Source of the DNA: Dysidea avara
Lineage: Eukaryota; Porifera; Demospongiae; Dictyoceratida; Dysideidae
Direction: 5' to 3'
Length of the DNA stretch: 64,000 nt
NCBI RefSeq assembly: GCF_963678975.1
Contig: NC_089275.1
Location: 31,433,977-31,497,976 of the forward strand
The notes under the pieces were generated by a model. That model was given only the letters and a program-made list of their open reading frames with translations, did no database searches and was not told the DNA's origin. A program made the translations under genes and the position numbers. This document shows positions 1 through 64,000 of this stretch, one piece after another (the first letter of the stretch is position 1; the number at the start of each line of letters is the position of its first letter).

Positions 1-2780
1 AGTCCCGCAAGCGTGCCAAGTCCCATTTGAGTAACACCTAACACTTGAATAATAGACAGTACACAATATACCAGTAATTCTGAGAACAGCTAGTGCACTG
101 ACCCTCTTAAAAAATGCAATACCTCGTTAGAAAGAAGAGAACAGCCATACAATAGTTGCACCTCCAATGGACAGTGGTACGCAAAGTTCTTTTCTCATTC
201 CTTCTTCCTCAAGCTCTTCAATCAAGTGGAGTTTCAGAAACAGTAATATGAGTAAGCTGCAGTTGGTAGCATGATAAATTGATCCGGCCATCCCTGATTG
301 GTCTTGCATAGCAACTGAAGTCTAGATTGCTGGAAAAGCAGAGTATTAAGCTGTAGCTATGAACATCCCATTCTAGTTGTAATTGAACGTTGGCTTTCCA
401 CCACAGAGTGTTCTTGTTTGAATCTTCTCCTACATTAAATGGCAAATATCCGTTGGTTTCCCACTGTAATATCAGGAAAGTATAGTTTCCGTGTTTCTGA
501 GTTATTCCAAAAGGTTGTCACAGTCAATGCGAAGTAGCTAGCCCCATGGCTAGCCCCTCGAGGTGCCGCCCAAATTTCTGCATTGGGCCCACCCGGCCAG
601 TAGGCAAGCGTGCACCCACGCCAAACTCTAACAAATATACACCATATTAACTACCTGTCTAGGCGTCCGTGGGCTTGTGAGTTAGTTGCGTGAATAACAA
701 AACGCAAGGTAGTTACGTGAGTACTGTAACGTACTGAAACAAACGCAAGTTCTGTCCGCGTTTACGCTCTCCCGGCGCTGTTTCTGGAGTAAATTCCTCC
801 ACCCAAGTCCAGGAGTCGTGCTGCTGGCAAATAAAAGTAGGAAGGTCCGTAATTCCTGACTGAAAAGCAGCTTCTCAACTCACTACGGCTTGTCTGTTGA
901 ACGTCGCTAAGTAACCAGTTGGCGGGCGCCTCAATCTTATTCAAAATTCCCGCCCACACTATGTTGGTGCACGTGACTGCACTGTGTACTGTTGTTCATA
1001 TTTCCAGATCAACAGTGCTAGCTATATGAATGTAAAACCTTCTAGTTAACACTGTTTAACCTGCGGTTAAACTTGTATTAATGCAGGTGCTTTGACGTAA
1101 TGCAGGTGGAGGATGGGAAACTACATCCTCATTTGGAGTGGCCTAATATGTTTTTGGTATGGTGCTGCAAATGCAAGTTACGTATTATAGTGAGCAATGG
1201 ATGTCATATGAATACCAATTACTATAACTCAGAAGATTAATCAGAAACGATGCATAATATTTGATTTGCATACAATATAACAAAGATAGTAGAAAATAAA
1301 ATATCTATAGCTCATGAGGGACTATAGATATTCTCCCAGACACTAGTCTTGCTGTAATATGTCTATGAACTCTGGAGCACATCCCAATTTCAAGCTATTG
1401 CTATTATTTGTATGCTGCAGTTTAAGTGACTCTTCTCCATTTACGTTCAATCATATGAAGAACTTCTCTGCACAAAGAAAAAGCACACAAATAAAAGCAT
1501 AATGCTTTTCTGAAAAGCATAAAATCAAGTATAATAGGCTGAAAATTGGGGAATGCCTTAAAGTATAATATGCAAATTATGGAGCATAATAGACTCAAGC
1601 CTACTTGCCTTTGATCTCCCTACTAAAAGTGTTATATAGGACTGTAACAGATAATTATACAGTGTACCTTTAGTACATTCTGATGTTTAGTAGTGAAAAC
1701 TCAACTTAATTATCTTTGCTTTTGTTTTGTGAGATCTGTGCAAGTGGTTTGAATTTCATTCTGTAACTCAATGGTTTTTCCTTGTCTACAGTTGCATGTT
1801 TGGTTAATGAGTTATCTTGCTATGTGGGTGATTTACATTATAGAAGTACTTTCAAATTGTACACATAAATGTACCCCCCCCTGCCTGGTTTCTTTACTAT
1901 ACAGGTATTGACATATAGTCACTACTAAAAACACATGTATCAAACATCAAGAAACCAAGCAACCTATATATACAACAAGGAAATAAATCTAATTTAAAAT
2001 CAGGAAAAGTTTAGGGAAAGAATACCAAATTCATACCACAAAGACTAACTCACTGTTGATACATTACGTATAGGCAAAATCCCTAAAAAAGCACCTATAC
2101 GTAATCAGCAGGAAATATCAATTCTATATTTAGATGTCCTGTGAACCAAAGTGTGGTTAAGTTGCTGGTGTGCAGCCTGTGTCGTAATGGATAACTCTGA
2201 TCATGAATTATGAAATCTGGAACTGCTGCCAACAGGCAAGGGTGTTTCAATAAGCCTGCATTAGCTATGGGTGTACCCATAGTACAGTATTTCCAATGCT
2301 GTATACTGTAAAACTTAGGGATGGGGTGTTTGAGAGCACCAGTACTAACTACATCTGTAAATGCAAAATTACTGTAATATTATTGGGGTAAATAATAATG
2401 AAATATCCATCTATATCTGCAAGTAGAAGGAAAATTTGATTAGGGATCATAGCTATAAAAAGTAGTAAAACAAGGGAGGTCACCTACGACTGAAGATATA
2501 CTATTGTGGACATTTAGCAAGTAAATTCAGTCAAGGATAATGTTTATATATACACAGGTGCAGGGGACCTTCTTTGTTTCACTATCTTTTAAGGCTATGA
2601 TCCTGAATCGAATTTAAAATTCCTAATTTCACCTTCAGAATCTACATGTACTTGAATACATTTTTGTAACTGGTGACAAAAGAAAGAATTGCACCATACT
2701 TAATGTTTTCATTTGAATGCATACCCAAATTATCGATTACTGAAAAAGTGAAGTACATAGTTATTGCTCTTTGTTTTCAG
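1..2780. other. No gene recognised
   Basis: AT-rich sequence with short chance frames only. A more GC-rich patch (540-960) has no recognisable product. 1530-1600 carries the AGCATAATAGGC-type short motif that recurs at 29.1-29.5, 31.0-31.4 and 60.5 kb. Confidence 0.5.
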
Positions 2781-3010
2781 CCGATTACAAATGAAGACCA
2801 TTACGAGAAACACAATCCAGTCAATACGGAAAATATGGATGATTTTTGTAGAGAAACCATCATGCCCTATAGCTACAGTCAGAAAGAAGAAAGGGGACAC
2901 AAAGGAAGACAAAGGTAAGATAATAACAACATACCAAAAAATTCAGCCTGTAACCATATAACCATTATTATGCTTGTCTGAAGGCATCGGGTGTTCAGTC
3001 AGTCAGTAGC
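2781..3010 (+). repeat. Dispersed-repeat relic with an exon-like stretch
   Basis: TTTTCAG precedes 2781 and AAAG|GTAAGA follows 2915, enclosing an open 45-codon frame. The part from 2870 (GGGGACACAAAGGAAGACAA) matches the 19.6-20.3 kb repeat, which has GGGACACAAAGAAGGACAC before GTAAGT. I therefore favour a repeat relic over an exon. Confidence 0.35.
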
Positions 3011-3522
3011 AAATTTTGTTTAAAAATGATTTTCTAAATTATGTAGCCAAGTTTTCTGAAGAATTTTTTGGCTACTCCAAAGACACTTTTGGGCTTGAAT
3101 CTGCCTAACCAAAACTGCCAAGGAACCATTAAGGTATTGTGAGATTAGCTTCTGGTTAATATTTTTTTGTGAGAAAATGCAGACCACCATGCATGATATG
3201 ATTAGGGTTGAAATGACTAGCAATTTTACCATCAGTGGATATCCTAAGCACAACTTCTCCACATATCCTACAGATAGTGACATCATCACTTGAAATTGTA
3301 TATTTTATTGTGAACAAGCTTGTTTCACTAGTGTTTATAGAATAGGCATAACATTCAAATGAAAATACTTTGTAGTACTGCTAAATTGTGGAAGCTACTG
3401 TATGTGTCAAGAAAAGTTTATTATACCTTGAAATTATTAGAAATAGAAACTACTGTATCTGAAATTACTATCTACGTAGATATCCGGATAATACAGATTA
3501 TTATATAGATATAGCAAAGTAA

Positions 3523-3979
3523 ACTGTTAAAATAGAGGTGTTTCTAGAACACCTTCAGGGTACAATTTTTGTGGTGCTTTTCTGTGTGTGTTTAGTTGCA
3601 CTCCACAAGGGCGTAGCGAACCTCACCTACATGGTGTTTGGTGTAACATTATATTTTACCAATGGTGCAAACATGATCGCAACTCTTATGGTGTCACAAT
3701 CATCAATGCAAAGTGCTGTAATGGAAATGTAAATGCACAACATAAACTCAACATGCTTACATCAATGACCATGTTCTTTTTGCCACTAAAGGTTACCATT
3801 TTGAACTACTCTGATTGCGGATTTAATATAAAAACTTTATCAAGTACACCCAATGAGTGTGCTAAAACACTCTCTAAATTACACAACACACCATTGTTGG
3901 TGTGCTAAAACACCCCTAAAGGTATAGTAGATATACAACACTGCCTCCAGGGCGTACCAGAACACACTAGTTTAACAGT
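3523..3979. mobile_element. Possible TIR element, ~457 bp
   Basis: ACTGTTAAAATAGAGGTGTT at the left is partly mirrored by AACACACTAGTTTAACAGT at the right. Inside are repeats of GTGCTAAAACAC. No clear target duplication. Confidence 0.4.
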
Positions 3980-4007
3980 ATTTATATCTGTTACAGCCCT
4001 ACAACAG

Positions 4008-4080
4008 TCTATCTATCTGTCTGTCTGTCTGTCTGCCCGGCCACCTGCCTGTATGTCTATCTATCCATCCATCTATCTGT
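4008..4080 (+). repeat. CTGT/CTAT microsatellite
   Basis: Imperfect CTAT, CTGT and CCAT tetranucleotides. Confidence 0.9.
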
Positions 4081-4410
4081 AACACAGCAACTATCTCATC
4101 CCAAGCTGAATCATCAACAAGGCCCTGTCTTTTCATGATCAGTGCATGTAGTTATAAGTTCTCATCAATAATACCCCTGCACTGAAATATATAGAGGTCC
4201 ATGCTAAGCAAAACTATAGAAGATTAGTACAAATTTAATTCCTACAGTACCTTAGGATTAAACTTGTATTTCAGGTGATCATCTCCTTTGTTAAATTTCC
4301 TTATCTTATTTACATTTGTTTGTTAACCATTTGAAACCTAATTCTCAATGGTGGACATCAAAGGAAAGAATTTTACCAAATTATGATGCTATAATCGGAT
4401 GATAAAGGGT

Positions 4411-4802
4411 GCAGGCGGGCTAAGGCGACTCCAAATAAATTCTCTGTTTCCCGTCCTGGATTCAAGCATATTTGCATGCGGGCGGGCGGTCCATTTCCAT
4501 TATTTCATTATAAGATTGGCAGCTTTTCAAACCAATTGCATTATTTTCCTGGCATGTTTAAGCTTGTTCCTTCCCTTTTAAGCTGCAAAAATAACACAAA
4601 CGTGAAGTTTGTGCCGACTTGATAGCACTGCTGACACGTGAGCTGACCCTGTTTCGAGATGGCTTTTACTGAGCCTGTCGGTATACAAGAATAACCGGAA
4701 AATAATGGAAGAATACGGAATAATGGAATATTTATAGCTGACAGTAACTAGATGCGGGCGGTCGACGGGAAACAGAGAATTTATTTGGAGTGGCCTAAGC
4801 CT
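4411..4802. mobile_element. MITE with ~40-bp inverted ends
   Basis: CTCCAAATAAATTCTCTGTT then TCCCGTC at 4429-4455 is mirrored exactly at 4762-4788, with GGCTAAGG and CCTAAGCC outside. The interior is unrelated. Confidence 0.7.
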
Positions 4803-4849
4803 CAGTAAGGTTGGAGGGAGCGAAGCGCCGACTGTCCCGGCGAATCGGG

Positions 4850-5075
4850 CCTGCAACGATATATTTGGACCCCCCAAAAAAGTGGACCCCAGTCCACTTT
4901 TTCTTGAAATATTTAGACCCCTCTGAAATATTTTATCCCCCCTACAAAATTTATTATTAACGCCATATGCATGCATTCAAAGGAAGTCCAAATATTTCAG
5001 CTTAAATAATCGATCCCCCCGCCGTCTATATTATCCTTGCCCTTACCTGTTGCATTCAGCTGACCACCCAAGTTT
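4850..5075. repeat. Dispersed repeat, inverted partner at 7,300-7,510
   Basis: ATATTTGGACC, TAATCGATCCCC, TATATTATCCTTGCCCTTAC and CTGTTGCATTCAGCT recur inverted at 7305-7510. The two copies face each other across 2.3 kb of SINEs and retrotransposon debris. Confidence 0.7.
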
Positions 5076-5324
5076 CTTTTGTTGTGACAAGTATAAATAT
5101 ACTATTTTCCCTTACACGCCACACGGGCTGCCTCTGCTTTGATGGTGCAAGTTACCATCAGACCTTTGGTGTCACTTTTCACCATAAAGCATTAAATAAA
5201 TAAATAAATAATAAATAGTCATAGTTCAGTAAGTAGCTAGTCGGAAGCTAGCGCATTGATACAATTCTCTGCTATAACACACACAAACACGCACGCTCTA
5301 AAATCTACCGGTTTCTTATTATTT

Positions 5325-5541
5325 GGCTGAGTGTGGCCCCGACTAGACATTGGGTGACCTGCAGTTCGAATCCTGGGGCTGGAGGGATTTTTTTTTCCTT
5401 ACTTTGGCCCCTTTTCTGTTACACCTTTCCAGCTATAAGTCATTAAGTCTAAGTCCTTGAAGTTAGGTCAGGTAATCCTAAGGCTGCAGCACATGTTGCT
5501 GTAGACCTTCAGTGCTGGTCACTGTAAAGTGTTAATAATAA
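5325..5541 (+). mobile_element. tRNA-derived SINE, copy 1
   Basis: Starts GGCTGAGTGTGGCCCCGACT (A-box-like) and has a clear B box, GCAGTTCGAATCC, about 30 bp on. The body ends TCACTGTAAAGTGTTAATAAT. The head present in copy 2 is missing. Confidence 0.75.
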
Positions 5542-5817
5542 ATACTTTAGGTTTAAGGAAGAAAATCCATCCCTCCTGGAGGAAGGCTGAGTGTGGCCCC
5601 GACTAGACATTGGGTGACCTGCAGTTCGAATCCTGGGGCTGGAGGGATTTTTTTTTTCCTTACTTTGGCCCCTTTTCTGTTACACCTTTCCAGCTATAAG
5701 TCATTAAGTCTAAGTCCTTGAAGTTAGGTTAGGTAATCCTAAGGCTGCAGCACATGTTGCTGTAGACCTTCAGTGCTGGTCACTGTAAAGTGTTAATAAT
5801 AATAAAAAAAATAATAA
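5542..5817 (+). mobile_element. tRNA-derived SINE, copy 2 (with head)
   Basis: Full copy directly behind copy 1: head TTTAGGTTTAAGGAAG and ATCCCTCCTGGAGGAAGG, then the tRNA-like part, body and AATAAT/A-rich tail. Nearly identical to copy 1. Confidence 0.75.
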
Positions 5818-6275
5818 CACTTCGCCAGTTTTCAACATCAATCCATGCAATATTAACATGATGCAAAGTGCTTATTATCCCTACCTTAAAATAATTACTA
5901 CAGCACATGTTTTAAATATATGGTTGTCCCCTGTCTCTTTAAGCCAGCAGAGAACTGAGATACACTTACCATCACATGCTGTGTATCCTAGCTACAAAGC
6001 TCATGCATTGAAATTTTTGCTAATTTTTTTCTTTGTTGAAGTACTGATATGCAGACCTACGGAACTTCCAAGCTAGTTAGTTATTGAAGCATCTTAAGCA
6101 ACAATTCCAAAATCCATACTAACAACATGCTATTGCCCAGATATTGTTCAATTCACTATGAAAATGTGATCATATATAATCAGCCCTTTCCATGCAGGAA
6201 ACAATCGAAAGTTGAGTACCTGTAATTGCTGCAGAGATTTTAGAGTAGAAACTAAGTTACTAAGAGACAATTGAA

Positions 6276-6572
6276 ATTATTATTATTATTTTTTTTATTA
6301 TTAGCACTTTACAGTGACCAGCACTGAAGGTCTGACAGCAACATGTGCTGCAGCCTTAGGATTACCTAACCTACAAGGACTTAGACCTATAGTGACTTGA
6401 TTTTACTGACTGAATAAGGTGTAACAGAAAAGGGGCCAAAGTAAGGAAAAAAATCCCTCCAACAATTAACCCCAGGATTCGAACTGCAGGTCACCCAATG
6501 TCTAGTCGGGGCCACACTCAGTCTTCCTCCAGGAGGGATGGATTTTCTTCCTTAAACCTAAAGTATTTATTA
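6276..6572 (-). mobile_element. tRNA-derived SINE, copy 3 (inverted)
   Basis: Reverse-complement copy including head and tail, with a further stub of the family's 3' end (6573-6600) directly next to it. Other 3' stubs occur at 51090-51167 (minus) and near 20,240. Confidence 0.75.
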
Positions 6573-6759
6573 TTAGCACTTTACAGTGCTTGGTCACTAC
6601 CAGCCAGTCTCCGCTGAATTACCAGCATCTTATATGTTGTTTGTCAAGAAGATGTTGAATGCTACTGTCTGTAATAGTATTCCAACTTCTGAAATTAAGA
6701 ATTGTCTTAGCTCAATCATTGGTGGACTCAGCCAACCATACTTATCATAATAACTGAAG

Positions 6760-7095
6760 ATTGTTAATAACTTCTCTCATCCTACTGATCTTATTCATGT
6801 TAACTCATCCACCAGAGGTCATAATCAAAGATTCCATCACATCTATATTCATACAACCCAACACAGCAATTCCAGATCAATCAGGCTATGGAACTCGCTA
6901 CCTCAAGAACTCTTATCCAACAGCCATCATTATCTATTTTTAAACAGCAGTTGAAAACATTAACTTTCTCAGCAAATTAACATCATGGTACTGTAGCTTA
7001 GGGTAGCTTACTGTAAGTGTAATGTACATAATGTAATGTAATTTCATGTATGTGCATTATCCTCAAACCTATAGGCTGCACATTATTTAATAAAA
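6760..7095 (+). pseudogene. Non-LTR reverse transcriptase C-terminal fragment and 3' end
   Basis: The frame contains STRGHNQRF then SRSIRLWNSLPQELLSNS, and after a frame change SIFKQQLKTL, the usual C-terminal pattern. The 3' UTR ends in TTTAATAAAAAAAAAAAG near 7,095. Confidence 0.65.
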
Positions 7096-7304
7096 AAAAA
7101 AAGATTATACTATTAAAAAGATTTAGCTATCTACCATTTATTTATTTTTTTCTGTTTGTACACATTCAATATCATTGTTTATCAATGGTGGTTTCATATC
7201 TTATATGTGCTGTGGGGAGCAAATAATTAGACACTTAGTTAGACACTTAATGCCGTGTTACACTTGTCACTTTTCCGTATGAATTATATATAGACTGGGG
7301 TGGT

Positions 7305-7510
7305 TAATAGCTGAATGCAACAGGTAAGGGCAAGGATAATATAGATAGGGGATCGATTATTTCAGTTGAAATATCTGGACCCCTTTGAATACGTGCAGAT
7401 GGTGTAAATAATAAATTTTGTAGGCAAAATATCTCAGAGGGGGTCCATATATTCCACACATTTTATTCCGAGGGTCAAAATAATTATTTCGATATATTTG
7501 GACCGGAAAA
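7305..7510. repeat. Dispersed repeat, inverted partner of 4,850-5,075
   Basis: Begins AGCTGAATGCAACAGGTAAG and ends GATATATTTGGACC; reverse complement of the copy at 4850-5075 with moderate divergence. Confidence 0.7.
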
Positions 7511-7800
7511 TAGGGGGTCCAAACTTTTCGTCACAGGCCCACCCACTAATTTTTGGCCTGTATTAACAACACCATAATATAACAACTTAAGGCTAAAGAG
7601 CACTAGATTTGTTATTTAAGAGATGAATGGTATAATATTATATCATCAAGAGTAGCTAATGTTTGCATGAATGCTTTGTTCACATTATACTGTAGTAAAG
7701 TTAGCTATAGGCCTTTGTGTGTGTAGTCTCGTGTGGCCAAACAGCCTTTTCCTTTTTTGGGTGGTAGCTATTTATCGATTAGAAATTAACAGCGAGGGGG

Positions 7801-8360
7801 GTGGGGTCTATTCTACGGAACTGAACGGAACGGAATGATGGACTAAACTGCGGAACGGAATGCTTTCTCAGATTGAAGCTTGCAGCTTACCATTGCTGTA
7901 CAAGTTATCAGTGGCACTTCCAGCAGGTAATCAAACGTACCCCAAGAAAGATAAAACGAATTTAAGGATCGATTGTGGGTTCTTGTTGGTTGTCATTAGT
8001 AACGAAGTACTAATTGTGGGAATAGCTGACTCAGTGTGTTCATCTTCGGATATATCAAGTAGGGAACTTAATGCATGACTTGTTTTTACTAGTATGTGAG
8101 TTATTTTTACTTACTTTGACTTTAGAATGCACAGTCTGAGGCCCAGCCTTTCTAATCGGCATAAATCAGTATGTGTATAGCTACACCACAAAGGAAACAA
8201 GTATGGTGACAAGCTGAATCAACTCAGTCTAAGCAGAATCTAAAGGAATTTTGTGCAGTGTGTGAGGAGCAAACATTCAGATACCTCAAGGAGGCTATAT
8301 TGTGTGAATATCAATGATTCATTAACAGAGTAGTGGACTATTGTCAGATATCTCAGTCTG
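7801..8360 (+). repeat. Left inverted arm of the Mutator-like element
   Basis: The first ~210 bp match 11663-11856 inverted. The match then resumes at CGAAGTACTAATTGTGGG against 10300-10320 and continues in patches to the region near 10,000. The arm is therefore uninterrupted on this side and split on the other. Confidence 0.8.
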
Positions 8361-9025
8361 AGTACTGAGTTGAATTCTGGATGGGGTCTATTTTACAGAA
8401 TGGAATGCTTTCTGAATCAACTTGCAGCTTGGCTAGCTGCTATCATTGCTGAAATTGTATTTTATCAGTGGAACCTCCAAGAAAATGGAATAGGATAATT
8501 ATAAAACATTAATTAAGTGATTGTTCTACTACCAAATTAAGCATGTCTCTTTAATTCATTTATTGCATGACCAAGGCAAGTTTTGTTACTACAATACAGT
8601 AGCCAATTGGATGTCAGTTGTTTCTGCTTATCTTGACAAGATAAATAGTTTAGAAGACCACTCAATTTCTTCAGTTTCAGAGGATTATATCCAGAGAAAT
8701 TAACTAGAAAGTTACTGGTGACATGAAAAGGCTAGGCGATCATGACTTTATTCAGTCTAATAAACAGAATATATGGTTGATTGAGTGAGGTATCACTTTC
8801 AGAATGTTCAGACGACCAGTGATGAGGTGCATGGATTCATCGAATTTTTGTTGCGGTTGGAGACATTAAATATCCAAAAGCAAACTGACTATATAATATT
8901 AATTCACTTTCTTTATATTTTCTCAATTTTGAGTCTGTATACAAATAATTGAATTTTCCTAGTCAATAGAAATCCTAGAATAAGATGGGAGAGAAACTTA
9001 TCTTTGTTTACCCATACAGTACAAC

Positions 9026-9271
9026 CAAGAGTTCGTAATACTGATTTGTATGGGGGAGAGTGTCTAACTCTCAGTATGGCCTGTACAAACACCCTGCGTA
9101 AAGTTCACCTTTCATCAAATCAACACCTTTACTGGGGATAGAAAACTGTTGATTAGTGTTGCTGAAGAAGGTAAAGCCTTTGTTCTGAAATAAGGCTGAG
9201 GTGTTACTTTAAGCAGGGTGTTTGGTGAATGCATTCAAGTTAGACACTCTCCACCTTATTATGAACTCTTG
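9026..9271. mobile_element. Foldback MITE inside the Mutator-like element
   Basis: Ends CAAGAGTTCGTAATA and its inverse TATTATGAACTCTTG. Flanking direct repeat GTACAAC (9019-9025 and 9272-9278). The arms also share GGAGAGTGTCTAAC and a CACCCTG-containing block. Confidence 0.75.
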
Positions 9272-10320
9272 GTACAACTTCAAAGGAAAATGAAGAAAAC
9301 ATACAGATGAATCAATAAAATCACTACAGTAAGGTGAATTACAGACTAGTGAGATCTTGGTTAATTAATGACAGTGGTTGGAGATTAAGTGTGGTAGCTT
9401 CTTGTTCTTGAATATGTCGCAAAGTGGAAGTACAAATCAAAATGGGATATCAATTTCATTATGAAAAATTTGTATACATAAATAATCTAGCATTACTATT
9501 TCATTTGTCCTCCACTTAAACATGCTACAACAGTACTAGTGTCAGTACATTGGCAGTGAGTCTACCTTGAAATCTCAACTCTAGAGTAGATCCAACACAG
9601 GACAGCCCACACTGTAACAAATACATGTGATCCCATTGTAATTTCATGGACCACCTGGACTGGGAATCACTTGAAAATAGATGAAAAAATTTAACCTGTT
9701 TTGTTTGAAGTGAAGCATGTGAAATGTTACTTAAGAAATCCTAGGATTCTTAGGTGGTATGTAATTAATGTGAGTGTTCCATTTCAGGTCTGACTAGACA
9801 CATTGAAATTACACACACATCCTGGTCCAAATCACATTTGCCTGGTGGCTACGGGCATGGTTTCACATGCGGCTTATAATAGAGATTTGGCTGATCTTGG
9901 AGTTTTGGCATTTAGCCTGATTCAAGGCTAGCAGTCAGACATATCCTTGAATTGTGCAACAGATAAAATCAGCTCACTATTAAACACGGCATTAGTCCAC
10001 TGCACCAGCTGTTAATATATAAATAACTCCATGCATACACTTCAGTGATGTTTGCAGAATATACCCTCCTTGCAGTCTGCCAAAATATTTGCTCCTCACA
10101 CACTGCACAAAATTCTTCAAGTTTTAATTCAGCTGGCTCTTTCCTGTTACCAGTATCTTCCTGCTTGCTTTATTTATACACTGACTTATGACTTGAAAGA
10201 CCGGCCCAGACTGTTTTCTAAAGTCTAAATAAGAAAAACAGCTCACATAAAGTTCCCTTCCGTAGATGAACCATGGATGAACATCACTGATACAGCTCAT
10301 CCCACAATTAATACTTCGTT

Positions 10321-11662
10321 GTATTGTAATTGTAATTGTAATTGTAATATTTAAACAGGGATTCCACTCAGTGAAAAACACTGATTTTCAGTGGAGCCCT
10401 GCGAAACAAGCATACATACATACATACACAAATACATATATACATACATACATACATAAACATACAACACAAAAGGGTATACAAAGAACAGTACACAAAA
10501 CTACACAGATACAATCAACTAAATTTATCATGATATAACCGTACAAATTTAGATAAGTTGGTTGCTTCAGTAACAGTTGATGGTAAACTGTTCCATATCA
10601 TAGCTCCCCTGTAATAAAAACTTCTTTTCCCATAATTGTTGTTTACTCTAGGAACAAAGAGTCTATTAATGTTTCGACCAATATGACCTGTGATATCTCT
10701 GGAATAGTGAAATATATTGTGGAGATACGAAGGTAGCTTCTGGTGAATAGATTTAAAGATCTGTATAGCTGTATGAAACTTACGACGTTCCACCAAAGTA
10801 AAGGAAAACTTGCTCTGGTACAATGCTGGCAATTTTTTCATAAACTTAGAGTGAGTTCTTTCAATCAGTGCAGTAAACTTAGCGGTGGTGGGGCACCACA
10901 CAACATCACAGTAATCAAACAATGGTAGGACAAAAGCTGAATAAAGCAAACATAGCACTGCAGGTGTCAAAGTTCCATACCGAAAGATTGATGAGAGTCT
11001 TGATCTAGCTCCAGAGGCTATATTAGTGATATGTAAGGACCACGATAATGTGGGATCAATTATAACACCCAAATATCGAACAGAGTCAACTTGGCTTAAA
11101 GCCATACCCCCAATTGAGACATTAAAACTTTTGCCCGAAATTCTTTGCCGACTTCCAATGAGCATGGCAGTTGACTTCACAACATTAAGACATAAATGAG
11201 AACTACTGATCCACTGAGCTACCTTGTCCAAATCAGATTGAACTTGTGCTTCCACAACACCCAAGTCTGAATGGCTATAATGTAACTCAGCATCATCAGC
11301 GTACAGGTCCATAGTAGAGTAATCAACGACAGATGGCAAATCATTGATGTATAAAGCAAAAAGCAATGGACCTAAAACAGATCCTTGGGGCACACCAATT
11401 GTAACAGTGCCCCAGTCTGATGTGTTACCATTAAACACCAGACGTTGTTGTCGATTTAACAGATAGTCACATAACAGGGCATAAGACGCTCCGTGAAAAC
11501 CATAACACTGCAACTTAGAGCACAGAATCGCATGATCAACAGTATCAAAGGCCTTAGCCAGATCCAAAAACACAGCTCCAGTGTATTCACCTCTATCAAT
11601 AGCCCTAATCCATTTATCTGTTACATACAGCAGCACATCATGAGTGGAATAACCAGAACGAA
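10321..11662 (-). mobile_element. 5'-truncated CR1/L2/Jockey-type non-LTR retrotransposon
   Basis: It interrupts the right arm of the Mutator-like element exactly. Arm sequence ends GTCATTAGTAAC at 11663 and resumes AACGAAGTATTAATT at 10320, with AAC as a possible 3-bp target duplication. The 3' end is a hexanucleotide tail of four ATTACA units (10324-10350), typical of CR1/L2 relatives. A TACA/ATAC microsatellite lies in the 3' UTR (10408-10470). Confidence 0.85.
10515..11636 (-). CDS. Reverse transcriptase C-terminal part of the non-LTR retrotransposon
   Basis: The 373-residue open frame extends in frame to the truncation point at about 11,662 (RSGYSTHDV). The reverse transcriptase palm is clear: motif A FLDLAKAFDTVDH (residues 23-35, catalytic D25), motif B GVPQGSVLGPLLF (81-93), and motif C YADD (112-115). 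The C-terminal thumb region includes WNSLPSTV near the end. The N-terminal endonuclease and early palm are missing through 5' truncation, so the copy cannot move by itself. The frame is otherwise intact, which argues for a fairly recent insertion. It is a Jockey-superfamily enzyme that copies RNA at a nicked chromosomal target. I could not decide between the CR1 and L2 clades. Confidence 0.93.
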   Translation of the reverse strand: MLLYVTDKWIRAIDRGEYTGAVFLDLAKAFDTVDHAILCSKLQCYGFHGASYALLCDYLLNRQQRLVFNGNTSDWGTVTIGVPQGSVLGPLLFALYINDLPSVVDYSTMDLYADDAELHYSHSDLGVVEAQVQSDLDKVAQWISSSHLCLNVVKSTAMLIGSRQRISGKSFNVSIGGMALSQVDSVRYLGVIIDPTLSWSLHITNIASGARSRLSSIFRYGTLTPAVLCLLYSAFVLPLFDYCDVVWCPTTAKFTALIERTHSKFMKKLPALYQSKFSFTLVERRKFHTAIQIFKSIHQKLPSYLHNIFHYSRDITGHIGRNINRLFVPRVNNNYGKRSFYYRGAMIWNSLPSTVTEATNLSKFVRLYHDKFS

Positions 11663-12010
11663 GTTACTAATGACAACCAACAAAAACCCACAATCGATCC
11701 GTTAATTCTTTTTATCTTATGTTTAATCACCCACTGGAGGTGCCATTGCTAACTTATAAGGGAAGTTTCAGCAATGGTAAGTTGCAAGCTTCAATTTGAG
11801 AAAGCGTTCTGTTCCGTGGTTTAGTCCATCATTCCGTTCCGTAGAATAGACCCCACCAGCGAGGGGGCACTTTTATTTTCGGCAGGTTATATAGAGCCGG
11901 TATGCCGGTTACACTATTTTGCCGGCAGTGGAGGGTATAATACTTAGAATGTTACGTGCATTAAAAAAAAAACTTGTACAAAAAACCTAAGAAAGCGAAA
12001 AAAAAAAGTT

Positions 12011-12086
12011 GTCTAAGCGAGGGTTCGAACCCGGGCATCCGTACTCATAAGCAATGTTTGTAACGATTATACCACCGGTGCTGCAG
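12011..12086 (-). tRNA. tRNA-like pseudogene or SINE head
   Basis: Minus strand: GGTGGTATAATCGTTAC (A-box-like) then CCCGGGTTCGAACCC (perfect B box with T-stem), followed by a run of T (RNA polymerase III stop). Acceptor and anticodon stems do not pair well, so I do not call a functional tRNA or an anticodon. Confidence 0.4.
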
Positions 12087-12222
12087 CTAGTCATATTATT
12101 TAGTTTCTACGTTATAAACATCCGACTGAAGTGACTTCTATATATAACAAGAGTGAAGAAGAAACCAAAGCTGAACCCTAGCCTACCCCTAACGCTAAGC
12201 CTAAGGAACTACTTTTCGCATC

Positions 12223-12295
12223 CCCTAAAGTTGAATGCTCGGGGCAACCTACTAGACGCGTGCCCTAAAGTTGAATGCTCGGGGCAACCTACTAG
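12223..12295 (+). repeat. 40-bp two-copy tandem repeat
   Basis: CCCTAAAGTTGAATGCTCGG and GGCAACCTACTAG occur twice with 40-bp spacing. Confidence 0.9.
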
Positions 12296-12299
12296 TGCC

Positions 12300-13230
12300 G
12301 GCACAATAGCCGTTAGTGTTTGCAAACCGGTACCGGCTAAATATACACTTCGTTTATTTTCTAATCTAATCGATAAACACTACCCCAAAGGAAAAGGCAT
12401 GCAGTCTGCAGTCTGGCAACACGAAACTTTAACGACTCTGTGCGTGTGTGCGCGCGTGTGTCTTGAGTGTTTGATGTCATCAAATATATGCTGGCTACAC
12501 CATTGGAATCAAGCAAAATGGTGTCTCCAGAGTGACTGAAATGCTTTTGGTCAGTTTCTATGGATATAATAGTTTATTTAATGGAATTCCCCACTGAATA
12601 ACTAACTGATGGCTTTAGACTATCATAATTCAATAATGGCTAATATTGCGGACTTGATTTCTTCACTCTTTGATGTTGTTTAGGACTTTGGATCAAAGGC
12701 ATGCCTTTTCACTAATTGCAGCAACTACAGTGTATACACCGCTGGATTTACATTTGTCCTCCTTTGTACTCCATTCTTTTTGCTTTGTTGCAACATAATG
12801 GTGTTGATGTGTGGGAGTGCATCAGTGGTTACATGCATTAATTGTCAACCATGTGCATGTAGCTAAAATTAATGTAAAAGCCTTGCAATCATGGTCCATT
12901 ATGTTTGCATCATGCCATCAATAGTCAAAGTAGGTGGATTTATTTCAGGCAAGCTTTATGTAATATTGACTTCTGTATGTAGGACAGGACAAAGCTATAG
13001 ACATTATAGCTAAGTGACACTGCTACTGTGTTTAGTAACAAATAGTACAGGGGTCAAACTCGCCAAAAACTTACCTTCATACAACTAGCGTAATTTGGTA
13101 CATCGCAAACCTTTACCTAGATGATGATATAATAAAGCAGATTGCCTAGCTTTTGCATGCAGAAGGTTATATGCATGCAAGTTAAAAATGCGCATGCAAC
13201 TTTTGCACTTCATAACTATATATAGCTAGC
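12300..13230. other. No gene recognised (upstream of the metallo-beta-lactamase-like gene)
   Basis: Contains a GTGTGCGCGCGTGTGT patch near 12,445 and a degraded GACTTGATTTCTTCACT repeat motif near 12,650. Nothing else is supported. Confidence 0.45.
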
Positions 13231-13238
13231 TATATAAA
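13231..13238 (+). promoter_or_regulatory. TATA box of the metallo-beta-lactamase-like gene
   Basis: TATATAAA lies about 180 bp upstream of the proposed ATG at 13418, which implies a 5' leader of roughly 150 bp. The sequence around it is a run of TATAGCTAGC repeats, so chance is possible. Confidence 0.35.
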
Positions 13239-13417
13239 TCAGCTGTGTATAATGACCGTCGTATTAAACATAGCTACAAGCAACCAACTCCAGTCACAAG
13301 CTACTGTGCCATACTTAACAGTTGTGTTCACAGAATTGAATCAACTAGCTAGAAAGTTGCAGACTCATAACTTCATTGATTAGCTACCAGCAGTGAGGCT
13401 ACCGGCGGACCGCTCTA

Positions 13418-14595
13418 ATGATTGGATATATCGCCGTTTTTGTGCTCTGTTTTGTGCAGGTGTACATGGCCAATTATTAACGAACATTCCACCACCGAGT
13501 ACTTCATATGTACAGATCTACGCTCTTCCGGTCGGACAAGGTGACTGCACGATTATCCAATGTCCAAGCAGCGGGGATATTATTGTTTTTGACTGCGGAT
13601 CTAGTGGTGCGAATGGGATTTTACCAAGCGACGTACAAGCATTCCTCGGTAGTAGCATCGACAAAGTACGATACATACTGGTAACTCATGCAAACCAAGA
13701 CCATTTCAACTACCTGTACCAGATCACCTGGAACACTTCTAGTGTGATGGCTGTTATTATCGGTGGAATGGCGTCAGACTACAATAATAATGTTAATATG
13801 AGAAATTGGCTGAGCAACTGGAATACAATAAATAAGCTCTACATGGTCAATAACGGAGTATCATGCATTGGCAGCACAAATTGTCTTATTACTAACGCCA
13901 AGATGCCATCTAGCACAATTGCAACTAACTTCTGCAGCAATCCAAGTATCCCATTTAGCATCCTCGCTACTAATGTTGGCAGTTCCGCAAACCAGAAAAG
14001 CATTGTAATGAAAATCGTACAAGGAGGATGGAGTATGCTTCTTTCAGGTGACATGGAAGGAGCTGCTTCTGTAACAATTGCTATGAACTTAGGTACTACA
14101 CTGCAGTCAACGGTGTACAAAATATCACACCATGGAGCAAGTGCAATGGCAAACAAGGTTGAGTGGCTTAATCCTATTAAACCTACATTTGCTTTTGCAA
14201 GTAATGGTTATGCTTTTCGTAATTGTCGTCACCCTAGATGCATCACAATTGACAGGTTGCTATCATTAAACACTATCACTACAACAACACCCCATAATTT
14301 ATACTGCGGAGGTACATCGGCAATGACTGACATGAACAATTCTACCTTTCAGTACAACATATTGGAGACCTCACCTACATCAACTTTAATTTGTTTCCTT
14401 ACTTACACATCTTCTGGTGCCTTACCAGGATCACACTGTGGTACCTCTACACTTACAGCAGACACAAATGATGGTGTATTTGACGATGAATGCCTCTCAA
14501 CATCTCAGACTGGAGGTACCACTCTGTCCATGACTGCACATCCCACCTTACTTGTTATAATGATGATGTTCAGCTTTATCATAATAATATTATAA
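13418..14595 (+). CDS. Metallo-beta-lactamase-fold protein, ComEC-like, secreted or GPI-anchored
   Basis: Proposed exons are 13418-13459 and 13516-14595, giving 373 residues. The long open frame has no upstream ATG (only a GTG at 13393). An ATG at 13418 in another frame encodes a hydrophobic signal (MIGYIAVFVLCFVQ). Removing a 56-bp intron (CAG|GTGTAC ... TATTAAC branch-like site ... TACAG|ATC) joins it in frame. The mature part shows LPVGQGDC (19-25), then THANQDH with H72, N74, D76, H77, then SGD (D193) and a SHHGAS block (H219, H220). This is the metal-site order of ComEC-like metallo-beta-lactamase folds, in which the second His of HxHxDH is often replaced, here by Asn. The C terminus is a hydrophobic tail ending in FSFIIIIL after a Ser/Thr-rich stretch, suggesting a GPI-anchor signal. 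The substrate is unknown. Alternatively the 5' end is frameshifted and the protein retains VHGQLLTNIPPP. Fold confidence is high; start confidence is moderate. Confidence 0.8.
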
Positions 14596-14872
14596 GCATA
14601 CACAATAAGATACTTTGATATTGTGGATAGCTTTCTATGTACTTCCTGTAGACTGTATATTAATAGCTGATCAATTATGTTAGCATGCACTATGTAAGAC
14701 TTCCTTTATTTGTTATTGCTTTATAACACCAGATGCAAGATTACAGAATTAAAATAGTTATGTACAAAAATAGTGTGATAGTGTTGAGGGTCAGATGGCA
14801 ACGTGTGCCAACTCCCCTTATAATACTGGTTAATAACTACTGTACATGTAGACAACATACAAAGACACTTAC

Positions 14873-14879
14873 TTAGCCA

Positions 14880-14959
<80 letters not shown>

Positions 14960-15765
14960 CACACGCACGCACGCAACAGTAATTGGAAACAGTGGAAATG
15001 GAAACTGGAAACGGAAACGGTCATGTAAATGTACCCTAGAGTAAAATTGTTGTTTAGTGCCACCTCTTAAAGACTACCTTTTTACAAAGACCACCTTCAT
15101 ACAAAGACCACCCTGTAGTTGGATCTCAAAGATGGCTAAGACATACTGACCTTATAAGACTACTTCATGGTCACCTTTTATAGTGACTACCCTCTTTTAC
15201 AAAGACCCCAATGACCACCTCTCACATTGTAATAATAGCTACTGTAAGTCCAAACATCACTTTATCAAAACAGCTAGGTCAACTAAAATAAGCTAGACTC
15301 TATATCATCTCCTTATGTTCTATTAGCTACATTTCACTTGAATGGACTATTTTTGTTATGACACATTCTGGTACAAACTAAGCGATGACTTGAGTGAAGT
15401 GTGGACCAAAATAGGGTGACCCCTTTCTGTGAGTCACGACATACGTGTTAGAATATTACCACATAAAGAGTTGGTCTTTGTAAAGAGGTGGTCTTATAAA
15501 AGGTGACCTTGAAGTGGTGTAATCAACCAAGTATGCTTTAACTATCTTTTAGAGCCTGATTACAATGTGTTCTTTGTACAAAGGTGGTCTTTGTAAAAGG
15601 TAGTCTTTGTAAAAGGCAGTCTTTAAGAGGTGGCTGGTTTTACTCTAGGATACATGTATATAATGATTTGACCATTTCCATTTCCACTTTCTGGCTCCGG
15701 TTTCCAATTCCACTGTTTCCAATTGCCCCCCCCCCCCCTCCCCCACACACACACACGTACATATA
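14873..15765. mobile_element. Foldback element with microsatellite ends
   Basis: Left arm (about 14,978-15,235) and right arm (about 15,465-15,725) are inverted: ATTGGAAACAGTGGAA faces TTCCACTGTTTCCAAT, and both carry repeated CTTTTACAAAGACCACC-type units. The left end abuts an ACGC microsatellite and the right end a C-run plus ACAC microsatellite. Confidence 0.65.
14876..14974 (+). repeat. ACGC tetranucleotide microsatellite
   Basis: About 24 perfect ACGC units with one ACAC. Cys/Arg/Ala/Val repeat frames here are artefacts. Confidence 0.98.
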
Positions 15766-15769
15766 TACC

Positions 15770-17820
15770 AACCAAAGCTGTGGTATCACTAATATGTGTG
15801 ACCTACACTGTACCTGCAAATAAGGAAAAAGTGCAGCCATGATTCATGCGTAAATTTCAGTCATGTAAGAAGGCCAATATGAGAATGCAAAAACTGTGGG
15901 TGAAGAAGCACTACACAGAACATTGAAATGCATGTTGTGATTAGGTCTCTGTAAATTATACTGGTATATTGTAATTTAAAGCATAATAGATAGCTAAAAG
16001 CATAAAAATACTCTAATAGAGCAATCGGGAATTGTTGAAATATGTATCTCTAATAAATCAGGCATGTAATCTTGATTTTAAAAGTACAAGTTTGATCACA
16101 ATAGGTTTGATCACAATAGTTTGACCACTGCTCAGGCATGACAGTACAGAGTCATGGCAATAAGTATACCTGCCTTGCTGTAAAGCCCCAGGCAGCTATT
16201 CAGCACATGGTGGCAGGTAGGACAAGGTGATTGACAGAGAGAACAAGTCACAACAATATAGTATTTAATGGGGATAATTGGTGACTCTGATGAAGTCCAA
16301 TATACAAAGGAGAACTGGCCAGGATGAAATCCTTATAGAGCAGCTTCCAGGGCACCATTGTTTTCAAATTTGTAGAGGGTGTTCAGTTTCTCTTGACAAA
16401 GCATTGTTTCTCTAGAATTGGCAAGGTGTCTGCAAGCACTAGAAAGTTTGTGAGCCATTGAGATAGTGCCAAGTTGTGCTCTGAGTATTTCTTGATGAGC
16501 ACTGTTAATCTAAAGAGGAAAGGTCTATATAGATGCAATGCTAGCTGAGTCTGAGATCGATGTTGGCAAGTTTGGTAGCACCAGAAACATACTATTATTT
16601 AATTCATTATGCCTGAGTTAGTCTGTCTTAATTGAGATTTATTTGAGATATTGTAGTTGTTTAACAATACTAATCTGCTAAAAGATCTTTTGCCTTCTAT
16701 ATACTCTGGCACTGGAATGGATATAAATTACCAACCTTCCTTAACTTAGCAGCTAGATGGACAAATACAGTGAGATAGGAATCTATAGAGAAGCCACTTA
16801 CCATGCTATAAAATATATAAAGTGTGTAGTATGATTTCTGTGATCTATTTTGAGGCTCTAACATCATACTGTAGAATTCTATTGATGCTATGACATACAT
16901 ACAGTAAGTTAATAGCTCTGTTTATATTAACATTCCTAATAATCTAAATAAACTATACAATTAGGGTACTCACTATACTATTGGAACTAACGTATGGCAA
17001 ATTAAATCACTATGTGATTAGATTTGTAATTTTAATGGCACCCGTCTAATATGAAATGATACAATTTTTTTAACCAAATGTGGTGCTTTTATCAAAACAT
17101 GAATAATTTTATTGCTTAGCCACACTACTATGAAAACCATGTGGTCTAAAAGTTGTAAAAATATATTATTTCAAAAAAATATAACTGTCCAAACAATGGT
17201 GACAAATTCCAAAACACTGGTCATTTTCAAACAGTCTTATATACTGCCAACTACTGTGTGGAAATTCCATACTTGTAATGTGTTTCAAATTGATAAATAA
17301 TACATAGCCACTGTACCAGAGGCAGTGGAGCAGACAAAAGGGTAGGAGAGCCAACTTTAACAATAAAAGTTTCACAGTTGAGTTTGAAGCATAGAACAGG
17401 GATGGATGTTATTCAAGGGGGTCTAGGGGTAATAAGTTCTAAAACAGTTTTAGAAGCTCTGTGAGAGTATTTTAGACAATCTCCAATAGTATCCAAGCCA
17501 AGTAAATTTCTATAGTTCATAAGACACAGCTATCTTTGTATATAATGCTACACGGTAATAGCTATATTGTGCTAATCACAACACTATTAGATATCTTCTA
17601 CCAGCTTTGTATATATGCTCTAGTTGTTGTCAGTTGGTAATGAACATTACATTTGTTATGAGTTGTAGTCGTGACATGATTTGTGATGTGGTGACACATG
17701 TACTGTAGATAGGTGAGTAACAAATGAATATTATCTGTATTACTATAGCTTAAAATGAAGCAATTCTATTAAGTCATGACAAAACTGTAAGTGGTGATTA
17801 TTTACTTAGTACTCTTTTCA
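15770..17820. other. No gene recognised
   Basis: AT-rich spacer. One ACTCTAATAGAGCAATC motif at about 16,010; no conserved frame. Confidence 0.45.
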
Positions 17821-17832
17821 GATCAATGTACG

Positions 17833-18642
17833 CATAGGCGGTGGAGACGGGGGGCCATTGCCCCTCCACTTTTATGGAACACTGTTTGCAAGAAAAGATC
17901 GAGATACTCTAATAGAACAGTCATGATCTGGATACTCTAATAGAGCAGTCACAGTATTCAGAGAAGCAGTGTAGCAAGTTACTTAGCTACTTATGTGTAA
18001 TTATTAATAAGGAGATATAATTGGTGGAGAGCAGCTATTGTCAGCTGTGACCATTTTTTTTTTGCATGGTCTTCAACTTATAGCTGGCCTGGCCAATGGC
18101 GGATCCAGGATGGGGCATTTGGGGCAAATGCCCCCCCCCCCCCCCCCCCCCCTCTCCTCCTTGTGGAGGAACCAGCCATGCTTCTGATTAAAACAGCTAG
18201 TAAGTTTTATGTCAGGCCAACCAAGATCAGTTTAAAACTTACAAAAATATGCACATTTTACTAGCATTTATTACAAATTCACCTGAGACCAAAGCGAAAC
18301 GGAAGTCAAACTAACTGTAAAATAGTCACCCAGCACCTTCGTGCGTACTAAGCGCCTCTAAAAATAATTATCGTGTTGCTGTTATTTAAGACATTCAGAG
18401 CCTTTTAAACAGTTTTAAGACTTCACAACCATCTGAAAAGGCCAAAATGGCAAATATCAACAGTGAGACACCACTAAGAGGTGATTATTTGCTGCTTTTT
18501 TGCAGCACTGAACTATAGAAAATATGGTTCTCCCCATGCATGCAACCACCTACAACTTACCCTATTTGTGCCCCTCCCCTAGCCAGCTCCTGGATCCGCC
18601 CCTGCTGGCCCCCTCACTCTTTGGCCTGCTCCACCGCCCCTG
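17833..18642. mobile_element. hAT-type MITE containing a second MITE
   Basis: Ends CATAGGCGGTGGAGAC and, inverted, CAGGGGCGGTGGAGCAGG. Perfect 8-bp duplication AATGTACG at 17825-17832 and 18643-18650, diagnostic of hAT. It shares its whole interior with the copy at 35475, including two ACTCTAATAGARCAGTCA motifs, and is lengthened by a nested element at 18094. Confidence 0.9.
18094..18604. mobile_element. Nested MITE with GGCGGATCCAGGA ends
   Basis: Ends CAATGGCGGATCCAGGA and, inverted, CAGGGGCGGATCCAGGAG. It splits the outer hAT MITE between TGGCCTGGC and CTGGCCCC, leaving a direct CTGGC repeat. The uninterrupted sequence is seen in the copy at 35475. It includes a C homopolymer of about 20. 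Confidence 0.8.
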
Positions 18643-18916
18643 AATGTACGAGCTGTAAGCAATTACATGTAGCTATAGTGGAATGAAGAAATTCTATATA
18701 TACAAGTTTAAGTACAGATTTTTTTTCTGGTACATTAATCATTATCCCAATAACCTACACAATAGAATGTCAAAACCTTGACACTCACTACACTATCAAT
18801 GAAGACAGCCCAGGTGGTTTTTTTTAATCCCTAGAAACTCGCAATCTAGACAAGTGCTCAAATACATAACAATTTTTTCAACTTTATTGTGATTTTTATT
18901 ATGAATGTTACAATCA

Positions 18917-18922
18917 TTTATT
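18917..18922 (-). terminator. Polyadenylation signal of the beta-lactamase-like gene
   Basis: AATAAA on the minus strand, about 100 bp after the stop codon at 19021-19023. This is the expected distance for a short 3' UTR. Confidence 0.45.
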
Positions 18923-19020
18923 AATTAACACACTATGCATTTGTGAATGTAATTGGATTTTTATTAAGCACACAGCTGCTAAAATGATTAATGTTATCTT
19001 GCAGCAGCAACTATTTACAA

Positions 19021-22000
19021 TTAAGCAACTCTCTTGAAAGTGTCCAATCCAAACAGACCAGGAAATGCAAATCCAGGACTTTTCCCTGTCTTGTCATCGA
19101 TCTTCTCAAAATATAACCACTGATTGTTGGCAGCAGATACTTCATATGATACACAAGGCAACAGAGGAGGTTCTTTGATTTGAAAAAGAAGGTCATCATA
19201 GTAGGATATAAAAAGAGCAACAGTTGGAGATGTTTGTACAGCCAACTGATCTTCATACTGAAATATACTAAAGTTTGCTAGCCCTGATTGATCTATATAT
19301 GTTCCAATATATGCTTCTGGGTTAGGTGGAGCAGGATACTGCAATGAATGGAAAACATATCCATGACAGTACCTAGCACAGCTATACAATAGGTTATATT
19401 ACAGAGTTAGACCATGTAGCAGGATATACGTATGGGGAAAGGGAACAATTTTTGAAAATTTACAATTATTATTCATGAATTTTTCCCTCAAAATATTTTC
19501 TCAATACACTTGCTGTATCTAAATGGAATTATTTAAACAAACACTCTGAACTCTAGCAGATCAATACTATCATCTTGAATCATACAATACGATAGTACCG
19601 TATAGTGTGGACCACAAAGGAGTAGGCGTGGTCCATGAAAATTAACATCACCAAAAAAACCAGCCTCAATTTTCCCTGATGATAATGAGGCAGTATTGGT
19701 TAGGTAAAACTAAGCCCAAACAAGCCTTCAGAAAGCTTTCAACAAGTTGCTATGGAATTTTAAAAAATTTAACAGGAATTTTAAAAAATTTAACAGAATT
19801 TTTTTCTGACAAACTGCCTGCCTGGACCGACCGACCGACCGACCGACCGACCGACCGACCGACCGACCGACCGACCGACCGACCGACCGACCGACCGACC
19901 GATACCTTCAGACAAGCGTAACTCGACAATGGCTAAGGCTACGGGCTTGATTTTTCCACTGTTCGGTGTTTCTTCAGCTTGAGAGGTGCCTTTTGGCATA
20001 CCGCAGTACGTACAATGCATTCTTCATGGACTTACCAGTGTCCTTCTTTGTGTCCCATTCATCTTTGCTGACAGCGAAAAGTGTTGATTTGGCAGTAGCA
20101 CATGATGGTTTCACTTTGTAATAGAAGTCTTTCCTATTTTGTAAAGGATCTATGGTACTTTCATAGTGGCTATTTTGATTGCAGAGGTGCTTTTCGAACA
20201 GTTCTTGATTCGAAATGCTGTGTAATGGGTTGAACATCAGTGCTGGTCACTGTAAAGCTTCAATAACAATAGCATACATAGCTGACAATGAAGTGCAATG
20301 GATGCTTCACTTTTCAGATGATAATTTGAGCACACAACACCATTTCAGATGTGGTATGCATGAGGTCACCACTCATAACAATTATTTACAAAATGAAGTG
20401 AACAAACAAACACACAAAATATTTGGAATTTTCAACTGGAGTAGGGACCATAGCACATCATTAAAAAGTACTGAAACAAGTTGGAGTAGTACATGATATT
20501 AAATCACAATAAAACAATAAGAAGTGTTATATCCCTACTGTGCATTTCCGTTATGAGCACAGTAGGGATATATATAACACTTCTTATTGCTTTACTGTAA
20601 TTTAATATCATGGACTACTCCAACTTGTTTCCGTACTTTTTATCGATGTGCTATGGTCCCTAATGTAGTTGAAAATGTTTTGCGTACTTGTTGTCACTAT
20701 AAATAGTGCAGTAAAGGTGCCTGAAAATGTCAAGCCTTGACACAAAATTGGTTAGAGAACTGTATAATAGTATAATGCCAGAAACTGATATTAATTTTAA
20801 AATACCTTACAATACTGAACCTGTAAGTGATACCAACATGATTGTTATAAAACACAGCTGTGTAATTTGACTACTATACCTTGAAAAATTTGCAACAGAT
20901 AAAGAGCATATAAAGTCAGTGGGCTGGGGCTTGTTTTTACCACATTTCTACTTATTTACAAGCACAATGATTAATGAAAAACAGAAGTTATAATTGTATT
21001 GCATATTTTGTTGACCTTTTTGTAATACCCTAATAGAGCAAACATTTTTTTGTAGTATTAGGACTGAATTTCCATTATGGTAGATCTATGAACTTATAAA
21101 CTATTTAGTACATTCAAGCTAGAATTTTCATTTATAAAGTAGAAATTAAGCAAGGGGAACAATTGTGATATTCAGTGCTTAGACTTTGGGTGTTCAGTAT
21201 GGAGGTCCCTGGTCTGAAAAATTTTCGACATTTTTTACCCATGGTGACAGCTCTATTAGAATATTTCAATGCCTCAATTTACAGTTGTTTGGTTTTTGCT
21301 TTGTAGCTCAGTTATTGTCATTCCTTTCTTTTTTAAATCATTAAAGGCACTGATATATTGGCTAGTCTATGTACACAATGTTGTTCTCATAGGTGGTTTA
21401 TTTTGTAGCCATGACAAAAGTTCAGATTTTTAAATACAAATAAAGGTTCGTGGCACTGTGGATGTTCATCAGATTTTAGTACATGAACACCTTTATTAGT
21501 TTTATTAGTTATTTTTTTGTACTAGATTTTAAGGGAATCAAATTCCACATTTGAGTTTTATAGCATTTTTTTGCAAATTGTGAAAAAAGTATTCTAGGGC
21601 TCCCTGTAGCCCCTTAAGAAGAAAAATAAAAAAAGGAAAAATCAAAAGTTTGACTGCCCATATCCCATGATGGTTGGAATAAATTTTCTGTGTGGCCTAC
21701 TCTACTAAGTGGACAGCTATAATGCAAAACTTGTGTGTTTTGGAGAAGGGACCATGGAGCTACAGCATAGGTGTTTTCTTTCTTCCTATCAATTATACAC
21801 ACAGTGTGACATGTCGGCATTCTTTTAGCTGCACAACACATCATTACATGTGTCTCTATGTGCTTAAAAAAACACTACTGCATAACACCCATCACATGAA
21901 AATGTTATATTGAGCTAAAATGTAATAGACATTTACTACTGTGCAACAAAACTGTGTAGGGGGGTAAATTACTACATTATTGTAACACATCTTTACCTTT

Positions 22001-25000
22001 GGTTGAAGACCAGTCAAAACAGGAACAAATGCTTTGACAAGTATATCATATGGGTAACTTAGAATATTAACTAATGAGGGAGTTCCACTGATCAAAATAA
22101 CATAACCTAAATGGAAACAAAATACAATTATGTTAGCTACACATTTTCGGTGTGTCACAAATGTTTACAAGTAAAAAAATGGATGAATTTGACCATCTCC
22201 ACAGCAATTCATCAAAACTTTACATGTCAAAGTTTTAGAATTAGTGCATTCTCTTATACAGCACTGAAACTAATAAACGTGTGGCTGGAGATTCCACAAT
22301 TAATTAACCCAAAGATCCTGTGATTTGCTATCTAAGAGAAGAAAGAATGTTACCACAAGGTCCAAGGATTACTAAATTCCGTGTATTTTAAAGTCTGTGT
22401 GAAGGCGTTACTGAAATGTCCAAAGTAAGAAAAACTTGACATATAAAATGTACGGTTTACACGGCTGCAGCTATATTGAGACAAACTGTTCTACAACAGT
22501 TCATGGATGAAATCATCACTCACACTTGAAAAAGAAACACTATGGAGAATTGCTTTGGCATGTTCAATTATCATCTAATAGAAGTCGTTCATTGCCAAAC
22601 CCATAATATTTCTAGTGTAGGGATAGTTGCTTTTACAAAGTAATGATATGGGCACAATGTGGAAACTATGGAATTAAAAAATCTGAAGCCCTGAGTCTGT
22701 AGCGCATGAGCGAAGTGAGAGCGCTACTAAGGGCCTGATGATTTTTAAATTCCATAGACTCCACATTGTGCCAGTATATTAACTGCTTTAGACTCTATTT
22801 TACATTGCAATGTCACCACTTCCATGGTTTTTTCTGCTGTAGCATCAGTAAAATTGTCAGGATCTTTTGTGATAATACTAGCGCCATGGCAACCATGCAT
22901 GCTCAGCCAAGTATCCCCCATAGCTTTAGATGAAATAACTATAGTGTATACAGTAGAGATATAACACTTCTTATTGTTTTACTATTGTGCACTACTCCAG
23001 CTTGTTTCAGTGATGTGCTATGGCCCCTACTCTAGTTGAAAATTCCAATTTTTTGTATACTCATTGATATAGTGCCATTGCAAATTTGACCTTTGATGAT
23101 CTTTGCAGCCACTTTTGTACTGAAAATTTGTTATTTTGGTCTTTATCTCCCTACGGTATTATTTTACACTGTTAAAACATGGTCAAATCTTATTCTAAGA
23201 AACAACTTAATTTTTACTTGAAGTCAATAGCTCTTTCCACTCTAAAGTTAATAATGTTATGATCATTTTTATTAACCTGCCCTTTCTATTGCATTGTTAC
23301 TATTATGAATAGTATACACTTGACATGCATAACATTATTTTCAGTGGGGAATGTTTAAGTCTACAAGTCATACATCATAAACCTAAACACATGCATACAG
23401 TCTGACACCACATGCGTCAACTTTATGTAGGCAGTGATTCAGTGAAGCAAACAAATAAATGTGACCCAGTCTGGGAAAATTGGTCTTATCACCTATTTTA
23501 AAGTATTGAGAAGTGCCGGTTTTAAGTATTCAGTGTTTGTAGCTCACCAATGTTTGAAGTTATGTGTACCAAATTTTCACATGTTTTGCACCAATTTCTT
23601 ACATACCTTCAAGAGCATCCACTGTAAACGTAGCCAACAGCTAAGTCTCCAACCATTTTAAATAGCTAAACTTTAACTTGATGTTGACTATACCAGGCGA
23701 GCTCCAAAAGGGGTATGTGGCAGGGGCCAAAGAAAAACAAGAGGCTGTTTAAAAAATTAAAGAGGAAGGGATGGATTAGGCCAAGTTGTGGGCCATTCAG
23801 GTCTCAAAACTGGCTACAATGAAAGACATTTACAGCACAGGTCTTTATTCAACACCATGGAGCTGCTCAGCCACCTACAGACTGGCCATAACTCCATTAG
23901 AGTCCCAGACCGCTCATACAGATCACCACTGTTATTGGGAAAAGCAGCAGACCACTCAAGTCTATATAGCTGATTTGATCATGAAATTTGATAGTTGATT
24001 CATGTAGCTTTGTGTTCTTGGAGAAATATCAAATCTGCTGCGTGGGCAATAAGACTGGTTTTCCCAGACTGAGTCACAAAATTGATATGTAATTAAGCTG
24101 TGATGAATACAGCATAAAATGTATTATGCATACTTAGTTGAAGCTCAGGGAGGAATGTCATAAAGCCACTGTATCCAGAAAGTTGACTACCTTTGCTACG
24201 AACAAGGTATGAATCTTGAAATAGCATCTCCCAAGGTGTTCCCCACACAGTAACACCATCATAATCCAGAAATGCTGCATGAATGACAATGATGTACAGT
24301 ATGTAAGTTTCTACATTGGATGCAAATCATAGGAAACTATTTTAAGAAATAGATTGTTCCATTTTGCACACAGATACAAAATTACAGATTATATACAATA
24401 TTAGTATGTATAATATGTACAGGTCAATACAGCATCTTTAACTTAAGAAATTCACTGTTAGTGTGTATGACAGTATGTCAGCATGATACTTTATTTATAC
24501 TGGTTTATTCTCAACACTCCATCACCTACCTGGTAACGACATTTGCTTCACTGATTCAGCACTTAGAATACCACCATCTTGTCCAAATGAATTAAAGAAT
24601 TGTGCAAGCTAAAGGCAGTGCATAAAGATCAGATAGTAGCTACAGCTACACTGAAATTGTAAAGGTTACATAGTCTATGTGTACCTTCATCAGATCATTC
24701 ACAGTAGAGTACATTTGTCCAGCAGGTGCTGCCCATCCCAAGTCATAAAGAGGTGCTTCACTACCATCAATATTATAGCCAGTAGCCAATCTTGCTTTAA
24801 CACTGAAAATTGTACAGCAGTTTGTATATAATACAAAATAAGAAATCTGTCAATAGGTAATTTAAAAAAAATACATAATGAGGTGTCTGTTTGCAGTTAT
24901 CAGTCTTTAACCTTCAGCCTGCAAAGCGTAAAGTACTTACTATACATCGATTATACAATAATTGAATTCAGATGCTGGAAATTACAGATAACCTATACAC

Positions 25001-28000
25001 CTCGTGTAGCTGTTACTTTACACAACTACATAACATGACTTGTCAGATAGTCTCTAGTCACAGGATTATTATACACATAAATTGAACATTGTACTTTTAT
25101 GCAGTATTCAACTATCATATAACACTCATTAAATTATTCCCAAAACTATGCTACAACTCTTTCAACCAATTATTGTGCTAAATCATCCACATTGATGTTT
25201 CAGCTTTTAAATAATTGCTATAATCAGGGGTGGATTTAGAGGTTTTCTAAGGTTTCTAGAAGCTGGTCAAGTACATTCACACAAGAGTTTGCATATAGAG
25301 TAGTCAACTACCCTAATAGAACAGTCACATTTTGTATTTTTTAAGTTAAATCTAAAATAATTATTGTATCTCACAGTGTTTAAGACTGAAAATTTTCCTG
25401 GGAGCATGCCCCAGACCTCTGAATGGCATCCATACCTACTTCTGAATCTGTGCCAGCAGAAGCAAGCATATACGTAAGCAGCCTATAACAACTATCAACC
25501 ATGTGATTAAAACGACAGCTGCTTTAAAGATTTTTAGGTGAAACTGGTTACCATACTTAATCTCAGAAGTAACAAAATCATTATTTTCTAGCTGCTGAAT
25601 GAACAGATTGCATTATATGATGCTTTTAAATTAATTAATTAATTAATTCATGGGATACTAATGATACAATTCATGTACCTGTCAGTGATTTTAAATCCAG
25701 TGCTGGTCATTTTCAGTGGTGCCAGAATGTTCTTCTCCACGTATTCCTCATAAGTAATGGGTGAATTTACTCTGTGCATTAGGCAGCGTGCCAGCAAAGC
25801 AAATGCTAAATTGCTACAAAGATAAATAGAAGTAGATATACAACGCCATAATCTGGACATATTAAACTTGTTCAATTTTGTGTTTAACTGACAAGCACGT
25901 TGGTGTTTACATTCTCAATAACACCAGCTGCCGTATTACAGCAGGGTCACATGCATGTACATACAGTATACATGCCCAGTATATTATGTATGTATATACA
26001 AAATCCAAGACCTAAAACTCAATAGGTGGTGTACATTTGTGAATGTATGAATACAAACTATTATATTTTAGCATACAGGAGTGAAGCATGCAGGCTGGAA
26101 ACTTCATACACTACTTTAGTTGCTATTGATATATCTAATTATTGTAGTTATGTACTTTTACTATTGCTAAGCATGCAAAATTTGTTTGCCAGCATTATAA
26201 GATAAAGGTTTACCTATTTTGGTCTGCCACTACAGTAAACACTGATACTACAGTACCAGCACAAAACTGCTATATTGGACTTGCATGGGTGGAGAGATAT
26301 TGTGGGACTGAGGGGTCTAAGAGAATAAAACTTGGCAAAGTTATATAACTTAAAAGTCGACATATATACTCTAACAGAACAGTCAAATGAATTTAAAAGT
26401 GCACATGAAAATGTACAGTAAAATCTTTTTATGTAATAGCATTGAACCACTTAACTCTTAATCTATATACGTATGTGACTGGGCCTGTGAAAACAAGGCA
26501 CAAGGGCACATAAATTTGCCTCAACTTTTAGCTTTCATGGCTCATAACTTTTGGTACTGCATTTGGACAATGAAAGTATTTTTCAAATCCATCCTGTAAA
26601 GTTATGGTATTAACAGTACTTCACCTGTAAGATGGTCTAGTCCATGATGTCATCACAAGATATTGATCCTTCAGTCTTGCTATTATATCATCAGTAGTGG
26701 TTGGACACAAATTGCCACTGAGATCACCAAAACAAGGTGGCTGGTCTGGTAGTCCAGAAAGTTCTGCTACCATTTGTCTACATAAGGAATGAGAGATGAG
26801 TATTGCCATGATACATACATATGCACAAGAGAAATGCATACACATAACTATGCATACCATAATTTACTTTTTTGTTGTTGTAAACTAATTTTCGTATGCA
26901 AAACTTGTATATACAAATTTCTTACATGAATTTTTTTTTACATAAGATTGAACTACTCTAATAAAGCAGTCATTCCCATAAATCATATAAAAATATTTAG
27001 CAATTTTTTTATCATGAAAATTTTTTGCACAAATTTTTTGCACGAAAATAAAGCGAATTACGGTACTTTGTGATACCTGTACAACAGACAATAGAAATAT
27101 GGAATGGTTTGTAAAATTGATAGTTACCTTAGAGTGACAACATTTTTAATACTGTAAGAATTTTTAATTGAAAATGAAGGGCAGTAGTCAGTGAGGGGAT
27201 CATCCAGAGACTTGACATGTCCTGCTTCTAACAAGTGGAATAGTGTCAGAACCTGTATGGTGGGTAATTAAATTATAAGATAAGGAACTGACTGAAATGT
27301 GCATTATGCAAAAGTACATAATTATTATAGCACATATCAGTGGCGGATACAGAGGGGTACAGGGTGCACGTACCCCTTCTCCCTCCACTTCCCAATAATA
27401 TCTCAAGACACTGTAATAGAGCACTCTGTCAGATACTCTAATAGAACAGTCACTGCATGTAACACTATTAAGAATCCTCTATCGTTATTTCTGAGTATGA
27501 AAACTTGCATCTGCAACACCAACCTATGGACACACTATTATAGCATTCCAGGAATTTGGTCTTTTCCACATGACAATTTACTTTAGGCTCATCATGACTG
27601 TCACTACATGGTCCTTTCAGCTCTTGATCAATGCTGACTACTTAAAAAATTATTATGTATTATGATTTAGATATTAGTGCTTAAAAATGAAACATATAAA
27701 ATGCCTTTAACATCTAGGGGAAGCACCCACCAGACCCCCTGCTTTGTATAGCTACCTACTACCCTGGTCATGGTGCATACCCCTTGTCAAACCCTTGATT
27801 CACTTGTGCACATTATGTTATAGTTAAAGCACCGCCGCACGTGTGTATGGAAAATACAGCACAAGGGGGCATGTTGAGAGGTTAATACAGCACTAGGCGA
27901 AGCCAAGTGCTGTATTTGCCTCGAGACATCCCCCGAGTGCTGTATTGTTCATACACACAAGCATAGGCAGTGCTTTAACTGTTATATTGTACTTCCTGGT

Positions 28001-31000
28001 TGTCTGGCTCGGAGCGATTTTCTCTAGTACTCAAACTGCTGCGACTTTCGATGATCACGATATCAGTAAGTGTTTAACTAATCTATTTCTAGTCGTACAA
28101 CAAACTAATAGGATTAGTTTGGCTAGTTTTAGTGATTTACAATGTCACGCACGTGATCAATTGTGCTGTCTTAGTGGAGTCGTGTTTAAAAAGCTTCGTA
28201 ATCAGATGATCGGTAAGTGTTTATACAATCTATTCCTAGCCGTAGAACGAACTCATACAGTAGGATTAGTTTGGCTAGTTCAGCGATTTACAGTGTGTTG
28301 TTCACGTAACATTCCTTAAATAAATTCTCCTCATAACTGTACTGTATTTGCCCAAGTGTGCTGTATTTTCCCAATTAAGCGCATAACTGTACTGTATGAC
28401 TCATACAGTACAGTTATACAGTTGATTAGTACTAAAAACTCATGGGTTGCTTTCCTCCAGCTGTACAAAACCTATTGTTATGGACTAAACATCACATTTG
28501 TTTGTCCTTATGTACCTCTTGTAATGTAAAATCCTTCCCAACACTGTCTCTAAGAACATTAAAAAGCCTTCTACATCATCATTGGTAGTGCTGGATCTAG
28601 GATGTTCCTGGGGCAAATTATGCTGTGCATGGAAGCAGCGCCTCCACTCTCTTGCCTTTATGTTGGCAAACAATGCTACTATATGGACAATATGATACGT
28701 GGCATTGCTTTGATCCTCCCACGTAAAGTACAATAATTATAGCTTAATAGGAACATACTTTATATAAATAGATATGTAGGTTTTAAGTTCCAATAACTTG
28801 TTTAAAATAATTTCTGACTCATACATGTATGTTCCAAAATGATATTAAAGCCTATAATACATCTTGCAACAAGCTCTCAATTTCTTTATTAAAATGCAAC
28901 TTCATATTACTAGTGCTTACATTGCTACAGTATACATTTCAGATATTAAATTCATGATACTGTATTACTGTTTGATTGACTATTTAGAAATACAAGTATC
29001 TGTTCTTGAAAATTTAATAAAAAGTAGGTTAGCTACTAGCTAAAAAAATGGACACAAAAATTAATGTAAATATAAAGATACATTTTAAGGCTCATAATTG
29101 TGTCTGGTGAGTAGACCTACATCCAATATGCCAGTATAATAAAAAGCATGATAGGCTGGAGTGGCATATTAGGTGGATATTTCAAACTATGGAGCTTAAT
29201 TCTCAGAAATTAGATCAATACTCCCTAATAGAGCAGTCAACAGAAACTGCAATAGAAGTGCAAGCATGTAGCTATTTAGATCTATACTTTCTAATTGAAA
29301 TACTCTAATAGAGCATTCACTAATAAAATGTTCTAGTAAAAAATTTTAGGGGCATAAAATGGGAACACTGAAGAGCATAATAGGCAAGAATTTTGGGAAA
29401 ATCCTGATAGCATTTTGGGCAAACTTTTGAGCATATTTGACTCATGATCATGCCTACTGGTGAGCATATCATAAGTATGTACATAATGGTTAAAAGCAAT
29501 CCGACACTTCCTATACTAAAGTGCCAAACTATCTTTTGAATTGTATCATACTAACCATACAATACACAGCATTGCTTCGTACATGTAACCACATATCTAA
29601 ATACTTGCTATATACTGTACTGAGCTCAACTATGTTAACATTTACATGTTTACATCAAGACTCATGGTAGAGATTTGTGTGGCCAATAAAGAAAGAAGTA
29701 AAAGTGCATGATGAAATAAAATTTTAAAAAGCCTGCATGATCACTTATTTACATGTAACAATGGTTTTACAGTCTTCATTGTAATTCACATGTCTTTTAC
29801 CATTTTAAAACTGACATACAACAGGCTTTCAACTTGATACTATTATTGATACAGATAAATCTTGTATCCATAGATGATATGTACATGCATGCATGTATTC
29901 AAGAGAATCGGAATAGATAGATTATAACTGAAAAAAAAAATTATACTATATAATAATATAGTATGTAGTTCAAGTGATTTTAAATAGTGCATAATATAAC
30001 TCATATTGCTCCATATCATAACAAAGCATTGTCAATGTGTTACAATAGCTATTACTGCACTTACCACAAACACTTTAGAGATACTCCCAACACGGAATAT
30101 AGTGTCACTATCTGGTGTACGAGCAGATTTGGATTTTTTGTCAACCACACCATATCCAATATTCAGTATTGTTTCACCTCGATATGCTACAGCAGCTGCT
30201 AACCCCGGCTGTATAAAAGCAAAAATATCATGACCGTATATGTATGCTGACAGCATGATTGACAGTTACTTATACGTTATAGTACATGGTACATATTACA
30301 AGCACCTGTATCAGATTAGTCTCATATGGCAAGACTCTATTGTTGTCATGGTACTAGTATAATTATAGGATGCTGTCAATGCCTACTGATTCAGAAATAG
30401 TATGCAGCATCATGTCATAATCTCACTCATTAATAAAAATCTCACAAAACACACCCTCAGGGATGAAATTTTGACCATTCATCAAGCCAAAGTCATGTGA
30501 CTAGTATCAATTATTTGTAGCTTACTAGTGTCTGAATAGAAATTAACCACTTCATCTGCAGAACCTCCCTTGGGGTAGGACACCTCCTATTCACACATTT
30601 ATAGCCCAATTAATATTGGAATTATGCACGATTTTGAAAAGTACAAATGCAATTTGTTGTCATGCCTACAGGGTAATCTGCTCAACGGAATATCTTGAAA
30701 ATCAGTCTGTACATTAAGTAGGCCCCGGCTGATTATGCCAGCATAATTTGTGACCGGATTTGCGAAAATGGGTCTTCCACACACATCCAATTTACCAACT
30801 TTGATGATTCATAACTTCAGGTTGGAAAAGGGCATTACCTTGAAATTTGGTCAGTGGTGCACACCAACATAGCTTAATTGATGGAGAAAACTTCAGGTTT
30901 AGATATTACTCGAACACTGAATTATGGTCCTCCAAGTTATTATAATCGGATGTGTGTGGAAGACCTCTTTTCGCAAATCCGATCACATTTAAAGCATAAT

Positions 31001-34000
31001 AGGTGACCAAAAGCTAGCATCAAGCATAATGCCAGCATAATAGGGATGATATTTGAAAATTTAATTAAAATGTGCAGTACATGCACCTGAAAGAAAGCAA
31101 ATAATCACTGCCAATAGTATTATTAGTGCATTTCATATTTAAAAACACGTAATATAACTTATTAAACCGTTTCTTTGTTGGTTATTCACACTTTGCAGAA
31201 ATAAGATCGAGATACTCTAATAGAGCAGTCACTTACTCTAATACAGCAGTCAGGAAAGGCTGATATACTCTAATAAAACAGTCAGTTCTAGAGCATAATC
31301 TTGATTTTGAAAGCATAATTTTGAGCATAATAGGCTTAATTTTTGAGCAATGCTCAAAAGCATAATAGGTAAAATTTTGGGCATAATAGGCCAGGGCCTA
31401 ACATGAAGTTACTATCATAGTACAAACCTTTTGTAGTTAGAAAGTACATAGTGGCTATTTGTCCAGTTTCAGACGTCGATTTATACAGGCTATTCATCTT
31501 GCTCTCACTTATCATAACTCAAGTATCAAGCAAACTACAATAGTTGCATGAAGGTAAGTTTTTGGTGAGTTCGAGGTGAGCTAGGGTTGGAGCGAGTAAA
31601 GCAAACACATGTGAAAAAAGCGTGATCGAGATACTCTAATAGAACAGTCACTGAGAAATTAAAAAATGTGCAAAACATTGGAAAAATTCTCCAGATTTTG
31701 AACCAGAGACCTCCACATCTATATACCCAAGCTATTTACCACTCTGCCACTGCTGTCAGTTACTCACCTTACTTAATTTCTATCTTATAAATGAAAGTTC
31801 TGGTATAGTAAACTAGAATGATAACTTAAGGAAAATAAATTACAGGAACTTACATATTTAAAACAGTTGTACATAACTTACAAAAACAATGATATAGAGA
31901 GTTGCAACTTGCAGCATTGTGTTCGCCATGAATAGGGGAATGTATTGCTGAGTAAGGTTTTCCTGGTATCACCTTCCTTAACTACATACAGAGATGAAAT
32001 CACTAAAGAAAGATCGATCGTGTACGATCATTTCGACGTGCTGTAAACAAATGTACATAACTCATCACCTATCCATTAGTCTACTGCAATGAAACAAAGA
32101 TTTTTGAACTTCTTTAGAGCAGGTGAATAAGATGATATCCATGATATAACCTATTCTTAACAAAGAGAAAAACATTTTTATGGGAATACGCAAGTATTTT
32201 ATTCATCGTAATTAATGGTTTTATACTGTGAATTTAGGCTTGTGCCATTGTGCCAGGTTTTCGCAGATTTGGTCACATAGAGAATTTGTCAAAAATTCTT
32301 TTGTTAAATTATAATGTGTATGGTAAGGTCTAGTGATTCTGATATTCTGCTATCAACATTATTTTTCAGTTGTATAAGAAACACATGGCTATAGCTAACG
32401 TATCACATTGTACATTATAGCTAACGCATCACATTGTACATTCGACTTGTGTTTGTAAGTTGCACATGGAAGCAATAGCAATTATACAGACTATCTACAA
32501 TAGTTCACTTGATGTTAAGCAATCACATCCTGTATCAGTAGGTTTGAACCAGAGTATGATCAAAATTAAAAAGTATACCACATGAATACTTTTTTTTGAA
32601 AACTTACTGTAGTTTCGAATTCCTGGCCTTATGTCTATACATATTTACAATGCCATGAGTACTCACCACACTTGTCTCATTGATTATCAGTTTCGCCATA
32701 GAACTGAGGTTAGTGAGGACATCAGTAATCTTATCAGGTAGTGGTGATGGTAGTGGTACTGGCTCAGGATGGTATGGGCAGAACATCGGTGGATCAGCTA
32801 CTTGTTTCTTTGTTTTTAAAACACTACTCAAGGTAATTGTCTCTGATAAGCCCTGTAAAATAAAACACAAAGTGTCTACGTTTATGTAGGTACTGTTCAC
32901 TGCATAACCAAGAATTGCTTTTGGCTTATACCTGAGTTATATCATAAAGTAGGTGATACAGTACTGTATATTTGGGATCATGGAGGTTTGCAGTTTCCCA
33001 CAAAAATATATACCTTCATGGAACCTTGGCAGTATTGGCTACTGTAGGTACAATCAAGCCCAAATGTGCATTCAGTATGACAGGGGGATGTAACTTCACA
33101 ACCCCAAATAATAAGCACAATACATTGTAAATCAAAGTTATATGATTGTCTAAATGTTCGGTCCAGCCACTAGACATACATGATCATAAAAACTTAGGTG
33201 ATACGAGAATTCATCTAGGGTAGAGCATTCAACTATTTCATTCGTTAAATTGTTCCAATCAATAATGGATGTGTAGTAACATGTCATAGTGTAGCCCTGC
33301 TTCTTTCGTGAGCCACGCTCACTCATGTAAACTACTGTCTGTAGGCATATGCCATGCCCACTTATCAGTCTGTAGGTATGCACGAACCACTTCTGTTATT
33401 GTTTGCAGGATTATGTAGAGCCACATCCACTAATCAGTTGTTATTGTATGAGTCATAATCTAGTATATAGTATTGTGATTAACTTTATAATATTATTGTA
33501 ACTGGTTTTGTGAAAAGCAGGCTATTTAGTGGTCATGAGCTTGCAAAAAAAGGTTTACAAACAAGTATAAGAAAAATTTGGGAATTTTATATTAGAGTAG
33601 GGACAGTGTATAGTGCTCCAATAAAAAGTACTGAAACAAGTTGAATTGGAGTAGTACGTAATGTCCAAATACTGTACTGTAAAACAATAAGAAGTGAGTA
33701 TCCCTACTGTGAATTCCTAATTTTTCTTATACTTGTAAGGTACGGGCTTGATTTTTTCACTGCTTTATAAAAATAGCATATGGCGATGGTCAGCCACAGG
33801 GACGTGTTGCTGCAAATTGACCTCTTGTGCTGCCAGTAAAAGAAACAGGACATAAAGGAGGGCATAGGTAAGTCCATAATGTGTGTACTACAGTATATGT
33901 ACTACAGTATGCCAAAAGACACCTGTCAGGGTGATGGGAGATGTCGATATTTCCATAGTGACTGGATTAATTCCAAAGGCTCTTCTTACGCTGTTCTTCA

Positions 34001-36346
34001 TTTATAATGCTGTGTAACAGACTGATCATGCCAGTAAACGAAGTTTAATGGCCATTTCACTAGTAATTGATGGTTTGGGCATGTGTTCAGATGCAAATCT
34101 AATAGATTATATTCACTGCCAAAAACATTCTAACTAAAACATAGCTACCATCACACAGCCTATTAAATTTACAGTTACAATTTTGGAGACTAATGAAACA
34201 GTATCACAAGTCCCCTCACTCAAGTGATTGGTACTAGCTATTAAATCAGAATAAAGTAGCCTTTTCAACTTAAGGCTGCAGAGAATATACCTGATTTGGA
34301 GGCAAGTTGGCTTAGTATGCACATAAGTCTGACTCTGTTGCTAAGGCTGTAACATCCTCGATGAATACTATCAACAGCACAATAATTACTGAGGTAGAGT
34401 CATAACCAAGGACAGATCCAGGATTTCCCAAAGGGGGGTGCTAAGGTAGGGTATCTAAGAAAAGTGGCAACTACAGTTACAGCTAGTGTAATACAGTGCA
34501 AAGCACATTCAGCTACATCTAGCTAAGGGCCTGGATGTTGATGAGTCAGCTGAAATGGTATCAGCCAAACGTGGTATAGCACTGGTCCAGTGTATATCTG
34601 TACATTTAATAGACCAGTAAACTCAGACAGTGAGCCTATTCTCCAACTTAGAATCCATTTTTGGCAGAAATATCTCTGTGCCCTGCATACATGCCAAGTG
34701 GCTTCAGTATCCCTGACATGTGTTGCACTGTAGCAGATGACTGATGCTATTTTCAGATGAATGAGTTATTAATGGAACCATCAGTGATAAAAAAGATTGA
34801 CTCAGCTGCAGAGATAATGAATTTCAAGATGGATACAGAAGTGGCAGATAAATTTTAACACTAATAAGTGTGTTTTGCTAAGATTTATGTACAAGGCATT
34901 TTCCACTACTAATAAATATACGACTAATCCTTGCATTTGAGTATGCCACTCAAGTCACATCCATAGAATCTGATTCGTAAAATCTAAATGATGCATAGGC
35001 GAGTACAAGATGGGTCTAATCAGACTATAGTATCCAGAGCAATGTAACAGCAATGTTGAACAAAAATGATTGGGCCACACTGAAACAGAGAAATAAAATA
35101 AATCGTTTATCCCTCCCATGTACAGGTACAATTATACCTTAATTGCCATAATCTGCCAATGTTCTGCAAAAAACTGTTTTGATAATCAGTGGTATAAGTT
35201 GTTGGCAGAATAAATCTGAGTGGGTGGTATTGTCTGACGCTGGCAGGAGTGAATTAGCCCCTCATGTTATGAAAAAGACTTCGCAATACTTTACGTACAG
35301 AAGTTATATGTAATTACTTCCCCCTAATCTCTTTTCACCTTTATTCTTTCATTGGGTGTAATCAATGTTATGCTGTCTTTCCAATTATGAATCACAATCT
35401 CTTCTTGCTCTTTTCATGTACCTTTTCGTTGCCCATGTATGCAATTACATCTACTGTTACAGTAGCTTCTACAACACAGGCGGTGGAGACGAGGGGGCCA
35501 TGGCCCCCCCACTTTTATGGGACACTGTTTGCAAGAAAAGATCGAGATACTCTAATAGAACAGTCAGGATCTGGATACTCTAATAGAGCAGTCACAGTAT
35601 TCGGAGAAGCAGTGTAGCAAGCTACTTAGTACGTATGTGTAATTATCATATAATTGGTGGAGAGCACCTATTGTCAGCATGCTGTGACCTTTTTTCTTTT
35701 TTTTGGTCTTCAACTTACAATTGGCCAGGCCCCCTCACTCTTTGGACTGCTCCACTGCCCCTGTTCTACAAGCTTTAATTTCTAACTAGCACATAATCAA
35801 TTTTTAAAAGAAGTGGACTTTTAGCACCCATATGCAGCTAAGACATGAATGTTCTTCAAGAGTAAACACTCCTAAGGAATGGATGGATTGGGGGGAGGTG
35901 CAGGCAATGGCCCATGTAAGTGGGATTTTGTAAATATCCACAAGGATGCAATTTGTTCATGCATGGAAAAGTCACTTGGGCAGTGTCGTAAAGTACTACG
36001 TAGCTATCTTGTCTCAGCAGAATAAAAACGTTAACATTTAATACATAGCTACAGGTGTAGCTTTCTACAAGCTACTGTGCCAGTGTGTAAGGGAGTAGCT
36101 AGTTATGTAGGTCTACAACACAGATTTTTAAATACTGTAACCACAATATTAATACAATATGAATGAAGTTAGACAATATAGCCAACAGATGTTGTATGAA
36201 AGCCGAGATGAAAGCATTATATCCACTTATAATGTCTATTCATAAACGTATAAATTATTAGCTGTGTATATAGCTACATGTCTTACCGCATGTAAACTTG
36301 ACATCACGTAACACAGTAACATCATCGATGTTAAAGAGTATGCCAT
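19021..36346 (-). CDS. Serine beta-lactamase-like (LACTBL1-type) secreted protein, 11 exons
   Basis: Exons in transcript order: 36346-36287, 32852-32667, 30208-30065, 27252-27128, 26777-26625, 25813-25679, 24802-24685, 24608-24530, 24274-24134, 22106-21997, 19338-19021. Each has AG/GT borders, phases close throughout, and the total is 1569 nt or 522 residues. Exon 1 is a signal peptide (MAYSLTSMMLLCYVMSSLHA). Exon 2 is a Pro-rich linker (CPYHPEPVPLPSPLP). Exon 3 holds the active-site SxxK (SISK, S124-K127). Exon 4 has DDPLTDYCPSF. The exon 5/6 junction creates Y222-S223-N224, matching the YxN of class C beta-lactamases and penicillin-binding proteins. Exon 7 has APAGQMYSTVNDLMK. The third motif, normally KTG or HxG, reads K361-G-S here, so activity is uncertain. 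The last 105 residues are the family's C-terminal domain. Known relatives are extracellular or membrane serine-hydrolase-like proteins whose substrates are mostly unknown. Introns carry hAT MITEs, hairpins and retrotransposon fragments. Confidence is high for exons 2-11 and moderate for exon 1. Confidence 0.88.
19590..20260 (+). repeat. Sponge-type dispersed repeat with CCGA microsatellite
   Basis: Non-coding repeat with CCTCAATTTTCCCTGATGAT, a CCGA microsatellite (19826-19902), GGCTACGGGCTTGATTTTTC and a distal GTAATGGGTTGAACATC. Related pieces lie at 33730-34030 and 2860-3010. From memory of sponge genomes this is a widespread family; class unknown. Confidence 0.6.
20396..20695. mobile_element. 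Long hairpin element
   Basis: Two arms of about 145 bp meet near 20,545: GGGACCATAGCACATC faces GATGTGCTATGGTCCC, and CACAGTAGGGATATA closes the loop. Half-copies lie at 22955-23050 and 33590-33720. Confidence 0.8.
22648..22785. mobile_element. Short hairpin MITE
   Basis: GGCACAATGTGGAAACTATG faces CATAGACTCCACATTGTGCC. The centre (GAGCGAAGTGAGAGCGCT) is also self-complementary. It lies in an intron. Confidence 0.65.
22955..23050 (+). repeat. Half-copy of the 20.4-kb hairpin element
   Basis: AACACTTCTTATTGTTTTAC and GATGTGCTATGGCCCCTAC match the right arm of the element at 20396-20695. Confidence 0.6.
25226..25454. mobile_element. Possible hAT-like MITE remnant
   Basis: Begins CAGGGGTGGATTTAGAGG, resembling the GGCGGATCCAGG end class. 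It contains CTACCCTAATAGAACAGTCA and ends near CTGAATCTGTGCCAG. The right end is weak and no clear target duplication was seen. Confidence 0.35.
27338..27460. mobile_element. Left end of a hAT-like MITE
   Basis: CAGTGGCGGATACAGAGGGG followed by a short hairpin (GGGTGCACGTACCCC) and two copies of the CTCTAATAGARCAGTCA motif. No matching right end was identified. Confidence 0.4.
27821..27986. mobile_element. Foldback element with CAGTGC/GCACTG arms
   Basis: AGTTAAAGCACCGCCGC faces a GCAGTGCTTTAACT right arm, and ATACAGCACTAGGC faces AGTGCTGTATT. GC-rich compared with the surrounding intron. Followed by two ~150-bp tandem units (28040-28310) sharing GATTAGTTTGGCTAGTT. Confidence 0.6.
28040..28315 (+). 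repeat. Two-copy tandem repeat
   Basis: GTAAGTGTTTAACTAATCTA and GTAAGTGTTTATACAATCTA start two units of similar length. Both contain TAGGATTAGTTTGGCTAGTT and a GATTTACA block. A start codon near 27,945 opens a 124-codon frame through them, but nothing recognisable is encoded. Confidence 0.55.
28485..28733 (-). pseudogene. Fragment resembling a DDVEGF-motif protein of mobile-element origin
   Basis: A minus frame of 82 codons includes LPQEHPRSSTTNDDVEGFLM then FLETVLG. The RSSTTDDVEGF signature recurs in uncharacterised multi-copy proteins of sponges and cnidarians, which I infer to be transposon-derived. A similar TTSDEVHGFIEFLL lies in the Mutator-like element near 8,800. Not part of the surrounding beta-lactamase-like gene. 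Confidence 0.35.
30748..30988. mobile_element. MITE with TGTGACCGGATTTGCGAAAA ends, copy 1
   Basis: Both ends read inward TGTGAYCGGATTTGCGAAAA followed by GGTCTTCCACACACATCC, an inverted repeat of about 45 bp. The interior matches the element at 44177 (TTGAAATTTGG, ACTTGAACACTGA-like). It lies in an intron of the beta-lactamase-like gene. Confidence 0.8.
31690..31757 (-). tRNA. tRNA-like pseudogene or SINE head
   Basis: Minus strand: TGGCAGAGTGG is a textbook A box and GGTTCAAAATC a degraded B box about 35 bp on. No convincing cloverleaf. It lies in an intron of the beta-lactamase-like gene next to the candidate alternative first exon. Confidence 0.35.
31882..31929 (-). CDS. Candidate alternative signal-peptide exon
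   Basis: On the minus strand an ATG at 31929 opens MANTMLQVATLYIIVF and ends exactly at TTT|GTAAGT in phase 0. That is the same phase that leaves exon 1 and enters exon 3 (30208) of the beta-lactamase-like gene. It would give an isoform lacking the Pro-rich exon 2. It could also be an exon-1 relic from a duplication, or chance. No promoter was recognised. Confidence 0.35.
33160..33390 (-). pseudogene. Reverse transcriptase C-terminal fragment
   Basis: A minus frame reads YYTSIIDWNNLTNEIVECST then LDEFSYHL, matching the conserved WNxLP...EIVE...LxxFK end of non-LTR reverse transcriptases. No palm motifs remain. Confidence 0.5.
33550..33745. mobile_element. Hairpin-bounded composite repeat
   Basis: ACAAGTATAAGAAAAATT faces AATTTTTCTTATACTTGT. 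Between them is a half-copy of the 20.4-kb hairpin (AAAAAGTACTGAAACAAGTT). Confidence 0.6.
33745..34040 (+). repeat. Dispersed repeat related to 19.6-20.3 kb
   Basis: TACGGGCTTGATTTTTTCAC, ATGCCAAAAGACACCT and GCTGTGTAACAGACTGA correspond in order to blocks of the 19590-20260 repeat. Confidence 0.5.
34045..35460. other. Intron 1 sequence, no element resolved
   Basis: Part of the first intron of the beta-lactamase-like gene. A GACAGATCCAGGATTTCCC stretch near 34,415 may be a decayed MITE end; otherwise nothing. Confidence 0.4.
35475..35763. mobile_element. hAT-type MITE, uninterrupted copy
   Basis: Starts CACAGGCGGTGGAGACG and ends CTCCACTGCCCCTG. Perfect 8-bp duplication TTCTACAA at 35467-35474 and 35764-35771. 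It lies in the first intron of the beta-lactamase-like gene. Confidence 0.9.
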
Positions 36347-37009
36347 CGCGTAGTTTCTCTTGAGTGGCTATATATGTAGAAAGACTGGCCTTGCTGCGTT
36401 TGAGGAATGCTGTGAGATTCGACGGTGATACCTCGTGTACACTGAGCTATTGTAGAGGTCACGAAATTCACCTTATAACCATGTGTACCGTTATCGTATA
36501 ATCGAATCAGCTGATGATCAGACCATGCGTTTATCACGAGATAGCTTGAGAGTAGTCATCAGATCGTGTAGTGTAACTTATTAGCTACGTGCCAGCAATT
36601 GCTATGATTTCATTTATGCATACAGAATACTTCGACCTTTTCATAAACCAGTGTGGATCTTTAAAAAACTTTGTGTCACATGATCTGTGCGGATTCAGTA
36701 TTACTGTGCAGAGACTTACAATGACTTGACTAGTAATCCTGCTGCAAGTAATCTTGCTCTAGTGATGCCACACAAACCAAAACTATTTAAGTCCTTTGCC
36801 CCTTAGTTACTTTTTTATAAGGTGTCGCCCCAATAAAACTACCTAAGTTAGATTCTTCCAACCATATGGTAAAGCTCATGGGTCTTCTCGTCTTTCAATT
36901 ATTCTATAGCATCTTCACTACAATTTCAATTTCATAAAGTTTAGTGTAGAGGTAGTTGAGCACTCGTGCAACCTTCATACTTGCCAACAATTAATTGGTG
37001 ACTGATTAC

Positions 37010-37158
37010 GTTACCAACCAAGAATTGATGTATATAAATATTCCTTCCTCCCAAGAACTGTACCAGAATGGAATAGATTAGATGATGAGATTATTGAGAC
37101 TGACTGTGTTGAAGAATTTAAGCAAAAATTAGCCAATTCTATGTATATAGTTAAGTAA
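37010..37158 (+). pseudogene. C-terminal end of a CR1/L2-like reverse transcriptase
   Basis: RYQPRIDVYKYSFLPRTVPE then WNRLDDEII and a stop at 37156-37158 is the standard C terminus of CR1/L2-type polyproteins. It is open only from about 37,010; upstream frames are closed. Its 3' UTR continues to 37210 and resumes at 50371 beyond the satellite element. Confidence 0.75.
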
Positions 37159-37275
37159 CTTATCGTAATTGTATATATTTTTATAGTTTATTATTGTAAT
37201 TGTACATATGAAGTGGCATTACAGACAGGATGTTATCCGTAACACGGAACTAATATACTAATAAAAACGGAAATT

Positions 37276-40200
37276 AACTTGTCTATACAGTCTATAGTGA
37301 CTAACCTGTCTATACAGTCTATAGTGACTAACCTGTCTATACTGACTAACCTGTCTATACGGTCTATAGTGACTAACCTGTCTATACCGTCTATAGTGAC
37401 TTACCTGTCTATACTGTCTATAGTGACTAACCTGTCTATACGGTCTATAGTGACTAACCTGTCTATACCGTCTATAGTGACTAACCTGTCTATACTGTCT
37501 AGAGTGACTAACCTGTCTATACGGTCTATAGTGACTAACCTGTCTATACAGTCTATTGTGACTAACCTGTCTATACAGTCTATATAGTGACTAACCTGTC
37601 TATACAGTCTATAGTGACTAACCTGTCTACACAGTCTATAGTGACTAACCTGTCTATACAGTCTATAGTGACTAACCTGTCTATACAGTCTATATAGTGA
37701 CTAACCTGTCTATACAGTCTATAGTGACTAACCTGTCTATACATTCTATATAGTGACTAACCTGTCTATACAGTCTATAGTGACTAACCTGTCTATACAG
37801 TCTATAGTGACTAACCTGTCTATACAGTCTATAGTGACTAACCTGTCTATACAGTCTATAGTGACTAACCTGTCTATACGGTCTATAGTGACTAACCTGT
37901 CTATACCGTCTATAGTGACTAACCTGCCTATACAGTCTATAGTGACTAAACTGTCTATATAGTGACTAACCTGTCTATACAGTCTATAGTGACTAACATG
38001 TCTATACAGTCTATATAGTGACTAACCTGTCTATACAGTCTATAGTGACTAACCTGTCTATATTATAGTGACTAACCTGTCTATGCAGTCTATAGTGACT
38101 AACCTGTCTATACAGTCTATAGTGACTAACCTGTCTATACAGTCTATAGTGACTAACCTGTCTATACGGTCTATAGTGACTAACCTGTCTATACCGTCTA
38201 TAGTGACTAACCTGTCTATACCGTCTATAGTGACTAACCTGTCTATACCATCTATAGTGACTAACCTGTCTATACCGTCTATAGTGACTAACCTGTCTAT
38301 ACAGTCTATAGTGACTAACTTGTCTATACAGTCTATAGTGACTAACCTGTCTATACGGTCTATAGTGACTAACCTGTCTATACGGTCTATAGTGACTAAC
38401 CTGTCTATACAGTCTATAGTGACTAACCTGTCTATAACGTCTATGGTGACTAACCTGTCTATGCAGTCTATATAGTGACTAACCTGTCTATACAGTCTAT
38501 ATAGTGACTAACCTGTCTATACAGTCTATAGTGACTAACCTGTCTATACAGTCTATAGTGACTAACCTGTCTATACAGTCTATAGTGACTAACCTGTCTA
38601 TATAGTGACTAACCTGTCTATACAGTCTATATAGTGACTAACCTGTCTATACGGTCTATAGTGACTAACCTGTCTATACCGTCTATAGTGACTAACCTGT
38701 CTATACTGTCTAGAGTGACTAACCTGTCTATACGGTCTATAGTGACTAACCTGTCTATACAGTCTATTGTGACTAACCTGTCTATACAGTCTATATAGTG
38801 ACTAACCTGTCTATACAGTCTATATAGTGACTAACCTGTCTATACGGTCTATAGTGACTAACCTGTCTATACCGTCTATAGTGACTAACCTGTCTATACT
38901 GTCTAGAGTGACTAACCTGTCTATACTGTCTAGAGTGACTAACCTGTCTATACGGTCTATAGTGACTAACCTGTCTATACAGTCTATTGTGACTAACCTG
39001 TCTATACAGTCTGTATAGTGACTAACCTGTCTATACAGTCTATAGTGACTAACCTGTCTACACAGTCTATAGTGACTAACCTGTCTATACAGTCTATAGT
39101 GACTAACCTGTCTATACAGTCTATATAGTGACTAACCTGTCTATACAGTCTATAGTGACTAACCTGTCTATACATTCTATATAGTGACTAACCTGTCTAT
39201 ACAGTCTATAGTGACTAACCTGTCTATACAGTCTATAGTGACTAACCTGTCTATACAGTCTATAGTGACTAACCTGTCTATACATTCTATATAGTGACTA
39301 ACCTGTCTATACAGTCTATAGTGACTAACCTGTCTATACAGTCTATAGTGACTAACCTGTCTATACAGTCTATAGTGACTAACCTGTCTATACGGTCTAT
39401 AGTGACTAACCTGTCTATACCGTCTATAGTGACTAACCTGCCTATACAGTCTATAGTGACTAAACTGTCTATATAGTGACTAACCTGTCTATACAGTCTA
39501 TAGTGACTAACATGTCTATACAGTCTATATAGTGACTAACCTGTCTATACAGTCTATAGTGACTAACCTGTCTATATAGTGACTAACCTGTCTATGCAGT
39601 CTATAGTGACTAACCTGTCTATACAGTCTATAGTGACTAACCTGTCTATACAGTCTATAGTGACTAACCTGTCTATACAGTCTATAGTGACTAACCTGTC
39701 TATACGGTCTATAGTGACTAACCTGTCTATACCGTCTATAGTGACTAACCTGTCTATACCATCTATAGTGACTAACCTGTCTATACCGTCTATAGTGACT
39801 AACCTGTCTATACAGTCTATAGTGACTAACTTGTCTATACAGTCTATAGTGACTAACCTGTCTATACGGTCTATAGTGACTAACCTGTCTATACGGTCTA
39901 TAGTGACTAACCTGTCTATACGGTCTATAGTGACTAACCTGTCTATACAGTCTATAGTGACTAACCTGTCTATAACGTCTATGGTGACTAACCTGTCTAT
40001 GCAGTCTATATAGTGACTAACCTGTCTATACAGTCTATATAGTGACTAACCTGTCTATACAGTCTATAGTGACTAACCTGTCTATACAGTCTATAGTGAC
40101 TAACCTGTCTATACAGTCTATAGTGACTAACCTGTCTATATAGTGACTAACCTGTCTATACAGTCTATATAGTGACTAACCTGTCTATACAGTCTATAGT

Positions 40201-41995
40201 GACTAACCTGTCTACACAGTCTATAGTGACTAACCTGTCTATACCGTCTATAGTGACTAACCTGCCTATACAGTCTATAGTGACTAAACTGTCTATATAG
40301 TGACTAACCTGTCTATACAGTCTATAGTGACTAACATGTCTATACAGTCTATATAGTGACTAACCTGTCTATACAGTCTATAGTGACTAACCTGTCTATA
40401 TAGTGACTAACCTGTCTATGCAGTCTATAGTGACTAACCTGTCTATACAGTCTATAGTGACTAACCTGTCTATACCGTCTATAGTGACTAACCTGTCTAT
40501 ACCATCTATAGTGACTAACCTGTCTATACCGTCTATAGTGACTAACCTGTCTATACAGTCTATAGTGACTAACTTGTCTATACAGTCTATAGTGACTAAC
40601 CTGTCTATACGGTCTATAGTGACTAACCTGTCTATACGGTCTATAGTGACTAACCTGTCTATACAGTCTATAGTGACTAACCTGTCTATACAGTCTATAG
40701 TGACTAACCTGTCTATACGGTCTATTGTGACTAACCTGTCTATACAGTCTGTATAGTGACTAACCTGTCTATACAGTCTATAGTGACTAACCTGTCTACA
40801 CAGTCTATAGTGACTAACCTGTCTATACAGTCTATAGTGACTAACCTGTCTATACAGTCTATAGTGACTAACCTGTCTATACAGTCTATAGTGACTAACC
40901 TGTCTATACAGTCTATAGTGACTAACCTGTCTATATAGTGACTAACCTGTCTATACAGTCTATATAGTGACTAACCTGTCTATACAGTCTATAGTGACTA
41001 ACCTGTCTATACAGTCTATAGTGACTAACCTGTCTATATGGTGACTAACCTGTCTATACAGTCTATATAGTGACTAACCTGTCTATACAGTCTATAGTGA
41101 CTAACCTGTCTACACAGTCTATAGTGACTAACCTGTCTATACAGTCTATATAGTGACTAACCTGTCTATACCGTCTATAGTGACTAACCTGTCTATACAG
41201 TCTATAGTGACTAACCTGTCTATATAGTGACTAACCTGTCTATACAGTCTATATAGTGACTAACCTGTCTATACAGTCTATAGTGACTAACCTGTCTACA
41301 CAGTCTATAGTGACTAACCTGTCTATACAGTCTATATAGTGACTAACCTGTCTATACGGTCTATAGTGACTAACCTGTCTATACCGTCTATAGTGACTAA
41401 CCTGTCTATACAGTCTATAGTGACTAACCTGTCTATATAGTGACTAACCTCTCTATACAGTCTATATAGTGACTAACATTTCTATACAGTCTGTAGTGAC
41501 TAACCTGTCTATACCGTCTATAGTGACTAACCTGTCTATACAGTCTATAGTGACTAACCTGTCTATATAGTGACTAACCTGTCTATACAGTCTATATAGT
41601 GACTAACCTGTCTATACAGTCTATTGTGACTAACCTGTCTATACAGTCTATATAGTGACTAACCTGTCTATACAGTCTATATAGTGACTAACCTGTCTAT
41701 ACAGTCTATAGTGACTAACCTGTCTATACAGTCTATATAGTGACTAACCTGTCTATACAGTCTATTGTGACTAACCTGTCTATACAGTCTATATAGTGAC
41801 TAACCTGTCTATACAGTCTATATAGTGACTAACCTGTCTATACAGTCTATAGTGACTAACCTGTCTATACAGTCTATAGTGACTAACCTGTCTATACAGT
41901 CTATAGTGACTAACCTGTCTATACCGTCTATAGTGTCTAACCTGTCTATACAGTCTATATAGTGACTAACCTGTCTATACAGTCTATATAGTGTC
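37276..41995 (+). repeat. Satellite array, forward orientation
   Basis: About 170 tandem units of 27 bp, core CTGTCTATACAGTCTATAGT followed by GACTAAC. There is a 29-bp variant (extra TA in CTATATAGTG) and a ~19-bp short variant lacking CAGTCTATA. Point variants (CGG, CCG, CTG for CAG) recur in the same order, for example 37753 onward against 39294 onward, giving higher-order copies offset by about 1.5 kb. Open frames here are repeat artefacts. Confidence 0.97.
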
Positions 41996-43772
41996 AGGTT
42001 AGTCACTATAGACTGTATAGACAGGTTAGTCACTATAGACTGTATAGACAGGTTAGTCACTATAGACTGTATAGACAGGTTAGTCACTATATAGACTGTA
42101 TAGACAGGTTAGTCACTATAGACAGTATAGTGTCAGGTTAGTCACTATAGACTGTATAGACATTTTAGTCACTATAGACTGTATAGACAGGTAAGTCACT
42201 ATATAGACTGTATAGACAGGTTAGTCACTATAGACTGTATAGACAGGTTAGTCACTATATAGACTGTATAGACAGGTTAGTCACTATATAGACTGTATAG
42301 ACAGGTTAGTCACTATAGACTGTATAGACAGGTTAGTCACTATAGACTGTATAGACAGGTTAGTCACTATAGACTGTATAGACAGGTTAGTCACTATGTA
42401 GACTGTATAGACAGGTTAGTCACTATAGACTGTATAGACAGGTTAGTCACTATAGACTGTATAGACAGGTTAGTCACTATATAGACTGTATAGACAGGTT
42501 AGTCACTATAGACTGTATAGACAGGTTAGTCACTATAGACTGTATAGACAGGTTAGTCACTATATAAACTGTATAGACAGGTTAGTCACTATAGACTGTA
42601 TAGACAGGTTAGTCACTATAGACTGTATAGACAGGTTAGTCACTATAGACTGTATAGACAGGTTAGTCACTATATAGACTGTATAGACAGGTTAGTCACT
42701 ATAGACTGTATAGACAGGTTAGTCACTATAGACTGTATAGACAGGTAAGTCACTATATAGACTGTATAGACAGGTTAGTCACTATAGACTGTATAGACAG
42801 GTTAGTCACTATAGACTGTATAGACAGGTAAGTCACTATATAGACTGTATAGACAGGTTAGTCACTATAGACTGTATAGACAGGTTAGTCACTATAGACT
42901 GTATAGACAGGTTAGTCACTATAAACTGTATAGACAGGTTAGTCACTATAGACTGTATAAACAGGTTAGTCACTATATAGACTGTATAGACAGGTTAGTC
43001 ACTATATAGACTGTATAGACAGGTTAGTCACTATATAGACTGTATAGACAGGTTAGTCACTATATAGACTGTATAGACAGGTTAGTCACTATATAGACTG
43101 TATAGACAAGTTAGTGACTATAGACCGTATAGACAGGTTAGTCACTATATAGACTGTATAGACAGGTTAGTCACTATAGACTGTATAGACAGGTTAGTCA
43201 CTATATAGACTGTATAGACAGGTTAGTCACTATAGGCTATATAGACAGGTTAGTCACTGTAGACTGTATAGACAGCTTAGTCACTATAGACTGTATAGAC
43301 AGGTTAGTCACTATAGACTGTATAGACAGGTTAGTCACTATAGACTATATAGACAGGTTAGTCACTGTAGACTGTATAGACAGCTTAGTCACTATAGACT
43401 ATATAGACAGGTTAGCCACTATAGACTGTATAGACAGGTNNNNNNNNNNNNNNNNNNNNNNNNNNNNNNNNNNNNNNNNNNNNNNNNNNNNNNNNNNNNN
43501 NNNNNNNNNNNNNNNNNNNNNNNNNNNNNNNNNNNNNNNNNNNNNNNNNNNNNNNNNNNNNNNNNNNNNNNNNNNNNNNNNNNNNNNNNNNNNNNNNNNN
43601 NNNNNNNNNNNNNNNNNNNNNNNNNNNNNNNNNNNNNNNGTATAGACAGGTAAGTCACTATATAGACTGTATAGACAGGTAAGTCACTATATAGACTGTA
43701 TAGACAGGTTGGTCACTATAGACTGTATAGACAGGTTAGTCACTATAGACTGTATAGACAGGTAAGTCACTA
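41996..43772 (-). repeat. Satellite array, inverted orientation, with assembly gap
   Basis: The same unit read on the other strand (GTTAGTCACTATAGACTGTA). The strand switch is at about 41,996 at a GTGTCAGG junction, and a second GTGTCAGG junction lies at about 42,129. Positions 43440-43639 are 200 N, an assembly gap of unknown true size. Confidence 0.95.
43440..43639. other. Assembly gap (200 N)
   Basis: Exactly 200 N within the satellite. The round number suggests a placeholder, so the array may be longer. Confidence 0.99.
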
Positions 43773-43773
43773 T

Positions 43774-44090
43774 CTAATCCAAAACAGCCAAGCTGTAAAA
43801 AAAGTGTGCGGCCCTCAGAAAGGCTATGGTGAAAAAAGATGTGAAATCCAAGGTGGCGGCCAAGAAATGGCTGTGATGGTAGGTTAATGGTAAAAATTTT
43901 AATAACGACAATTCAGGTGAATTTTTGTGCTGCTTCACAAAATTTACCTAAATTGTCATTATTAAAATTTTTACCATTAACCTACCATCACAGCCATTTC
44001 TTGGCCGCCACTTTGGATTTCACATCTTTTTTCACCATAGCCTTTCTGAGGGCCGCACACTTTTTTTACAGCTTGGCTGTTTTGGATTAG
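43774..44090. mobile_element. Near-perfect 317-bp palindromic element
   Basis: CTAATCCAAAACAGCC at the left is mirrored by GGCTGTTTTGGATTAG at the right. The two halves are reverse complements almost to the centre near 43,932, with a loop of only a few bases. It sits where the satellite is interrupted. Confidence 0.8.
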
Positions 44091-44176
44091 ATTTCATTTC
44101 TTTTTGTATTTGTATACCCCATTTATTTTATCAGTAAATGTACAAATTATATATATAATACATAATAATAATATTT

Positions 44177-44416
44177 TGTGAACGGATTTGCGAAAAGGGG
44201 TCTTCCACACACATCCAATTTGCCAACTTTGACAATTGATAACTTCAGACTGGAAAGAGCTATTGCCTTGAAATTTGGGCAGTGGTGAGCACCACTATAG
44301 CTGAATACATGGTGAAATGTTTAGGTTAATATGTTACTTGAACACTGAGTTATGGTCTCCAACGTTTATGGAATTGGATGTGTGTGGAAGACCCCTTTTC
44401 GCAAATCCGGTCACAT
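44177..44416. mobile_element. MITE with TGTGACCGGATTTGCGAAAA ends, copy 2
   Basis: Same 240-bp structure as 30748-30988, with ends TGTGAACGGATTTGCG and CGCAAATCCGGTCACA. It is part of the material inserted in the satellite block. Confidence 0.8.
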
Positions 44417-44439
44417 ATATTGATTACAGAAATCTCCAT

Positions 44440-47400
44440 GATGGTTTCTTTGTAACTGAACACTCTACAATGTGACTTCTTCTAATTGCTCTCTCTACAG
44501 GGTGAATTGTTTGTAGCTGAACGATCTACAAGGTAACTTCTTCTAGCTGATCTCTCTACAGGGTGATGTGTTTGTAGCTGAATTCTGTATAGGTGATTTG
44601 TTTGCAGCTGAGCTCTTTACAGAATGGTTTCTTAGTAGCTGAACTCTCTAAAAGGTAACTTCTTCTAACTGATCTTTCTACAGGGCAATTTGTTTCTGGC
44701 AGAATTTTCTACAGGGTGATTTCTTTGCAGCTGAACTCTCTACATGGTGGTTTCTTTGTAGCTGAACTCTCTACAAGGTAACTTCTTCTAACTGATCTTT
44801 CTACAGGGTGATTTGTTTGTAGCTGAACTATCTACAAGGTAATTTATTCTAGCTGATCTCTCTACAGGGTGATTTGTTTGTAGCTGAATTCTGTACAAGT
44901 AATTTGTTTGCAGCTGAGCTCTTTACAGAATGGTTTCTTTGTAGCTGAACTCTCTACAGGGTGATTTTTTTATAGCTGAAATCCCTACAAGGTAACTTCT
45001 TCTAGCTGATCTTTCTACAGGGCGATTTGTTTGTAGCTGAGTTCTCTACAGGGTGTTTGTTTGCAGCTGAATTGTCTACATGGTGGTTTCTTTATAGCTG
45101 AACTCTCTACAAGGTGACTTCTTCTAGGTGATCTCTCTACAGGGTGATTTGTTTGTAGCTGAACTCTCTACAGGTGATTTGTTTGTAGCTGAACTCTCTA
45201 CAAGGCGATACTTCTAGGTGATCTCTCTACAGGATTCCTTGTTTCTAACTGAACTCTCAACAGGGTGATCTGTTCATAGCTGAACTTTCTACTGGGTGAT
45301 TTGTTTGCAGCTGAACTCTCTAAATGGTGGTTTCTTTGTAGCTGAACTCTCTACAATGTGACTTGTTTGTAGCTGATCTCTCCACAGGGTGACTTGTTTC
45401 TAGCTGAACTCTCTACAGGTGATTTGTTTGTAGCTGAACTCTCTACATGGTGGTTTTGTTGTAGCTGAACTCTCTACAAGGTAACTTCTTCTAGCTGATA
45501 TTTTTACACTGCATATTTGTTTGTAGCTGAGTTCTCTACAGGGTGATTTGTTTGCAGCTGAACTCTCTACATGGGAGTTTCACTGTAGCTGAACTCTCTA
45601 CAATGTGACTTCTTCTAGCTGAACTCTCTACAGGGTGACTTGTTTCTAGCTGAACTCTCTACAGGTGATTTGTTTGCAGCTGAACTCTCTACATGGTGGT
45701 TTCTTTGTAGCTGAACTCTCTACAAGGTAACTTCTTCTAGCCGATCTTTCTACAAGGTGATTGAGTTTTTTGCAGCTGAACTTTTTACATGGTGGTTGCT
45801 TTGTAGCTGAACTCTCTAAAAGGTGACTTCTTCTAGCTGAACTCTCTACAGGATGATTTGTTTGCAGCTGAACTCTCTACGTGGTAGTTTCTTTGTACAG
45901 TAGCTGAACTCTCTACAATGTGACTTCTTCTAGCTGAACTCTCTACAGGGTGACTTGTTTTTAGCTGAACTCTCTACAGGTGATTTGTTTGCAGCTGAAC
46001 TCTCTACATGGTGGTTTCTTTGTAGCTGAACTCTCTACAAGGTAACTTCTTCTAGCTGATCTTTCTACAGGGTGATTTGTTTGTAGCTGAATTCTCTACA
46101 GGGTGATTTATTTGCACCTTATCTCTCTACAAGGTGACTTCTTCTAGCTGAACTCTCAACAGAGTGATTGATTTTTTTGCAGCTGAACTCTCTACATGGT
46201 GGTTTCTTTGTAACTGAACTCTCTACAGGGTGATTTGTTTGTAGCTGAACTCTCTACAGGGTGATCTGCTCATAGCTGAACTCCCTATAAGGTAATTTCT
46301 TCTAGCTAATCTTTCTACAGGGCGATTTGTTTGTAGCTGAGTTCTCTACAGGGTGATTTGTTTGCAGCTGAACTCTACATGGTAGTTTCTTTGTAGCTCT
46401 ACAATGTGACTTCTTCTAGCTGAACTCTCTACAAGGTGACTTGTTTCTAGCTGATCTCTCTACAGGGTGGCTTGTTTCTAGCTGAACTCTCTACAGGTGA
46501 TTTGTTTGCAGCTGAACTCTCTACATGGTTTATTTCTTTGTAACTGAACTCCCTGAAAGGTGACTTCTTCTAGCTGATCTCTCTACAGGGAGATTTGTTT
46601 GTAGCTTAACTCTCTACAGGTGATTTGTTTGCAGCTGAACTCTCTACATGATGGTTTCTTTGTAGCTGAACTCTCTACAAGGTGATTTCTTCTATAGCTT
46701 ATCTTTCTACAGGGTGATTTCTTTGTAGCTGAACTCTCTACAAGGTGATTTCTTCTATAGCTGATCTTTCTACAGGGTGATTTGTTTGTACCTGAACTAT
46801 CTACATGATGGTTTCTTTGTAGCTGAACTCTCTACAAGGTAACTTCTTTTAGCTGATCTCTCTACAGGACAATTTGTTTGTACCTGAACTCTCACATGAT
46901 TGTTTCTTTGAAGCTGAACTCTCTACAAGGTGATTTCTTCTAGCTGATCTTTCTACAGGGTGATTTGTTTGTAGCAGAACTCTCTACAAGGAAACTTCTT
47001 CTAGCTGATCTCTCTACAGGGAGATTTGTTTGTAGCTGAACTCTCTATACATGATTTGTTTGCGGCTGAATTCTCTACATGATGGTTTCTTTGTAGCTGA
47101 ACTCTCTACAAGGTAACTTCTTCTAGCTGATCTCTTTACAGGGTGAATTGTTTGTAGCTGAACGATCTACAAGGTAACTTCTTCTAACTGATCTCTCTAC
47201 AGGGTGATTTGTCTGTATCTGAACTCTCTACAAGGAAACCTCTTTTAACTGAGCTCTGTACAGAGTGAATTGTTTGTAGCTGAACTATCTACAAGGTAAC
47301 TTCTTCTAGCTGATCTCTCTACAGAATGATTTGTTTGTAGCTGAACTATCTACAAGGTAACTTCTTCTAGCTGATCTCTCTACAGGGTGATTTGTTTGTA

Positions 47401-47720
47401 GCTGAATTCTGTATAGGTGATTTGTTTGCAGCTGAGCTCTTTACAGAATGGTTTCTTTGTAGCTGAACTCTCTACAAGGTAACTTCTTCTAGCTGATGTA
47501 TCTACAGGGTCACTAGTTTGTAGCTGAATTCTCTACATGGTGGTTTCTTTGTAACTGAACTATCTACAAGGTGACATCTTCTAGCTGATCTTTCAACAGG
47601 GTGATTTGTTTGTAACTGAACTCTTTACAAGAAAACTTCTTCTAACTGATGTCTGAACAGGGTGAATTGTTTGTAGCTGATCTCTATACAGGTTACTTAT
47701 TTCTAACTGATCTCTTGAAT
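44440..47720 (+). repeat. Minisatellite, ~28-31 bp units
   Basis: About 110 imperfect units built on TAGCTGAACTCTCTACA followed by a variable spacer (AGGTGACTTCTTC, GGGTGATTTGTTTG or TGGTGGTTTCTTTG). Two spacer types tend to alternate, giving a ~60-bp dimer in places. Units differ more from each other than in the 27-bp satellite, so this array is older. Stops interrupt every frame. Confidence 0.95.
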
Positions 47721-47779
47721 TCTGTTCAGGGTGACTGCTCTATTAGGATGACTGCTCTATTAGAGTATCTCGATCTCGC

Positions 47780-48590
47780 ACTTGCTACACCAAGTTGGAT
47801 TTCGTGTTATAACTCCGTGGCTTTAAGTCTGATTCTTCTACACCATTGAAGAGCCTTTCTAAGGTGATAACTCCATCTGTACAGCGATTTTCAAAGCATT
47901 ACCCCAAGTGGTTTATCTGGTAGGCGTGGCAAGCATAATAATAATAATAATAATAATAAAATATAAAATAAACTAATCTCGATTGCGTAATTGTTACACA
48001 CTGTTGATTTTTTCGCTGTATCTTCCTGGTTTTTAGCTCGATTTCTTTCAAACCACAAAAGGTTTGAGGTTCAATAGTTAACCTATTCACCCACCGATTT
48101 TCAGCTTCTTCCCATACGCGGTTTACCCTGTAGGCGTGACAACATATTGGTGTTATTTTTCGTGCATAATCGCTCATAACTCTTTGCCTGTTTATGGTAT
48201 TCCAGCCAAAGTTGGTACAGAGATGCGCCTTTATACCCCCCTTCTGTGTGCCAAATTTCAAGGCAATCGGATAACGCGTTCGCGTTTTATAGCAGTTTTT
48301 GTAAGTGTGCGAAAAGAGGAAGAAAAATAAGAAGAAGAAAAAAAACGAAGAAACTAAGCCAATATTTGAAGTCGCATATCTCAGGAATGCCTGAAGCGAT
48401 TTCGCTCAAATTTGGAATGTGGAGTACTGAAGGTGGAGGGAATCTACACAGCAAAATTTGTCTTGTTTCATCAAGGCAGCACAGAGCTACGAAGGTGCGA
48501 AAATTGCGTTTTCTTTCTTCCTGTCAATATACTCACGGGGTTGCGCGCCGGCTTCTTGGGCCGCACGACACACTACCGTGTGTCTTGATA
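47780..48590 (+). repeat. Ancient dispersed repeat, unclassified
   Basis: Non-satellite sequence with an AATAAT microsatellite (47936-47960), a GTTGATTTTTTCGCTG motif like those in other repeats here, and A-rich stretches. Short open frames (for example 48246-48593) run straight into the satellite and look non-genic. It resembles sponge dispersed repeats I know, but I cannot name a family. Confidence 0.5.
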
Positions 48591-50275
48591 TAGACTGTAT
48601 AGACAGGTTAGTCACTATAGACTGTATAGACAGGTTAGTCACTATAGACTGTATAGACAGGTTAGTCACTATAGACTGTATAGACAGGTTAGTCACTATA
48701 GACTGTATAGACAGGTTAGTCACTATATAGACTGTATAGACAGGTTAGTCACTATAGACTGTATAGACAGGTTAGTCACTATAGACTGTATAGACAGGTA
48801 AGTCACTATATAGACTGTATAGACAGGTTAGTCACTATAGACTGTATAGACAGGTTAGTCACTATAAACTGTATAGACAGGTTAGTCACTATAGACTGTA
48901 TACACAGGTTAGTCACTATATAGACTGTATAGACAGGTTAGTCACTATATAGACTGTATAGACAGGTTAGTCACTATATAGACTGTATAGACAGGTTAGT
49001 CACTATATAGACTGTATAGACAGGTTAGTCACTATAGACTGTATAGACAGGGTAGTCACTATATAGACTGTATAGACAGGTTAGTCACTATAGACTGTAT
49101 AGACAGGTTAGTCACTATATAGACTGTATAGACAGGTTAGTCACTATATAGACTGTATAGACAGATTAGTCACTATAAACTGTATAGACAGGTTAGTCAC
49201 TGTATAGACAGGTTAGTCACTATATAGACTGTATAGACAGGTTAGTCACTATAGACTGTATAGACAAGTTAGTCACTATATAGACTGTATAGACAGATTA
49301 ATCACTATAGACTGTATAGACAGGTTAGTCACTATATAGACTGTATAGACAGGTTAGTCACTATAGACTGTATAGACAGGTTAGTCACTATATAGACTGT
49401 ATATAGACTGTATAGACAGGTTAGTCACTATATAGACTGTATAGACAGGTTAGTCACTATAGACTGTATAGACAGGTTAGTCACTATAGACTGTATAGAC
49501 AGGTAAGTCACTATATAGACTGTATAGACAGGTTAGTCACTATAGACTGTATAGACAGGTTAGTCACTATAGACTGTATAGACAGGTTAGTCACTATATA
49601 GACTGTATAGACAGGTTAGTCACTATAGACTGTATAGACAGGTTAGTCACTATAGACTGTATAGACAGGTTAGTCACTATACAGACTGTATAGACAGGTT
49701 AGTCACAATAGACTGTATAGACAGGTAAGTCACTATATAGACTGTATAGACAGGTTAGTCACTATAGACTGTATAGACAGGTTAGTCACTATAGACTGTA
49801 TAGACAGGTAAGTCACTATATAGACTGTATAGACAGGTTAGTCACTATAGACTGTATAGACAGGTAAGTCACTATATAGACTGTATAGACAGGTTAGTCA
49901 CTATAGACTGTATAGACAGGTTAGTCACTATAGACTGTATAGACAGGTTAGTCACTGTAGACTGTATAGACAGCTTAGTCACTATAGACTGTATAGACAG
50001 ACAGGTTAGTCACTGTAGACTGTATAGACAGCTTAGTCACTATAGACTGTATAGACAGGTTAGTCACTATAGACTGTATAGACAGGTTAGTCACTATAGA
50101 CTATATAGACAGGTTAGTCACTATAGACTGTATAGACAGGTTAGTCACTATAGACTGTATAGACAGATTAGTCACTGTAGACTATATAGACAGGTTAGTC
50201 AATATAGACTTTATAGACAGGTTAGTCACTATAGACTGTATAGACAGGTTAGTCAAGATAGACTCTATAGAGAGG
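48591..50275 (-). repeat. Satellite array, inverted orientation, distal part
   Basis: Continues the orientation of 41996-43772 after the inserted block. Units degrade toward the right end, with variant GTAGACTG and CAGCTTAG units near 49,960-50,260, as is usual at array edges. Confidence 0.95.
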
Positions 50276-50370
50276 CTATAGTCTCTATACACAAGGTGGT
50301 TAGAATTATTAGTATACTAGTAAAATCCCATTATCCGTGTTACGGATAACATCCTGTCTCTAATGGCTAC

Positions 50371-50512
50371 TGTACATATGTATATAATTAAGTAACTTGT
50401 CGTAATTGTACATACTTATATAGTTAAGTAACTAATGGAAATTGTACACATGTAATTGCACATCAGCATTATACCCCTGGAGGGTCCTGCTGATTAACAA
50501 TAAATAAATAAT
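50371..50512 (+). mobile_element. 3' UTR end of the split CR1/L2-like retrotransposon
   Basis: TAAGTAACTTGTCGTAATTG repeats the left flank (37153 onward, TAAGTAACTTATCGTAATTG). It is followed by a CTGGAGGGTCCTGC stretch and an AATAAATAAATAA tail, typical of CR1/L2 ends. The satellite element therefore landed inside this retrotransposon. Confidence 0.65.
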
Positions 50513-50519
50513 ACGCTAC

Positions 50520-51070
50520 TTTCATACGGTCAGGATACCGCAGCCATTAAATACATAGTTCACTAATCTGATTTTTGCCTCATCTAAAGGAGTCTGCTAA
50601 ATCGTGGCTATTGAACACTCTGTTGACCCAATGATTGTTGAATTGTGTCAGTCTCTTTTATCTACTCACTTTCAGGATGCACCTAGTTTCTCACATCCAT
50701 TTATATGCTTTTTAGGCTTGTAATAATTTACAAGTTCCTCTCATGTCGATTATTGGAATTCTATTCTTGAATCGGCAGAATAACTTTCTGGATATAGTGT
50801 TATAACTATACTCTAGAACAAGTAGCGAGCTATGTCCCATGAAAGCTGATGTATCGTTTTCCTAAAAAGCGACTTCCTTATTGCAGGCAGGTTGTGACAC
50901 CTTATGGTTTGCAACAATATAATTGTTAGTCCAGTGTGTACTCTGTGTCACTCATGATCAACTCAGTCTACAACCAACCATATTTTATGTTCCATTGCAC
51001 TTGATCAAGGGTGACACACTTGGCATCACAACTGTGTTGCAGGTTTTTATTCACAACTTCATAATATGAT
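50520..51070. other. No gene recognised
   Basis: Single-copy-looking AT-rich DNA between the split retrotransposon tail and a SINE fragment. Confidence 0.4.
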
Positions 51071-51072
51071 AG

Positions 51073-51167
51073 ATTTTGTTGTTGTTATTGTTATTGAGCT
51101 TTACAGTGACCAGTACTGAAGGTCTGACAGCAACATTTGCTGCAGCCTTTGGATTACCTAACCTAGC
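51073..51167 (-). mobile_element. SINE 3' fragment
   Basis: TTTACAGTGACCAGTACTGA and TGCTGCAGCC match the SINE body of the 5.3-6.6 kb copies; 5' part absent. Confidence 0.6.
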
Positions 51168-51208
51168 AAACTGGAACTGGAAACCTTTACTATCTTGTTA
51201 TTACATAA

Positions 51209-51272
51209 GGTTTATGCTGATCTTCCTGACTACCAGGCAATTGCCCGGCTGGTAGTCAGGAAGATCAGCATA
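51209..51272. repeat. Perfect 24-bp-arm hairpin
   Basis: TATGCTGATCTTCCTGACTA is mirrored by TAGTCAGGAAGATCAGCATA around a short loop (GCAATTGCCCGG). It directly abuts the foldback at 51272. Confidence 0.85.
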
Positions 51273-51577
51273 AAATAATTGTTTTATTGATACTTCAGCT
51301 TAATATCTCTTTGTATCCTTTAGGCTGGTATTCCATTGCATGGTTCCTTGCGGCCAAAAGTGGTTAAGTGTTAGTCCTTCAAGCACTATATAGCTATTCC
51401 CATCTACTCTAAACAAACTGATCTAGTTTCCATATTGTGCTATTAGAACTCTCTGTACATGTGGTTACTAATATCCAGCACCACTTTTGGCCACAAGGAA
51501 CCATGCGATGGAATACCAGCCGAAAGGATACAAGGAGATATTAACCTGATTGAGAAGTATCAATAAACAATCATTTT
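51272..51577. mobile_element. Foldback MITE with ~105-bp arms
   Basis: GGCTGGTATTCCATTGCATG and GGCCAAAAGTGGT of the left arm face GCACCACTTTTGGCC and CATGCGATGGAATACCAGCC of the right. The outer ends share TTTATTGATACTTC. Confidence 0.8.
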
Positions 51578-51579
51578 GA

Positions 51580-52620
51580 CAAAAATTGTTTCAAGGAAAT
51601 TCCTTCACTGAGGTATGTACCTAGCATGTGTGTGTGCTGACACAAAAAATTCAACACACACTTACAGTACAAGAATTGCCAAACATTATTGATATTCTAT
51701 ATAACCATGTATCAGCTGTCAATTGATTTGCTATAATTACTTAGCAACTTAGAATGTTCCAAACAACCCCCTTTAGTAACCTCTAACTTGACAACAGAGC
51801 TTGTTGTAGACAATTGCAATGCCTTGGTATACATACTTTGACGTGCTTGCACTGAGACATAAGACAAACAGCACTATCTTCTCTACATAATACATTCTAC
51901 TGAAAAATGAAGCTACTAAACATCACAAATGAATCAACAATCCAGTTTCCTTCAGTATAGTGTGATCTCATATACAATAACTTGCTCGGCCTGGAGCATC
52001 TATAAAGTGCATTATTTTCTTAATCAGTAGCAGCTACAGTATGTCATCAGTGATTCTCTTGCTATTATGAATTCCAAATTCTATGATGCCATTAACAAAA
52101 CTTTATTTATGTTCCTTTCCATTATTCACTTGCTATTAATATTTTTAGTGACAATGTTTGTAGCTGGTCAACTGGATTCTTTCCATCAAGCTGTGAATAC
52201 CTTGTAATATAACATGCCATATTATATTACACAACAAGTCCCAAAAGTCAAATGCTGGCATATGATTCCCACCTATTATTTCCAAAATTATGACATCATT
52301 CCCTACTTACAGATAGGGATCATTACTATGTGTATGAATCAAATATTATGTTAGTGTGCGAAGCAATTGTAAAGCATCTGAAGTATGAAAACTGGCACTT
52401 GTATTGTTCTGATTCACGCTCTTGTCACTTGAGCTTCAGGAATTTAGTTTTGTAATGTAATATACCGCAGTTGATGGCATTTCATGTGCTTAAATACAAA
52501 TGACTACAACATTATCACCATATTCCCACATATGTATTTGGTAACATCATAAAGATATTACTGGAATTCGCTACACTGCATGTGTTCTAGACTCAGTGAC
52601 TCTGCTGCTTATTAACTGGG
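51580..52620. other. No gene recognised (upstream of the fibrinogen-like gene)
   Basis: AT-rich, no repeats or frames of note; expected to hold the gene's upstream regulatory DNA. Confidence 0.4.
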
Positions 52621-52625
52621 TGCAG

Positions 52626-52633
52626 TATAAAAG
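52626..52633 (+). promoter_or_regulatory. TATA box of the fibrinogen-like gene
   Basis: TATAAAAG, 73 bp upstream of the ATG at 52699, would start transcription near 52,656 and leave a leader of about 40 bp. Confidence 0.65.
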
Positions 52634-53088
52634 ACTCCAACAAGATTGCATTTGAGCTGTATGTACACTGTACTGAGAGGTTGTTGATTCAAGTCAAGAT
52701 GATGGTCAATTGGCATCTTACCTTAGTGGTGATAGGATATGTGGGAAGGATGGTGTTGTGTGAAGATGGTAAAGTATGTAGTGCATTCTGTATCAAACTG
52801 AGAACTGACTCTTCCTTGCTGGGAAAATTGTGTGCTGATATTTACCATGTCAATAAAGCTAGTAGTAGGGGAAAATCGAAATATTATTGGATAAACAGCA
52901 CATCATCTATTAGAGTCTACTGTGATATGGAACTAGAGTGTGGTGGTGTTAAGGGAGAGTGGACAAGAGTTGCTTATCTTGATATGACTCTGGAACATTC
53001 TTGCCCCTCACCATGGAGTAGTGTTACTATGGGTACTTCTAAACAAGTGTGGAGAGCCCCAAATAACCCAGGCCGTTATTCAGTCTAC

Positions 53089-54341
53089 GTTAGTGTTGTT
53101 TTAGTTAACTATAACTAAAACTAAAAGTAATTTTGTAAGGCAAATATGTAAATAGTTAACTAAAACTAAAACTATAGCTAAAAGCAAATCCATATTATAA
53201 CTAAAACCATAGGCGGCGGAAAGGGGGGGGGGGCTAGGGGGCTTAGCCCCCCTCAGAATGATATCACAACGAAATTATCTTTCTTGGAGTGGGGCTGAAA
53301 ATCGTGATAAAGATCGAGATACTCTAATAAAGTAGTCAGTGTGTAGGGAGCTATGTAAGGATTTTTATGTAGTTTATCAGCTAGAAATGGTAGCTGGTGA
53401 GGTGGAAAGCTCTTGTCAGTTGGTTGTGACCTTTTTTTTTTTTTGGTCTCACCTTACCAAACTATAGAAATAAGTCTGGGTCAGCCCAGCCCCCCCCCCC
53501 CCCCCCCTCATATCATTCAACTACTTCCTCCGCCACTGACTAAAACTAAATCTATAACTAAAAAAATAGCAGAATAATTTACTAAATCTAAAACTAAAAA
53601 GAATCAAGAAAGATTACTAAAACTATAACTAAAACCAAAAGATTTACTTATGCACAACTAAAACTATAACTAAAACGTTTTCATGTTAACTAAAACTATA
53701 ACTAAAACAACAGAGACAATATAACCATAACTAAATCTAGAATAAAATGAATTAAGAAGGATTACTATAACTAAAACTAAAATTATTGAAGAAACTAGCT
53801 ATGACTATAACTAAAACTGAAACTCTTTACTAAAACAACACTATGTTGCTCAGACCACTGCATGGATAAGTTCACATATGTTCTACAGATGGAACAAAGC
53901 ACAGAATGAAACTGTACTGCTATATGTAGCATCCAAACATCAATATATGCCATAGTTTGTGACCTGATGGTGGTTTAGTTAGCTACAACTAAAACTAAAA
54001 GTACTTTTAGTAAGACAAATATGTATTAGTTAACTAAAACTATAACTATGACTAAAAGCAAATCCATCTATAACTAAAATACAACAGAATATTTTACTAA
54101 ATCTAAAAAGAATTGGAAAAGATTACTAAAACTATAAATAACTAAAAGGTTTTCTTATATACAACTAAAACTATAACTAAAACTAAAATAATACAGAGAA
54201 TACAACCACAACTAAATCTGATTCAATAATTAAAAGGAATTAAGAAAAATTACTATAACTAAAACTAAAATAATTATTGACGAAACTGATTATGGCTATA
54301 ACTAAAACTGAAACTAAAAGTCCTTACTAAAACAACACTAG
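53089..54341 (+). mobile_element. Transposon-like intron with inverted ends at the splice sites
   Basis: The 1253-bp intron opens GTTAGTGTTGTTTTAGT and closes ACTAAAACAACACTAG, which are reverse complements apart from the outermost bases. The flanks share the direct repeat AGTCTAC (53082-53088 and 54340-54346), as after transposon insertion. The interior is low-complexity ACTAAAACTATAACTAAAA tandem DNA containing a nested hAT MITE (53208-53538). Splicing at the element's edges restores the family reading frame. Confidence 0.65.
53208..53538. mobile_element. hAT-type MITE nested in the intron
   Basis: Ends are CATAGGCGGCGGAAAG and CTTCCTCCGCCACTG. A perfect 8-bp target duplication ACTAAAAC lies at 53200-53207 and 53539-53546. 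It contains G and C homopolymer runs and one GATCGAGATACTCTAATA motif at about 53,308. Same family as the copies at 17833 and 35475. Confidence 0.85.
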
Positions 54342-54867
54342 TCTACATACAACATGAGCTACAACAAGATCTGTGGTCAAGTTAGGGGATATCAGAAAGG
54401 TTCTACTGATGTATTTCATTCTTCCATCAAAGGTGGCAAATATATTGATAATGTATATGCTGACGGAATATCAATAACCTTTGGTAGCCCTCAGAAACAT
54501 GTGTGGACGTATGCTGCAGGAATCAGTGATGATGGACATTATCCCAATTGGAATTGTCCATGTGCACACTACCCAGGTCCTGATCCTCCAAATTTTGTCA
54601 GTGACCACTATTACTGTGAGTCTGGTAATGGTTCATGCTTTAACACTGATAGTTATTACACAGGAGATGTCTTGTGGGATGGCAAACAATGTGTTGGCTC
54701 TAATAATAACTGTTGTAGTAATCCTGATATGCCTTGATTCTTCCGACAGCTAGCTAGATCTGTAAAGGGGAAGATATGGAAGTCAGAAATTGTCATTTGG
54801 AGAGTTTTTCTGATGAGGATACTCTTGTAGAACTCTATGTACAGTAACATTATGTGCACATATTTAC

Positions 54868-54966
54868 TGTATTCTGCCTTGCATTTCTTAGTGTACTAGA
54901 ACTGCATAATACAAATATAATACAGTACATGCTTTGTAATGCAAACACATTTTTTTGCTTCATTAA
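54868..54966 (+). repeat. ~99-bp direct repeat (partner at 55667)
   Basis: TATTCTGCCTTGCATTTCTT through AATGCAAACACATTTTTT. A copy at 55667-55765 is about 95% identical. The 800 bp between holds no recognised gene. Confidence 0.8.
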
Positions 54967-54969
54967 TGT

Positions 54970-55660
54970 TGGTCACCTACTTGTTTATTCTCCTGCCTGG
55001 TTGATTATCAGTTCTCTGTTCTTCTGGGTATTCTTCTCCTCCCACAAGCTAATAATTGTGGGGGTGGTTTGGTATCTGTACAGGATCTCGGCTGCCTTTT
55101 GGGTTAAATCTCCAACTCTACTTGAGACCAATGTGAAAAATGGGCTTTAATTTGAGACAACAGATACTTGGGTATAAGGAAGAATTTGGTGTCGGGAATT
55201 GTTTTCACACCACCAAGTTCTTCGTATTCAAGCCACAGAAAAGGGGACCACCAAAGGAGGGTGGAACCTTTCACCCAAGTAAGTTGTTGTAGGAAGAGGG
55301 TGTATGTGAGCCTTGATGTGTGTTTCTGTTTATCCCATTTTGTGATTACCGTGTACTAATGAATTATATCTCCTTAATGTGTGACCATATTGTTTTGTAT
55401 TACACTCTAAAAACTCAGTATACACATACATAACATGTACATGATTGCTAAATTTGTACACTATGTGGTTGCGAATGATATTGTTATTATATAAATAACA
55501 GGCAAGTTGTATTCTAGAAAAAGGAAGCATGCTAGACTGACTTTATCCTGCAATAGAAAGGAATAATTATGCATACATACATACAAGCAAGTGTTGTTAC
55601 TACGCATAAACAGAAACTCAATGATTTCTTCATCATATGGATACTCGGTGGGTATTATCG
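54970..55660 (+). other. Unresolved, possible exon remnant
   Basis: 55181-55281 contains an open stretch ending at CAA|GTAAGT with GNCFHTTKFFVFKPQ in one frame and GIVFTPPSSSYSS in another. No acceptor or family was recognised. Confidence 0.2.
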
Positions 55661-55666
55661 CATGCT

Positions 55667-55765
55667 GTATTCTGCCTTGCATTTCTTTGTGTACTAGAAC
55701 TGCATAATACAAATATAATACAGTACATGCTTTGTAATGTAAACACATTTTTTGTTTCATAAATA
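55667..55765 (+). repeat. ~99-bp direct repeat (partner at 54868)
   Basis: Second copy of the repeat just after the fibrinogen-like pseudogene. Confidence 0.8.
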
Positions 55766-56092
55766 GTTACCACTATACACTCATCCTATGCATTTGCAAA
55801 ATTTTATTGTAATAGTTTGTTAGTTACTGATTAGCATAAAATAGGATGTGACATAGTTACAACTATGGATGGTATTGCAGTCAAGCAAGTTAGTTTGCTA
55901 TTATAGTTTTCTTAGCTGCATATTCAATATTTCATCCAAATTATCATGTTCTCATAAAATGTATGTACATTATTGAAAATTACTGAAATAAGTATGCACA
56001 ATGATGTCATTAGTATTAAGCAGTAATCATGGCGGCAACTTAAACCATACTGCATCATGCAGCTATAATAGGAACAGCAAGATGAACTATAT

Positions 56093-56255
56093 AAATAAAG
56101 TTTAAGTTATTAAACACAGTTAATGTTGTGAAGCGTAGGCTGCGCAAGTACCCAAAATATTAGCATGCAACAGTGGGCTCTAATAAGAACAACGCATGCG
56201 CAACAAAGTGAGCAGAACACGTTGGCAGTAATTCATACCTGTTGTAACAAATCTT
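56093..56255 (+). repeat. 163-bp direct repeat B, copy 1
   Basis: From AAATAAAGTTTAAGTTATTA to ACCTGTTGTAACAAATCTT. Matches 57908-58070 with about one difference. Its placement suggests a short LTR or a recent duplication. Confidence 0.85.
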
Positions 56256-56284
56256 GCCAGTTACAGTGGCTTTAAATCTTCAAG

Positions 56285-56458
56285 ATGAATACTCGTAGTT
56301 CTCGCCGGCTGAGGAAAGGGAGGGTCGTCGTCCTTGGGAAGGTCGACTGCTGGATTGAGCAAGCGAAGAGCTTTGTCACGCCGGAGGAAGGGCCGCCTAA
56401 AGGAATAAGTATTCCGGACAGGACGACGACGCGACAAGATGCGATACTACAATGCTAG
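56285..56458 (+). CDS. Short basic open frame after repeat B, unrecognised
   Basis: ATG at 56285 opens 57 codons (MNTRSSRRLRKGRVVVLG at the start) and stops at TAG 56456-56458. The stretch 56285-56600 is clearly more GC-rich than its neighbours, so it may be foreign or mobile-element sequence. A position just inside a repeat B copy and a basic start would suit a gag-like product, but no domain is recognised. Confidence 0.2.
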   Translation: MNTRSSRRLRKGRVVVLGKVDCWIEQAKSFVTPEEGPPKGISIPDRTTTRQDAILQC

Positions 56459-57646
56459 TAGCCGCCTTCAGGGTCGTTTCTACAAGTTGCTTACCTTGGC
56501 CCACGCACGGTGTCACTGTCGCCTGGGACAGCTCCGACGCCGCTGGACTCAATACCAACAGTAACTACAGCTCCACCTCATACCATAGCCAGTTCGTCGG
56601 ACGCCACCTAATCAACAAAAATGCAGTGAAATCATACCCTCTGTTATATAGCAAACAAAGCTGGGGAAACAGTAGTTTTATCCTTGAAAAGAAGTGCTAC
56701 GCTATGAGAAGCCATGGAAATACATGCATAGCAAACATTCTTTGTTATAACCATACAAAAATGATCATAGTGGAAAGCTATAAAAAAAAGCAGCCATGGG
56801 ATGAATAAACTAGAAACACAGCTTGAAACAACCAGCCATCTCTACAAGCCATTAAAAATACGGAGTGATTTGGACTTATCTTGGTTAAATAATAGTAATA
56901 AAAATAATAAACTCGTGGATGCCTCACGGTCTGGGCTGTTAATTGAGACCACACCACCACAGGCAATCAACCATTGGCAGTGATTGTTAGGACTTGGAAC
57001 TACTTACTAAGTGTATCTTAGGGCAAGTTAAAGTTTCTCAGTTTCCTCTACTCTAAATGTATAGCTGCACTTTATTATAATGGGTCGGTATCGGTGTTCT
57101 GACTCAGTATATCGCTTTATATTGGATCGGTTCAGAAATTTCTCTATTGGTACACCTCCAGTAAAATGTGAAATAATAAGAGTAAGAATTGTTTCAAAAC
57201 ACAGTGCTTGCTCTAATGTGTACATGATACAGTGTCTTCGTCATATATCTGTAGTTCTATGGTTAGGATATGTTCCACAACTTTGCCAGGCAATTGGTAC
57301 GGGGCACACCATTGGGTTGTTAGTTGCATGTTAGTTTGCGTGTACGTTATGTCTTCCTAATGTTTATGTTGTCACACTTGCTTGATATGTATGTCGTCAC
57401 CATTGCTTGTCCGTATACCAACGTATGTCACTGCCACTGCTTGTTTTGTATGTCACCGTTGCTCAGCTTGCACATCATCATCATCATCTTCTGTATGCTG
57501 CAAGCATAGCTTATCTTGCATATTACTAGATGTTGCCACCATCATCATTTCTGTACATTGCATGGTCTAAATAAATAAATAAATAACCTTGATGCTTGGG
57601 GGGGTAGATCACGATATACATAATACATATCATGACCTACCTATGG

Positions 57647-57909
57647 CCTCTATTGTAAAGAGTTTAGGACAGAGACGCTTCTCTGCTCTAAACTCTTTCA
57701 TTACCCAAACATCAATAAACCAAAAGTACTTCCTACTTTGGCCCCACTGGAATTACATAACCTTGCCTAGGCCATATACCATGGCAGATGAGGCCCCCTC
57801 TGGCACTTACCAAACACCCTCCTCAATCAATGGATTGCTGGAGGTGAAGAATGAAGATCCGAGGAACAGAGCACGTAAATAGGTGAGTGGTAGCGTAACT
57901 AAACATTAA
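57647..57909 (+). repeat. 263-bp direct repeat A, copy 1
   Basis: Matches 59445-59707 with few differences. Contains a hairpin (GAGTTTAGGACAGAGA against TCTCTGCTCTAAACTC) and a short open frame ending NRARK then TAG next to GTGAGT. Confidence 0.85.
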
Positions 57910-58070
57910 ATAAAGTTTAAGTTATTAAACACAGTTAATGTTGTGAAACGTAGGCTGCGCAAGTACCCAAAATATTAGCATGCAACAGTGGGCTCTAATA
58001 AGAACAACGCATGCGCAACAAAGTGAGCAGAACACGTTGGCAGTAATTCATACCTGTTGTAACAAATCTT
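57908..58070 (+). repeat. 163-bp direct repeat B, copy 2
   Basis: Near-identical to 56093-56255; joined directly to the end of repeat A copy 1. Confidence 0.85.
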
Positions 58071-58529
58071 CCCACCCTGTCCCTACCCACTGAACAGTTC
58101 ACAAACTTCACTACACACAGGTACTCTATGTTAATTGGCACGGTATGCTGGCAGTTAAAAAATTCTAGTCAGTATTCCATTGTCAATAGTGGTACTTACA
58201 TACATATGTAGTGTAAGCAGTGGAGCGAGCTAAGTAGACACATAATGTTGTTGTTGTACTCTAAACATTTACATGAAAGACTGTACTATCATATGCATTT
58301 TGTTGCGAGTTCTTCAGCTGTAGGTCTGACTGGATTCCTTCACTGTGCCAGCCTGGATTCCTTCACCGTGCCAGCTGCTACCACAAGTAGAGATTGCTAT
58401 TGAGGGATGCTCGCAGTTCAAATCTTTGTCAGGAGAGATGCTCTTTTATCCTGCCTGCAGTCACAGACAAGCCCCTCCAGTTCAGAATGCCATCAGGAAA
58501 TTGGGTTGCTAACAGCTGCTTGCCTCTCC

Positions 58530-58960
58530 CATCCAGATCAGTATCAGGAGACGCTCTCCCAACCAGATTACTAGCTGAAGACGCTTTCCCATCCAGATCA
58601 TTATTAGGAGACGCTCTCCCATTCAAACTGCCAACTAGAGATGCTCTCCCAACCAGATTGTTAGCCGGAGACGCTCTCCCATCCAGATCACTACCAGGAG
58701 ACGCTCTCCCAACCAGATCACTAGCTGAAGATGCTCTCCCATCCAGATCATTATTAGGAGACACTCTCCCATGCAAATCGCCAACTAGAGACTCTCCCAA
58801 CCAGATCACTAGCTGAAGATGCTCTCCCATCCAGATCAGTATTAGGAGAAGCTCTCTCATTCAAATTGCTAACTAGAGATGCACTCCCAACCAGATTGCT
58901 AGCTGGAGACGCTTTCCCATCCAGATCAGTATTAGGAGACACTCTCCCATCCACAAGAAG
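58530..58960. repeat. 30-bp minisatellite
   Basis: About 14 units of 30 bp alternating CTCTCCCATCCAGATCA and CTCTCCCAACCAGATTG types, spaced by TAGCTGAAGAC or TAGGAGACG. Because 30 is a multiple of three, long minus-strand frames (GRASPxxDL decapeptides) appear; I regard them as by-products. Confidence 0.9.
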
Positions 58961-59139
58961 ACACTCTCTGTCATGAGCACTATCAAACATTTCCCAGCTA
59001 TAGAGTACCAACCAGCTAACCACCATAGAGAGACCTCAGTGCTACTATCACGTGTCAATGCTATTTCACACAGTGCCACTCTCAACAGTGGATATTGACA
59101 ACTCTGGAAAAAACCGTCACGTCCTGACCATTGTACCAA

Positions 59140-59290
59140 CTGCGCACAGGTGTTGATGCTGTCATCACAATCTGGCACCTGCGCACAGGTGTTTGATGCT
59201 GTCATCACAATCTGGCACCTGTGCACAGCTGTTGATGCTGTCATCACAATCTGGCACCTGCGCACAGGTGTTGATGCTGTCACAATCTGG
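59140..59290 (+). repeat. ~39-40 bp minisatellite
   Basis: Four units containing GCACAGGTGTTGATGCTGTC and ATCACAATCTGGCACCT. Confidence 0.9.
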
Positions 59291-59444
59291 CTAAAGCCAC
59301 GTGACACAAATTAGTGGTGACCCGCAGGTCAACACATCACCTACTGCTGCTATAAGCAGTTCGTCCATTCTCCTTAGAGGAGTCTGAGACAGCAAGGGGG
59401 CCTCACTTAGGATATCTGCCTTATCCACTAGGTTCTCATGTTTT

Positions 59445-59707
59445 CCTCTATTGTAAAGAGTTTAGGACAGAGACGCTTCTCTGCTCTAAACTCTTTCATT
59501 ACCCAAGCATCAATAAACCAAAAGTACTTCCTACTTTGGCCCCGCTGGAATTACATAACCTTGCCTAGGCCGTATACCATGGCAGATGAGGCCCCCCCTG
59601 GCACTTACCAAACACCCTCCTCAATCAATGGATTCCTGGAGGTGAAGAATGAAGATCCGAGGAACAGAGCACGTAAATAGGTGAGTGGTAGCGTGACTAA
59701 ACATTAA
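59445..59707 (+). repeat. 263-bp direct repeat A, copy 2
   Basis: Second copy of repeat A, here followed by unrelated sequence. Differences to copy 1 are mostly single transitions. Confidence 0.85.
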
Positions 59708-59709
59708 CA

Positions 59710-60550
59710 GAAATCAGTAACATGTTCACCATGCTATAATTGAATGACCTAATTATACACGCGTATGGAGATATAGACAACAGCATTACAGATACTTTTA
59801 CATTCATTTAATAACTAAGCAACTTAAAGCAAGTAATCCAAGTATCAGTGTAAATTGTAGAAGGCAGAACACTTCACATGATCCTGCGAGAGCTTAGAAG
59901 TGCATGCTACTTTCTGCAACTTAGAAATTGTTCTTGTAACATCAGTATCTCCAACTATGCTCTGAAAGGTAGATTTAACCTCTCGTGAAATCAGGCCAGG
60001 GATTCCTACCAGGGAATGATACAATTATTGGTAGTTAATTAATCACAATTTATTCACAAGTTGGTAAGTTTCATTAGCATGGAGTGAGTTAATTTCATGT
60101 ATTATTATATGTAGCATTATTCGTGTTGCCATGATGCAAGGTGCATGTAATGCTTAATTTATGCTTGTACAGTAGGAAGTTTCCCAACAATAATGGGTAT
60201 TATGGGTGGGGTACTTTTTTTGAAGTATAGCATGTAATATTTCATCCTAAAGCAGTGTTATTGTTCTGGTGTCTGCCTGCCATATAACGAATGCAGCAAT
60301 TATTAAAGGAGAGCTATACGTGTAGGTGATTTGTGAAGAATGTGCTCTTAGTGTAAGCAATCAATAATATTGCACTTTTAGTAGAGTTATAGAGATTGAA
60401 GAACTAAATTAATATGTGACTGAATTTGACAAACCAAGCTTTAGGGATTAGCCTATTATGCCAGCATAATGCTAGCATAATAGGCTGAATAACTTCAGTT
60501 TTCCAGCAAAAGTTAATCTGTGGACCAGACACTCATGCATGCATTTCATA
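59710..60550. other. No gene recognised
   Basis: AT-rich spacer downstream of the second beta-lactamase-like gene. GCATAATAGGCTGAA-type motifs at 60,450-60,490. Confidence 0.4.
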
Positions 60551-60559
60551 AGTGCTCAA

Positions 60560-60829
60560 TATTATTCACAATGTACATGTACTCCATTACAACAGTCATT
60601 CATTCTAATAAAGCAACCATGCAAGCACCATACACAATTTGAGTGCATAAACCAAATTTGCAAATTCTGCAATCTAGTAGCAACTGTAACTGCCATTACT
60701 TTTAATTTAGAGTGTTAAAACTGTTTTTTTTTTTTTTCAGTTTTCAGCACTATGTATTTCGTAAATGGGGAGGGGGCTTGGCAGACCAAAGGGCCCTAGC
60801 TTCCCCTGCCTCCATTTCCGCTTCCTATG
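60560..60829. mobile_element. Degraded hAT-type MITE
   Basis: The right end CCATTTCCGCTTCCTATGG is the inverse of the CATAGGcGGCGGAAA family end. A T-run, a G-rich patch and a degraded ATTCTAATAAAGCAACCA motif (about 60,602) occur in the family's order. The left end was not found. Confidence 0.4.
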
Positions 60830-60983
60830 GTGAAAAATAAATAAAAAGTCAACAAAACAATTGTAAACTGTTATATGAACATAACCAAGCATTAATGGCT
60901 ATAACCAAATTCTCACAATACAGATATAAGAGTAACAAAACATTGTCAAATAATGTTCACTTTATCTACATACAGTGTGATCG

Positions 60984-63116
60984 CTAGGCAATTCTACTGA
61001 ATGTATCTGCACCATACTGACCAGGAAAGGTAAATCCAGGACTTTTTCCAGTCTGCTCATCAATCTTATCAAAATACACCCACTGATTATTGGCAGCACT
61101 TATTTCATATAATACACAAGGCAACACGGGAGGTAACTTTGCTTGAAAGAGAAGATCATCATAATAGGATAGGAATACGGCAACAGTCGGAGTTATCTGT
61201 AAGGCTAACTGATTTTCATATTGAAAAACTGTATAGTTGAATTGCCCTGCTTTATCATGGTAAACTCCAATGTAAGCCTCTGGGTTGTGTGGAGCAGGAT
61301 ACTATAATGAGAATGAGTGATACACAGTAAACCATGTCAAAACATACGTAGGGTTGTACCAGTATGGAATCCGAATTTGCATAGCAGTAGAATACTATGA
61401 CTACTCAAGTGGATTCTGATATTAAATGTTCATTTTTGTAAATGCAAAATATTCTAAATAAATATGCTAATAAAATTAAAATACCTTCAGCAATAAAAAG
61501 AAAAGGATCTTCTTGAAAATTGTATCCACACACGCTACTAGCATGCTATGAAGCATAAACGCATGCATACACATAGTCTTCTAGTCCTAAAGCATAACTA
61601 TATGTAGCACTATGTTATTTTATTTTACTTGAACTACTATAGTGCTTGCTGAATAGTACTTCAATGAAAATAATTCTCGGTAACAGATTCAAAATTTGAC
61701 TGATATGTGCTACTTATATATGAACTATCTGTACTGATAGCTACATACTTAATACTGTGTTATCTACTAATAACATCAATGTGTGTATATATATATACTA
61801 AGACAGACATACATAACCATAAGTGGTATGGGAGTGGGTTCACTAAAAGTGTATGTTGCATATTGGCAACCATACAAAAGAATATCCGTGTATCTACTGT
61901 GTGCCCTAGTCAGCTAGTGGCTTTCCTACGTATAGTTATAGTGGCTGGCATGCATCTCTAAAAATCCAATAGCCACATACAAATAATTTATGTAACTGGG
62001 TCTAGGAAAACTGGTTTTATTGCCCATGACAGCAGGTTTGATTTTTCACCGCAAACACAAAACTACATAAATACACTATCAAATTTTACTGGCAAAATCA
62101 GTCCTGCTTAAGTACATGGTCTGCTTTCACTGGCAACTTTTCCCAAACCCAATGGCAAGGCATACAAGTGGTCTGGGACCTTAATGGAGCTCTGGCCAAC
62201 CTGGGGGAATAAAACTAGCATTGCTGTACAGCTCTGTGGTATTGAATAAAGACCTGTACTGTAATTTACTTTTACTTTCACTTTAAACCAGTTTTGAGAC
62301 TTGAATGGCAGTCTAATTCATCCTTACTTGCTGCTCTTTAATTTTGTAAACAACCTCATGCCCTCCCCTCCACCCTATATTGGTGCTCGTCCAGTGTTTA
62401 TTCTAAGGCTGTTAGGGGAACCTTCCCCCCTAAAATCTCAGACTCACCCCTAAAGTTATGAGTGACTACTGCACCATACTTATTATACGTTAAACTTGTT
62501 ATTAAAATGGTACACAAAACTTATCAAAAATGCTCTCAGATTCAATCTCAGAATGTTTATTTTCCCAGGTTAAAAATTGAAAACACAACCTTTAAATGCT
62601 CTCAGAAATTCAGTATTAGATCATTGCTTAAAAAAAAATCTCCTAAGGTACATATACAATATATATACGTACAACTAACAAAAATTCCTATAGCCAATAT
62701 TTTTTCTACTGCACAGCAGTTATTTTCTTTTCTGTGTGAACTATTAAAATGATATTTGTCAGCAGACTAAAATAAATATGCATTATCATTTATTTGTAAA
62801 AGTTTTGAGCTAATAATTATAAACAATTATTTCAATATGATCCAGAATTTGTACTGTATATGCTTTGTTAAAATCAGGTGATTGAAGGGCAGTAAGATTA
62901 GTTTTCACAGAGCTGGTCACAGTTATGTAAAGATTACAATCAATTACCTAATACTGATGCAGAGTGATCACATTTAGTAACTGATCAGCTATTACTACAT
63001 ACTTACATTTGGCTGCATATTAGACAAAACAGGTACAAAAGCATTGATCAGTAAGTCATATGGATAACTTAGAACACCAGTTAATGGAATTTGTCCACTG
63101 ATCAAAATGATGTAAC
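60984..63116 (-). CDS. Serine beta-lactamase-like paralogue, last two exons (5' part outside window)
   Basis: Exons 63116-63007 (110 bp) and 61301-60984 (318 bp, ending TAG) match the last two exons of the 19-36 kb gene in length, phase and sequence. The first reads YIILISG then LSYPYDLLINAFVPVL. The second reads YPAPHNPEAYIGVYHDKAG through SAANNQW and TGKSPGFTFPG to the stop. Both genes lie head-to-tail on the minus strand with the satellite block between them, so they are tandem duplicates. The catalytic exons would lie above position 64,000; I saw no further family exon at 63117-64000. The intron here is 1705 bp against 2658 bp in the other copy. The reading frame is intact, so this is probably a functional gene. 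Confidence 0.85.
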
Positions 63117-63119
63117 CTA

Positions 63120-64000
63120 TGCACAAAACATGTAGATTTTATATCATATACTGTTAGCAATTAACATGAGGACAAAGCAAAATGCACACAATTGTAGTGG
63201 TATATACAGCAGCAGCCATTGGTACTTAAATGTAAACATCCCTCATTCATTATAGTTACTGTATCTAGCTTTTTATAATAAACTCTGCAAGTGTGGATTA
63301 GGTATAAAAGTTAGACTTTTACCTACGTATAAATAGGCATAACCATTCTGCTCATCAAATCTACATGAACAGTTACTCTTGTACATACATGAGAGATATT
63401 TGTGTACACAAATGCAGCACTACTGCTATATAGAATCGCACATAATTATGTAGAATCATAGATAATACACGAACATGGATTGGAAACGCCCGTGAAATTA
63501 TTTACCTATCCTAGTTACGGTGCGCCAATACATTGGAAAATTTGTTGAAATGTACTGGGTGGCTGTTTGGCTTTCTCTCGCTTGTTTGAAGGCTAGTTTC
63601 AAGGCGTGGACATTCCTTTTACATTGTTTATTGTGTAGCGTTTTGTACTGAACAAGAACACAGCTTGTCTGTGGACATTGGAGGGAATATCATTGGCGAC
63701 AGGTGGATACTGGCAGGTACGCGTTAGCAAATATTTCAACAGCATCGTTACCAGCTATCTTAACATAGCCTCTATGCCACAACCAAATAAATGTTTGGTA
63801 GACTGAAATGGATTTTTAGCCAAAGACTTGTTCGACTTGTGTAAAACAATTGCCCAAAGTAGTGCCTGTTTTCTGTTGTTTTATCCAAACAGTCTGAGTA
63901 TACAGTGAAACATTGGATATCTGGTTAGCTAAAGCCACTCTACCTGCTACAAGTGAAGCTAAGAACAGCAAACAAACGATGCTGCACTTTCTATTTCTTC
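63120..64000. other. Intron of the second beta-lactamase-like gene, no further exon seen
   Basis: I looked for the 141-, 79- and 118-bp exons that should come next and did not find them, so the preceding exon probably lies outside the window. Confidence 0.4.

Follow-up and report, generated by a model that had tools for sequence, protein, structure and literature searches.

Organization of the element and its insertion site

The window, meaning the whole 64-kb stretch of DNA analyzed here, contains a DNA transposon at positions 37211-50371, identified by its inverted ends, a target duplication, and an empty site. The original prediction of a block with inverted outer edges was borne out. The sequence GACAGGATGTTATCCGTAACACGG occurs exactly at 37224-37247 (+ strand) and 50335-50358 (- strand), and a search with up to three mismatches gave zero further matches in the 64-kb window (mean of 100 shuffles, 0.00). 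The left end is an A-type terminal inverted repeat (37211-37249, + strand) made of AAGTGGCATTACAG and the core ACAGGATGTTATCCGTAACACGG, as at the A ends of other copies. The right end is a B-type repeat (50333-50371, - strand) in which AGTAGCCATTAGAG precedes the same core; outside the core, the two ends differ. The block is flanked by the 10 bp TGTACATATG (37201-37210 and 50371-50380, with a third occurrence at 13505-13514 on the - strand), which had been read as a 10-bp target duplication. The duplication is real, but we discarded the 10-bp length. In other copies, the B-type end begins AGTAGCC. The T at 50371 is therefore part of the element, which leaves a 9-bp duplication, GTACATATG, at 37202-37210 on the left and 50372-50380 on the right (both + strand).

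The host sequence on the left (37001-37210, + strand) is the tail of a LINE-like repeat, and the same repeat continues on the right (50381-50510, + strand). Compared with three uninterrupted copies of this repeat, the left flank is identical at 198-204 of 209-210 aligned bases and the right flank at 128-130 of 130, with a gapless junction. The joined flank with a single copy of the duplication is found at 219 places in the genome with up to three mismatches (control, 0). The empty site is exact in LINE copies elsewhere, and three copies align over the junction without a gap. Since a plain 10-bp match is not rare in the repeat tail (1107 of 5250 pairs of windows shared at least 10), the case for the duplication rests on the empty site and on the repeat phase across the junction (21/36 matches vs 13/36).

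Between the ends, two satellite arms run in opposite directions and join head to head at 41994, a reversal that the original reading had missed. The left (A) arm, at 37275-41994 on the + strand, has 175 units of a 27/29-bp satellite with CCG/CGG variants. The right (B) arm, on the - strand, consists of an inner block of 57 units (41995-43773, interrupted by 200 N at 43440-43639) and an outer block of 60 units (48589-50289). Unit spacings in these arrays are mostly 27 (200 cases) and 29 (71), with 13 of 20, and the unit has a 9-bp sub-period (lag-9 matches at 17/27 positions, equaled in 2/20000 shuffles). The left arm is internally duplicated at approximately 1.5 kb (322 bp exact at an offset of 1538). 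N gaps lie inside arrays in the window and in other copies, which makes arm lengths uncertain. Almost the whole interior had been described as satellite, an overstatement: the arrays make up about 62% of the element (a value computed with the end of the inner block set 7 bases too far), and 43774-48588 is other sequence.

This 4.8-kb stretch in the right arm appears to be mobile sequence that inserted later and lies outside the foldback element proper. It contains a near-perfect 317-bp palindrome (43774-44090, 95.6% self-complementary over 318 columns), a small element with inverted ends (44166-44426) that has a related copy at 30743-30991 (83.6% over 250 columns), and a 31-bp minisatellite (44445-47715, + strand), a separate repeat family also present in the flanks of other copies. 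The array blocks on its two sides have 10/20 and 10/27 of their non-consensus units in common, while the left arm and the inner block of the right arm share none of 95. These shared variants, together with the occurrence of parts of the insert outside elements, led us to reject the insert as the element's original loop. A loop origin keeps some probability, however, because one other copy, L045, has sequence related to the insert between its two arms.

A family of foldback elements in the genome

The end core is found at 86 places in the 550-Mb genome (reversed-pattern control, 0). Adding a degenerate search (89 places) and dropping one duplicate core row (C2:330969) gave 92 ends. Among 33 end neighbors within 40 kb, 31 are oriented + -, none - + or + +, and two - -. 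The 31 facing pairs are 0.5-38 kb apart, the 38-kb pair containing other sequence. Array sizes range from 15 to more than 300 units, and a short relative, as predicted, exists in a 0.55-kb copy with 15 units. End types were tabulated for 89 of the 92 ends (all except C5:16058783 and both L050 ends; 6/89 were untypable), and 30 pairs divide into 27 A+B, two B+B, and one A+A, which has no duplication. Across the 31 pairs, duplications are identical over 9 bp in 19 (three at an offset of 1-2 bases), match at 8/9 in three, are the 8-bp duplications of a sister family in two (one read by eye), and are absent in seven. Matches of at least 8 were seen in only 3/3886 comparisons of non-partner ends. 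The genome search, which recovered 31 facing pairs that differ in length, 24 of them with a duplication of 8-9 bp, as well as the empty site, supported the view of the block as one copy of a transposon. Ends standing alone throughout the genome had been named as the observation that would speak against this view, and this is seen in part: 30/92 ends lack a partner within 40 kb. For eight partnerless ends, 1.5 kb of inner sequence was examined, and an array was on the inner side in six and absent in two. In the outer 1.5 kb of end loci, no unit was found in 29/30.

The internal organization of the window copy recurs. The arms are oppositely oriented in 18/18 examined elements with the 27-bp unit, and the flip is directly head to head in 17/18. 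This count leaves out L050, whose ends have the same orientation, and the sister-family copies L034 and L055. At the center of L033, there are several additional orientation changes. In 13/18 A ends, 53 bases separate the core from the first unit; in 14/16 B ends, the distance is 61-62. All nine variant-bearing elements read in both arms have the CCG/CGG variants more often in the A arm than in the B arm, and seven other elements have none. The sister family has the same kind of ends with a different, 9-bp unit, and its arrays are opposed in L034. We also considered the flip as a recent inverted duplication and rejected this, as mirrored arms show no consistent excess similarity. Their first 150 bases are above the random-register mean in 7/13 elements with a baseline, and one later bin stands out in L041 (0.971 vs 0.882).

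Movement of the arrays with the transposon

Long array stretches are common to separate insertions, down to the identity and order of their variant units, so the array moves with the transposon. In the B arm, the window copy and L042 (contig C7) have an identical stretch of 565 bases that spans 19 consecutive units, six being non-consensus. In the A arm, 14 consecutive units over 398 bases are common to the window copy and L047 (C13). L042 and L048 have 10 consecutive units alike, all of them non-consensus. None of 300 unit shuffles matched the runs of 19, 14, or 10. The window copy and L048, 4.6 Mb apart on the same contig, also have the same odd junction at the flip (41984-42010 in the window). 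Together with the fixed distance of the first unit from the core, these shared runs and the shared junction imply that, in these copies, arrays several hundred bases long or longer moved as such. The length of an identical stretch proves little by itself, since such stretches also occur between different arm types: those of at least 180 bases were found in 5/182 cross-arm, 4/91 A-A, and 8/91 B-B comparisons. The longest cross-arm identity, 378 bases between the A arm of L043 and the B arm of L047, consists of 13 plain consensus units, and after this match we dropped long identity alone as proof of descent; the same-arm matches used here contain several variant units in order.

On contig C1 up to 19.4 Mb, the stretch with a complete list of array matches (100 of 1752), 3/3 array clusters lie directly inside an end. 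These clusters and the array haplotypes common to separate insertions indicate that the satellite is the transposon's body here, and they leave the suggested path from transposon to free satellite unsupported in the form in which it was proposed. The same suggestion had the satellite growing from sub-terminal sequence by way of GACAGG, common to the unit and the terminal repeat. AGACAGG is indeed present in both, but within each arm the two occurrences point in opposite directions. Of 5000 shuffled left ends, 435 have 7 or more bases in common with one or the other strand of the unit. We therefore rejected GACAGG as the seed of the satellite, given its orientation and its chance level. The 9-bp unit of the sister family also contains GACAG, so a remote link between unit and end may exist.

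Superfamily and closest relatives

Since no transposase could be linked to these elements, their superfamily membership is an indirect assignment, most likely to the Mutator kind. MULE domains are abundant in the genome (410 candidates), yet none of the 150 scored lies inside an end pair, the nearest being 8.5 kb outside, and four MULE loci that we inspected had neither the family's ends nor such arrays. No autonomous copy was found. Four open frames taken from the 38-kb pair matched no Pfam family, and one of them probably belongs to a nested unrelated element, as two identical copies of it lie elsewhere, outside pairs. With the maize MuDR end (PMC2563033), the only end compared, the B end agrees at 11/12 bases (10/20000 shuffles as good) and the A end at 10/12 (17/5000 shuffles). 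The family's typical 9-bp duplication falls within the 8-11 bp range given for the Mutator superfamily in PMC6446971.

The closest known systems are the Mutator/Foldback elements FB, Tm1, and Tetris, which we compare here as described in the papers cited. Tm1, a Mutator/Foldback family of root-knot nematodes (PMC3169594), likewise has inverted ends with a variable count of short tandem repeats, differing short motifs at its two tips, duplications of 8-10 bp (mostly 9), and a copy with the same tip twice and no duplication. Its repeats are 13-15 bp, however, and a transposase-coding copy is known, whereas the present family has 15 to more than 300 units of 27/29 bp, arms that are usually joined directly, and no coding copy that we could find. 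Drosophila FB has 27-31 bp repeats running in opposite directions in its arms, a 9-bp duplication, and numbers of repeat blocks that vary between copies (PMC7642927). The copies described there differ in having inverted ends of 467-479 bp and a middle region of 321-322 bp; in the present family, the ends extend approximately 65-75 bp before the first unit and a middle is usually absent. The likeness is one of structure. Tetris of Drosophila virilis is a foldback element with arm repeats in satellite-like arrays, 8-10 bp duplications, and no transposase found; it differs in its 220-bp repeats, arrays of up to 66, and middle domain (PMC4079207). Rehavkus shares the 9-bp duplications, and Rehavkus-1_TC has satellite repeats in its inverted termini, but it encodes a PHD-finger transposase, and its 164-bp monomer is mostly present in five and eight copies (PMC6446971, PMC10218199), while no coding region is tied to the present family. 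Among the listed papers on satellite-bearing foldback elements or on foldback elements of sponges, no title dealt with this family, and three strings of unit and end letters had no match in the literature text searched. In exact searches of public collections, the end core was absent from viral and prokaryote contigs, and a satellite 23-mer had no match in viral contigs.

Interpretation and alternatives

We interpret the block as a non-autonomous foldback-type DNA transposon that carries its satellite arms along and depends on a transposase from elsewhere (probability approximately 0.9). A transposase made elsewhere, most likely of the Mutator kind, would recognize the inverted end of approximately 37 bp in its A and B versions, and insertion would generate the 9-bp duplication observed together with the ends and the empty site. 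Most of the body is the 27/29-bp satellite in two head-to-head arms, and its unit resembles three joined copies of a 9-bp repeat. The observed unit lengths suggest that arms may grow or shrink through slippage or unequal exchange, with 9 bp among the step sizes. The arrays are copied to new sites with the element, as the shared order of variant units and the shared flip junction show. In the window copy, other mobile sequence would then have entered the right arm, as the variants shared on either side suggest.

Short elements, like the 0.55-kb copy, might instead have landed first, with arrays that expanded locally only after insertion. The wide range of array sizes fits such growth, and the duplicated stretches of approximately 1.5 kb in the left arm of the window copy mean that local expansion does happen. 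We regard this as unlikely overall, given the runs of up to 19 consecutive units shared between insertions, the flip junction common to the window copy and L048, and the constant position of the first unit relative to the core. It is very unlikely that ordinary satellite DNA was captured by transposon ends that came to surround it or that inserted at the borders of the array. The unit has no significant similarity to the ends, and the array-versus-end comparison spans only 100 of 1752 matches, but 31/33 neighboring ends face each other, mostly with matching duplications, the sister family joins the same kind of ends to another unit, again with opposed arrays in L034, and the C1 clusters are inside ends. 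That an assembler joined unrelated array edges is hardly credible: N gaps do lie within arrays and two C7 elements have crosswise-matching flanks, but the window copy has both outer edges in the same kind of LINE tail, is flanked by a 9-bp duplication, and has paralogous sites that are uninterrupted, and the short copies L032, L039, and L041, which are free of N, are built alike.

It is a more serious, though still doubtful, proposition that this is a foldback element of another superfamily (e.g., P-type like Galileo), merely resembling Mutator/Foldback. Foldback structures have more than one origin, according to PMC3169594 and PMC4079207, and no transposase is tied to the family among the 150 of 410 MULE candidates scored. 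Membership in the Mutator superfamily is favored by the 9-bp duplications, the asymmetric end motifs and the A/A copy without a duplication, both as in Tm1 (PMC3169594), the agreement of the B end with the MuDR end, and the abundance of MULE domains in the genome.

For the non-autonomous foldback element that we favor, the array could be more than cargo. Tentatively, and with a probability that we rate as low, it may be a transposable satellite, in which the array is the working body and is kept by selection for transposition. Transposition would then be the main or sole way in which this satellite spreads, and each of the two facing arms would largely retain variants of its own. Selection might act, for instance, on an array that multiplies recognition sites or that supplies fold-back arms which are rebuilt at new flip points.

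Whether satellites originate from transposons or simply travel with them has often been argued from fragments. The foldback transposon is a known kind of element, and this family is a large and clear example of one that spreads satellite DNA in a genome. Its ends are clear, target duplications and an empty site are seen, and its array lengths are graded; it shows that arrays moved as part of the element. Foldback elements are natural suspects for inversions, and as the variant units serve as tracers, array growth, exchange between arms, and the formation of flips become measurable in them.

Structure of the Element and Its Ends

The end core, GACAGGATGTTATCCGTAACACGG, occurs exactly at 37224–37247 (+ strand) and 50335–50358 (− strand), with no further match in the window at three or fewer mismatches and none in 100 shuffles. 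The left, or A, end (37211–37249) reads AAGTGGCATTACAG and the right, or B, end (50333–50371) reads AGTAGCCATTAGAG; the two differ outside the core, with small variants among copies. Between them, the satellite forms two facing arms: a left array of 175 units (37275–41994, +) and, after the orientation turns, a right arm (−) with an inner block of 57 units extending to 43773, in a region that includes 200 N (43440–43639), and an outer block of 60 units (48589–50289). The original prediction of a satellite block at 37201–50380 was right about the inverted ends but not about a 10-bp target duplication. Because the window's B end begins AGTAGCC, the T at 50371 belongs to the element, and the duplication is 9 bp.

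Unit spacing is 27 bases in 200 cases, 29 in 71, and 20 in 13, other values being rare. In its internal pattern the 27-bp unit resembles a 9-bp motif repeated three times, with 17 of 27 positions matching at a lag of nine (2 of 20,000 shuffles were as good); on this reading, units of 18 and 20 bp may have lost one 9-mer. Arrays make up approximately 62% of the 13.2-kb element (computed with the inner block's end set seven bases too far), and the remainder is mainly an insert at 43774–48588.

The window also holds a LINE-like reverse transcriptase domain (10515–11663, −; Pfam RVT_1) and an open frame with a metallo-beta-lactamase-fold match (13384–14595, +; Pfam PF00753, E 1.2e-6). Three further stretches (14878–14975, 19825–19902, and 58524–58953) carry tetranucleotide repeats (CACG, GACC) or an array of 30-bp units, in overlap with open frames.

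A Family of Paired Ends

We searched the species' own genome (550.8 Mb, 108 contigs) for the ends. The core was found 42 times forward and 44 times in reverse, and a degenerate search found 89 places, with none in either control; merging both searches and removing one duplicated core left 92 ends. Among neighboring ends at most 40 kb apart, 31 were in + − order, none in − + or + +, and two in − −. The two cores of a pair lay between 547 bases and 38 kb apart, with a median of 8.0 kb. The search with the end sequences had been proposed from the window sequence, and it returned facing pairs of varying length, the shortest (L039) being 0.55 kb with 15 units; another copy, L048, has 339 units within the 10 kb read. 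Ends standing alone throughout the genome, which would have spoken against a transposon, were found in part: 30 of the 92 are unpaired, and six of eight examined (L001, L005, L014, L015, L016, L018, L019, and L027) still carry units on the inner side, L005 and L014 having none there.

In 17 of the 18 elements of the 27-bp kind that we examined (the window, L031–L033, and L035–L048), the array flips directly from + to −, while in the eighteenth, L045, other sequence separates the two orientations. The flip junctions differ among copies, and similarity between the arms showed no consistent excess near the flip over that elsewhere. A sister family (L034 and L055) has diverged ends, ACTAACCATTAGAG, and a 9-bp AGTGACAGC-type unit; the arrays of L034 also lie in opposite orientation.

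Of 30 pairs, 27 combine an A with a B end, one is A+A (L033), and two, the sister family, are B+B. An identical 9-mer stands beside both ends in 19 of the 30 (three of these at an offset of 1–2 bases), and three further pairs match at 8/9. Each sister-family pair has an 8-bp duplication, that of L055 read by eye, and the thirty-first pair, L040, has none. Overall, a duplication is present in 24 of 31 pairs and absent in seven. Only 3 of 3886 non-partner end comparisons reached at least 8 matches, two of them involving ends on contigs C7 and C64. Under strict placement, 10 of 19 elements matched at 9/9 and two at 8/9, while none of 342 mismatched pairings reached at least 8.

Two elements on one contig (G000:C7:23693797-23704098 and C7:24168241-24182704; L062–L065, L087) lack their own duplications and have one in common crosswise: at their right flanks, the 9-mer of one element is that of the other in reverse complement, and their left flanks, when compared, did not match. 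One array includes 200 N, and contig C64 repeats one junction identically. The arrangement reflects either an inversion spanning approximately 465 kb from one copy to another or a piece of scaffold placed in the wrong orientation.

The window copy interrupts the tail of a LINE-like repeat, which contains sub-repeats of 36 bp. When the two flanks were joined through a single duplication copy, the resulting sequence matched 219 places at three or fewer mismatches (control, none), and all of the 100 listed were exact. Three uninterrupted copies, aligned over approximately 210 bases to the left and 130 to the right, had no gap at the junction (identity 198–204 of 209–210 and 128–130 of 130, respectively). 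These empty sites belong to other copies of the repeat; they do not represent this locus in a second individual.

Arrays Travel with the Transposon

The satellite array moves together with the transposon. Among 14 elements (91 pairs), the window matches L042 (contig C7) over 565 identical bases of the B arm and L047 (C13) over 398 of the A arm. The length of an identical stretch alone proves little: matches of at least 180 bases also turned up in 5 of 182 cross-arm comparisons, and the longest of them, at 378 bases, consists of 13 plain consensus units. In the same-arm matches, variants recur in order, with 6 of 19 units non-consensus between the window and L042 and 10 of 10 between L042 and L048. 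Shared runs of 19, 14, 10, and 9 units were reached in none of 300 unit shuffles. The window and L048, 4.6 Mb apart on the same contig, also have an unusual flip junction in common.

Of 18 A ends, 13 have the first unit 53 bases from the core; of 16 B ends, 14 have it at 61–62 bases. Nine elements with CCG/CGG variants were read in both arms, and in all nine the variants are more frequent in the A than in the B arm (two-sided sign test, 0.004); seven other elements lack them. These variants were picked after the window was seen, and leaving it out gives 8/8. The outer 1.5 kb of 29 of 30 end loci held no units; the exception, L030, adjoins a local duplication. A 40-mer of the unit matched the genome 1752 times (control, none), and the first 100 matches listed, on contig C1 up to 19.4 Mb, form three clusters, of 38, 17, and 45 matches, and every cluster sits immediately inward of an end. 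The suggested path from DNA transposon to free satellite is thus not supported as stated, with insertions sharing array haplotypes and the listed clusters lying inside ends.

Within the window copy, the inner and outer right-arm blocks have 10 of 20 and 10 of 27 non-consensus units in common. Of the 95 such units in the left arm, none recurs in the inner block and 11 recur in the outer one. Left–right sharing came to 14 when pooled, and 2000 permutations never gave fewer than 70. Consequently, the right arm was probably a single array that was later split. The insert includes a palindrome of 317 bp, a 31-bp minisatellite, and a small element with inverted ends, of which another copy stands at 30743–30991. 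Because pieces of the insert are also found on the outer side of other loci, it is a separate repeat family; L045 has related sequence between its arms as well. The minisatellite family (44445–48588), the 3′ part of which closes with a short hairpin, GACACAC-TACC-GTGTGTC, has matches in or beside L003, L005, L007, L008, L012, L026, L029, L032, L038, L040, L042, and L045. We take it to resemble a Helitron/Helentron-type repeat.

Superfamily and Relation to Known Elements

The family likely belongs to the Mutator superfamily. Its B end agrees with that of maize MuDR, the one known end compared, in 11 of 12 bases (10 of 20,000 shuffles were as good). MULE domains are common in the genome, and none of the 150 scored, of 410 candidates, lies inside an end pair; four MULE loci inspected lacked the family's ends. 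The 38-kb pair has a perfect target duplication. From it, 24 kb was fetched as four stretches, and the three searched for units and open frames held no satellite unit; four of the open frames were compared with Pfam and matched no family. One of these four, L088 (G000:C6:17734951-17735586), recurs identically in two copies (C1 and C10), with a further 35 matches that have diverged, and it is probably a mobile gene of an element nested in the pair.

Comparable elements have been described. In FB elements, repeats of 27–31 bp run in opposite directions and duplications measure 9 bp (PMC7642927). The tips of Tm1 are asymmetric; it has tandem repeats and mostly 9-bp duplications, with one equal-tipped copy lacking a duplication (PMC3169594). 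Tetris, a foldback element, has repeats that feed into a satellite (PMC4079207), and Rehavkus-1_TC carries satellite repeats in its inverted termini (PMC10218199). The Dysidea avara family works like all four but differs in its scale (15 to more than 300 units), in usually having only arrays between short ends, and in that arrays were directly traced between insertions. Foldback elements are already known as a kind, and the Dysidea avara family is an addition to them.
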